Source: a virus. From it: a stretch of DNA of 45,617 bases. Where the stretch lies: positions 1-45,617 of IMG/VR virus record IMGVR_UViG_3300035698_009244; one strand, written 5' to 3'. How positions within the stretch are numbered: the stretch's first letter is position 1; every line of letters begins with the position of its first letter. Position numbers and translations under genes: made by a program. The notes under the pieces are model-generated. The model searched no databases and had not been told where the DNA came from. It saw only the letters and a program-made list of their open reading frames with translations. Of this stretch, positions 1 through 45,617 are shown piece by piece.

Positions 1-2
1 AT

Positions 3-116
3 TATATTTTCACCCCCATACGTACAATAAAACATCTGGGGATAGTAAATAATTTATACGATCTGGCAGTTGAAGATGTGCATTCATTTTGTGGGAATGG
101 CATATTGTTGCATAAT
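3..116 (+). other. C-terminal end of an intein (splicing blocks F and G)
   Basis: Read in the terL frame, these codons contain LYDLAVEDVHSFCGNGILLH followed by Asn. This fits the intein block F/G consensus (YDLxVxxxHxFxxNGILVHN): the penultimate His (111-113) and terminal Asn (114-116) are present, and Thr (117-119) is a legal +1 nucleophile. Protein splicing would excise this segment and join the flanking terminase parts. The N-terminal splicing half, and any homing endonuclease, lie upstream of the window and cannot be assessed. It could be a full intein, a mini-intein or half of a split intein. Confidence 0.88.
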
Positions 117-824
117 ACAATGCAAATTGAAACATTGCGTAAGTATGCAATGGAACATCCTGAACTTAAGCTTGTGAATAAGATTCGTGGTGTTAATATG
201 GGCGGTAACGAGGAAGTGCGTGATCCTTGGACTGGTGAGATGAAGAAAAAACGCGTTAAGACTTTGGTAATTAATATCACAGCTGAAAAGATTGCTACTA
301 ATACCTGTATCTTTCCAATATTTGAGGATCAGAAAGATGGCATAGTTGATCAGCTGCGGAATATTCAGATCACACGTTTATCTATGAACGGTGATCCAGT
401 TTATTCTAAAGAAGATGATCATACAGCCGTGGCATGGCAAGTAGCTATCTATGCAATTATGATGAAATATTCTGACATTAACAGATTAAGTTTTCCAGAT
501 ACAATTGAAGTAATGCCCTCTATTATTTACAATGGTAGAAATCTAACACCTTTGCAAGATACTGGTTCGATGTTAATTGAACCAAGCTTGCTAAAGCATA
601 TGAGAACAGATATACTACGCGCAAAAGCAACCGGTAGAGGAAGTTTCAAGAGTCCAGTAGCTGGTCCATCAAGTATAGATTCACGTAGTAGAGATGGCTT
701 AACTAAAAAGTCATCAAATAATAGAGAGAAATTTACTAGTCCATTTAAACAGAAACGTCAAGACCATGTTGTAGGTGAAAGCTTTAAGAAAGGCGGTAGT
801 CGAAGTGGAAGTCGTGGATTCTAA
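3..824 (+). CDS. terL: Terminase large subunit, C-terminal part with intein end (5' partial)
   Basis: The frame is open to the left edge, so the gene starts outside the window; the GTG at 78 is an internal Val codon of the intein, not a start. Codons 3-116 read as an intein C-terminus (separate entry). The C-extein starts at Thr (117) and matches the nuclease half of a phage packaging ATPase: an early MQIETLRKYA stretch resembles the GxxQxExL-type segment near the second nuclease motif of TerL proteins, and KEDDHTAVAWQVAIYA resembles the late acidic DH motif that helps bind catalytic metal. The ATPase domain would lie upstream, outside the window. The last ~60 residues are Ser/Lys/Arg-rich and look disordered. 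TerL would dock on the portal and pump and cut DNA. The stop overlaps the next start (TAATG). The TerL call rests on motif resemblance plus position next to the portal gene. Confidence 0.75.
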   Translation, partial: YIFTPIRTIKHLGIVNNLYDLAVEDVHSFCGNGILLHNTMQIETLRKYAMEHPELKLVNKIRGVNMGGNEEVRDPWTGEMKKKRVKTLVINITAEKIATNTCIFPIFEDQKDGIVDQLRNIQITRLSMNGDPVYSKEDDHTAVAWQVAIYAIMMKYSDINRLSFPDTIEVMPSIIYNGRNLTPLQDTGSMLIEPSLLKHMRTDILRAKATGRGSFKSPVAGPSSIDSRSRDGLTKKSSNNREKFTSPFKQKRQDHVVGESFKKGGSRSGSRGF

Positions 825-3733
825 TGGCAAAATTTAGAAATAAACCAGATATCAGATTCAAACGTCAGCGTTCTACGACGCCGACTGGCATATCCTCTCT
901 ATTGACTGCTAAAATACAACGTAGATATACAGGCGGTCAGGATGGTGTATATTCTGATATTAAGATTCCTGCGTTTACTCCACTATTACCAGCCGATCAA
1001 GATCGTGCAGATATGGCATTCATAAGATTAGCCGGTGTACAGTCTAAGCTTAAGCAAGTAATCGGTATAGCCAAAGCTATTAACAAAGCGGATTATATTC
1101 CTGTTGAATCATCTGCTGATCTTGTTAGGAAAGCTGTGATACGACGTGATCGTGAACATTCTCCTGATGGTTCTAAAATTTATTGGGAACTGTTTGAAAG
1201 AATTATAGAGAAGTCTGTCGATAAGTTTGATTTTGTAAACTTTGAATTCCTAGATAATCTTCAGAATGAGCCTAATGCCGATACTATCGCTTGGAACGCA
1301 AATCAGATAGCAAATGATTTAAGAGGCGAGCTTGATAATATCATTACATCTGCTCAAGATGGAAAAGAGCTACCAGAATCAGTTACACAAAATCTTGGAC
1401 GACAGTCGCCAAACGATAAATGGGCATGGTTGCGTCAGTTACTTATATACGCAGCACCATTAATTTATTTATATCTTGACTATAAACTTGGTGGTCCATT
1501 TAAAGGTATGGATGACGCTAAAGTAGCCGGAGGTAAATTACCACCTGGCACTGAGATTGCTGGTATATTACTTCAGATTGTTATTGGCGTTGTTATCTAT
1601 ATGATGCTTCATTCAATATCTAAAGCTGATATGAAAAAAGTGATGAGGGATATGGGCGTTCGAGATCAGATGCGCGATAGTGGTATTAAAGAAGATCTCG
1701 ATACTTTAATTGATAACGCTAGTAGTATTCTAGATGGCGAAACCGTACTAATAGGTGGCCAACCGTATAATCTAAACAACATACCATTTGGTGTAAGCTT
1801 GGAATTCCTAAGAAATGCTGTCCTATATCTAGGACGTGCTGATTGGGATATTTTGAGAGATTATACAGTAAACTTTCTAGTTAATCATCTTGCTGAAGAT
1901 GAGTATTATCCATGGCACATGTATCTCGATTCAAAGATAGGAGATAAACAAATTGGGAAGGTAATGGAAACAGCTCCCACATATTCGCCCTTATTCCTAG
2001 CACATGCTCGTTCTAATAATGTTACAATTGAAGAAGGCGGTAGTGTATCAACATCTGATGAGAATTCATTACTTCCAGGACAAAGTTCTGCTGCTTCAGC
2101 CTATGAACGTAGCCGTCGTACAGCAGCAACCTATGAAACTGTTTACTCTAATCCAACTCCTAAACCAAATGAAGTTCCTGTTGATGATAATCTTACAACT
2201 CGTGGTCAAACATGGCAAGATGTTAAAGATACTGTAGCTGATGGTATTTCATCCAGCACAGATAATACGATGTCTGATTTTGATTTCTGGAAGACTATGA
2301 CATTAGATGAAGGAGATTATGGCTACACAGATTGGATGGGTAGACAAATCAGATATGAAGCGAACACGCCCTCTACATATACTGATCCACAAACAGGTGT
2401 CACCAGTCAAGTTGTTTTGAATCAGCAACAAGCTGATCAAATGAATGCTCAAGCTGAAACAGAACTTCAAGATAGATATCAAAAAGAACAATCAGGGGAA
2501 TCAAGCAGTTCAGCTTGGTCCTGGTCTCCAAATGGTACTGGTCGTGCAGGTCAGCAAGCTAAAGATTGGATTCAAGATAAAGCAGATAATATTAAGCTTG
2601 ATGTTAAGAAAGAGAGCTGGCTGAATGAGGTGGCTTGGGTGTGGAATAATGTTGTTGAAGCGCTAGTCGCTAATCTAGTCTGGAAAGATTGGTACAAAGA
2701 ATTCATCTGTTGCTTTGTAAGAGCAGCTGTCTATTTCAATCCAACAATGTTAGCATGGCTGAAAGAGCTACTCAAATGGGCGTCTATCAGTATAACTATT
2801 GATGTTGGCGGAATGCTTAAGAAACTATATGGTAAATACTGGACTGGCTTGATGGAAGAGTTCAAGGTCAATTTACACGCTCTCCTAGATTCAAGATGGC
2901 AGAAGTTTATCAATACAAGTATTCGTCCATGGACCGAGAATAGTCTTCAAGATGAATTCAACCAATATTGCTTTTTATGGAAGATGATGATAGAGACATT
3001 AATGGGTGCTTTAGCACAATTTAAAGCGAAGCTTGATGTAACTCTTGATGATTTATTCGGGCGTCTAAATCTTACTACAGATCTCTTTAATTATAAGATT
3101 AAAGTCTCACTTGGTATTAAACAACTCGATATGTTTGCAAAACTTCTTGACATGATAGTCAATTTTGTAGAACAATGTGGGGTAGCGGATACTGAGGCAG
3201 GTCTCTCTGACTTGGAACGTTATTTACGTGAAAAAGGTTTGGAGAGATTTACTGGTGAGAATCCTACATTGGCTGATATTACTGGTCAAACTCCTGTGGC
3301 AGAACGTCCTGACACAGAGTCTACTACGCGGGTGGGTATCTCTGATCAGCTCCCCACCTTGCTCAATATTCCGGATGAAATTAAGACGGATGATCTCAAA
3401 ACTGTACCAGTTTCTTCGCTTCCTAAAGCCGAAAGACCACATAATGTTATAACTGCCTATGGACATGAAGTGAATCTTCCGGTACAGTACAAGCAGGCTA
3501 CCTCCACCAACTCATGGTGGTTCGGGGAAGCAATAGAGTATGACTACAGTCTAATCGTCATGCCAGTATCAGCTTCCTTAGAGGGCTTGCAAAAGAATGA
3601 AGAATTTGCAACAGAACAGCAGCGTAGATGTAGAAATGATTTGACACCTGAGCAAATTATGGGAATGATTAGAGGATTCCCACGGGATGTCACGAATTCT
3701 CGTATCTATGCACAATTCGCAGAGGAAGATTAG
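824..3733 (+). CDS. Large virion-region protein of unknown function with membrane-like segments
   Basis: A 969-aa protein between terminase and portal that I do not recognise. Two hydrophobic stretches near residues 206-219 and 246-265 could be transmembrane or buried helices, separated by a short Gly/Pro-containing loop. A further hydrophobic patch lies around residues 627-660. The middle (about 400-570) is rich in Ser, Thr, Gln and Asn with low-complexity features and may be a flexible linker. The start ATG overlaps the terL stop (TAATG), and the stop sits two bases before the portal GTG, so it is probably co-translated with packaging genes. Its N-terminus (PLLPADQDRADMAFIRL, then IGIAKAINKADYIPVES) faintly recalls the first residues of the giant hub protein (RPIIALAKALPFIPIRSEE), which would suggest a structural rather than enzymatic role. 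Possibilities include an internal head protein, an ejected membrane-interacting protein or a portal-associated factor; none is shown. Confidence 0.6.
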   Translation: MAKFRNKPDIRFKRQRSTTPTGISSLLTAKIQRRYTGGQDGVYSDIKIPAFTPLLPADQDRADMAFIRLAGVQSKLKQVIGIAKAINKADYIPVESSADLVRKAVIRRDREHSPDGSKIYWELFERIIEKSVDKFDFVNFEFLDNLQNEPNADTIAWNANQIANDLRGELDNIITSAQDGKELPESVTQNLGRQSPNDKWAWLRQLLIYAAPLIYLYLDYKLGGPFKGMDDAKVAGGKLPPGTEIAGILLQIVIGVVIYMMLHSISKADMKKVMRDMGVRDQMRDSGIKEDLDTLIDNASSILDGETVLIGGQPYNLNNIPFGVSLEFLRNAVLYLGRADWDILRDYTVNFLVNHLAEDEYYPWHMYLDSKIGDKQIGKVMETAPTYSPLFLAHARSNNVTIEEGGSVSTSDENSLLPGQSSAASAYERSRRTAATYETVYSNPTPKPNEVPVDDNLTTRGQTWQDVKDTVADGISSSTDNTMSDFDFWKTMTLDEGDYGYTDWMGRQIRYEANTPSTYTDPQTGVTSQVVLNQQQADQMNAQAETELQDRYQKEQSGESSSSAWSWSPNGTGRAGQQAKDWIQDKADNIKLDVKKESWLNEVAWVWNNVVEALVANLVWKDWYKEFICCFVRAAVYFNPTMLAWLKELLKWASISITIDVGGMLKKLYGKYWTGLMEEFKVNLHALLDSRWQKFINTSIRPWTENSLQDEFNQYCFLWKMMIETLMGALAQFKAKLDVTLDDLFGRLNLTTDLFNYKIKVSLGIKQLDMFAKLLDMIVNFVEQCGVADTEAGLSDLERYLREKGLERFTGENPTLADITGQTPVAERPDTESTTRVGISDQLPTLLNIPDEIKTDDLKTVPVSSLPKAERPHNVITAYGHEVNLPVQYKQATSTNSWWFGEAIEYDYSLIVMPVSASLEGLQKNEEFATEQQRRCRNDLTPEQIMGMIRGFPRDVTNSRIYAQFAEED

Positions 3734-3734
3734 A

Positions 3735-5744
3735 GTGGCAAAGATAAAACGTTTACCACCTCCTCCACAACAGATTCCTGCTGTCGATAAGGTTAGCCCT
3801 GTTGCGTTAGTACCACGAGAATCTAAGATTGCTATTTCAAATGAGTTAATTGAACGTAGAAATATTCTTCCAAACATCGTTACTTTTGCCCCAAAACTTC
3901 CTCATTATCTTGAACGCTCAAGATCTCAATTTGAGGAAATGCCATATAACTTAGCTGAAATTACTAGAGCTGAAGATACAGAAATGTATGTATCTAAAGC
4001 TTTCCAAGAGCACACACAATTAATCTTACGTGAAGGATTTAGTTTCAAAAGCCAGGATGAGCAGATGCAAAGGCATCTAATTCTGCGTTTGAAAGAAATT
4101 GAAATTCTTTCAGGTATCTCTATCAAGCGTGTAATGCGGCAGATAACGATAGATTTAGTAAAATTCTGTAATGCTTATATTGTGTATTCTCGCGTTCCTG
4201 CTCCAAACAGTGGTAAAAGATATCGTAAGAACAACATAGAGCTTAGTCCTATTGTTGGCCTCTTCGTACCGGATCCTACTACTGTTGAGGTTCTTAGAGA
4301 TCAACGCGGACGGCCACGTTTATATCGCCAAAGAATTGAAGAAACAAATGCCATCAGGTACTGGGAACCCAGTGATGTCATGCATCTCACATATAATCAT
4401 AGAACTGGTACACCATATGGCACTCCATGGGTTATCCCAACTCTTGATGATGTAAGACTACTCAGACGCTTCGAAGAACATGCGGATATCCTTGGCGGAC
4501 ACTTCTCTCAACCATTCATTATCTGGAAAATCGGTACTGATAAGATGCCTATGATGGTGAACCCAGATACTGGAGAATCTGAAATTGATAAAGTTAAATA
4601 TGAGCTTGAGCGCTTAGCTAAGGAAGGTATTGCTATTGTAAGCCATCGGCATAATCCGGAAACAATGAAGACTGGGGATAGTGGTATCGATCTCGTACCT
4701 TATATGGAATATCTAAAACAGCGTGTACTTACAGGCGTAGGCTTAAACTCTATTAATACGGGAGATGGCAGTACAGCTAATAGAGCTACAGCAACTCAGC
4801 TTATGCAGGTAGGCATTAATAGATGTAAGGATATTCAAGAAGTAATAGCAGATATATTTAATAATGCGCTAATCTTTGAGCTAATGCTAGATAGCGGCAG
4901 AAAGTATTCACTTGATAGCCAGGGCTATTTAGAGTTTTCTGAAATTGATATAGAAGCTCAGCGTGCAAGAGAAACGCATGTTTTGGCTATGTTCCAGGGT
5001 GGATTAATGACGCATCCTGAATCTCGTCTTGAAATGAATCGGAATCCATTTACATCATCTGAAGAATCTGAAGATATCATTTCTTGGACAGCACGTAAAG
5101 ATCGTGTCACACTGGAATTAGAGAAAGAATTATCACTAGATCCACAAATAGAAGCTCAAGCACAGATAGCTAAAACAAAGGCTATAGCTAAGCCAACTAG
5201 TGGTAATGGTAGTGCTAAAGCAACTACTAATCGTAGCCAGCCTACTAATCAGCATGGGACTAAGGCGACAAAGACAAAAGTTAAAAAGAATGATACTTTT
5301 GATCAGCTTAATTTAGAGCATGATTTGCTTGCTAGTACCTTGCTCCATAACTGGGATAATGCAGATCGTGAGACTAAGATAAATAAATCCTTACAAGTTT
5401 ATCTTGACAAGGTGCATCAAATAGCTGATGATTTTATAAGAAGCTCGGTACGAGATGCTTGTATACGAAATTATCGAATTCAGCCTGATAACGATCAAAT
5501 GAAGATAATTTCTAGTACAACAGTTAAAAGATTCTTAAATGGTAACTTGACAAAATTGACAGAATCTGTTACGTTACCAGAAGCTTATGAACACAAAGAT
5601 GAATTATTGAGGACAATTAAGAGGCTAGGTAGAGAAGTGAGTAGTTCTTTCGTCCAATTAAGCGATCAATTAGAAGAAGAACTAGTTCAATTTACATCAC
5701 CAGATGGGAATGGTATAGATGAGAACAGCTCTCCAATCAATTGA
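3735..5744 (+). CDS. Portal protein
   Basis: About 670 aa. The portal forms the dodecameric ring at one capsid vertex, through which DNA enters and leaves. Recognisable portal features are a central region with VPDPTTVEVLRD, a WEPSDVMHLTYNHRTGTPYG segment followed by a P-LDDVRLLRRFEEHAD helix (the typical G-PYG-P ... LR-xE- pattern), and a later helical stem/crown region. The C-terminal ~150 residues are a Lys/Thr-rich linker followed by a helical domain. I chose GTG 3735 as start: it has a purine-rich AGAGGAAG 6 bases upstream and follows directly after the stop of the previous gene. The alternative ATG 3687 lies inside the previous gene and would add 16 residues. The 3' end overlaps the next gene by 26 bases. 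Gene order (terL, portal, protease, capsid) supports the call strongly. Confidence 0.85.
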   Translation: MAKIKRLPPPPQQIPAVDKVSPVALVPRESKIAISNELIERRNILPNIVTFAPKLPHYLERSRSQFEEMPYNLAEITRAEDTEMYVSKAFQEHTQLILREGFSFKSQDEQMQRHLILRLKEIEILSGISIKRVMRQITIDLVKFCNAYIVYSRVPAPNSGKRYRKNNIELSPIVGLFVPDPTTVEVLRDQRGRPRLYRQRIEETNAIRYWEPSDVMHLTYNHRTGTPYGTPWVIPTLDDVRLLRRFEEHADILGGHFSQPFIIWKIGTDKMPMMVNPDTGESEIDKVKYELERLAKEGIAIVSHRHNPETMKTGDSGIDLVPYMEYLKQRVLTGVGLNSINTGDGSTANRATATQLMQVGINRCKDIQEVIADIFNNALIFELMLDSGRKYSLDSQGYLEFSEIDIEAQRARETHVLAMFQGGLMTHPESRLEMNRNPFTSSEESEDIISWTARKDRVTLELEKELSLDPQIEAQAQIAKTKAIAKPTSGNGSAKATTNRSQPTNQHGTKATKTKVKKNDTFDQLNLEHDLLASTLLHNWDNADRETKINKSLQVYLDKVHQIADDFIRSSVRDACIRNYRIQPDNDQMKIISSTTVKRFLNGNLTKLTESVTLPEAYEHKDELLRTIKRLGREVSSSFVQLSDQLEEELVQFTSPDGNGIDENSSPIN

Positions 5745-7302
5745 TCTTTATCGATTCGATTCTGACGGAATCGATGTCAAAAAGATTGATATGTTCATGG
5801 ATCGCCATGATAAGATGCTTAAAGCTCAGAGCAAGCCCAAAGAACAACATATTCCGATTCTCAGAACTACAGTAGATGCTACTCGCTCAGGTAGCATTGT
5901 TAATCGGAGATGTTATGTTGGATCAAGTGTTAATAAAGCTATCCCTACATGGACAAAACCATACGCTAAACCAGTTCTTGTCCATCATAGACAAGGTGAT
6001 ACTTTTGTACCAGCGGGTGATCCGATAGGTCGTGTTAGCTACGCAAAATTTAATCCATTCTCAGGTATAGATCTTAATGAAGATTTTGTAACAGCAACTA
6101 AAGGTGGTCAGGGTTCTGGTCAGGTTATATTGAAACTTGACGTTACAAATGAAGATGCCCAACAGAAGATTATCAAAAAAGAATATCTTACAGTATCCAC
6201 AAGCCAAAATGTCTCAGGTGCAATTTGTAGTATTTGCGGTCGGAGTTCAGTAGAATGTGAAGATCATTATCCTGGAAGAGTCTACCCGCTAGAGAAAACA
6301 TCTCCTATCTACAAATTCGCCGCCAAGACAGAAAGTGATGCTGGAGATAAAGAGCCGATAATTTACTGGGAATGTTTCGATATCTGGAACGGAGATATGA
6401 ACTATGTGGAAGTTAGCTACGTAAATGTTGCGGCTCAGCAATATGCAGGTACGCTATCTTATGAGTTTGTGAAAGCACGAGATAGTGCAAATAATGACGA
6501 ATGTGTCTATTGCGACATCTATGATGGTTCTTGTGACCATCCCGGTGTTGTATCAATCTGTTATACTGACGGTCTTCAAACCGTAGAACTCTTCGCCGAT
6601 GAAATCATGAATCAAATGCCATCTGGATTAATCGTCAACGCGCCAAGATTAATTTTTCCAGATAATATAAGAAGTATTAATACACGCGATGAGACACTGC
6701 AAAGTGTCGAAGGAATCGCAACAAAGAATGAAGAAGAAGTTACTAGATCCCCCAAGAATGAGGACATAACAGTGAACAACGAAGAACTGCAAGCAAAGGT
6801 CACTGAACTCACTAAAGCTAGCGATGCCCATAAAGCAGAGTTAGATAAAGTGACACAGGAACGTGACGGGCTAAAGCAGAAGGTCGAGTCGCTCACTGAG
6901 TCCAATGCGAGCTTAAATACTAAGCTAGCTGATTCTTGCGCGAACACTCTCTATACCATGCGTCAAGTTGTCGGTCTTATTCCTGTTGATCAGGAAGAAG
7001 ACAGTATCAAGACAGTCATGGAGAAGTTAACATCTCGTTCGCCTGAATCACTCAGTGATGCAATCGAGGATCTGCGTCCAGGTTTTGAGAAAGCTGTTGA
7101 AGGCTTTCTGAAACCAGACGAGCCCGCCGCGGAGGGTGAAAGCGACGAAGGTGAGACTCAAGATCCACTAGCAGTTTCGCAAGCTGTCGTAGAAGCAGCT
7201 GGTACAGTAGCGGATACTACCGCTGCTCATCCAGAAGCACAAACTACTTCACTAGTGAAACCAACGGTAGCGGAGATTATGGGTTTCCGTCGCAAGGACT
7301 AA
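5719..7302 (+). CDS. Prohead protease fused to scaffold-like coiled coil, with Cys/His clusters
   Basis: A 527-aa protein between portal and capsid genes, where the head maturation protease and scaffold normally sit. The N-terminal ~200 residues contain KPVLVHHRQGD (His89/His90) and EYLTVSTSQ (Ser160), reminiscent of the His and Ser motifs of herpesvirus/HK97-type prohead proteases; which residues are catalytic is inference. Right after Ser160 is a CSIC-(6)-CEDHYPG cluster (Cys170, Cys173, Cys180, His183), and a second CVYC-(6)-CDHPG cluster (Cys262, Cys265, Cys272, His274), both looking like small metal-binding knuckles. Residues ~353-408 form a heptad-rich coiled coil, followed by an acidic, Ala/Glu-rich tail typical of scaffolds. 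The protein would assemble inside the prohead and be degraded on maturation. The start ATG 5719 lies inside the portal gene with GGGAATGG upstream; ATG 5791 is a later alternative. Confidence 0.7.
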   Translation: MRTALQSIDLYRFDSDGIDVKKIDMFMDRHDKMLKAQSKPKEQHIPILRTTVDATRSGSIVNRRCYVGSSVNKAIPTWTKPYAKPVLVHHRQGDTFVPAGDPIGRVSYAKFNPFSGIDLNEDFVTATKGGQGSGQVILKLDVTNEDAQQKIIKKEYLTVSTSQNVSGAICSICGRSSVECEDHYPGRVYPLEKTSPIYKFAAKTESDAGDKEPIIYWECFDIWNGDMNYVEVSYVNVAAQQYAGTLSYEFVKARDSANNDECVYCDIYDGSCDHPGVVSICYTDGLQTVELFADEIMNQMPSGLIVNAPRLIFPDNIRSINTRDETLQSVEGIATKNEEEVTRSPKNEDITVNNEELQAKVTELTKASDAHKAELDKVTQERDGLKQKVESLTESNASLNTKLADSCANTLYTMRQVVGLIPVDQEEDSIKTVMEKLTSRSPESLSDAIEDLRPGFEKAVEGFLKPDEPAAEGESDEGETQDPLAVSQAVVEAAGTVADTTAAHPEAQTTSLVKPTVAEIMGFRRKD

Positions 7303-7337
7303 CCCATTCGTAGGCAACTTTAATTCGGAGAAACGAA

Positions 7338-8126
7338 ATGCCAACCCCAAAGATTCCATACGGCTTTGAACGCCAGTCAAAAGACATTCAGGAATTATCG
7401 AAGGGTGTAAGCCCAACGATAAATATCCGGATGGCTCCATGGCTGCCGATCGTCGAACATAATCGGCGCTCGGAATTTGACATTGCCATTAAAGCGGGGT
7501 CTATCGTCGCTATTGAATATTTCCCAACTGCATTGGGGAGTATTGCAGCTGGAGCATACTATGTTCCTGCGAATGGTGGAACCGCTGGCACAATGGCATA
7601 TGCAGCAGCAGACGTTGGTCTGACGCTGAATAAGAATACCGGTGCGGTCGTGACGACCGGTGAGATCGGCGATACCGCCGCTCTGCCAGCCAACAAACCT
7701 GTTGGCTATAACTTCTTTGACTTTTATCACGACCAAGAGCAGATGTACAATAACATGCAGATTCAGACTCAGGAGAAGGGCGTAGTACGTCAGTATTTCA
7801 TCGAATTGCCGGTGAAGTATGCGTATCAGCTCGGTGATCCTGGCGATCTCGTGGTCGCAGATTACACTGTCCAAGGTGCATGGCGAGTTCTTGATCCAGT
7901 TGTATACGCAGCTGCAGCAAAAACTGCGTATGATGCAATGGAACAGCATATCGGTCGTCTCTGGTCGGTTGAGCCAGTTACTGACATTGATAACCTTTCT
8001 ATGGAAGTTCCAATGCCAGGACTCAGCCTTACAGGTCGTGATTCGGATGGTATCCCGCCCCACCTGCGCAACGCTGTTGATCAGAGTGGAACATCGTGGC
8101 GGGCAAAGCTGATGATCAACGCTTAA
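7338..8126 (+). CDS. Probable capsid decoration / head-stabilising protein
   Basis: A 262-aa soluble protein directly upstream of the major capsid gene. It is rich in Ala, Gly, Val and short beta-like segments (FDIAIKAGSIVAIEYFP, then GAYYVPANGG) with no signal peptide or membrane segment. Gene order protease - small abundant protein - capsid protein is typical of head decoration or cement proteins (lambda D-type position), and its GC-rich, C-ending codon use matches the highly expressed capsid gene rather than its AT-rich neighbours. The start ATG 7338 has TTCGGAG 7-8 bases upstream. Role is inferred from position and codon use; I do not recognise a family motif. A minor capsid or vertex protein is an alternative. 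Confidence 0.5.
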   Translation: MPTPKIPYGFERQSKDIQELSKGVSPTINIRMAPWLPIVEHNRRSEFDIAIKAGSIVAIEYFPTALGSIAAGAYYVPANGGTAGTMAYAAADVGLTLNKNTGAVVTTGEIGDTAALPANKPVGYNFFDFYHDQEQMYNNMQIQTQEKGVVRQYFIELPVKYAYQLGDPGDLVVADYTVQGAWRVLDPVVYAAAAKTAYDAMEQHIGRLWSVEPVTDIDNLSMEVPMPGLSLTGRDSDGIPPHLRNAVDQSGTSWRAKLMINA

Positions 8127-8153
8127 TGGTGATAACCACACAAAACAAACTTC

Positions 8154-8161
8154 AAGGAGAG
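8154..8161 (+). promoter_or_regulatory. Strong Shine-Dalgarno site of the major capsid gene
   Basis: AAGGAGAG ends five bases before the capsid ATG at 8167. It is a near-ideal match to the 16S rRNA tail and fixes the start codon. Confidence 0.8.
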
Positions 8162-8166
8162 CTTCA

Positions 8167-9561
8167 ATGTTAGAGTCACAGAAAGTAAACGATCTCACTA
8201 CGCTCTTCAGTCAGTTGGTCGAAGTGGGTGTCGCCGACGCACTGAAGAATATGGGTATTTCCCCAACAAGCAAACCGGCGATCAGTTCGCCACCAGCAGC
8301 CTTACTGTTGTCGGAAAGAGACGAAGCGGTTAATAAGATCTCTCGTATCTTTACCAACAATGGTATCGATCCTGAAAGCGGTATGGGTCTTGACTTCAAC
8401 ACCATGGTAAATGTGGTGCGTGAACAAGAAGCAGGACTTATCAAGGATTACAGGGTAAAGGCAAAGGACGCAGCTGCTTCTCCCGATATCATGTTGATTA
8501 TGCCTCGCGTAGTCAGCCAGATCATCCGGGAACCCATTCAGTACACGGAACAGTTAGCTCCGCTTCTGCGGCGTATCCGTGTTCGCGGCGGCGAAATCAA
8601 TATCACCTATCCCGCAGTAGGCGCGATGGGTGGCCAACGACTGGATATGCCGGAAGGTGGTGAATATCCGGAAGGCACACTGGACATGGCAGGTCTCACG
8701 AATGTGAAGATCGGCAAGTCCGGTATTGCCGTTCGGTGGACCGAAGAAATGCGGCGTTACTCCCAGTTCGACTTCATGGAAATGTTGCTCCGCGGAGCGG
8801 CAAGAGCCCTGGTCCGCTGGAAGGACAAAAAGATCGCCGATCATATCCTCGGTCTCGGTACGACTGCGTTTGACAATGATGACAACACCATTGCCAGCAC
8901 AACCGGCCGTACCGTCAATGGCGACTTCAATGGTTCGCTCGCTTCCGATGACATCTTCACAGCTTACGCCGACATGATCAATGACGGCTTCACGCCGAAT
9001 GCTCTACTAGTCCACCCAATGGCCTGGCTGATCTTCGCACGTGATCCTCAACTGCGCCACTTGGCGTGGTGGAATGGCGGCGCATATTGGGGTACACCAC
9101 AAGGTAATCTCCCATATGCTGGTAAGTTCGAAACCAACACCATGGGTACGAAGGGTGCATGGAACCAAACTCTTGGCTTGGGCGGACAGTCGGCAATTGC
9201 CGGTCAGTATCACCCAATGTTCAAGAGCTTCCCAGTTCCGCTGCAGATCGTCGTAAGTCCAACAATGCCGTTCACAGCGGCAACAGGGGTAACTCCAGCC
9301 AAGACTTCCATGGTCTTGTGCGATGCGAACGAACTCGGTGTTATGTTCGTTGATGAAGAACCGACAAGTGATCAGTGGGATGATCCGTCCCGCGACATCT
9401 ACAAGGTGAAGATCCGTGAAAGATACGCGATCGGCATCTTGAACGATGGCCAAGCTATTCGGTCGCTCAAAAACGTCAGAATCACACCTAGCTACGATTA
9501 CTACGAACGTATGCGTTGGACACAATCCGGCACATTGCCTTCAGGTGGTTTTGTAGTTTAA
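8167..9561 (+). CDS. Major capsid protein (HK97 fold)
   Basis: 464 aa, forming the icosahedral shell. After an N-terminal helical ~90-residue segment that may be the delta-like or cleaved region, the sequence reads as an HK97-type capsid protein: PRVVSQIIREPIQYTEQLAP leading into the E-loop/spine helix area, then NITYPAVGAMGG, a KIGKSGIAVRWTEEMRRYSQ strand and helix, and a helix ending ALVRWKDKKIADHILGLG. Later NALLVHPMAWLIFARDPQLR and a C-terminal strand near KVKIRERYAIGILNDGQAIR fit the A-domain and P-domain. AAGGAGAG (8154-8161), 5 bases before the ATG, is one of the strongest ribosome binding sites in the window. Codon use is clearly GC-rich at third positions, consistent with high expression. 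A perfect terminator follows. The upstream protease probably trims the N-terminus. Confidence 0.9.
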   Translation: MLESQKVNDLTTLFSQLVEVGVADALKNMGISPTSKPAISSPPAALLLSERDEAVNKISRIFTNNGIDPESGMGLDFNTMVNVVREQEAGLIKDYRVKAKDAAASPDIMLIMPRVVSQIIREPIQYTEQLAPLLRRIRVRGGEINITYPAVGAMGGQRLDMPEGGEYPEGTLDMAGLTNVKIGKSGIAVRWTEEMRRYSQFDFMEMLLRGAARALVRWKDKKIADHILGLGTTAFDNDDNTIASTTGRTVNGDFNGSLASDDIFTAYADMINDGFTPNALLVHPMAWLIFARDPQLRHLAWWNGGAYWGTPQGNLPYAGKFETNTMGTKGAWNQTLGLGGQSAIAGQYHPMFKSFPVPLQIVVSPTMPFTAATGVTPAKTSMVLCDANELGVMFVDEEPTSDQWDDPSRDIYKVKIRERYAIGILNDGQAIRSLKNVRITPSYDYYERMRWTQSGTLPSGGFVV

Positions 9562-9589
9562 CCTTGCGGCTAGGATGCTGCTAAGTTTA

Positions 9590-9621
9590 GGGCCCACCCG
9601 GCTGGGTGGGCCCTTTCCTTT
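9590..9621 (+). terminator. Rho-independent terminator after the major capsid gene
   Basis: A perfect 10-bp GC-rich stem (GGGCCCACCC at 9590-9599 with GGGTGGGCCC at 9604-9613) around a GGCT loop, followed by TTTCCTTT. The next ATG is only 16 bases beyond it, so downstream genes are either read through or served by a promoter inside the capsid gene. Confidence 0.93.
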
Positions 9622-9640
9622 AAGGGAACAAGAAGTATGA
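9622..9640 (+). promoter_or_regulatory. Translation start region, copy 1 of a 19-base motif
   Basis: AAGGGAACAAGAAGTATGA contains the ATG of the 109-aa gene. It matches 18 of 19 bases at 11461-11479, where the 121-aa gene starts. AAGGG is the likely ribosome binding element, 10 bases from the ATG. Confidence 0.6.
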
Positions 9641-9966
9641 CTAATATGCAAGACCCCATTGATGTAGCTGTTGAAAGAATTACTAGTCTTGGAGATAAGA
9701 AGCGAATCCGTAAGATTGATTTACCCAGTGTAGATGTTTCAGACACAGACTTTAAGGCTATTGTAAATAGAGCTGGTAAAAAATATGCAAGTCGTAACGC
9801 TTGGGACGAACGTGATCCAATGTTAGCTCAATACATTGGTGCTGTAGAAGACGAAGAAATACCTGATACAGAAAATGATGAAGGCATTTCCGTTCGTCGT
9901 TCTGAAACAATTGCTAATGCAGATATAACGAAACAAATACTTGGAATTCGTTCTGGATCGGAATAA
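9637..9966 (+). CDS. Small neck-region protein, unknown
   Basis: 109 aa, acidic and mostly helical in appearance, with no recognised domain. It is the first gene after the capsid terminator and lies 4 bases before the Ig-like/connector gene. The segment DFKAIVNRAGKKYASRNAWDE is the most ordered-looking part; the C-terminal half (EDEEIPDTENDEG) is probably flexible. Position between capsid and connector genes suggests a head-completion or assembly role, but no motif shows it. ATG 9637 is favoured because it lies in a start region repeated at another gene; ATG 9646 is an alternative. Confidence 0.6.
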   Translation: MTNMQDPIDVAVERITSLGDKKRIRKIDLPSVDVSDTDFKAIVNRAGKKYASRNAWDERDPMLAQYIGAVEDEEIPDTENDEGISVRRSETIANADITKQILGIRSGSE

Positions 9967-9970
9967 CTGA

Positions 9971-11461
9971 ATGGTAGCTCCAATCCTTGTTTCAAGCATA
10001 CCTGTTACTGGTGCTGACAATGTTCCAACTAATTTGGAACTAAGCTTAACATTTAGTACTCCGATAGACGCTGATTCAATCGACGGCGCTATTCAAGTCT
10101 ATGATATAGATCAAGATATAGCGTATCCAATTGAATTGGGAGTCGAAGATAATGTTGTTACAATCTATTTAGGAAGAGCACTTGAAGACTATACTAGATT
10201 CGAGATTCGAATCTATGGTCAAGATTTAGTAGCTGTCGCTCCGCCTATTAAATCAGTTGATGGCGATCCTTTACTACTCAGCACCTATGTTACTTTTATG
10301 ACTGCTGTTCCAGTTGTCACAGGAATCGCAGAAACTGACGATGATTATATTGATACTGAGATTGACGCTTCTGGTAATATTACTGTCAATGTATTTGATA
10401 AGTTTGAATTTAGCTCTAGTAACCCAACTGATGGTACCTTATTCATTAACCCAGCTTATTTCAACCCAGCAGCAAGTGGACAGCTTGGAAATCCAGTAGT
10501 CTTTACGTTTAATCAGTCAGTTGATCCAGTAAGCACATCCGGTAATTTTGAGATTGAACAGAGACCATTTGTTGATCGTCGATTTGCTGTAGTGAAAGCT
10601 ACTGAAGTCGATGAGCTAAATACAGTCTTTGTATCTCCATCTGGTAATTCCTATTGTCCTAGCAACATAGATACTTTTAACTATCCTGATTTTACAGCTG
10701 TAGTTGATAATAATACAGTAAGTCTTCACATTGATGAAACCGATGGTTTAAGATGGAACTCCCAAGTACGAGTTACTGTAAAAGCTGATCTTCTATCAAC
10801 CGAAGCTACAGGTGCTCAAGACCTTGGCAAAGCTACGAATGTATTATTTACAACAGGTATGTATCCTTGGTTTGCAGAAATAGAATCTATCAGATTAGAA
10901 CTAGGTTCTTATAATACCTTATTTACTGATTTCTTAATCTCTCGATACATCCTAAGATCCTCAATAAGAGCATGGCGTTTAACATGCTTTATGTTTGATC
11001 TCTGTAATCCTCCATACTCGGTTATCGATTATGTTGTTTTAAGAACTTTATATGATTTGTTTACAGGGCCGGAAGGTATTGGTAAGCTTGGTAGTGAGAA
11101 ATCAAAATCTCTTGGTGACTTCTCTGTCAGTTATAGTTCTGGCGGTGGAAGTATTGATGCAAAGGCTTTAATAGTTGAATGGCAGAACCAGCTTCGAGAA
11201 GCTGAATCATGGCTTAAAGGCCGTTGTAAAGGCGTTGGGGGATATCAAGAGATAGGAAGCGCTGTAAGAGGATCGAAACGAGATGACTATCCACCATCTA
11301 GATATCGCGAACGTCATTGGCATAGCGCAAGCTATGGCGATAGATATTATCCAGGTATCGAGAACTCATGGATGGATCGCATTCAAAAGAATCCAAGGGT
11401 TGATGGAACTTACGAATCAATAGAAGGTGAATACTCGACAGAAACAAATACCACCTCTTAA
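9971..11461 (+). CDS. Ig-like domain protein fused to a head-tail connector-like domain
   Basis: 496 aa. Residues 1-115 start PILVSSIPVTGADNVPTNLE and continue with LSLTFSTPIDADSI, the pattern of bacterial Ig-like (Big_5/SbsA) domains, in which a Pro-x-Asp/Gly-x-x-x-VP-N opening is followed by a Phe-Ser-x-Pro-(I/L)-D strand. A second, more diverged copy seems to begin near FSSSNPTDGTLFINP and includes PVVFTFNQSVDPVS. From about residue 300 the protein is helical: RYILRSSIRAWRLTCFMFDL, VVLRTLYDLFTG, LGDFSVSYSSGGGSI and WQNQLREAESWLKGR. This resembles head-tail connector/adaptor proteins that sit under the portal. It would therefore be a neck protein carrying surface-exposed Ig-like decoration. 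The connector part is inferred from pattern and gene order; the Ig-like call is firmer. Confidence 0.6.
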   Translation: MVAPILVSSIPVTGADNVPTNLELSLTFSTPIDADSIDGAIQVYDIDQDIAYPIELGVEDNVVTIYLGRALEDYTRFEIRIYGQDLVAVAPPIKSVDGDPLLLSTYVTFMTAVPVVTGIAETDDDYIDTEIDASGNITVNVFDKFEFSSSNPTDGTLFINPAYFNPAASGQLGNPVVFTFNQSVDPVSTSGNFEIEQRPFVDRRFAVVKATEVDELNTVFVSPSGNSYCPSNIDTFNYPDFTAVVDNNTVSLHIDETDGLRWNSQVRVTVKADLLSTEATGAQDLGKATNVLFTTGMYPWFAEIESIRLELGSYNTLFTDFLISRYILRSSIRAWRLTCFMFDLCNPPYSVIDYVVLRTLYDLFTGPEGIGKLGSEKSKSLGDFSVSYSSGGGSIDAKALIVEWQNQLREAESWLKGRCKGVGGYQEIGSAVRGSKRDDYPPSRYRERHWHSASYGDRYYPGIENSWMDRIQKNPRVDGTYESIEGEYSTETNTTS

Positions 11462-11479
11462 AGGTAACAAGAAGTATGA
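11461..11479 (+). promoter_or_regulatory. Translation start region, copy 2 of a 19-base motif
   Basis: AAGGTAACAAGAAGTATGA contains the ATG at 11476 and differs from 9622-9640 by one base. It begins at the last base of the preceding stop codon. Confidence 0.6.
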
Positions 11480-11841
11480 GAAGACGCGAATGGAAGGTAG
11501 CTGGTCCCTACAGAACTGGCGACATTAAATTGGCCTCAGCTTTATTGACAGCTGGTCATTTGTTAACGGGATTTCAGTATACACCGATCTTCGATGGTAA
11601 AGATCTTGGTCAAGGTCGTAGACAGAGAACAAAAGTATTATTTGAATTTGAGATTACCGATGAACTTAACCAGACCATAGCAGCATTCAATACACGATCT
11701 CTTCGTGTGAACGCTAGTTTGCTACTGGATAATTTCCATAATCTTAAATCAATGGTATCCAACTCTAACTACCTTAACTTTGAAGAGATTAATCACGTCG
11801 TAGAGATCGATGCAGATACAGCAGAACACGGCGTGCAATGA
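11476..11841 (+). CDS. Small neck protein, unknown
   Basis: 121 aa, no recognised family. It has an N-terminal basic stretch (MRRREWKVAGPYRTGD), a central GKDLGQGRRQRTKVLFEFEI segment and a helix NTRSLRVNASLLLDNFHNLK. No signal peptide or membrane segment. It overlaps the next gene by 4 bases (ATGA), so the two are probably translated together and may form a complex. By position, between connector and sheath genes, it is likely a head-completion, stopper or neck protein, which is inference only. Confidence 0.55.
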   Translation: MRRREWKVAGPYRTGDIKLASALLTAGHLLTGFQYTPIFDGKDLGQGRRQRTKVLFEFEITDELNQTIAAFNTRSLRVNASLLLDNFHNLKSMVSNSNYLNFEEINHVVEIDADTAEHGVQ

Positions 11842-12821
11842 ACTATTTCGATGAGCTTCTAAATAAAGGTCCGTATAAGCGCGGCGAAAGGCGTATGCCT
11901 GATAGCAGTGCTGCGTTATTTCAGAAGCCATTATTTCGCCCAGATACTCCGAATACATCAGGTAATGATGCTACATATAAGGAAACGTTATTACCTGGAT
12001 ATGAGGCTATTGTCGATCTTATAGAAATAGCTTTAAGATTTCTGCAACATACTGTACGTCCCTACTTTGAAGATGACTGGCGAGTATGGTTTCCGTTTGC
12101 TTTTATGGATATGAAACCAGGTACAAAGATATATGATGCCGATCATCCAAAGAATATCTATACAATTAAAGACGTTGACAATATATTCCTTGGCGTGTAC
12201 AATCTTACTGGTAATGGCGATGCCCCGACAAGAGACTCTAAATTGTTTGTCGGACCTAGTGATCGCATTAGATATATAATAGGTTATCCTGCTGCTGAAG
12301 ATCCGAATACTTACAACCAGATGCAGGATTGGCAGGATCTAGCAAAAGATCCATTCATCCCGACTGTTACTTACCGCATTATGCGGGTAGAACCAGCCGG
12401 TCAACAAGGATACTTCACTGGCACTAGGGACATAAGTCCAAGGCTAGTAGGTTCATTTAAGTATGAAGACGGTACGGATGCGGAAATTAAGGCTCAGCGA
12501 TTCGATGTAGAAATTCAGTTTTCATGCTGGATGGATACTAACGTTGGCGCGGTCGATTTGCTGAGATGGTTCCGTGAGGCCCTTGAAATTATCATACCCG
12601 TTTTGCGTGGGCATGGACTGGAGAATGGCCACTTTACTCGACAAGAGGAAGATGTCCACCTCACGCGCTGGCGTAATGACATTATCGCAAGGAGTCTGGT
12701 ATACAGATTCCGTGTCGGTGAAGCCAAAGCGTTCAGGTCGTATCCGTTGAAGCACGTCTCTGTGTTAGAGACGGTACAAACGGACGGGGAGATAGGCGCA
12801 GCTTTCGAGGTTCAGGTTTAG
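11838..12821 (+). CDS. Probable neck / tail terminator protein
   Basis: 327 aa. The C-terminal half (QRFDVEIQFSCWMDTNVGAV, then a helix LLRWFREALEIIIP, then SLVYRFRVGEAKAFRSYPL) has the alternating strand-helix-strand layout and Phe/Trp-rich strands of phage tail terminator or tail-completion proteins, which cap the tube and join it to the neck. The N-terminal ~70 residues look flexible and basic. The gene lies immediately upstream of the sheath gene, the usual place for a terminator. Base composition changes inside this gene: roughly the last 300 bases are GC-richer like the sheath that follows. The function is inferred; a sheath-terminator or other neck protein is also possible. Confidence 0.45.
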   Translation: MNYFDELLNKGPYKRGERRMPDSSAALFQKPLFRPDTPNTSGNDATYKETLLPGYEAIVDLIEIALRFLQHTVRPYFEDDWRVWFPFAFMDMKPGTKIYDADHPKNIYTIKDVDNIFLGVYNLTGNGDAPTRDSKLFVGPSDRIRYIIGYPAAEDPNTYNQMQDWQDLAKDPFIPTVTYRIMRVEPAGQQGYFTGTRDISPRLVGSFKYEDGTDAEIKAQRFDVEIQFSCWMDTNVGAVDLLRWFREALEIIIPVLRGHGLENGHFTRQEEDVHLTRWRNDIIARSLVYRFRVGEAKAFRSYPLKHVSVLETVQTDGEIGAAFEVQV

Positions 12822-12880
12822 GCCATCAACAAATATGAAAACTCGTTAACATAGGCCCAAAAGTAACGGAGTCAAATAAC

Positions 12881-14335
12881 ATGACTGACCAATTTGCAAA
12901 TGTGCCGGGCGTGCGACTCTCGTTTGAGGATGGCGGTTTAGCCGTCAATCCACCCGTGACAGGGCCGAAAGTCACCGTTCTGGCCTATACTACATCTCAA
13001 TCTCTCGACATTAATGAGCCTGTTGTTACCACAAAGTTGTCTCAAGCTCTTGCACTAAGTTATCACGATAACGGCAAACCTTCTGAAATGACCTTTGCGG
13101 TCATGGAAGCATATGCTGGTGGCGCGGTAACTGTTGAACTAGTCAAACTCTGCGAAGAGGATGTCAGTGGCAACCCAACAGCATCCGGTGTTGTGATTAG
13201 TAAAAGTGGTGCAGTATATGTGAAGACTGACGATCTCACGGAAGATAACCGTTGGGATCTGTTAGAAACAGCATATGCTCAACTACTGGATCATGATATC
13301 GATGTTATAGTTCCGATTGGCGTTTGTTTTGACCGCCCAGCTACAGCTTCGGGTGTTCTTGCACAACGCGATTTCGGTTTCCAGTTGGCACATTTCTGCT
13401 ATGAGGCAACAAGAGGAAACGACACGGCTATCGGTGTGATTCCACACCGTAATGAGCTTGAACTGGCAGATGAGGAATATTCCGCTTCTGTCGATCTCTT
13501 GCAAGGAACTCCGACACTCGCTCAACTCTCACAGTGGGCAACCGCATCGGAGAATTATACGTTCTGCGCTTGGTATGATGGCACAGGTATAAATGGTGTT
13601 GACGCGGATTTCCGTCCAACCTCATTTGCATACTTCCTGAATGCTAGTGACAGCACATTGCCTGGTACAATTTCCACAGCTGATAAAGATGCGAATGGCT
13701 GGCCTATTGATTTAGGCAAGTACATCAGCGTCACGAACGGCATGGTAAAGCATCCGAACTTCCTGGCACAAGTCGTGTTCCCGGAATTCGGGTACTACAA
13801 CGGCAATAAGGCAGCATATTATGCTGGCATGATTACTGCTCTTCCATCCGAAGTTTCGCCTATGAACAAGGCACTCTCCGGATTAACAGTAGCCCGCAAG
13901 CTGAGCCTGTCACAGCTTAACGGATTGATCGGTGCTCGGTATGTTGTGCCGCAGGTTAAAGCTGGTAGAGGTTTAGTCGTGGCCGATGCCATGACTGGCG
14001 CGTGGGATTATAGCCGGTATTACCGGTCAGATTACACTCGTCTAACGACTGTTCGTATCACTCATGAGGTCGGCGATATTGTTCGTTACGTCATCGATCC
14101 TTTCTTGGGCAATCCGCCGAATCCTAACACGACATCGGCGATCCAGTCTAAGCTGGACAATCTGATTGCAGATATGATCGAAAGAGGGGCTCTGCTCGGT
14201 GGATCCAAGCTTTCCTTCAGTCAGACTGCAGAAGAACGTGCCCTGAACGAAGGAACGGTAGAAGCGTCACTCGTCGTACCTGGTGAGCTGCGGACAATTT
14301 ACACATCCATCGGCCTTGAAAAAGCCGCAGCATAA
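12881..14335 (+). CDS. Tail sheath protein
   Basis: 484 aa, the contractile outer tail cylinder, and the clearest evidence that this is a myovirus. The N-terminus opens with a PGVRLSFEDGG strand typical of sheath proteins. The C-terminal ~110 residues carry the conserved sheath domain: a YTRLTTVRITHEVGDIVRYV helix, a PFLGNPPNPNT loop, a long helix DNLIADMIERGALLGG, and the closing strands VEASLVVPGELRTIYTSIGL that make the inter-subunit handshake. The middle region resembles the variable protease-resistant domains exposed on the sheath surface. GGAG (12868-12871) lies 9 bases before the ATG. Codon use is GC-rich like the capsid gene, fitting high expression. The tube gene follows 13 bases after the stop. 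Confidence 0.85.
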   Translation: MTDQFANVPGVRLSFEDGGLAVNPPVTGPKVTVLAYTTSQSLDINEPVVTTKLSQALALSYHDNGKPSEMTFAVMEAYAGGAVTVELVKLCEEDVSGNPTASGVVISKSGAVYVKTDDLTEDNRWDLLETAYAQLLDHDIDVIVPIGVCFDRPATASGVLAQRDFGFQLAHFCYEATRGNDTAIGVIPHRNELELADEEYSASVDLLQGTPTLAQLSQWATASENYTFCAWYDGTGINGVDADFRPTSFAYFLNASDSTLPGTISTADKDANGWPIDLGKYISVTNGMVKHPNFLAQVVFPEFGYYNGNKAAYYAGMITALPSEVSPMNKALSGLTVARKLSLSQLNGLIGARYVVPQVKAGRGLVVADAMTGAWDYSRYYRSDYTRLTTVRITHEVGDIVRYVIDPFLGNPPNPNTTSAIQSKLDNLIADMIERGALLGGSKLSFSQTAEERALNEGTVEASLVVPGELRTIYTSIGLEKAAA

Positions 14336-14340
14336 GGAGA
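14333..14340 (+). promoter_or_regulatory. Shine-Dalgarno site of the tail tube gene overlapping the sheath stop codon
   Basis: TAAGGAGA includes the sheath TAA stop (14333-14335) and lies 8 bases before the tube ATG 14349. An ATG at 14341 is in another frame and is not the start. The overlap probably couples sheath and tube translation. Confidence 0.7.
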
Positions 14341-14348
14341 AATGAAGC

Positions 14349-14975
14349 ATGACCGATTACAAGAAGACCTACACTTCGTTCTCCGGCGCTGACATCCTGG
14401 TATCAATTGATAACCAGGTATTTGGCGAGTTGCAGGGCGTGTCTTTTTCAGTAACACGAGAAAAGGCACCTCTGTATACACTGGGGTCGGCGGATCCGCG
14501 GGCATTCTCTCGCGGCAAGCGTGGCATTTCTGGAAGTCTAATCTTCCTGGTATTCAACCGAAGTCCATTACCAGGTGGTATTCCAGAGAGTACCGAGGAA
14601 AGACGTAAATTCATTTCCCGTCCAGGAGAAGCTGCTATTTATCGTGGTGGCGATTTTGAAGCAAGCCAGGATGTCTCAATAACAGATGATCCTGGAGCTC
14701 AGGGATGGGAAGAGCAACCAGCTTGGTATGCTGATCAACTGCCTCCATTTGATATCCTTGTTAAGGCTGTCAATGAATACGGGCATGCTGCTCAGATGGA
14801 AATCATTGGCATCGAGATTCTGAATACAGGATCTGGCATGTCGGTTGATGACATCACCATTGATGAATCGCACACTTATGTGGCGCGACGTATCAAGAAA
14901 TGGTATAGGCAGCTGGATTACTCATTCGTGAGTAATGTTTGGGATGCTTCGCAATTCATCGGAGTCGCGTACTGA
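14349..14975 (+). CDS. Tail tube protein
   Basis: 208 aa, forming the inner tube through which DNA passes. It follows the sheath gene directly, as in most myoviruses. Features: an early GADILVSIDNQVFGEL strand pair, LQGVSFSVTREKAPLYTLGS, a basic turn AFSRGKRGISGSLIFLVF, then PFDILVKAVNEYGHAAQMEI and a closing DITIDESHTYVARRIKKW. This alternating strand pattern with a GSLIF core fits the tube/T4 gp19-like fold. It shares these landmarks with the next two genes (see 15042 and 15760), which identifies a three-member family. Codons are partly GC-rich. A perfect terminator lies just after the stop, so this is probably the 3' end of a highly expressed sheath-tube unit. Confidence 0.8.
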   Translation: MTDYKKTYTSFSGADILVSIDNQVFGELQGVSFSVTREKAPLYTLGSADPRAFSRGKRGISGSLIFLVFNRSPLPGGIPESTEERRKFISRPGEAAIYRGGDFEASQDVSITDDPGAQGWEEQPAWYADQLPPFDILVKAVNEYGHAAQMEIIGIEILNTGSGMSVDDITIDESHTYVARRIKKWYRQLDYSFVSNVWDASQFIGVAY

Positions 14976-15008
14976 TGTCGAAGAACAAAAGTTTAGCGGA
15001 ATGAAAGG

Positions 15009-15037
15009 GCCGGGGGCTACTAGGCCCCCGGCTTTTT
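15009..15037 (+). terminator. Rho-independent terminator after the tail tube gene
   Basis: A 9-bp stem (GCCGGGGGC at 15009-15017 with GCCCCCGGC at 15024-15032), a short loop, then TTTTT. The A-rich bases before the stem can extend it against the T tract. The next gene's ATG is at 15042, four bases after the T tract. Confidence 0.92.
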
Positions 15038-15041
15038 GCTT

Positions 15042-15779
15042 ATGACTGTGATATATCCAAATACACCCGATCTTGTCATACCTGCTGAAAGAGTGGATAT
15101 TACTAAAGGATATCCATCGTATCCATATTCATTTACTGGTTCTGATTTTCAAGTTGTCTTTGTTTCTCACAATGCCAGTGGCCTGAGCATGGCATTTAAG
15201 AATTTACAAACGATTAGCTTCTCGCATCATAGCACTCTAATTCCTGGTCGTAGACTTGGGGAACGAGCAGCCCATGGTTATGCTCGTGGAACAAGAACGG
15301 TAGCTGGTACTCTTATCTTTCTAATGCTTGGCGACGACCCATTTATACAGGAATTATCAATTAGCCCTGAAGTCGTTAAAATGAATGGAGCCTATGAAGT
15401 AAGACGCTGCCATATAGAACTGATACCAGAATTTGATCTGATCATTAAAGCAGTTACCGAAGTACCCATTAATAAATATGGTGCCGAATCAAAATTTAAT
15501 GATTCTCAAATGTTTATAGGTGGTATTACATTAGCAGAAAGTGGTGGCACAATATCTATGCATGACATCTATACAGAGGTTATGTATACTTTTGTTGCTA
15601 AATTTATGGTACCATTTACTTCATCTGTTCCTATTGATCGCATGTATCAATTAATACAACCACAAGCTGCGGGAGCACTTTCAATCGGATTGCTAATAGA
15701 TCAATTTAAGGATAAGTTACGCTCTTTTTCTAAAATTACAGGCTCACTTGAGGTATCCAATGGCACTACTTCTAAATGA
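15042..15779 (+). CDS. Tail tube-like protein, paralogue 2
   Basis: 245 aa, related to the tube protein at 14349. Shared landmarks in the same order are GSDFQVVF (versus GADILVSI), LQTISFSHHS (versus LQGVSFSVTR), a YARGTRTVAGTLIFL core (versus FSRGKRGISGSLIFL), FDLIIKAVTE (versus FDILVKAVNE) and ISMHDIYTEVMYTFVAK (versus MSVDDITIDESHTYVAR). It is probably a specialised tube ring, for instance a tube initiator near the baseplate or a cap ring. ATG 15042 is chosen because the homologous strand begins soon after; the upstream TTG 15036 lies in the terminator. No ribosome binding site is visible outside the terminator stem. It overlaps the next gene by 20 bases. Confidence 0.65.
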   Translation: MTVIYPNTPDLVIPAERVDITKGYPSYPYSFTGSDFQVVFVSHNASGLSMAFKNLQTISFSHHSTLIPGRRLGERAAHGYARGTRTVAGTLIFLMLGDDPFIQELSISPEVVKMNGAYEVRRCHIELIPEFDLIIKAVTEVPINKYGAESKFNDSQMFIGGITLAESGGTISMHDIYTEVMYTFVAKFMVPFTSSVPIDRMYQLIQPQAAGALSIGLLIDQFKDKLRSFSKITGSLEVSNGTTSK

Positions 15780-16914
15780 CACACCTGTCACGTATTACTG
15801 CGGAGCAGATACACGTGTCCTCATTGAGAGCGACCAAGCGATTCAGCGTTGGGTAGATGAAGCATATGCAATTGAATGGAATGTAAGTGCCCCAACTCTC
15901 CCTCTCTATGGATTCAAAGATAAAGAAATAAGAGGCTGGACAGCTGGTCGGAAGTTGGTACAGGGATCGCTTGTTATGAACCTCCGTAAGCGTAATGAAT
16001 TAACTTTAGCCATAACTGGAGATGCTGAAAACCTATTCTATGCTGAAACCTTGGGCGATATTCTTAATCCAACTAAGGCACAGCAATCAGTCGATATACC
16101 AGGTTTAGAAGCAGCTTTAACAGCTTATGGACTATACATATCACAACATTTCTATAAGGTGCATGACGCAAATAGCGAATACTATATTAACTGGGCATGG
16201 CAAGAATTGATAGAAAGTGGAGGAGAGAAAAGAAGGTATACAGCTGAATTAGTTGAGGAGGCCGCTAATGCGTATCGCGATTCAGATATTGCTCAACAAC
16301 CGATAAATGGGTCTGAAGTAAAGGTAGCTTCAGATGCTACTTTCATGATTAAATATTATTATGATGCTGATAGTACAGGAGCGTATCATACAAAAAGTGA
16401 TCCAGTAGTCGCAGACATCCTCCAAACGAAAGATGATCTCAGAGGAGAATTATTAGATAGAGGATTCCAAGAATCAAAACTTGATGAATTTGAACTGAGC
16501 TTGGTACAGACACCACAGATAAACTTTACAATGACAGAGTATGATAATGGAAACCCCTGGCCAATAATCACTACAGCCATTAATGAGTTCAAGGCATTAT
16601 ATGGATCTATAAAGACTAACGCTGAAGATCCAATTGCTCGTGAGAAGTTAAAGAACTATTTCTGGGATAAACCAGAAGCTGGAAACTATAATATCATACC
16701 GCCCTATGATTTGAGCTTTATAGATAGAACAATAAATTTGATAGTCCAGATAGGACAAGCAAATTTAATTTATGATGACTTTACAGACTTCGAACCTTCG
16801 GATACTATACATATCCGAGATGTTAAATTTCAAGGTGAAGGGCAGAGAATAAACCACGAAGACAGGAGTGTACTCATGGTTGCGTACCCGTTCCTGGCTA
16901 AATCCGTGGATTAA
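15760..16914 (+). CDS. Tail tube-like protein with large insertion, paralogue 3
   Basis: 384 aa. The N-terminus (GADTRVLIESDQ, then AIEWNVSAPTLPLYGF, then WTAGRKLVQGSLVMNL) and the C-terminus (IPPYDLSFI, IHIRDVKFQGEGQ, SVLMVAYPFLAK) match the beginning and end of the two preceding tube-like proteins. Between them lies an unmatched insertion of roughly 150-200 residues (including the region around YINWAWQELIESGGEKRRYT). The insertion could be an extra domain exposed outside or at the end of the tube. ATG 15760 is chosen over TTG 15748 because GAGG (15750-15753) is well spaced before it. The start lies inside the previous gene, suggesting coupled translation and stoichiometric production. Confidence 0.6.
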   Translation: MALLLNDTPVTYYCGADTRVLIESDQAIQRWVDEAYAIEWNVSAPTLPLYGFKDKEIRGWTAGRKLVQGSLVMNLRKRNELTLAITGDAENLFYAETLGDILNPTKAQQSVDIPGLEAALTAYGLYISQHFYKVHDANSEYYINWAWQELIESGGEKRRYTAELVEEAANAYRDSDIAQQPINGSEVKVASDATFMIKYYYDADSTGAYHTKSDPVVADILQTKDDLRGELLDRGFQESKLDEFELSLVQTPQINFTMTEYDNGNPWPIITTAINEFKALYGSIKTNAEDPIAREKLKNYFWDKPEAGNYNIIPPYDLSFIDRTINLIVQIGQANLIYDDFTDFEPSDTIHIRDVKFQGEGQRINHEDRSVLMVAYPFLAKSVD

Positions 16915-16915
16915 T

Positions 16916-16941
16916 ATGAATACGAAAGGATGAATAACATG
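16916..16941 (+). promoter_or_regulatory. Translation start region with repeated ATGAATA motif, copy 1
   Basis: ATGAATA, then CGAAAGG, then ATGAATAAC, then the ATG at 16939. The same arrangement with small gaps occurs before the gene at 36258. GAAAGGA is the likely ribosome binding element, 8 bases before the ATG. Confidence 0.55.
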
Positions 16942-17607
16942 ACTAACCTTCCTCCAGGACGGTTTGAAGAACCGTTAAAACCCAATCAAGTCCCATTGCG
17001 AGAAGATCCTGAAACTGGCTTTCCGGTTGGATATAATCCTGCTGGCGAGAACTCTCCTCCGGGACAGCCTCCTGTCAAACAGCAGCAAGTAAGTAGCCCT
17101 GTTCCAGCTCCAATGCCACCACAGGCTAAGGCGCCTGAAGCTTCTACCTACTTCAATCAAGGGCAGGTAGCAGAAGGACAGCCAAAAGCTCCTCCTGGTA
17201 ATATCTATGATGCTGTAGGTAATGATCTTCCAGAAGGATTCTTTGATAAGATCAATGAAGATCCAAATGCAGATCTTCCACCTTCTGTTATGTATCCGTC
17301 TGACTTGAAACAAGAACTGGTTGAACAGTGGAAGAAACGGTTTGGTAAAGATAATGTCTACATCGTTTCGATAGTAGATGATGTCTGGGTCTTCCGTGGT
17401 ATTTCAAGAAAAGAATGGGCATGGATTAGACAACAAGGTTTTGATCAGGAAACATTCGAAGATCAAATCACTTGGACATGTTTATTGTGGCCAAAATTAA
17501 CACCTGAAGTTCTCGAAGCAATGCCTGGTGGTATCTCAACATCACTGACTAACTATGTCATGCGATACTCAGGATTCAATGCTCCAGCAGTACCGGTAAG
17601 ATTATAA
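16939..17607 (+). CDS. Probable tail assembly chaperone 1
   Basis: 222 aa. The first ~100 residues are rich in Pro, Gln and Ala (PPGQPP, PVPAPMPPQAK) and probably disordered. The C-terminal ~100 residues (VYIVSIVDDVWVFRGISRKE, then EDQITWTCLLWPK, then a helix) resemble part of the following gene product (SFAFLFRPLSRIEF, then LDRCILWTPVDF). Two related small proteins between tube and tape measure genes fit the tail assembly chaperone pair that coats the tape measure while the tube polymerises. ATG 16939 is preferred: the upstream in-frame ATG 16930 is part of the ribosome binding site. The stop overlaps the next start (TAATG). The function is inferred from position and paralogy. Confidence 0.5.
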   Translation: MTNLPPGRFEEPLKPNQVPLREDPETGFPVGYNPAGENSPPGQPPVKQQQVSSPVPAPMPPQAKAPEASTYFNQGQVAEGQPKAPPGNIYDAVGNDLPEGFFDKINEDPNADLPPSVMYPSDLKQELVEQWKKRFGKDNVYIVSIVDDVWVFRGISRKEWAWIRQQGFDQETFEDQITWTCLLWPKLTPEVLEAMPGGISTSLTNYVMRYSGFNAPAVPVRL

Positions 17608-18290
17608 TGCCTGATGCGAGGTTGGTTTACAACCTCGATCCTCGTTGGGGGCTGCCGAATCTTACTGAATGGACTCGGCATATATGGCCAGATGAAATGG
17701 TTGATGTAGTCCTGGATGCAAAAGCATCCTGGCCTTATATCTTTCTGGTCACACTTGAGACTCCAATGACATATATGGCTAGAGGAGAAAGCTTTGCTTT
17801 CTTGTTCAGGCCATTATCAAGGATCGAGTTCGAGACAATGCAATCGATGATGCAAGCACAGTTCTATTTTGACCGTGGTTGTATCCTCGATCGTTGCATT
17901 CTTTGGACACCTGTAGACTTTAATGATTGTTATGCTGGCATCGTAGAGTCTTTGTACGATGCAATTCTTGAACTTTCTGGATGGGGAGATATATCATCTC
18001 TACAACAGATACAGAATGAGATGAGATCTCATGCTGGTGTAGGTAGTGAAACAATGAAAATCTACACCAATATGGATATGATGCTTTCTACGGTGTTCAA
18101 GAGTTTGCCACCAAATATCATAAGAAATCTAGATGCATATCAGACATTAGAGTATATTTCAATGGTAGAAAAGATACTCGAATCAACTGATACAAGATTT
18201 GATATGACTCCACCAGAAGATAAGAAGAAGGTTCTAGAAGAAAGACGTAAACGCTTTAATGTCAAACGTGGATTCTACAACTCAGGATAA
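17607..18290 (+). CDS. Probable tail assembly chaperone 2
   Basis: 227 aa. Residues ~40-120 share the fold-like pattern of the preceding protein: a hydrophobic strand, FLFRPLSRIEFE, a helix, then LDRCILWTPVDF and a further helix with DAILELSGWGD. The C-terminal third is helical and ends in a very basic stretch (KKKVLEERRKRFNVKRG). A helical extension on the second of two chaperones is what tape measure binding would require, as in lambda gpG/gpGT, though here the two are separate overlapping genes and not a frameshift product. The next gene starts inside its 3' end (32-base overlap). The call is inference from context. Confidence 0.5.
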   Translation: MPDARLVYNLDPRWGLPNLTEWTRHIWPDEMVDVVLDAKASWPYIFLVTLETPMTYMARGESFAFLFRPLSRIEFETMQSMMQAQFYFDRGCILDRCILWTPVDFNDCYAGIVESLYDAILELSGWGDISSLQQIQNEMRSHAGVGSETMKIYTNMDMMLSTVFKSLPPNIIRNLDAYQTLEYISMVEKILESTDTRFDMTPPEDKKKVLEERRKRFNVKRGFYNSG

Positions 18291-21200
18291 TCCACTACGT
18301 AGTGTTCTCAAATGGGGAATGCTTGCAGTTGGTGCTGGTTTAGGCATGCGCGCAGCCTACCGGAATATTCCATCTGTACGTAGAGCTGCTGTAGAAATCG
18401 CTTCTAGCGCTGGCGATGCTTATCGCGCGATGGCTATTAGATCTGCTTCGGTTAACCCAATACGTGCAATGAAGGATGCAGCCGGTAGTCGCTTCTCAAA
18501 TAATACAATTGCAACCTGGCTCGGTGCTTCAAAGAAAGTCTCACCCGTTGCTGAGTCACAAATGCTTCGTGGTGGTTTATTTAGCTCATTATCATCTATT
18601 GATGTAATTCAGCACAGCGGTAATGCTAAACAAGCTCTACGAGCTACCTTAACTCCTAATTTCGGTCCTAAAGTCGCTGAAGATATTGCAATCAGCAGTT
18701 ATAAGAATTTAACTGTAGCAGATATCCTCCAGAGTGCCACTAGAACTAAAGATGATCTTTATAAATATGGCAATCGTTACATTACAGCTGCCGACTACTC
18801 AAATCTAGTTAAGGCAACAAGCTCAGGAGTAATCAGTCCTGACTTCCTTATTGATCGCCATCTGATGCTGCGCCAGCTTGATACTGGACAGACGATTATA
18901 CGTGATGCAAGAATGCTTAATATTCGTAGGCAGGCTACGAAAGCAGCCCGTGGACTTCAGAAGATAAGCTATCTTGGCGCGTCCCCTATGGATCCGTTAA
19001 TGCCTGAGTTATGGGAATCTAAGCTAGTCGGCGAACTATCTGGTCAAATACCAATTGATATCATAGGACGAGGCAAGGTTGTAACTGGTGGGGATAGAGC
19101 CCTTCAGATCGGCAAGGAAGTCTTCCGAGTCGATGGTGGAAGAATGACTCGTGTTGGAACAACGAGGGGAACTATACGTTCCAGTAGACGTATGGTAGCT
19201 GAACGTGCTGGCCAAACTGGAATGGCAGGTAAATTTGTCGGGCCGAATAAGATATATGAGCAAGCTACTTTCGCAGAGAGACAAGCTCTTGATCCAGATC
19301 GATATAAAGGTGTATCAGGCAAGATTAGAAAGTTCTTTGAGAAAGGTAAAGGCGTTGAGGCTGGCGGTGTAAAGTTTGGTGTTGGCGAAGGTTATGATAT
19401 CGGAGCACAATATGCTCAGACTGCTTCCATTGGCAGCTCAGCTGGTGCATTTATTGAACGTCATATGGCTAATAAGATTCCTGTCAACCTAATGACAGGT
19501 GGCACTGGAGCACAGGCATTTGCTAATAAGGGTATTGGAGCAGGCGCTGCTGGTGTCCTTGGTATTACTCCGCCGAAGATGAAAGGCCAGTTATTCTGGG
19601 CTTCTCCTGATCAGCTGAAGAATCTGACTCTTGATCAGATGCAAGATCTAGTTAGAACACAGCGTGGAGCTAGTACTGTTGTAAGAGCAAAACGTGGAAT
19701 AGCCGGTGCTACCGCACATTTCAACGTTGGCGAAGTATCCATGACAACCGGTGAAGCTGCTGGCGCAATGACTCGTAAGCTCCTTACAACACCAATGCGT
19801 ACCTTTGAATGGGCTACCGGACTTGGAGTAAAACCTGGAACTGCCGGTCAAATGGTATGGCGTTTGTTTGCAAAGGGCGTAATTCCGGCCTGGATGGGCT
19901 GGGAAGCTATTAAATATACCGACTATCTGACAGAGCAAATGACTGGTTTCAGTCCTATTAAAGGACTGGCTTATATATATGCTGGTGGACAAACTGCTAG
20001 GCAGGCTGCTCTCAATATGACCGGTGTTTCCGCTGTTTCTGACTCAGTAGATGCTGCTACTGGAGGTTTTTGGTCCTCTCCACTTGGTACTGTCGCAAGA
20101 ACTGGTGCTATTTTTGCAGCTGGTATAGCTCTTGGTAAATCGCCTGCCGCTACACCCGCGATGCGTAAATGGGCACCAATGGTTGGGCTGGGATTGGCGG
20201 CCGCACAACTCACTACAACTCCAGGGAAACCTGCTGGCGAGCTTTGGGAAGAGTATACAGGTAAACGAGACGTACCGGTACGTCGCGGACGCTGGTGGCT
20301 ACTGGGAGCTCAACCATGGCAGGGTGGCGAGATTATGTATTATCGCCCCCACTTTATCAGACAAATTACTACAGATGCTCAGTATGCCCAATATGGTGGC
20401 AAGGAAGACTACTTCAAATATATCTCTCTGCTACCAAACGTACACAATCTATTCGGAGCCAGAAACGTTGCCGATCCTTACGGATGGGAAATGAAGCATT
20501 ATTGGGACAAGCCATATCCTGTTTCTCGCGGTATGTTCTCAGATGTACCTCTCGCCGGTCCAATGATGAATATGACTCTTGGCCGCATTATGAAACCCAG
20601 AATCATGATGCATCAGACTGAGACACAGGAATGGTTGCAAAAGCGTGAATGGCTTGGTGATCCTGGACTTGAAAAGATATCAGCGCAACTTGGTATTGAA
20701 AGTCCCGCTGCTGGTAAACCAATGCCTCATTTTGGGGTAGCACAGGAACTTGGCGTAGCAATGGCTGGGTTTACCGATTATATCGGTATGCCTGGCTTCA
20801 TGATTAATGCTATGAAAGAACAGACGACTGGTACTGCTTCATGGTTCCATGGTGGAGCAGTATGGCAAACTCCAGATTACGAAGTATCATCATCTCGTAC
20901 ATTCTTTGAAATGGATCTTGGCGGTGGGCTTGGCACAACCGAGATGATGCGTCGTATGGTTTATAAAGAACCATTCGATGTTAATTACGTAAACCCGATT
21001 CCCAATCAAATGAAAGCATGGTTGCCTGGCTATAGATCCTCATTCGGTGATACTGGCTGGGTTGACTTCCATCGTGGTGATCCTTATGCGAAGATTCGAC
21101 AAGGTGGTGTTCGAATGCAAGGTCTTGAGGGTATCGAACAAGGGAACCTAAATAAGAAAGAGTCCGCCTTCGATAAATGGGAATTCCTTGGATCAATTGC

Positions 21201-22416
21201 GCCATATTCAATTGCTTCTAAGCACTACGGTAAGATCGTGCAAGGCATGGCTGATAATGGTACTATGACAGATGCTCAGAAACGTCGGTTTGAAGAGATA
21301 GGCACTCGCAAGCCAATGTATTCAAAAGCTACGGGATGGTCGGGACAATTCGGCGAACCAGCTTCAACAGCTGCCAAACTACCAGTTCATATCCCTTATA
21401 TCAGCACTAAATTCCTTGGAGCTCAATCCCCAACACAGCATTACCGTAATATGGTACTTTATGGTTCTGATTTCCATGATTGGAAACATCCATATGAACA
21501 GATGTTTGATCCGTATTTAGCACAGTTATCATCTAGAGATCCAGCCAGCGCAATGCTGGGTGGTTCCATGTTTGGATTAATGGGCAGAACTCCACAGACT
21601 AAAGCTGTGCTTGGGGCAGCTGGGGCTATGTATGGCGGATATCTATCCGTGACTGGTGCTCGTAAGAGCGGTAAAGAAGAACGTCGAGAACAATATGAAG
21701 AATATTTCGACAAACTTCAGTACATGAAATTAGGAAGACTTGAAGAACGAGCTAAAGAAATGGGTCGTGGTGATTTGATTAATAATATTAATCGTATGCA
21801 ACGTTCTACCATGTCTGGTTTAGACTATTCTCTGGATCAAGAGGCATTCATGAAAGCAGCTGCACGTGCATTGCCTAAGACTGATCGACACTATTTAGCA
21901 GAAATTGTTGCCGATAATAGTCTTGGTGTAGATGAATTACCTGCTTATATGCGTCCGATCGTGAAGAAGTTACGTGGTGAAGAAACTGAACATGAAGATC
22001 ATAGAAATAACGATATGATGGTATCAAGCTGGCTTACAGCTAATGGCGGAATTCCAGGTGGAGATTGGCCAGGCTGGGCGCCAGGAGTAAAATTGAGTGA
22101 CATAAAGGCTAAATCAGTAGCTTCAGAAGGTGCTAATCTTCATGATTATGGAGTATTTGAAGCTGATGTTAATATGCGTGCTATGTCAATGCCGGGAGCT
22201 ATTACCCCAATACAGAATGTTCAAATGATTCTTGGCCCAGACCTTTCAGAAATGTCAAGATTAGCGTATACTGGTAAACAGGAGATGGCACGGATGGGCA
22301 TTAAAAATCCATCCGTTAATATAACTCCAGGTTATGGTGGAGTAAATAATAATTGGTCTTTGGATTATGATCGCTCAGATGATGGGCACAAATGGCGTGG
22401 TAGAGGAATCTGGTAA
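18259..22416 (+). CDS. Large tape-measure-region virion protein 1
   Basis: 1385 aa. It starts with a hydrophobic Gly/Ala-rich segment (residues ~15-33, WGMLAVGAGLGMRAAYR), and has a cluster of hydrophobic stretches around residues 535-655 (FAKGVIPAWMGW, GAIFAAGIALG, MVGLGLAAAQL) like the membrane-inserting segments of tape measure proteins. After these lies a distinctive Trp-rich block GRWWLLGAQPWQGGEIMYYR starting at residue 677. The protein is rich in Gly, Ala and Met. It follows the chaperone pair and precedes the baseplate hub, the position of the tape measure protein that sets tail length and is ejected into the host. No peptidase motif is recognised. ATG 18259 overlaps the previous gene by 32 bases. 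Whether this or the next proteins is the true tape measure is undecided. Confidence 0.5.
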   Translation: MSNVDSTTQDNPLRSVLKWGMLAVGAGLGMRAAYRNIPSVRRAAVEIASSAGDAYRAMAIRSASVNPIRAMKDAAGSRFSNNTIATWLGASKKVSPVAESQMLRGGLFSSLSSIDVIQHSGNAKQALRATLTPNFGPKVAEDIAISSYKNLTVADILQSATRTKDDLYKYGNRYITAADYSNLVKATSSGVISPDFLIDRHLMLRQLDTGQTIIRDARMLNIRRQATKAARGLQKISYLGASPMDPLMPELWESKLVGELSGQIPIDIIGRGKVVTGGDRALQIGKEVFRVDGGRMTRVGTTRGTIRSSRRMVAERAGQTGMAGKFVGPNKIYEQATFAERQALDPDRYKGVSGKIRKFFEKGKGVEAGGVKFGVGEGYDIGAQYAQTASIGSSAGAFIERHMANKIPVNLMTGGTGAQAFANKGIGAGAAGVLGITPPKMKGQLFWASPDQLKNLTLDQMQDLVRTQRGASTVVRAKRGIAGATAHFNVGEVSMTTGEAAGAMTRKLLTTPMRTFEWATGLGVKPGTAGQMVWRLFAKGVIPAWMGWEAIKYTDYLTEQMTGFSPIKGLAYIYAGGQTARQAALNMTGVSAVSDSVDAATGGFWSSPLGTVARTGAIFAAGIALGKSPAATPAMRKWAPMVGLGLAAAQLTTTPGKPAGELWEEYTGKRDVPVRRGRWWLLGAQPWQGGEIMYYRPHFIRQITTDAQYAQYGGKEDYFKYISLLPNVHNLFGARNVADPYGWEMKHYWDKPYPVSRGMFSDVPLAGPMMNMTLGRIMKPRIMMHQTETQEWLQKREWLGDPGLEKISAQLGIESPAAGKPMPHFGVAQELGVAMAGFTDYIGMPGFMINAMKEQTTGTASWFHGGAVWQTPDYEVSSSRTFFEMDLGGGLGTTEMMRRMVYKEPFDVNYVNPIPNQMKAWLPGYRSSFGDTGWVDFHRGDPYAKIRQGGVRMQGLEGIEQGNLNKKESAFDKWEFLGSIAPYSIASKHYGKIVQGMADNGTMTDAQKRRFEEIGTRKPMYSKATGWSGQFGEPASTAAKLPVHIPYISTKFLGAQSPTQHYRNMVLYGSDFHDWKHPYEQMFDPYLAQLSSRDPASAMLGGSMFGLMGRTPQTKAVLGAAGAMYGGYLSVTGARKSGKEERREQYEEYFDKLQYMKLGRLEERAKEMGRGDLINNINRMQRSTMSGLDYSLDQEAFMKAAARALPKTDRHYLAEIVADNSLGVDELPAYMRPIVKKLRGEETEHEDHRNNDMMVSSWLTANGGIPGGDWPGWAPGVKLSDIKAKSVASEGANLHDYGVFEADVNMRAMSMPGAITPIQNVQMILGPDLSEMSRLAYTGKQEMARMGIKNPSVNITPGYGGVNNNWSLDYDRSDDGHKWRGRGIW

Positions 22417-25136
22417 TGGCAGACCAGAATAAAAAGAGATCTTTACTTGGTTCACTTGCTACATTTGGCGGATTAGCTGCCGGTGTTGGCGGTCTATACT
22501 ATGCCATCAAGAATCCAATTAGATCAGCAGCTGGAATCGTTCCTACCGCGAGCACAGCTCAACAAGCAGTAGATGTAGCCGCAGCTGCAGCAAGAGTTCC
22601 AAATTATAAAGGACCAGGTATTAAGATTGGTGGTCAGATTAATCCTCGCGAAATGGCTGCAAAGACTGCAGAAGATCTGACAAATATGAAATTCGTAGAA
22701 TTTGCGCCTAATAATATCAAAGAAGAAATTCTTTCTAAGCTAAGTCCTAAATTATCTAAACCAAGACTTGCCCAAGCTATCGGTACTATATTCCCTGAGA
22801 CAAGAGGTACAAACGAAATCTTTGACTGGATACAGAAACAGACTGCATATGGTAGAAACTTTATGACAGTACCTGGTGTTAAAGGAAGCGCTGCTGAAGC
22901 TGCAACATTATCTGGATCAATTATTAATTCATATAGGCATCTTGAGAGTTTAGCATCTAAAGTAGGCGGAGGTGCGCGTATTACTGGTACCGCTGGTATA
23001 GGCGCTGCATTAACTATGTCTGGGCAGGAAGCAATTGCTCTACCTTTAGCATTTGGAAGACGTGCCTATATGGGCGGGCGTCTTATAGAAATGCCAGGAT
23101 ATATTCGTAATGATACTAGTCGCATCATGCATGTAATGGACGCACTAGCTACCGGTGTTGAATCACAAATGAAACCATTTATGACCGCAGCCGAATTTGG
23201 TGGAGTTGTCAAAAATGTAAGAAATAAACTACTCGAAGCTGCTACTCCATCTAACGCACTAATGCTTTCAGCCCAAGCTCCAGAACTTACTGTAGCGGGC
23301 TGGGCGTCAAGACAAAAACTCGTACATATGGGTGCAGCATCAGGAATTAAGAAATTAGGAATTTCTGAAGCTGGTAAAGCTCATGAAGTCATGATGTCAT
23401 CTCTAATGTGGTTGCCTGACGCTATTAAACAAGAGCTTGGTATAGTCGGTACTCCAGGCACTATGGCATACACTAAACAAATTTCCAGTCTTATAGATAC
23501 GACTAAAGGCGCCGCAGTTATGAAAGGTATCTTTCATAGACCATCTGTAAGCCAATCTATGATGTCTGGAACAGCTCTTGATGATCCATTAGCGCAGTCA
23601 GGACGTGTAATGCGTAGTGGGCATTTAATAGATCCTAAGCGTGGTATGGTTGGTACCTCATGGTCAGGTATGAAGAATGGAATCATGGCAAACTTTCCTA
23701 TTGGTCCGAAAGGGCTGAGAGATATATCTAAACTTGGAACTGGGCAAGCTGGCGGTATGCTTTTTGGTACCACAAGCATGGGCTTAGTAATCCAAAATCC
23801 TAAGATGGCAAGACTACTTGGCTTTGATCCTAAGCTGGCTGGTGGTTCATGGATGCTATCATCAGCTCAACGCGATCTTTTGACACATGGTGTTGAAACT
23901 GGTTATCGTTTAAAGATATCAGATCTTCCAAGCATGAATCCCAAGATTAAAAGCGCATTAATGGGACAAGCAGAATTCCTTGCTGGTGGCAAAATAGCAA
24001 CTATGGGTAAGCCATTCGCATCATTTAAAGCTGGTGAAGCATTAGGTATGGGAAGTTATTTCACAGATGTTCTTGAAACTGGAGAAGAAACTATACGTCC
24101 TCGTATTATGAGAACTCGTGGTAAGTTTGATGTAACTAATATCCGTATGGATGCTGGACGCGGAGAGCTAATTCTTCAAGGATATACACATGATCGGACA
24201 AAGAGCCTGACACTTGGTACCGGAGCTCACGCTTCAATAGTTCCTCGCGAGTTTAAATCAACTACTAAGATATCTAAGCTATTGGGATTAAAGCCAACCC
24301 AAGCTGTTCATTTCATTGGCACTATGAGCGATCTCAAAGGTGCCGATCAGATTAACATGTTATTTAATGAGCTAGTCTTCCAAGCATCTGATACTAAACG
24401 AGGTGCATTAACTAACTTTGTAAATAGTAGGCTTGCAGATTCTGGAAAACTTAATCTGAAATTATATAATGAAGCTGTTGGAGAATTCGGATTAACTTCG
24501 ATGTATACACCTCGTGCTGGTGGCAAATTCGACTTAAAGACTACTCTATTGACACCTGATATTTTGAAACAAATGGGATATTCATCTGAAGTAGTTTCTG
24601 CTATTGCAGCCACACCAGAGAAAGGTGTAGAAGCTTTTATAGGTGCTACGCCTCTTATGATCGGCACTGAAGCTACAATGTTTACTGCAAAAGGCGTTCA
24701 TAGTCAAGCGTTTGCCGCGGGTACTTCAATATATCATGAACAACTAAAAATGTTAGAAACTTCTGGTTTAAAGGATCAGTATAAGAATTGGCTTGGAGCT
24801 TTCAAATCAGGGCGTACAGGAGAAGCCTCGACAATCTTAAGACAGATTGGAGAGTCTGAAAAATCTTTAGCTGCAATGGGACAGTTTGGAGAAACGCTAA
24901 GTCGCCAAATGGATGCTCGGACTTCAGGGTTATATTCTAATTATAGCAGATATGATGACTTCATAGGTAGACGTAAAGTTGCTAGTTATATACAACAACC
25001 AGGAGATGTAACTGGCGAAGTCATGGAAGATCTTATTAGATCTCGTAGTCAAGCTGCTACTAATCTTGAACGCTCGCTTAATGGTAGGATAGGCCGTCTT
25101 CGTTCACAAATGAATCAGATAAAGGGAATGATTTAG
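22416..25136 (+). CDS. Large tape-measure-region virion protein 2
   Basis: 906 aa. The N-terminus (residues ~8-28, LLGSLATFGGLAAGVGGLYY, then NPIRSAAG) resembles the N-terminus of the 1385-aa protein (NPLRSVLKWGMLAVGAG...), suggesting related proteins. The rest is Ala/Gly/Lys-rich, largely helical, with repeated short motifs but no recognised domain. The start overlaps the previous stop (TAATG). The 3' end carries an AAAGGGA heptamer in slippery phase, five codons before the stop; a -1 shift there would continue without a stop into the next gene (separate entry). As a tape-measure-region protein it probably lies inside the tail tube. Function is inferred from position and composition. Confidence 0.5.
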   Translation: MADQNKKRSLLGSLATFGGLAAGVGGLYYAIKNPIRSAAGIVPTASTAQQAVDVAAAAARVPNYKGPGIKIGGQINPREMAAKTAEDLTNMKFVEFAPNNIKEEILSKLSPKLSKPRLAQAIGTIFPETRGTNEIFDWIQKQTAYGRNFMTVPGVKGSAAEAATLSGSIINSYRHLESLASKVGGGARITGTAGIGAALTMSGQEAIALPLAFGRRAYMGGRLIEMPGYIRNDTSRIMHVMDALATGVESQMKPFMTAAEFGGVVKNVRNKLLEAATPSNALMLSAQAPELTVAGWASRQKLVHMGAASGIKKLGISEAGKAHEVMMSSLMWLPDAIKQELGIVGTPGTMAYTKQISSLIDTTKGAAVMKGIFHRPSVSQSMMSGTALDDPLAQSGRVMRSGHLIDPKRGMVGTSWSGMKNGIMANFPIGPKGLRDISKLGTGQAGGMLFGTTSMGLVIQNPKMARLLGFDPKLAGGSWMLSSAQRDLLTHGVETGYRLKISDLPSMNPKIKSALMGQAEFLAGGKIATMGKPFASFKAGEALGMGSYFTDVLETGEETIRPRIMRTRGKFDVTNIRMDAGRGELILQGYTHDRTKSLTLGTGAHASIVPREFKSTTKISKLLGLKPTQAVHFIGTMSDLKGADQINMLFNELVFQASDTKRGALTNFVNSRLADSGKLNLKLYNEAVGEFGLTSMYTPRAGGKFDLKTTLLTPDILKQMGYSSEVVSAIAATPEKGVEAFIGATPLMIGTEATMFTAKGVHSQAFAAGTSIYHEQLKMLETSGLKDQYKNWLGAFKSGRTGEASTILRQIGESEKSLAAMGQFGETLSRQMDARTSGLYSNYSRYDDFIGRRKVASYIQQPGDVTGEVMEDLIRSRSQAATNLERSLNGRIGRLRSQMNQIKGMI
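25121..25127 (+). promoter_or_regulatory. Candidate -1 ribosomal frameshift site (AAAGGGA)
   Basis: Read in the 906-aa gene's frame the heptamer divides as A AAG GGA, the X-XXY-YYZ slippery pattern, seven bases before its TAG stop (25134-25136). Slipping back one base gives AAA GGG AAT GAT TTA GGC TGG, which runs in frame and without a stop into the 874-aa gene. No strong stimulatory hairpin or upstream Shine-Dalgarno is visible at the usual distances; an imperfect hairpin lies 42 bases downstream at 25169-25190. A separate start with its own AGGAA site exists for the second gene, so the site is a candidate only. Confidence 0.35.
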
Positions 25137-25153
25137 GCTGGCAGGAACTTTCA

Positions 25154-27778
25154 ATGCTTGGTCTTCGTGGAGAGGAATTTGCTCCTATCCATGAGGAACT
25201 GACAAAATTAATGTCTAAGCAAGCTGGAACATCTGGTAAAGAATTTGGAACATTCTTTGGCCAATTTGGATTTGGTGCTGGCGCTGGTTTTGAAAAGACG
25301 ATTAATGTGAGAGCACTGAGAACAATGGCGGGTGCTGAATTACCTGTCATTAAACTTGGAAGTGTCGAAGGTAGAGCAATAGGTGATATTGCTGCGCAAC
25401 TTCATGAAGTATTAAAGCAACCAGCTGCAGAAGTTTCGACAGAAATGTCCCAACTATTAAGTGGTAAATTTGGTGAGACTTTGAGAGCTGCTGGCTTCAA
25501 AGAAGGCGCTCCTTTAGGTGGCTTCTTACTCGAAACAGGTGGTACAATTGATATTGCTATGAAACATGGTGATTGGAAAACTGGATCACTCAAAACAACT
25601 AGTATGATTAAAGCTGGTGGAGCGCAACCAATTTATATACCAGGCATTAATGAAATGGTTGCTGAATCTCAACGTATTACAACTGGATCCTATCCAACGC
25701 CTGTATTCAAAGCGAAGATTGCTTTATTAGCCGAAATGAAAGATTGGCCGAGTCGTACTGGTGCTGGCGATGCATATAAATTTATAGCAGAGAGACGTTT
25801 GGGAAGATTAGGCACCCGTATGACAGATCTTATGGACGCTGCTACTGGTACTATAACTAAGAAAGGCGGCTTTCGAGAAATAGCAGGTCAGGTATTACGA
25901 CCAGATGCTTCATTGTATAGCCAATTAATTGAGCATAACCAACTTTCATTTACCACAAGATTAAATGCACTTGATGATGCTGGCAGAATGGCTGTATCTC
26001 AAATGTATGAGACTGGTAGCAAAGTAGCAGCAATTGAGCGTATGAATCGTGAACTAGCTGGTACTGTCTTTATCTCAAGACTTGAAGCTGAGAAGATGCC
26101 TGCTGCGTTCTTTAAACGAATAGGCGAAGGCAAAGGGTATGCATTATCAGCTCGCTGGCCAACTGTGTCTCCTGGATCTATTGGTGTTACGAGACTAGCT
26201 ATTGCTCCTGTAGAAGAATTAGGAGAGAAGGGCGTTGCTGCTATGAGCGCTGGCATGCTGGCGCATCATGCTGCTGATACTGACCTAGACAAGATGGGGG
26301 GTTGGGTATTTAATATTGGAAATGAGAAGTTCCAATCAGCATTAGATAGAGCATATAATCGTACTTTAGCCCAATCTCAAATGACTCAAGATTTCATTGT
26401 CAGCCGTATTCAAGATATGGATATTAATGATTACTCAACTCAATTCTTAAGCGATGCTAGAAGTGCTGAAGCAGCAAAACATGGAGTTACTTGGGATAAG
26501 CTTCTGAAGACTCATAAGGATCCGAAAGAAGTACTTCGCCAAGCTATATATTCTCGTGTTGCTACACAAACAATGACTGGCGTCACTACTAATAGAATGT
26601 ATCAACAGCTTGAAGTTCTTGGTTCTATGATGGGCAAAGTTCCAGCTAGTGGTAAGCAGGCTATTACGGCAGCGGCCGATGTAATAGGACTCTCGATTAT
26701 TGAATCCACAATTAAAGTAGCTAAGAAAGCATCAATGGGCACAGGGCCATTAGCTGCTGAGGAAATTATGGAATGGATGAGGACTAAAAACACAGCCGCA
26801 ATTTCTACTAAGCTAAGAGATATAGCCGTTTCAGCTAACATTGAAGGTCTAGATGTAAGCTCTCTAGTGTCTGAATTTGGCGGATCAAAAGTCCAACAAT
26901 TACAGAATCTTCGAAAGCAAATGCAACGAGGCACTGGTATAGAGGGCTTTGCGTGGGGCGCTGTAGCAAGCACAGCTGTAGGAGAAGGAAAGAAGTATCG
27001 TAATTGGATTGAAGCTGCTCAGGGTGCGCTACAAGGAGCGTCAGCTGATGAGTTTGTAGACGTTTCAAGGATTCTAGTCGAGTCTCACAAGACATCGCAG
27101 GATCTATTCCGTCAGTCTGAGAAAGCCGTTAATCTTATAAGACAATCTAGTCTAGTAGCTGGTTCTGGAGATGTGAAAGATCTGTTAACATCTCTTACAA
27201 GAGGCTCTGAAGAAAGTTCTCCAATTGCTAAACAGATGCTTGAGTCTATCATGGGTGATCTACCTATAGAAGATTATCAGATCATTGGATCTGAAATGTC
27301 TTCGTTGACTGGTAGAATGGGTAAGGCAGCAGCTAAAACCGGATTAATGGATGATGCGTCTAAGCTGCTTAATAGGTTTGCTGGCAGTCAATTTGGAAGT
27401 AAAGTTACCAAAAGATTACAATCAATGGGTGGTAGAACGATGGCGGCGGGAGCAGCTGGTGCTGTTGGAGCCTATGCACTAAGCAGGTTATTTGGTAGTA
27501 GTCCACCAGCTCCTCCACAAACACCCCAAGATCAAAATTATCCTGGCAAGGATGCTACTACTGGTGATAGACCAGTTTACATGAGAGATGAACGCGGGTA
27601 TAGTAAATCACCAAGGCCATCTGGCTATCAGACCAATGTAGGTGGTACGATTCAGAATCGAGAAACGTTCAGTACATTAGCAGGACGCTCGAATATGACC
27701 ATTCAGGATAACTCAATGAGTGATACGCAATTTAGATACGCAATGGGTAAAGCAAATACAAGTAGCTTTGGATACTAA
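25154..27778 (+). CDS. Large tape-measure-region virion protein 3
   Basis: 874 aa if initiated at ATG 25154 (AGGAA 5-6 bases upstream). It may instead, or also, be the C-terminal part of a ~1790-aa fusion with the previous gene by -1 frameshifting. The first residues (LGLRGEEFAPIHEELTKLM) look like the middle of a helix rather than a natural N-terminus. The body is helical, rich in Ala, Lys and Met. Residues ~761-782 form a hydrophobic Ala/Gly segment (RTMAAGAAGAVGAYALSRLF), followed by a Pro-rich linker and a Ser/Asn/Thr-rich tail. A C-terminal hydrophobic helix and flexible tail would suit a protein that contacts the baseplate hub encoded next, 2 bases downstream. No enzyme motif seen. Confidence 0.5.
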   Translation: MLGLRGEEFAPIHEELTKLMSKQAGTSGKEFGTFFGQFGFGAGAGFEKTINVRALRTMAGAELPVIKLGSVEGRAIGDIAAQLHEVLKQPAAEVSTEMSQLLSGKFGETLRAAGFKEGAPLGGFLLETGGTIDIAMKHGDWKTGSLKTTSMIKAGGAQPIYIPGINEMVAESQRITTGSYPTPVFKAKIALLAEMKDWPSRTGAGDAYKFIAERRLGRLGTRMTDLMDAATGTITKKGGFREIAGQVLRPDASLYSQLIEHNQLSFTTRLNALDDAGRMAVSQMYETGSKVAAIERMNRELAGTVFISRLEAEKMPAAFFKRIGEGKGYALSARWPTVSPGSIGVTRLAIAPVEELGEKGVAAMSAGMLAHHAADTDLDKMGGWVFNIGNEKFQSALDRAYNRTLAQSQMTQDFIVSRIQDMDINDYSTQFLSDARSAEAAKHGVTWDKLLKTHKDPKEVLRQAIYSRVATQTMTGVTTNRMYQQLEVLGSMMGKVPASGKQAITAAADVIGLSIIESTIKVAKKASMGTGPLAAEEIMEWMRTKNTAAISTKLRDIAVSANIEGLDVSSLVSEFGGSKVQQLQNLRKQMQRGTGIEGFAWGAVASTAVGEGKKYRNWIEAAQGALQGASADEFVDVSRILVESHKTSQDLFRQSEKAVNLIRQSSLVAGSGDVKDLLTSLTRGSEESSPIAKQMLESIMGDLPIEDYQIIGSEMSSLTGRMGKAAAKTGLMDDASKLLNRFAGSQFGSKVTKRLQSMGGRTMAAGAAGAVGAYALSRLFGSSPPAPPQTPQDQNYPGKDATTGDRPVYMRDERGYSKSPRPSGYQTNVGGTIQNRETFSTLAGRSNMTIQDNSMSDTQFRYAMGKANTSSFGY

Positions 27779-27780
27779 AC

Positions 27781-30700
27781 ATGCCAAATATAAAGATTGG
27801 ACATATTGATCTTAGCATTGATCCACAGCAGCTCAATATTACTACGACAAGTAATAATGCTTCTGCCGTAGGTTTACGATCTAATCATGCTCAAGCTGTT
27901 CCAACTGGCTATAGTGATTTTAGTGCTGTGCTAAATATCATCTTCCCAAACTTTGAAGATATTAATCAGAAATTACGGCCCATCATTGCGCTAGCAAAAG
28001 CTCTCCCATTCATTCCGATTAGATCTGAAGAGATAGCTGATGCTCTTGTAATTGGATCTGAACTATTACAAAAAAACGATCAGACACTTAAAGAATATAC
28101 ACCTGATGGCTATGCTGATGTTGTTAAGATTACATTCATAATATGGGCTGAAATAATCTATAAATATTATGTAATACCATCTGTTAAGAACGCAATTCAA
28201 GAACACATAGCGCCAAATAAAGATCCAATTGAGACATTACGGAAAGCAGTTGAAGAACGATATCATAATGATTTTTTGCCAATGGAAAGGCTAGGCCGAG
28301 CATCAACTAGTCCTGCCTCTATGATTGCTCGCGATATATCTAATAGGAAATGGGACTGGAATTACATTGCATATGCTGGGGAAGGTGCAATCAATACAAG
28401 GGTGTCTTATTCTAGAGAAGAAGTTTATGAATTAGTAAATGGTTCAAAACTAATTCCTGGAAAGACTACTGATATTGATATGGATCTTACTCCTCGTTGG
28501 ACATTTACGGGTATAATACAAAACCGATCTCTTGTGTATGACGGCGACACAATTCGCGTAACACCAACTGGTTCCGGTAGCTTTAATGCTACTCGCTATA
28601 CAAACTCAACTGATATTTCTGTAAGATTAGCTGGATTTGATGCATTTGAAACTGTGCCTCCAGATGGTAAAGCCCCACCAAGAGTTGATAAAGGATTAGA
28701 TATTTATCAATTTCGTCGTGGCCAGGAAACACATGGTACGACTCATGAGAAAACTGGATATAGAGATTTTGGTGTCGAATGTAAGGAGTCTGTTAGAAAT
28801 CTTATATTCGGAACTGGTAATTCTCCAACCCAAGTAAGAATTGATGTCTTTGACATTGATGATTATAAACGTGTTGTCGCTAATGTAACAGTTCTCGAAG
28901 GAATAAATTCTGGCACATCTATCAACCATGAGGTATTAAAACTCGGACTAGCAATACCTTACGTCGTGCAAGGAACCGGTGTAACAGATAGTACTTATTT
29001 GAAAGCTGCATCCTATGCCGCCGATAACAGTATAGGTTTATGGAACAATGATCTATGGCGAGGATATTGGTTCCGTATCTCTAAACGTACTGTTAGAGGC
29101 GATTATGCTAAAGCTTTAGATGATTCAATTAGCGATTTAGAGCCTAAGAATACCGTTGGGTTTATACTTCCATCTGACTACAGATCATACGGTAGTAATG
29201 TCAAAAGATTTATATTAGGACAGAGACTATACTCTGATCCTTCAGAACCTATTTCGGCTGCTGTACCAGTAGCTAGAAATACTGGACATGCTATTCCAGG
29301 TGAAGATCCAGATGAATTTGATTTTCAAACTCCAGGTAATACTTATGATTTTGATGGTGTGGAAGCTTTAACTGGTGATGTAGATGATAACCCTATCCTT
29401 AAAACAAGAGTTAAGAACTATTACTGGGATTTCATACCTGGTTTTAAACCAAAGAGATATTTGCCATCTGAACTAAAAGCTTTACTAGAACAACAAGCTA
29501 AGATTGTAGGCTATGAAGCAGATTTTAGAACTGCTGGTCCATTACATATATTTCAATCAATGGCAGCTGATCTATATGATCGCGCTCACTTTGATAGTAG
29601 CCTAGAAATCCAGCCAAGCTATAAAGTAACAAGTAAACATTTCCCTGGTGACTATGTGCCAATGTGTTTCGAGGCTATTCAGCTTAGAAGCGTCCAAAAT
29701 TATCCATATGCTGTGCAAGCAACATTTAAATTTGTCTTCTTTAATCCAGCCCCATACATACCAGCATTTGGATTCATTGGTTCCAAATTCGATAAGGAAT
29801 CTGGAATTGTAGTTGCCGATCGTAACAAGCTGGAAATCGACCTATCTCAATGTGTTTCCTTCTTAGATTACCTTCAAACTGGCTATATGACTGATAGCTT
29901 CTCGAATAGAGTTGAAGGAAGATACATTGCACCCTATACAGAGCAAGACGATATATACTTTGAATATAACGTACCGCGTATGACAGTAGAAGCTCAAAGT
30001 GATCTTGATGAAAACGATAGAGCATTAAATCGTTCGTTAAGAAGAGGTATTGGATTTGAGAAACACTTAGCAATTATTACACCTCGTAAGTCTGTGTCAG
30101 ATGGAGAAGCTAGTAATTATCAATTAGTTATGAACGATGTATTATTAGAAGCTGTAGCTGTAAATTATATGAACTTTATTCCTCGTATACCAATAGAAGG
30201 TGTCGAATTTCCAACAGCTCAATTTACTGGTAGAGGTCAAGGTAGTCTACAATTAGTTCTTAGAACATCTAATCGACAGGCTATACGTTCTTTATATCAT
30301 ATGCGCATGTTATCTCAAGAAGCTTCTAGAATGGCTGATAGCTCAGACATTCATAATTCAGTTATTAAGATTACTCATCCATTTGTTAACCTAACTGGGA
30401 TTAATACATTTATTGTTAATAATATACAAGAAGATAATGATCCTGAAGCTCCCGGCCAAATGGTCATAACAATTGATCTGGTAGAATCAGCTCCACGAGA
30501 ATCTATCAATGAAGAACTAGCAATTGTTCATGATGAACAAACAGATAATAATGTTGATGATCGAATTATAGATGTTATTATTGATGAACTGCTTCTAGGG
30601 GCACCAGACGCTCGTCGTAGAGCACGTGATTTATTAATTGGTGATGTTAAGGGTGGCAATGTTAACATACATGGCAATGGAGCTACTCGTGAAGGTATGC

Positions 30701-33700
30701 GTACTGTATATCGTAATTCTACCGAACGATTCTGGTCAGATGAAGATATTAGCAGATATACTACGATACAACAGAAAAGGGTTGCCGCTGAAGCTATCGG
30801 ACAGGATCTTGCAGATCTGAGTCTTAATAGTTATTATAGATCTGATTATCTCCTTCCATCCAAATCTCTGCTTTATGGTCTCATACCATTTATAGTCTGT
30901 GATGGAGATCCATTACGGCCCCGTAGTAGTTCATGTGATCCTACAAGTCCTAAATTTACAAGAATGAATGAGCTACTTGAAGCACTTGCTTACAGAAGAA
31001 AAAATGCGAATGATCTTATAAAGAATATTGTTGATGAATTTGTTAATATTACTTCTCATGATTCTGAAGATGCTGAGAAAGCAGTTCGTAATTGGTTAAC
31101 AGCTTTATTTGAAACAGAGTTACCATCTCGAATGTTATCTAATACCACCACTCATGAGATCTATGCACAAAATTTGAGTTATACGGGAGCAGTTTCAAAA
31201 TCTAGAATAGTATCTGCTGGTATCTATCTAGTTGGAGCTACCGGTACAATAGTAGCTGGTGACAGAATCTATAGATTAATCGCTAGATCTCATGATGAAT
31301 TATATGAAAAAGATGCTAAGTATAATCCTTTAACTGGTGCAACTACTAATGAGGTTGTACTAATGATACCAGATCCGAAACTTACATCTTTCTCTCCTCC
31401 AGGAGATGGTATGGATTGGATGGAAATATTCTATCAATCATTTACAAATCCAACATTTAAGGAAACATGTAACAGCATACAACAGGATTATCATCATGCT
31501 TACATCTCTAATAAGCGTAGAATAGATACTAAATTTAGAGAAGTTATAAATGAAGATAATAAAATAGAAACATTACATCCTTTCTGGGTACATAATAGCT
31601 GGATTACACTTAGTAGCGCTGTTACGTATTTTGACAGGATGGTGCTCAAACTTTACAATGAGGTAGAGCATTATAAATCTCCTGATATTAGACATGTTCT
31701 AAAATATTTATTCAAAGTATGTCTGAAATTTGATTCATACCGTACTTTCTTTTATGGTGCAATAACACGATGGCTACCATATCTTGCAGATAGGATAGAT
31801 GGAAAACTGTTCAGAGATAACGAGAATAACAATTATCCCGATATAGAACTCCCAACATACATTGATATTTTTGGACAGACACATGTCTATGATCGTAATG
31901 AAAGAATGGAGTTGTATGCTCTTGTACGTAAATTCTCAGATACTATTAGTCAAAATAGTAAAGCAAGTGTTTACTCGCCACCTCAAAGTATCAGGACACA
32001 GTATGCTAATACTAATGCTAATGGTACAACAATTATGGAATCTGTCAGATTTCATGATCCTAGGAAATTTATTGCAAACGTTATAAATATATGTGGTTTT
32101 AGAACTGATGCTTTAGATGCTACAGATATTTATGATCCAGAACAAATATTTATAGATGGTACACAAATGTCCAACTTTTTGGATTGTTTAGGCTATCAAG
32201 GCATGTCTGATACTAAAGCTTTGGAACGCCATGAAACATTATCATCTCGTCCAAACTATGTCATGCCTCAAGCAAGAATTCAAATTGAAATGTTATGGAC
32301 AAGAATTATTGAGAAGATGAAACAGATTAACAATGCTTATCATAAACAAATTAAAGTGCCCGATAATATGTTACCAACATATGAAGATCTTGGGATAAGA
32401 GGTCCGCATGCTTTCAATAGAAAAGCAAAAGCACGTATCGAAAGTGATAAGCTTGAACCTGGTTGGATGTATTATGCTCCAGAATTAAATATATGGAGCA
32501 ATGCTAAAGAAATGATAAAAGATTCAGAAACCCTAGTAAGTGATATTTGGAAAACTGGCCCAGAAGATAGTGGACAACAGATACATGAAAGCCCTATTCG
32601 TATTGGTCATGATATATCGACTGATTCAAGAAACAATGAATGGGTTGCATTGAGAGCTAAAACTACTAGTATTAATGATATAGGGTCACAAGATAGCCAA
32701 GCTAAACTTGATAGAAATTCAGAACTAGAGCCACATACGGCAGGTGGATTAGTAGGTAAAAAAATCAATGCTGTTGGTGTCGAACGTGATATAGAAAAAC
32801 GATTTGCTGAGAAGATAGGTATAAGAGACGCTAAAGAAGGTGGCTCTCATATAGCTAGTTCTGAAATAGATCTTGATCCTAAGTTTAAATCGAAAGAACC
32901 AGATGATACTTCTACAGTTCGGCTTGTGCCTCAAGGTATGGCATCTTCGCCAAAATATGCTAATGCTCGTTTTGGCACACGTGATGAACAACATAAGATA
33001 ATGAAACGTTCTATAGAAGGTAAACCAAAATATCCTTATAATATGAGGTTTGCATACCCAGTTGCAGCGATCTACTTTGTTGAAGAAGATAAAGCTAAAT
33101 GGGGTTTCTTTGACGATTCTTATAGATATGATTCTATAATAAGTATTGAAGTTATACGCGATAAACAAATTACAGACTTAGCTATTATTAGACTTACTAA
33201 TATGACTGGTACATTATCTAATAAAGTTAACCAAGATAGACAAAAAACTGCTAACGGCATTATATATAAGACAGAAGATGTGAATCGTGTCTCCGCTTGG
33301 GGAGATAATACAGATTCAGATCAAAGAGAAGGTCGAAAAGGTGATTTTAATGACAAGGATGAAAATGAGTTACTCTCATTTAAGATTAAGCAAGGTACTC
33401 GTATTGTCATTAAGATTGGTTACTCAACTAAAGGCGCAGATTTGCCGGTTGTATTTACAGGTCAGGTAGCAGAGGTATCTGCTGGTCCGATTATTACTAT
33501 CGTAGCCCAAGCTTATGATTATCAATTATCTGAACCTGCATATGAGAAATGGGGTAAAGCAAAACATTCCTTCCCAGAAATAATTTGTGATATATTAGCT
33601 AAGGTTAATTACTTCGGTGGCTATAAATTCTATCGTGATCGCTTAAAAGCTCAGACTGTAAATCGTGGAACTAATAGAGCTGACACAGATAAGCTATCAG

Positions 33701-36234
33701 CAAGAAAATGGCTTGAAACATCACAAGGAGATAACTTATATGTCGATCATACTGGCTATTGGGGAAGCTGGCTCTGGAGATTCCTAGGAGATGATTGGCT
33801 ATGTGCTGGTTCTATGCTTGAGAATCTATACACGATGCCAAGGTATAAACCACATGATATAATGATGGTACTACCATATGACGAACGCGCAACTCTATAT
33901 TTTGGACCACCAGATGGGGCATATATAAACACAGGTAAATCAAAGAGTGAATTATTAATTTGGGCTAATAGGCAAGAAGCATATAACGAGTTACGATCAT
34001 CTGGTTTATATCAGATATTCGATGGTGCATTAAAGACATCATTTGAAAAAGATCGTAACCAAGATATCTTATTATCTAAACAGACTGCAGAATCTAGTAA
34101 GAGCGATCGAGGTGTTCCCGAACAGCAACAAGTTATATCTAAGAAAGAAAAGGGATCTCTTTATGCATTCCCATCTCGTAATGATGTTCTACCTATTACT
34201 GCCACAAATTTTGATGGATCATGCTTAATTATAAATAATGACTATCATAGTGAACCATTTTTGGCAGAGGCTAAGTTGAAAGAATTCTATGCTCTTGATG
34301 AAGCCCCTACTTCAAATTATAAAGAAAGACTTACACTAGCTAACTTATATCCTATACAGATTCAAAACATTATAAAGAATATTGAAGAAATACCAAACGA
34401 TGTCATAGCAGCTTTATTTAATGACTTAGTACTCTATACTGGCAAGCGCCATAATGATGATCCAGATGATGCGAACGATACTGCTGGTTGGTATGTTGAT
34501 GAAATCTTAACATCAAATAAAAAGGAGGGTTGTAAGACTTTTAATCTTATTTCAACCTCATATAAGATTGACGAAGTAAAGATAAAAGAAGGCTGGCTTC
34601 ATGATTCAATTAAGGTAGGCGCAAAATATACGGTAAGCGATATTGCAAGTAATATTACAGAAGGTAATGTACAAATAGTAGCTGCGACTAATCTTATCGA
34701 GAGCGCTACCGCTCTAGCAATGGAATTAAGTGGTGCAGGATTAGATGATAATGAATTTGATGATTCTGAGATTTGGGTAGATGATAAATCGTTTAGACAA
34801 GTAAGCAATCCTGGAGCTATTATTAAAGAGTATCTTACACTTGTTATAAAAGCAATATATGATATTAATTCTGGCCAAGTTAAGAATACTCAAGGTGGAA
34901 GATATCCTTTAAAGCAGTCTCCAGTAGCACTAGAAGTATATAAAAGAAATTACAAATTTGGATTTATGTCAACATCTATTGTCATTGAAATATCTGACGA
35001 AGATGTCATTAATGATGATTATACATATCTACCAGGTCAAATATCTCTACAGAGATTTGCTCTTATAAGTGGTGGCGATCATAACTACGCCTTGTGGAAT
35101 TTTATGATAGGTGGGCTGATACCTTATCTTGATCGACTACCTTCTTACATAGCCAATAATCCAGATAAACCTATATCTTATATTGCTAATGCATTGAAAG
35201 CTTCGAAGACTAACAATCTACCTCCGAATATGCTACCCACAAGAGATTACCACTTAGTACAAAGTGGCGTTAATATGATCTCAAATAGAATTGTTGCTTC
35301 AAAATCTCATATGGGTAATATTGCTGTTGTCGAATCACCAGGTGGTACCCCATCTATCGAAAAGAAGGATAATGGTAATAGTGTAAAGATGCCAAAAGCA
35401 AATTATATGCATCGTGCAAGTGTAACCCATGAAGATGAATTAATCTACCCACTCAGCAAATATTTTTATGATATGAATGCTTATCATAATGGTGAGGCAT
35501 GGCAAGTAGCAATGAGCTGTCTTGGCGAAGCTTTACGAGAAATGTATCAGGGACAATTAGTAATCCTTGGCAAGCCTGACGTAAAACCCTTTGACATCGT
35601 TTCTTTGTTTGATAATAAAAATCTTATGAAAGGAAGTTTTGAAGTCAAACGTGTTGTACATCACTTTAGCCATCAAACAGGATATATTACAACAATCAAC
35701 CCGCATATGATTGTCCACGTAAATCGTGATACGGACTGGTGGAAATCAGTTGGAATGTCTGCACTCATGGTTGGCGTTGCTGTTACAGCAGCCGTTGCTT
35801 CTATTGCAACAGGCGGAGTTGGCGGTATAGTGATTGGCGCAGCTTTAGTAGGAGCAACTGCTGGATTAGCGAATTTAGCAGATCTTCCAACTGCCTCTAT
35901 TCTTGGTCTTCAAATTCCTTGGATTAGTGGCCAGGCTAAGATCGGGCCAGCTCGACATAACCCTGTACGTATCTCTCCTTTACAGCATAAGGGACTTCCT
36001 TACATAGTAGGGCTTGAAGGATGGCAACGTTACGCATATAATGGAGAAGAAGGAGCAATTGAAGGCGTCAGCGAAACTGTTGCTCGTAAGCTAACAGCAA
36101 TTCCAGAAGGAATCGAAGCAGCCAATGAGAATATTGCTAATTATTGGAATGCTTTTAGACACACAACTCAGTATCAGATGGATACTTACAAGAACGGAGA
36201 CTTTTTTGGAAATGGTGCTTTGAAACGTGATTAA
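27781..36234 (+). CDS. Giant multidomain baseplate hub-like protein with embedded nuclease-like domain
   Basis: 2817 aa. The N-terminal ~110 residues (IDLSIDPQQLNI, then RPIIALAKALPFIPIRSEE) look like a tail structural domain. Residues ~240-425 form a staphylococcal-nuclease-like domain (separate entry). A strand-rich region around residues 620-900 follows, with CFEAIQLRSVQNYPYAVQA and LQLVLRTSNRQAIRSLYHMR. After a long helical middle, residues ~1756-1930 read as a tail hub: RFAYPVAAIYFVEEDKAKWG, SIISIEVIRDKQITDLAIIR, then FKIKQGTRIVIKIGY and a VVFTGQVAEVSAGP strand pair ending AQAYDYQL, the pattern of gp27/gpD-type hub proteins. Residues ~2600-2650 (KPFDIVSLFDNKNLMKGSFE) are a second hub-like barrel. 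A Gly/Ala/Val-rich hydrophobic segment spans ~2661-2702. It lies between the tape-measure-region and gp25 genes, the hub position. At this length it probably combines several proteins that are separate in other phages. Confidence 0.6.
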   Translation: MPNIKIGHIDLSIDPQQLNITTTSNNASAVGLRSNHAQAVPTGYSDFSAVLNIIFPNFEDINQKLRPIIALAKALPFIPIRSEEIADALVIGSELLQKNDQTLKEYTPDGYADVVKITFIIWAEIIYKYYVIPSVKNAIQEHIAPNKDPIETLRKAVEERYHNDFLPMERLGRASTSPASMIARDISNRKWDWNYIAYAGEGAINTRVSYSREEVYELVNGSKLIPGKTTDIDMDLTPRWTFTGIIQNRSLVYDGDTIRVTPTGSGSFNATRYTNSTDISVRLAGFDAFETVPPDGKAPPRVDKGLDIYQFRRGQETHGTTHEKTGYRDFGVECKESVRNLIFGTGNSPTQVRIDVFDIDDYKRVVANVTVLEGINSGTSINHEVLKLGLAIPYVVQGTGVTDSTYLKAASYAADNSIGLWNNDLWRGYWFRISKRTVRGDYAKALDDSISDLEPKNTVGFILPSDYRSYGSNVKRFILGQRLYSDPSEPISAAVPVARNTGHAIPGEDPDEFDFQTPGNTYDFDGVEALTGDVDDNPILKTRVKNYYWDFIPGFKPKRYLPSELKALLEQQAKIVGYEADFRTAGPLHIFQSMAADLYDRAHFDSSLEIQPSYKVTSKHFPGDYVPMCFEAIQLRSVQNYPYAVQATFKFVFFNPAPYIPAFGFIGSKFDKESGIVVADRNKLEIDLSQCVSFLDYLQTGYMTDSFSNRVEGRYIAPYTEQDDIYFEYNVPRMTVEAQSDLDENDRALNRSLRRGIGFEKHLAIITPRKSVSDGEASNYQLVMNDVLLEAVAVNYMNFIPRIPIEGVEFPTAQFTGRGQGSLQLVLRTSNRQAIRSLYHMRMLSQEASRMADSSDIHNSVIKITHPFVNLTGINTFIVNNIQEDNDPEAPGQMVITIDLVESAPRESINEELAIVHDEQTDNNVDDRIIDVIIDELLLGAPDARRRARDLLIGDVKGGNVNIHGNGATREGMRTVYRNSTERFWSDEDISRYTTIQQKRVAAEAIGQDLADLSLNSYYRSDYLLPSKSLLYGLIPFIVCDGDPLRPRSSSCDPTSPKFTRMNELLEALAYRRKNANDLIKNIVDEFVNITSHDSEDAEKAVRNWLTALFETELPSRMLSNTTTHEIYAQNLSYTGAVSKSRIVSAGIYLVGATGTIVAGDRIYRLIARSHDELYEKDAKYNPLTGATTNEVVLMIPDPKLTSFSPPGDGMDWMEIFYQSFTNPTFKETCNSIQQDYHHAYISNKRRIDTKFREVINEDNKIETLHPFWVHNSWITLSSAVTYFDRMVLKLYNEVEHYKSPDIRHVLKYLFKVCLKFDSYRTFFYGAITRWLPYLADRIDGKLFRDNENNNYPDIELPTYIDIFGQTHVYDRNERMELYALVRKFSDTISQNSKASVYSPPQSIRTQYANTNANGTTIMESVRFHDPRKFIANVINICGFRTDALDATDIYDPEQIFIDGTQMSNFLDCLGYQGMSDTKALERHETLSSRPNYVMPQARIQIEMLWTRIIEKMKQINNAYHKQIKVPDNMLPTYEDLGIRGPHAFNRKAKARIESDKLEPGWMYYAPELNIWSNAKEMIKDSETLVSDIWKTGPEDSGQQIHESPIRIGHDISTDSRNNEWVALRAKTTSINDIGSQDSQAKLDRNSELEPHTAGGLVGKKINAVGVERDIEKRFAEKIGIRDAKEGGSHIASSEIDLDPKFKSKEPDDTSTVRLVPQGMASSPKYANARFGTRDEQHKIMKRSIEGKPKYPYNMRFAYPVAAIYFVEEDKAKWGFFDDSYRYDSIISIEVIRDKQITDLAIIRLTNMTGTLSNKVNQDRQKTANGIIYKTEDVNRVSAWGDNTDSDQREGRKGDFNDKDENELLSFKIKQGTRIVIKIGYSTKGADLPVVFTGQVAEVSAGPIITIVAQAYDYQLSEPAYEKWGKAKHSFPEIICDILAKVNYFGGYKFYRDRLKAQTVNRGTNRADTDKLSARKWLETSQGDNLYVDHTGYWGSWLWRFLGDDWLCAGSMLENLYTMPRYKPHDIMMVLPYDERATLYFGPPDGAYINTGKSKSELLIWANRQEAYNELRSSGLYQIFDGALKTSFEKDRNQDILLSKQTAESSKSDRGVPEQQQVISKKEKGSLYAFPSRNDVLPITATNFDGSCLIINNDYHSEPFLAEAKLKEFYALDEAPTSNYKERLTLANLYPIQIQNIIKNIEEIPNDVIAALFNDLVLYTGKRHNDDPDDANDTAGWYVDEILTSNKKEGCKTFNLISTSYKIDEVKIKEGWLHDSIKVGAKYTVSDIASNITEGNVQIVAATNLIESATALAMELSGAGLDDNEFDDSEIWVDDKSFRQVSNPGAIIKEYLTLVIKAIYDINSGQVKNTQGGRYPLKQSPVALEVYKRNYKFGFMSTSIVIEISDEDVINDDYTYLPGQISLQRFALISGGDHNYALWNFMIGGLIPYLDRLPSYIANNPDKPISYIANALKASKTNNLPPNMLPTRDYHLVQSGVNMISNRIVASKSHMGNIAVVESPGGTPSIEKKDNGNSVKMPKANYMHRASVTHEDELIYPLSKYFYDMNAYHNGEAWQVAMSCLGEALREMYQGQLVILGKPDVKPFDIVSLFDNKNLMKGSFEVKRVVHHFSHQTGYITTINPHMIVHVNRDTDWWKSVGMSALMVGVAVTAAVASIATGGVGGIVIGAALVGATAGLANLADLPTASILGLQIPWISGQAKIGPARHNPVRISPLQHKGLPYIVGLEGWQRYAYNGEEGAIEGVSETVARKLTAIPEGIEAANENIANYWNAFRHTTQYQMDTYKNGDFFGNGALKRD
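28498..29055 (+). other. Staphylococcal nuclease (SNase/TNase)-like domain inside the hub protein
   Basis: In the 2817-aa protein, residues ~240-425 contain SNase landmarks in order. YDGDTIRV (Asp254, Asp256) corresponds to the Ca-binding DGDT of the family. VRLAGFDAFET (Arg282, Asp287, Glu290) has the same Arg-to-Glu spacing of 8 as Arg35/Glu43 of staphylococcal nuclease. DDYKRVVANV (Arg364) corresponds to the YGR arginine (Arg87). A helix INHEVLKLGLAIPYV and a closing helix ending GLW (419-421) complete the fold. About 30 extra residues lie between Glu290 and Arg364 relative to the classical enzyme. All key catalytic residues appear kept. Activity itself is inference. Confidence 0.8.
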
Positions 36235-36238
36235 TCTT

Positions 36239-36260
36239 ATGAATAAAGGATGAATACATG
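36239..36260 (+). promoter_or_regulatory. Translation start region with repeated ATGAATA motif, copy 2
   Basis: ATGAATA, AAGG, ATGAATAC, then ATG 36258. It matches 16916-16941 apart from two short gaps, and in both cases lies just after a TTAAT-containing stop region. AAAGG is the likely ribosome binding element. Confidence 0.55.
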
Positions 36261-37094
36261 TCTGATACAAAGCCTGATGAAAGATATAAAGTAATAGGTC
36301 CGCATACTATCCAAGCACCGATTATAGGCTTTAGAGAAGCAAAAGCTAATCTTGGTGGTGGAATTACAGGTCCAATGTTTGAAGTTATACTTGAAGATCG
36401 TATCAGACTTATACCTGCCGATCCAACAAGTCTTGAGAAATTTGATCCAGAGAATATATCAGAGAATGATATGGTGGAAATCTCAGGTACCACAATAGGC
36501 GATACAACTGAGAATCTTATTGGGAAACATGTTAAGCTTCTCGATACACAACAGCAACAAAAGACTACTGAATACGCTACACGTAAAGATCCAAGAATAC
36601 CTGGGGGTGTGAGAGCTAGTAATACTGGCAAGACTGTTTCTATAAAAGAATTAGCTGATAGAGCTTCTCAACCAGGCGATATGTCTGCAAGCGCTAAAGC
36701 TGCAATGGATAGATTAAGTGCTGCAATTCCTGGTTTATATGCTAAGGCTGGCGACTATTTCAAAGCACCAGTGAATGGCTACGCTAATACAAATCTACAT
36801 TTGCAAGCAGTTAAAGCTGGCAATGAATCGGAGGCATCTGCTACAATGCAAGCAGGTGGAAGCAAGCTTGGGGCTGGACTAGGCGGCGTAAGCTTAGACG
36901 GAGCAGCAGTTGAGAATTCCTGTATGCCAGAGCAAGCGCGATATTCCCATTTGAATGAGAATCCTCTCATCAATACTCTCGGCCCAAGCACGACAATGAA
37001 CCCGTTTCCACCATATATGATTAACGTTGGTAAATTCCTTATAGGAATTTATGCCATTACAAAAGCAATCGGTAGCTTTCCGGAAGGACCATAA
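36258..37094 (+). CDS. Baseplate-region protein, unknown
   Basis: 278 aa. It lies between the hub gene and the gp25-like gene, where a spike, hub-associated or tail tip protein is often found. The N-terminal ~100 residues are strand-like (RYKVIGPHTIQAPIIGF, MFEVILEDRIRLIPAD, MVEISGTTIGD) and could form an OB-like or small beta domain. The middle is helical and Ala-rich. The C-terminal part is Gly-rich (GGSKLGAGLGGVSLDGAAVE) and ends with a hydrophobic segment FLIGIYAITKAIG. I do not recognise a PAAR, LysM or lysozyme motif. The next gene begins right after its stop. Confidence 0.5.
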   Translation: MSDTKPDERYKVIGPHTIQAPIIGFREAKANLGGGITGPMFEVILEDRIRLIPADPTSLEKFDPENISENDMVEISGTTIGDTTENLIGKHVKLLDTQQQQKTTEYATRKDPRIPGGVRASNTGKTVSIKELADRASQPGDMSASAKAAMDRLSAAIPGLYAKAGDYFKAPVNGYANTNLHLQAVKAGNESEASATMQAGGSKLGAGLGGVSLDGAAVENSCMPEQARYSHLNENPLINTLGPSTTMNPFPPYMINVGKFLIGIYAITKAIGSFPEGP

Positions 37095-37532
37095 ATGCTG
37101 TTTACTAGGCTTGACTTTGCTATTGATGAGAATGGAAATCTCTCCACTATTGATGGGGATATAGCTAGATTCTCTTCTGTTGAAAGTGTTCAGAAGGCTA
37201 TTGAATGGCGTCTTAAGACTACAAAAGATGAATGGTATGTCAATCCATACATCGTTGCTGGCGTACTGGATTTTGTAGGCCGAAAGAATGATCGCGATAC
37301 TGGCGAATTAATGAGGACAAGAATTGAAACAGCTATCTGTTCTGATAACTTTGTGCCAAGAAACAATCTGATAGCTGATGTCGTCCCAATCAGTCGCGAG
37401 GAAGTGCAGATTATTATCATCGTTAAAGACTTCTATGCTCCTGATTTGAGCGAACAGATAGATCTGAAACTTACATATGAGTTCAGCTATCAAGAAGGAT
37501 TAATAACTTCTTTGACCGGAGGCACGCGCTGA
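37095..37532 (+). CDS. Baseplate wedge protein, gp25/W-like
   Basis: 145 aa, close to the usual ~130-140 aa of this family. It has the typical layout of an opening strand (FTRLDFAIDENGNLSTIDGD), the SVESVQKAIEWRLKTTKDEW helix, and a second part RTRIETAICSDNFVPR then EVQIIIIVKDF, as in GPW/gp25 baseplate proteins (T4 gp25, P2 W). This protein forms the inner wedge core that starts sheath assembly. It overlaps the J-like gene by one base (TGATG), as these two genes commonly sit side by side. Confidence 0.82.
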   Translation: MLFTRLDFAIDENGNLSTIDGDIARFSSVESVQKAIEWRLKTTKDEWYVNPYIVAGVLDFVGRKNDRDTGELMRTRIETAICSDNFVPRNNLIADVVPISREEVQIIIIVKDFYAPDLSEQIDLKLTYEFSYQEGLITSLTGGTR

Positions 37533-38698
37533 TGGCTAATATAGAACTCCTTGAGTTTGAGAATGCTGATGCTGTACGTAGAAGAATGCTGCAGCGAGCT
37601 ATATCAGCGAATCTTCCTGGTGTCTCTAATGGACAAGTGCTTCGCAATGTGACGGAACTATTTGCTGATGAGTGTCAGGAAGACCATAATCGTATTCAAT
37701 TTGCAATGATTAATAGCACGCCTTCATTGGCAACTGGTCCATATCTAGATTTGATTGGTGAGTCAAATTTTGGGCTACCTAGAAATGGGGCTACATATCC
37801 GTCAGCCGCAATTGCTGATAAGAATATGTTATTCTATGTGCAGTCGGGTCAACTGACTGACTATCTTCCAACAGCAAATAATAATCGAAAGTACATCCCT
37901 TATAATACAGCCGTCAGTGATAGCCGCGGAAATAGCTATCATCTTACTAATGATGTATATGTAAATATCGGTGAAACACAGGTTTATGTTCCTATTGAAT
38001 CTTCGATTCCTGGACGCGCAAGAAATGTACCAGCTAACGCTCTTATAAATCATAGCTTAGATCAACGTATCAAAGCTACAAATCGATATGATATAAGCAA
38101 TGGTACTAATGTTGAAACTGACGAGAACTATCGCTTCAGAATTATGCAAGCTCATCTTGCTTCGCAAAGTGGGAATAGGGCTGCTATAAATCTCCAAGTT
38201 GCAAGTATTGGAGGTATTAGCCAGTTCTTTATTCAAGAGAATTTCAATGGGCCTGGAACAGTTGAAGTACTCATTATTCCGATTGGTAACAGATTGTCTC
38301 CAGCAATCAAAGAACAAGTCAAAGCATCTGTACAAATTGCGAGTCCTGCAGCGTCGATTATTACGGTACGTGAACCAAATTATGTTGACTACGATATTGC
38401 TCTTAAGATAGTTCGTAGAAATTCTCTAGATGGAGCTACTTCTCTTGTTCGCAGAAGCGCTACTGATGCTGTGTTTAAATTCATGAATAGTATTTCTGTT
38501 GGCGGAAGAATTGATACGATTAATATGATTGCAGGTTTAAGAAATAGTCTATCAAGATTCGGAGTTGCAGACATTACATTTACCTGTTTCTTATTGAATC
38601 AACAAGCCGTACGTCCTGGAGTGATAGCATTGGCGAGAAGAGATCTTCTTGTTCCAACGCCTTACGATTCGGAACCCATTAAGGTTGCTGTTGCATGA
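37532..38698 (+). CDS. Baseplate J-like wedge protein
   Basis: 388 aa, the normal length for baseplate J/T4 gp6-type wedge proteins. Features: an N-terminal helical part (GPYLDLIGESNFGLPRNGA) with the typical dl-gGe-FGl-R opening; strand-rich middle with PIESSIPGRARNVPANAL matching the G--gNvpa--- pattern of the family; TDENYRFRIMQAHLASQSGN, which fits the E-D-x-yR-ri------- helix; and a C-terminal GPGTVEVLIIP strand then KEQVKASVQIASPAAS and YDIALKIV strands. It dimerises around the hub and couples baseplate change to sheath contraction. Its stop overlaps the next gene start (ATGA). Confidence 0.85.
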   Translation: MANIELLEFENADAVRRRMLQRAISANLPGVSNGQVLRNVTELFADECQEDHNRIQFAMINSTPSLATGPYLDLIGESNFGLPRNGATYPSAAIADKNMLFYVQSGQLTDYLPTANNNRKYIPYNTAVSDSRGNSYHLTNDVYVNIGETQVYVPIESSIPGRARNVPANALINHSLDQRIKATNRYDISNGTNVETDENYRFRIMQAHLASQSGNRAAINLQVASIGGISQFFIQENFNGPGTVEVLIIPIGNRLSPAIKEQVKASVQIASPAASIITVREPNYVDYDIALKIVRRNSLDGATSLVRRSATDAVFKFMNSISVGGRIDTINMIAGLRNSLSRFGVADITFTCFLLNQQAVRPGVIALARRDLLVPTPYDSEPIKVAVA

Positions 38699-40347
38699 CT
38701 GATGAAATATTAGATCATCCAAAAGCGCTTGCTAAAGCGTATCATCAGAGTACCAGACGATTCATTAATCGTCTGCCAACTCATGATATAATACGTAGAG
38801 CACAAACAGGTTCCATGCATCAATTGCTTAATATAGTCATTGGGGAGGGGCGTCAACAACTTAGCAATGAAATGCTAAGATTTGAACAGTCAAGATGTCT
38901 TAGCACAAATCCTGTAGATGAACTTGATCGAATTTATATTGCTCAGATTCCTATAAGCTGGAATATCTTACCAGATTCTCCAAACCAGCTTAAGAATTCT
39001 GCATTTGAATGGATTAGCTTTTTCGATAACAAGCCACTATTCTGGACTACTGAGACACCAGTTGGTTATATAGCTGGAGTAGTTTCTGTATCTCCTGAAT
39101 ATACGTATACAGGAAAATATTGTCTCAAAATTGAATTATCAGCTGGGCAAGCTATACGTCTTACCCAGACAGTTGATGACTTTGAAAGTTCCTATATGGA
39201 TCCTTTGACTCTTAGTTTCTGGGGAAAGATTGAAACAGGATCCCCATCTATTGTACTGCAATTGATTGGTACTAACGTACTGGATAATACAACACAAGCA
39301 TTTGGAGATTCAGCTGATATATTAGAGTCTATGGATTGGGAACGAGCTACCTATTCTCAACAACAGGCTAGATTTCCAATGTCTGGTGCTGAATATCAAA
39401 TTGAAATCTATAACAATGGTTCAGCAAACGTTATTATGTATATAGATGCCGTTCAATTAGAAAGTAATTCTACACCAAGTGTATGGCGTTTAAAAGCAAA
39501 TGATAATGCGTCTTGGAATCTAACAGATGCTCCAGGCAATTTTGATATCAAGACTACTATAGGCCCATATAAACAGCCTATATATTTCTGTGATAATAAT
39601 TATGACTTCATTGCTAGAGCTATTCCAACACGTGCTGAGATCTCTACAGCTAATGAATTATATGGATACCTAACAGCGATTGAGGATTTTGAGAACCACG
39701 TAGACTTCTTTAATGATGAATGGCGTACAAAACTTACTGTTATGGAAATGGATGCACCAGAATATGAAGAAGTAACTGTTGAATCTGTCACAGGTCAGCC
39801 AGCAAATTATCCAGATGGCAATCCTAAGATGATGACAAGAGTTAAACTAGATGGTAGCGGTGATATTGTTACTGAAAAACGTGTACAAATAGTTAAAGAG
39901 AATATAGACGTTCCTGGTGAATATCTTGCACAGTATGATTTAGTAACTGTAGATTCTGAGAATGTATGGCGTATATATTCTACCACTATGCTTCAATTAA
40001 CAATGTTAAGAGATCTTGTCGTAATCCTTGCATCTGAAGATGGCAATTATGTTCTATTGATTGCAAATCCACAATACGAAATTCCTGAACGTACACATCT
40101 ATTCTTACTAAATCGATTGTCAATCTCAGGACTCGCCGATCTATTACCAACTAATTTCAGTATTCTGCTTGGTATTGATGAATATGATGTAGATGGTTTA
40201 ACAGTGCAAATTACAGATACAGACACAAATGACATAGCAGAATACAGAATAAAGTTGTGGTATGACTACTATACTATGGATGAAAACTTTAGTAATATTA
40301 TTATGCGAGAAGATTACGTTGACTATGGCGGAGTACAAATACAGTGA
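38695..40347 (+). CDS. Baseplate/tail structural protein with carbohydrate-binding-like jelly roll
   Basis: 550 aa. After an N-terminal helical ~95 residues, residues ~99-262 look like a CBM4/9-type jelly roll: LKNSAFEWISFF (the N-x-xFE opening), TYTGKYCLKIELSAGQAIRL, a LTLSFWGKIET strand, then MDWERATYSQQQARFP and NVIMYIDAVQLES, the usual closing strand with D-x-x-xE. The rest contains alternating acidic strands and probably attaches to the baseplate or to further fibre parts. Such domains bind glycans on the cell surface in enzymes; here the likely role is decoration or weak host binding. The gene sits in the I-like/fibre-network position after the J-like gene. Confidence 0.55.
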   Translation: MTDEILDHPKALAKAYHQSTRRFINRLPTHDIIRRAQTGSMHQLLNIVIGEGRQQLSNEMLRFEQSRCLSTNPVDELDRIYIAQIPISWNILPDSPNQLKNSAFEWISFFDNKPLFWTTETPVGYIAGVVSVSPEYTYTGKYCLKIELSAGQAIRLTQTVDDFESSYMDPLTLSFWGKIETGSPSIVLQLIGTNVLDNTTQAFGDSADILESMDWERATYSQQQARFPMSGAEYQIEIYNNGSANVIMYIDAVQLESNSTPSVWRLKANDNASWNLTDAPGNFDIKTTIGPYKQPIYFCDNNYDFIARAIPTRAEISTANELYGYLTAIEDFENHVDFFNDEWRTKLTVMEMDAPEYEEVTVESVTGQPANYPDGNPKMMTRVKLDGSGDIVTEKRVQIVKENIDVPGEYLAQYDLVTVDSENVWRIYSTTMLQLTMLRDLVVILASEDGNYVLLIANPQYEIPERTHLFLLNRLSISGLADLLPTNFSILLGIDEYDVDGLTVQITDTDTNDIAEYRIKLWYDYYTMDENFSNIIMREDYVDYGGVQIQ

Positions 40348-43316
40348 CAGATCTTTTTGCAGTACAACAACCTCGCGCTAGTATACGCGGTACATCCTTT
40401 ATCCTGCAAGGTCCAGTTACACGTGATGTAGATGTAATTAAAGTTTGGAATGTTCTATCACAGAGCTATGACGACACATTCGAACCTGCGTTTACCGAAA
40501 GAAATATTCCTAAGAATCGTTTCTTTAGCAATCGTGGATTACGATGGTATACCGAAGTACCTGTATTCCCTGGCGATAATACATTTAACGTTGCCGCTGG
40601 AATCAAGAGTACTTTCTCGTCAACTGATATCATCAAGTCTTATTTTGATTGCTTAGCTGGCCTTGTTGATATGCAGTATTATTATCCTGATGTTGACGCT
40701 GTACTTGGGGATGATGGCACTTGGCTAACAGCTAATGAATATGCATTAGCTGGTTTCGAACATACTGACAATACTTTTGGTATTGAACGTACGGCGTTAG
40801 ATCCAGTATCAAGCTATTTTAGATATGATCTTTCTATACCATCTAATATTAAGATAACAAGTGCTCAGATCGATGTACAGTTCAATGATGCTATTGAGAT
40901 TTATCATGATGGCACAAGTATATATTCTTCTCCCGCTATGCCTGTAGCAGGATGGGAATATCTTGATCCGGCTACAGCACATGTAATAAGCACATCAGCA
41001 ACTGTAGCAGTGGATGCTGCTTTATTAACTACTGGTAATCATGTATTTTCTATAGTACATAAACGAGATGCAATTAGTACAGAAGATATCAATCTTTCGT
41101 TTACACTTAGAGTAGACCTAGAACGTATCAAATGGACGCAGCCACAGCGTGTATCAATCAATATATCTGAGACTCAAGTAGAAACAACACAGAACTTCAA
41201 CTCATTAGATGAATGGGGTTTGTTATTCGGAGTTGATAGATTTCCCGGAGAACGGAACGTAGAATATAAGCAACGTTTACAACAGTATGTAAATTCAGGA
41301 TTTGATGTAACTCCTATTGGTATTGTTAAAGGCTCATCTGCCAGATTAGGCATGCCGATCTTAGATAACGCAGTTATTGTAGATTTTAATACTGATGAAT
41401 TTGATCGTGTAGATACACCACTGACCGATGACTTAATAGTTACAATTAGCGATGGTATATTGAAGCTATCAAGTAAAGCATTTATGGCAGTTGAAGAACC
41501 TGTCGTAGATGAGAATTATAAGCTTATTGAACCATCGGGTAATATATATAGTTTGAAAAAACTATATGGCAAAAGCTTTGGTGATCTGGAATCTAATCAA
41601 TGGTCTCTTGATGATGATGGCAATATCTTATTATATGGTGATGTTGATCCATTTGGTTATCAATTAGATTATACTATTGAACATTCTTATGAGCTGAAAG
41701 ATCGTAGTATCCTAGACGTAGCAACATGGCTAAACCGGTTGACCGCTTCTGGCACTAACTCATCCGGTCAACTCCAGCCTTTAATCCCTTTTGAAGCTCA
41801 GATAATTGCAGATGCCAAATTCCTCACATATAGTGGTCAACTGGTTAGCCTTACACAAGACTCAAATGTTGTTGTTGCAAGTGGAAACTTAAGCGAGTTC
41901 AGCTTAGATAAAGATTTATACATTAACATACCAGGGAATGAATACTATTACTCAATTGATAATATCATTGCTAGCGGTATCTATCTCGAAGATAACTATC
42001 AAGAAGTAAGTGCTTCTGGTGGTGACTTCAATATGTTTAAGAGTATCCCCGCTTCATTCATTCCTGATAATGTAATATCTAGTGATGAACCAATTACAAG
42101 CTTTAGCCTTGACGTATGTCAAATGCAGTATAGGCCATTTCTCGAAAGCGACTGGGACGATTACAATAGTGTCGATAGTCCGCGTCTTGAAGATATAATG
42201 GCAAATATTGACAAAGTACGTAATTCTATTAGGGCAACATGGGATGAAGTAATTGTAGATGATGATATCTGGGATCCATTACAAGCACAGATGGTTGGTG
42301 GTGCAGTAATACCTAATATCTATGATGGCCCTAAAACAGTATATAGCGCGGCCGCAGGTAGAACATGGTATACACCATCCCAAGCCAAAGAATTAGATTT
42401 TGTTGATCCTGACGCATATGATACGCTCGATGTTATCTTAGCTGAAATTGTTCCAAGTGGCTATGTCAAAGTAGAAGTTCCTAATACACGACTTGAGGGA
42501 AATACTAATTCCAAATTTGCTCTTCTAGATGGATCTGGAGTTCTTCATGAACCATTAATAAAGCATGATATAAATGATATAACAATTGAAACTGATGAAG
42601 GTATCTTTGAAGATACATATTGGGCAAAGCTTGAGCTAGACTCATACCTGCATTTGACCCCAAGTGGGTTATGGCAGATTCAAATTGTTGATGATAACAT
42701 TCTATATCCTTCCCTATTCGCATCTGGAGATTTTCAGTCTGGCATTGACTTAGCACTTGATAGCCTTGAAGTTAATGATGTTATCGAAACATCAGGACAA
42801 ATACTAGGTCAATCTGGTAAACTAAATATGTCTCGTCTTTGGCTTCATTCAGGCGGTGATTATGGTACAGACTGGGGTATCGGTTATTATAATGAATACG
42901 CTACGAATAGAAATACGGCACGTGCTATTCCAGCATCTGGATCTAGTAAGATGGCTCTTATTGGAGCTAGCGGTGAGCTATCTTTCTATTTTGAGATGGA
43001 GAATCCAGCAATTGGATCTGGTATATATTTTGGTCATAGCAAATTTAACTTAGACTATAATAATCATATGATTGGTATTCCGTATGCATCTGGTACTGTA
43101 GAACAGTTAAACCTTATACTTGATCGTACGGATGAAGAGTGGCGTAAAGAAGCATTCAAAGATCTAATGATTAATGCAGCATGGCAAAATGGTTCGCTGA
43201 TAATAGGAAATTATAGTGAATACACTGGCGATCTTATGCTGTTGATTAACAATGTTGATGATGAAGATGTAATTAGCGATGGTCCAATGATGGTCTTGAG
43301 GATCAAAGATGTATAA
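40344..43316 (+). CDS. Large baseplate/tail fibre-network protein
   Basis: 990 aa, mostly strand-like and rich in Asp, Ser, Ile and Tyr; no signal peptide or membrane segment. Around residues 275-325 the sequence SLDEWGLLFGVDRFPGERNV then EYKQRLQQYVNSG resembles a segment common in phage baseplate-periphery proteins, where a G-R-pGE-n loop leads into a helix. The remainder resembles stacked beta domains with several Gly-Ser-Ile repeats (SGxxLSL-like patterns such as VASGNLSEFSLDKD). It starts with GTG overlapping the previous TGA (GTGA), with GGAG about 10 bases upstream. It is probably a structural connector between baseplate and fibres. The 3' end overlaps the next gene by 8 bases. Confidence 0.5.
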   Translation: MTDLFAVQQPRASIRGTSFILQGPVTRDVDVIKVWNVLSQSYDDTFEPAFTERNIPKNRFFSNRGLRWYTEVPVFPGDNTFNVAAGIKSTFSSTDIIKSYFDCLAGLVDMQYYYPDVDAVLGDDGTWLTANEYALAGFEHTDNTFGIERTALDPVSSYFRYDLSIPSNIKITSAQIDVQFNDAIEIYHDGTSIYSSPAMPVAGWEYLDPATAHVISTSATVAVDAALLTTGNHVFSIVHKRDAISTEDINLSFTLRVDLERIKWTQPQRVSINISETQVETTQNFNSLDEWGLLFGVDRFPGERNVEYKQRLQQYVNSGFDVTPIGIVKGSSARLGMPILDNAVIVDFNTDEFDRVDTPLTDDLIVTISDGILKLSSKAFMAVEEPVVDENYKLIEPSGNIYSLKKLYGKSFGDLESNQWSLDDDGNILLYGDVDPFGYQLDYTIEHSYELKDRSILDVATWLNRLTASGTNSSGQLQPLIPFEAQIIADAKFLTYSGQLVSLTQDSNVVVASGNLSEFSLDKDLYINIPGNEYYYSIDNIIASGIYLEDNYQEVSASGGDFNMFKSIPASFIPDNVISSDEPITSFSLDVCQMQYRPFLESDWDDYNSVDSPRLEDIMANIDKVRNSIRATWDEVIVDDDIWDPLQAQMVGGAVIPNIYDGPKTVYSAAAGRTWYTPSQAKELDFVDPDAYDTLDVILAEIVPSGYVKVEVPNTRLEGNTNSKFALLDGSGVLHEPLIKHDINDITIETDEGIFEDTYWAKLELDSYLHLTPSGLWQIQIVDDNILYPSLFASGDFQSGIDLALDSLEVNDVIETSGQILGQSGKLNMSRLWLHSGGDYGTDWGIGYYNEYATNRNTARAIPASGSSKMALIGASGELSFYFEMENPAIGSGIYFGHSKFNLDYNNHMIGIPYASGTVEQLNLILDRTDEEWRKEAFKDLMINAAWQNGSLIIGNYSEYTGDLMLLINNVDDEDVISDGPMMVLRIKDV

Positions 43317-44526
43317 TTTATGGTCGCCTAAATTAAAGCGTGGCTTTTTCTTCGTAGGAGATCAGCAGTTCTATCTGTTTACTGACAAACAGACGATAGC
43401 ATTACTTAATGCATTATTCTTTGAATTTGCACTTGACCAATTTCCAGCAAGTATTCTAGAAGCTACTTGTGGTACGAAGACTATAGTAGCAGATGATATG
43501 ATCGTTGATGATAGAAAAGTAATGTTCCGTAACAGTGCTCTTGAAGATGGGCATGACATCATTCTCACCTATACAGTTCAAGAGATATCAGGTGATCAGA
43601 TAATACAGACACCACAAGTTGTCAGTCTTGATCCCGTGGATGCTACAAGACGTTTCTTTCTTGATCCGGTACCGGTGTCAGGTTATCCGATTATCTTCAC
43701 AGATGACTCTATATCGCCTTTCAATGGTAATGAATATATGCATTCAGAATTCGATGTTGACGAAGATACAGGCGAAGTAACCTTCTTTGGTGCCGATAAG
43801 AATAAGCTTTGGAATGCTGCATTCTCAGCCTGGAATACTGCGCCTCTTAATTGGACAGTCTCTACAGATATAGTTAGCTTGGAGCATCTTAGACAAGAAG
43901 GGTATCTTACAAAAGATTCAATTATGTTTGGCAGAATTCCAGATGTTCCAAGCTGGGATGATTATCTATTCCAAAAGATAGTCATCGAAGAGAAAGAAGA
44001 AACATTCACACTCAGTTTCTGGACAAAGACCTGGCAATATGATGATGGCCCAGAAATTCCTTTGTATGAAATTCTAGCTGCTCTTGTATGGATGGACGTG
44101 GATGGTAACTTCCTTGACCAGGATGGCACAATCTACGCAGCTGACTTAGCTACATTACATGCGCTTACTCCTCCAATTCTATTAACAGAATTATTTGACC
44201 CATCCGATGAATGGGGAAGAGAGAATATGACTATTGGTCCAGAAGGACCATATGGTCTGACTAAGCCAGCGAATGCCGTTGCTATCGGTGTTTATTTCTC
44301 GGTACTTGGTACTCCTCTAATTTCTAATGTACAAGTTGAGGCTGCCGCAGAGCCAACAGTCTTCGCATATGCGCCACGTCTTGGAACATTTGAATACGAA
44401 GGCTCAGATGAAAAATACGCTACGATAGAGCAGGTTGATTTAAATCCTGCGAATAATGGTCGTGTAACTGGTTTACTAAGCATTGGGATTGATATAAATC
44501 CAGACATCGATCCGGAGCTCTATTAA
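43309..44526 (+). CDS. Tail structural protein with a second carbohydrate-binding-like domain
   Basis: 405 aa. The first ~150 residues are strand-rich. From about residue 164, KLWNAAFSAWNTAPLNWTVS, then LFQKIVIEEKEETFTLSFWT and a closing region LGTPLISNVQVEAAAEPTVF form a CBM-like jelly roll with the same order as in the 550-aa protein (opening N-x-xF, central FTLSFW strand, closing VQ-E strand). The two may be paralogous modules. The protein is likely part of the fibre network. Its stop is TAATG, overlapping a 14-codon mini-ORF. Confidence 0.5.
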   Translation: MYNLWSPKLKRGFFFVGDQQFYLFTDKQTIALLNALFFEFALDQFPASILEATCGTKTIVADDMIVDDRKVMFRNSALEDGHDIILTYTVQEISGDQIIQTPQVVSLDPVDATRRFFLDPVPVSGYPIIFTDDSISPFNGNEYMHSEFDVDEDTGEVTFFGADKNKLWNAAFSAWNTAPLNWTVSTDIVSLEHLRQEGYLTKDSIMFGRIPDVPSWDDYLFQKIVIEEKEETFTLSFWTKTWQYDDGPEIPLYEILAALVWMDVDGNFLDQDGTIYAADLATLHALTPPILLTELFDPSDEWGRENMTIGPEGPYGLTKPANAVAIGVYFSVLGTPLISNVQVEAAAEPTVFAYAPRLGTFEYEGSDEKYATIEQVDLNPANNGRVTGLLSIGIDINPDIDPELY

Positions 44527-44570
44527 TGTCAGATTCTCTCAATATTACAGTCTCTGAGAGAGGTGCTTAA
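44526..44570 (+). CDS. 14-codon leader-like mini-ORF, coding status uncertain
   Basis: ATG 44526 overlaps the previous stop (TAATG) and reads MSDSLNITVSERGA, then TAA immediately followed by ATG of the next gene. A 7-bp hairpin (TCTCTCA at 44535-44541 with TGAGAGA at 44555-44561) lies within it, and the 3' arm covers GAGAGAGG, the likely ribosome binding site of the next gene. Ribosomes translating this mini-ORF would melt the hairpin, so it may act as a translational coupler. It could also be a decayed remnant. Confidence 0.35.
   Translation: MSDSLNITVSERGA
44535..44563 (+). promoter_or_regulatory. Hairpin covering the ribosome binding site of the 186-aa gene
   Basis: Seven base pairs (44535-44541 with 44555-44561) around a 13-base loop. 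GAGAGAGG (44556-44563) overlaps the 3' arm and lies 7 bases before ATG 44571. This is an RNA-level inference from the sequence. Confidence 0.4.
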
Positions 44571-45131
44571 ATGAGCAGTATAACGCTTGGCATAGGTGCA
44601 TATATACGTCCTAGAATAGAGTTGGCAGATATTGCCAATGCAGAATTGAGCGCATTTATTGAAGATGCAGTCTTAACTGTTACTGGGGATATAGGCTATT
44701 TAATGGATTCATCAGCTGGTTTTGTAATATTTGTAGCAACTAAAATAGGAACAGGACGTATTTATGCAACCTTAACAATTGAAGAAACAGAAGTTCAGGC
44801 TTATATTGATATAGATGTTACAGCTGACTATGACTGGAGTATTGCAACAAGTAATGAAACAGAAACGCCTATAAATTTACGTAGTACTGTTCCATTTGCA
44901 AAATATTCTGGATATAATAAAGGAATCAGACGCCCATTTGGAGCTGATCAGCCAAACTATATGGAAGATACTTTGTTAACTCTTCCTATAGCGCAGGCAT
45001 CAAATTTAGATATTTTAACTCCGTTAGTAATCGTATCACAGGAGTTTGATATTAGTGCCATGCATGATGACATAACAGAAGGTTGGGGCACAAGTCCGTG
45101 GGGTGCGGAAGGAATGGGAGATCCAACATGA
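44571..45131 (+). CDS. Tail fibre-region protein, unknown
   Basis: 186 aa. Residues ~15-95 form alternating strands (LSAFIEDAVLTVTGDIGY, GFVIFVATKIGTGRIYATLT, VQAYIDIDVTADYDWS), resembling a small beta-sandwich. A Trp/Gly-rich C-terminus (GWGTSPWGAEGMG) resembles sequences often found at the ends of fibre-attachment proteins. No known domain is recognised. It overlaps the fibre gene by 4 bases (ATGA) and is likely an attachment or connector subunit for the fibre encoded next. Confidence 0.5.
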   Translation: MSSITLGIGAYIRPRIELADIANAELSAFIEDAVLTVTGDIGYLMDSSAGFVIFVATKIGTGRIYATLTIEETEVQAYIDIDVTADYDWSIATSNETETPINLRSTVPFAKYSGYNKGIRRPFGADQPNYMEDTLLTLPIAQASNLDILTPLVIVSQEFDISAMHDDITEGWGTSPWGAEGMGDPT

Positions 45132-45617
45132 CTACCAAAACAGGTGGGAATTTAAAGCTTCAATTATTCGCCGAAGGTACTGTTGGCTGGGGCAATGCTA
45201 TCAATGAAAACACGAAGCTCACTGATCAAAAAATGACCCTTCTGACAGCTAGAGCAAAGAATCGTACAACAGATATAGAAAAATCAGTTGCCGCGCACTC
45301 AGCAGAAATACTTGCTCTTATTCAAGAGAAGGGCGCTAACTTTACTATTAAAGCTGAAGCTTTAAAAGCAGCAATCGTTCTTGAGCTTAAGGATTATATT
45401 GACAGTCTAATCAATACTCACACTGCTCGCGCTCTTGCTAACCAAGAGGCAGCGCAAGCGGTTGTCGCAACGCTGAGAACAGAAATAGCGGCACTTGATG
45501 ATCTTATAAATAGTCATTTCAATACACTTGAGAATACAATCAATAATAGATTCTCTACATTGTCAACAGATTTACAGACCAAGTATGCAAGTGTTCAGAC
45601 TATGCGAGATCAATTGC
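45128..45617 (+). CDS. Probable tail fibre protein, N-terminal part (3' partial)
   Basis: At least 163 codons, open to the right edge. It starts MTTKTGGNLKLQLFAEGTVG, then WGNAINENTKLTDQKMTLL, an opening found in many phage fibre proteins, whose first ~40 residues attach to the baseplate (the pattern L-L-x-E-G---WG---N-N-KL-D). The remainder is highly helical with heptad-like spacing (IEKSVAAHSAEILALIQEKG, then AAQAVVATLRTEIAALDDLI), consistent with a trimeric coiled-coil shaft. The receptor-binding C-terminus lies outside the window. ATG 45128 overlaps the previous TGA (ATGA). Confidence 0.65.
   Translation, partial: MTTKTGGNLKLQLFAEGTVGWGNAINENTKLTDQKMTLLTARAKNRTTDIEKSVAAHSAEILALIQEKGANFTIKAEALKAAIVLELKDYIDSLINTHTARALANQEAAQAVVATLRTEIAALDDLINSHFNTLENTINNRFSTLSTDLQTKYASVQTMRDQL

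Follow-up and report, generated by a model that had tools for sequence, protein, structure and literature searches.

Enzymes that act on peptidoglycan and on surface sugars are known from the tips of phage tails. A domain of another type, related to staphylococcal nuclease (SNase), has been described there as well. In Hardies et al. 2007 (PMC2147016), the hub of phage 0305phi8-36 is placed in the T4 gp27 family, and the hub of prophage BtI1 is reported to bear an SNase-like domain for a reason that was 'not obvious'; intragenomic transfer from a stand-alone SNase was suggested in 2007. Our search of open-licence papers found no functional study of a hub SNase.

The 45.6-kb stretch of DNA studied here (hereafter the window) is a fragment from a virus record, with a contractile-tail module and large structural ORFs, one of which encodes a hub protein of this kind. 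The hub and the tail genes that frame it are the following.

27781 to 36234, plus strand: giant baseplate hub protein, 2817 aa (phrog_20474, phrog_8809, blastp to phage hubs)
32980 to 33513, plus strand: first part of the conserved hub core, aa 1734-1911 (hmmsearch E 1.3e-17)
35236 to 35853, plus strand: second part of the conserved hub core, aa 2486-2691 (hmmsearch E 5.7e-31)
12881 to 14335, plus strand: tail sheath protein, upstream, contractile tail context (phrog_16991 E 2e-51)
at 37095: gp25-like wedge, downstream of the hub
37532 to 38698, plus strand: Baseplate_J wedge protein, downstream context (Pfam E 1.1e-25)

That the 2817-aa ORF is the giant baseplate hub of a jumbo myovirus family is well supported by homology. 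It matches phrog_20474 (E 8.8e-50) and phrog_8809 (E 4e-13), two families that also match the hubs of the cultured phages KLEB27-3, MTATph1 and ME3, and blastp leads from the ORF to these same three hubs. The annotation of ME3 in turn cites homology to the 0305phi8-36 hub, and the gp27 assignment rests on PMC2147016. The gene order is the one expected of giant hubs, with the sheath upstream and wedge J downstream. When the hub-core profile was compared with solved structures, no solved relative of the core was found by sequence. The label of phrog_20474 is 'endolysin', yet the family covers giant hubs, and hubs of the MTATph1 CDS0032 type are hence annotated as endolysins.

A single close relative was found, the IMG/VR locus L002, whose 2738-aa hub has an SNase domain in the same place and is 39% identical; neither the full-length window hub nor its C-terminal part, used as scan queries, gave anything new past it. 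The two loci differ just upstream of the hub, where the window ORFs at 22416-25136 (906 aa) and 25154-27778 (874 aa) correspond to the first and the second half of one 1588-aa ORF of L002 (4514-9280), reflecting either a gene split or a fusion.

The initial annotation had read an apparently intact SNase domain at 28498-29055, that is, aa 240-425 of the hub ORF, and had named its catalytic residues. Both readings hold, with the residues at the positions given and in register with those of SNase.

28480 to 29058, plus strand: SNase domain (PF00565), aa 234-426 (Pfam, hub-SNase profile, AlphaFold2, Foldseek)
28540 to 28551, plus strand: DGDT, aa 254-257, equivalent to SNase D19-T22 and including the Ca ligand D21
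28624 to 28626, plus strand: Arg282, equivalent to SNase R35, invariant in the A8 alignment (register from the profile-PDB match)
28639 to 28641, plus strand: Asp287, equivalent to the SNase Ca ligand D40 (D/N/E/Q among relatives)
28648 to 28650, plus strand: Glu290, equivalent to SNase E43, invariant in A8
28870 to 28872, plus strand: Arg364, equivalent to SNase R87, invariant in A8

The presence of an SNase domain in the window hub is confirmed by several lines of evidence. Pfam detects it in the hub ORF with E 2.9e-8 and a score of 34.6 bits, the cut-off being 21, and a record search gives E 1.5e-11. The Pfam match covers aa 320-423 only, because the loop past E290 is some 29 residues longer; the boundaries at aa 234-426 were set by a hub-SNase profile in which the window sequence is itself included. 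Taken singly, the window sequence reaches just E 0.11 against SNases in the PDB, in an alignment that extends to the end of the domain (YVVQG..GLWNND in the window, YVYKG..NIWSED in SNase), while the profile of ten hub domains matches solved staphylococcal nucleases with E 2.8e-8 and brings DGDT, R35, D40, E43 and YGR87 into register. D21, R35, D40, E43 and R87 are thus all present in the window, as D256, R282, D287, E290 and R364; departures from SNase include T41 to Ala, P42 to Phe and K84 to Asp. Structure prediction had been proposed as a check, and the AlphaFold2 model of the domain shows the order strand-strand-strand-helix-strand-strand-helix-helix, which is the SNase topology, with pLDDT 75-92 across most of the core and a pTM of 0.69; the low mean pLDDT (64) is due to the long loop past E290 and to both ends, which are poorly predicted. 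Foldseek places the model with SNase (E ~1e-5, probability 1.00, TM 0.57-0.64 normalised by target length), and nearly all of its best 50 PDB matches are staphylococcal nuclease, so that the hub domain is, as modeled, of the SNase fold. The Pfam score, the profile-to-PDB match and Foldseek together rule out a chance similarity or an over-read short motif.

In its position the domain of the window hub differs from that of most relatives: it appears to interrupt another, conserved domain, which we call hub domain 1.

27790 to 28062, plus strand: first half of hub domain 1, aa 4-94 (hmmsearch E 5.4e-7; hhalign 98% probability)
29668 to 29790, plus strand: second half of hub domain 1, aa 630-670, a weak match (hhalign E 1.1e-4, 56%; hmmsearch E 0.013)

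In both the window and L002, where the second half is also weak when taken alone (E 0.03), domain 1 looks split and the SNase domain falls within an insertion of ~535 aa. On these profile alignments it is likely that the SNase domain is nested inside domain 1 in the window; a structure prediction of aa 1-690 came out at pLDDT 29. Most relatives have the SNase domain N-terminal to domain 1, and the ME3 copy occupies aa ~1108-1241, adjoining an M23 peptidase, which makes three locations across the hub family. These differing positions suggest that SNase was repeatedly recruited, or else relocated, within the family, two histories between which a tree cannot decide because the hub SNase domains are too short and too diverged. 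Two of the records with a hub SNase, those of L020 and L045, also encode stand-alone SNases of 124 and 134 aa (L064 and L065). These two are each other's nearest match, neither of them being closest to its own genome's hub domain, and no recent intragenomic transfer from a stand-alone SNase is seen in these two records.

The initial annotation had regarded nuclease domains as not usual in hubs and had proposed a search for the same fusion in other phages. That search shows the domain to be common in this family, whose first case was in print in 2007 (PMC2147016). Extension through KLEB27-3 and MTATph1 gave 47 IMG/VR loci, and a scan of genome contigs gave one locus, L014, an SNase-bearing hub of jumbo-phage type encoded on a 44.5-kb contig (DUTM01000145.1) of a Mycobacteriales MAG bin, hence a phage or prophage contig inside a bacterial bin. 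Together with the window, L002 and the three cultured phages these make up 38 hub clusters. An SNase domain with D21, R35, E43 and R87 all kept occurs in 18 of the 38 (21 hubs), a figure that describes the collection and is not a frequency, as the hub searches were seeded partly with SNase-bearing hubs; catalytic positions were assigned by alignment in the short domains and by eye in those with long loops (L029, L033, L034 and L037-L042). About half of the collected clusters have no intact SNase domain.

The contrast between kept and eroded active sites is our best evidence for selection on the window copy as an enzyme. The ten hub SNase domains of the A8 alignment are 17-40% identical to that of the window and share only nine invariant columns. 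Seven of these are the equivalents of D19, G20, D21, T22, R35, E43 and R87, the other two being the Ile that follows DGDT and a Gly lying between R35 and D40. D21, R35, E43 and R87 do not vary among domains that are mostly 15-30% identical. In A8 the chance that all four named catalytic columns should be invariant is ~4e-5, counted over ungapped columns and with relatedness ignored. Position D40 varies (D, N, E or Q), so that calcium affinity may differ between relatives, several of which have N, E or Q. Natural cases of active-site loss exist in the same family: the hubs L032, L035, L039 and L044 retain eroded N-terminal SNase-like remnants without the full catalytic set. A large virion protein encoded ~10-12 kb upstream of the hub also has an SNase-like segment, which lacks DGDT, E43 and R87 in the nine relatives examined (L055-L063, 1.86-2.2 kaa, from the records of L022, L023, L034, L036, L039, L041, L048, L050 and L053); in the window homologue of this protein (18259-22416) and in that of L002 the degenerate segment is seemingly absent. 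The losses in the four hubs and in the upstream protein indicate that drift is possible where the site is unconstrained, and the retention of catalytic residues elsewhere supports selection for nuclease activity.

The same eroded copies can be read in another way, namely that the domain serves as an OB-fold scaffold, or binds nucleic acid and guides DNA at its exit, with catalysis being irrelevant. Phage hubs and spikes ordinarily contain OB-folds, and the degenerate domains in the four hubs and in the 1.9-2.2 kaa virion protein that several relatives encode upstream would suit such a role. Yet binding alone is insufficient to account for the whole catalytic set being kept at very low identity in the window and 17 other clusters; the retained residues argue against a binding-only role for the window copy, and we regard this explanation as unlikely.

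We propose instead that the window hub has a catalytically competent SNase-type nuclease built into it at the tail tip. This would be a Ca-dependent phosphodiesterase working outside the host cytoplasm, during attachment and penetration, and cutting DNA or RNA at or around the cell surface that would otherwise trap or block the tail tip; extracellular DNA, biofilm matrix and lysis debris are candidate substrates. Calcium is millimolar outside the host cytoplasm and low in the cytosol, and SNase needs it. Control of the hub nuclease by calcium is plausible from the SNase mechanism, and the low cytosolic level would turn the enzyme off, sparing the phage's own injected genome. Counting against the proposal are the changes at T41, P42 and K84, the longer loop past E290, the replacement of D40 in several relatives and the absence of an intact SNase domain from about half of the collected clusters. 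An active nuclease that cuts surface nucleic acid with calcium as its switch is the likeliest of the readings considered, and we find the case for it evenly balanced.

A retained active site is also what would be seen if the nuclease part of the hub were carried into the cell on the tail tip and, at an early stage of infection, attacked the DNA or RNA of the host or defence nucleic acids, and the hub does sit at the envelope-crossing tip, in a gp27-like position according to Hardies et al. 2007 (PMC2147016). However, the ORF bears no sign of domain release, the domain precedes a hub domain or is enclosed by one instead of forming an easily cleaved free terminus, and the enzyme would stand where the phage's own DNA emerges. 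SNase chemistry also requires calcium, which the cytosol lacks. We consider such delivery distinctly improbable.

The hosts known for the hub family include Gram-positive (Bacillus, Moorella) as well as Gram-negative (Acinetobacter) bacteria, in keeping with a substrate that both types share, for example extracellular DNA. Since SNase is a phosphodiesterase and envelope polymers are the usual targets of tail-tip enzymes, the substrate could instead be a different surface polymer, for instance teichoic acid, or phage DNA during assembly. But ME3 has the domain too, although wall teichoic acid is absent from Acinetobacter, its host, and we know of no SNase that acts on a substrate of that type; this reading has very little to recommend it.

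Under the surface-nuclease proposal, the hub SNase would belong to a set of exchangeable enzymes at the tail tip that also includes the peptidoglycan hydrolases of other family hubs; the ME3 hub pairs SNase with an M23 peptidase in one protein. More tentatively, and with the balance of our judgment still against it, an active nuclease gated by calcium could have been incorporated into the tail tips of jumbo myoviruses several times over, each time independently, as a general tool for penetration or decontamination. If true, nucleases would form a tail-tip enzyme class of their own, next to peptidoglycan hydrolases and polysaccharide depolymerases. A conserved tail-tip nuclease would imply that nucleic acid itself is a barrier or a target at infection. 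For the puzzle posed in 2007 there are now many natural cases, in some of which the active site is intact and in others broken; as cultured phages such as KLEB27-3 and MTATph1 are among them, it is directly testable.

Among known systems, the Staphylococcus aureus thermonuclease (for example PDB 1snc) shares with the window domain the fold and the register of DGDT, R35, D40, E43, R87 and Y113; that enzyme is stand-alone and secreted, whereas the domain studied here forms part of a virion protein, has a longer loop and carries T41A and P42F. The Bacillus phage vB_BauM_KLEB27-3 has a homologous hub with SNase (gp035, OM634661; DGDT167, R196, E204, R269) that matches the endonuclease family phrog_452 (E 2e-8), but its SNase is N-terminal to domain 1, its D40 equivalent is Gln and the hub is ~22-27% identical. 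The Acinetobacter phage vB_AbaM_ME3 shares the homologous hub core (gp37, KU935715), and its SNase (Pfam E 4.7e-14) has the D/R/E/R residues; it differs in having that domain mid-protein (DGDT at aa 1108), directly before the M23 peptidase. The BtI1 hub RBTH_07687, of the 0305phi8-36 lineage, likewise has an SNase-related domain on a giant gp27-like hub, described as N-terminal in PMC2147016, whereas that of the window is probably nested in domain 1, after aa 94. The type of fusion has therefore been known since BtI1; what is new is the probable nested position, the breadth of its occurrence and the conservation of the active site.
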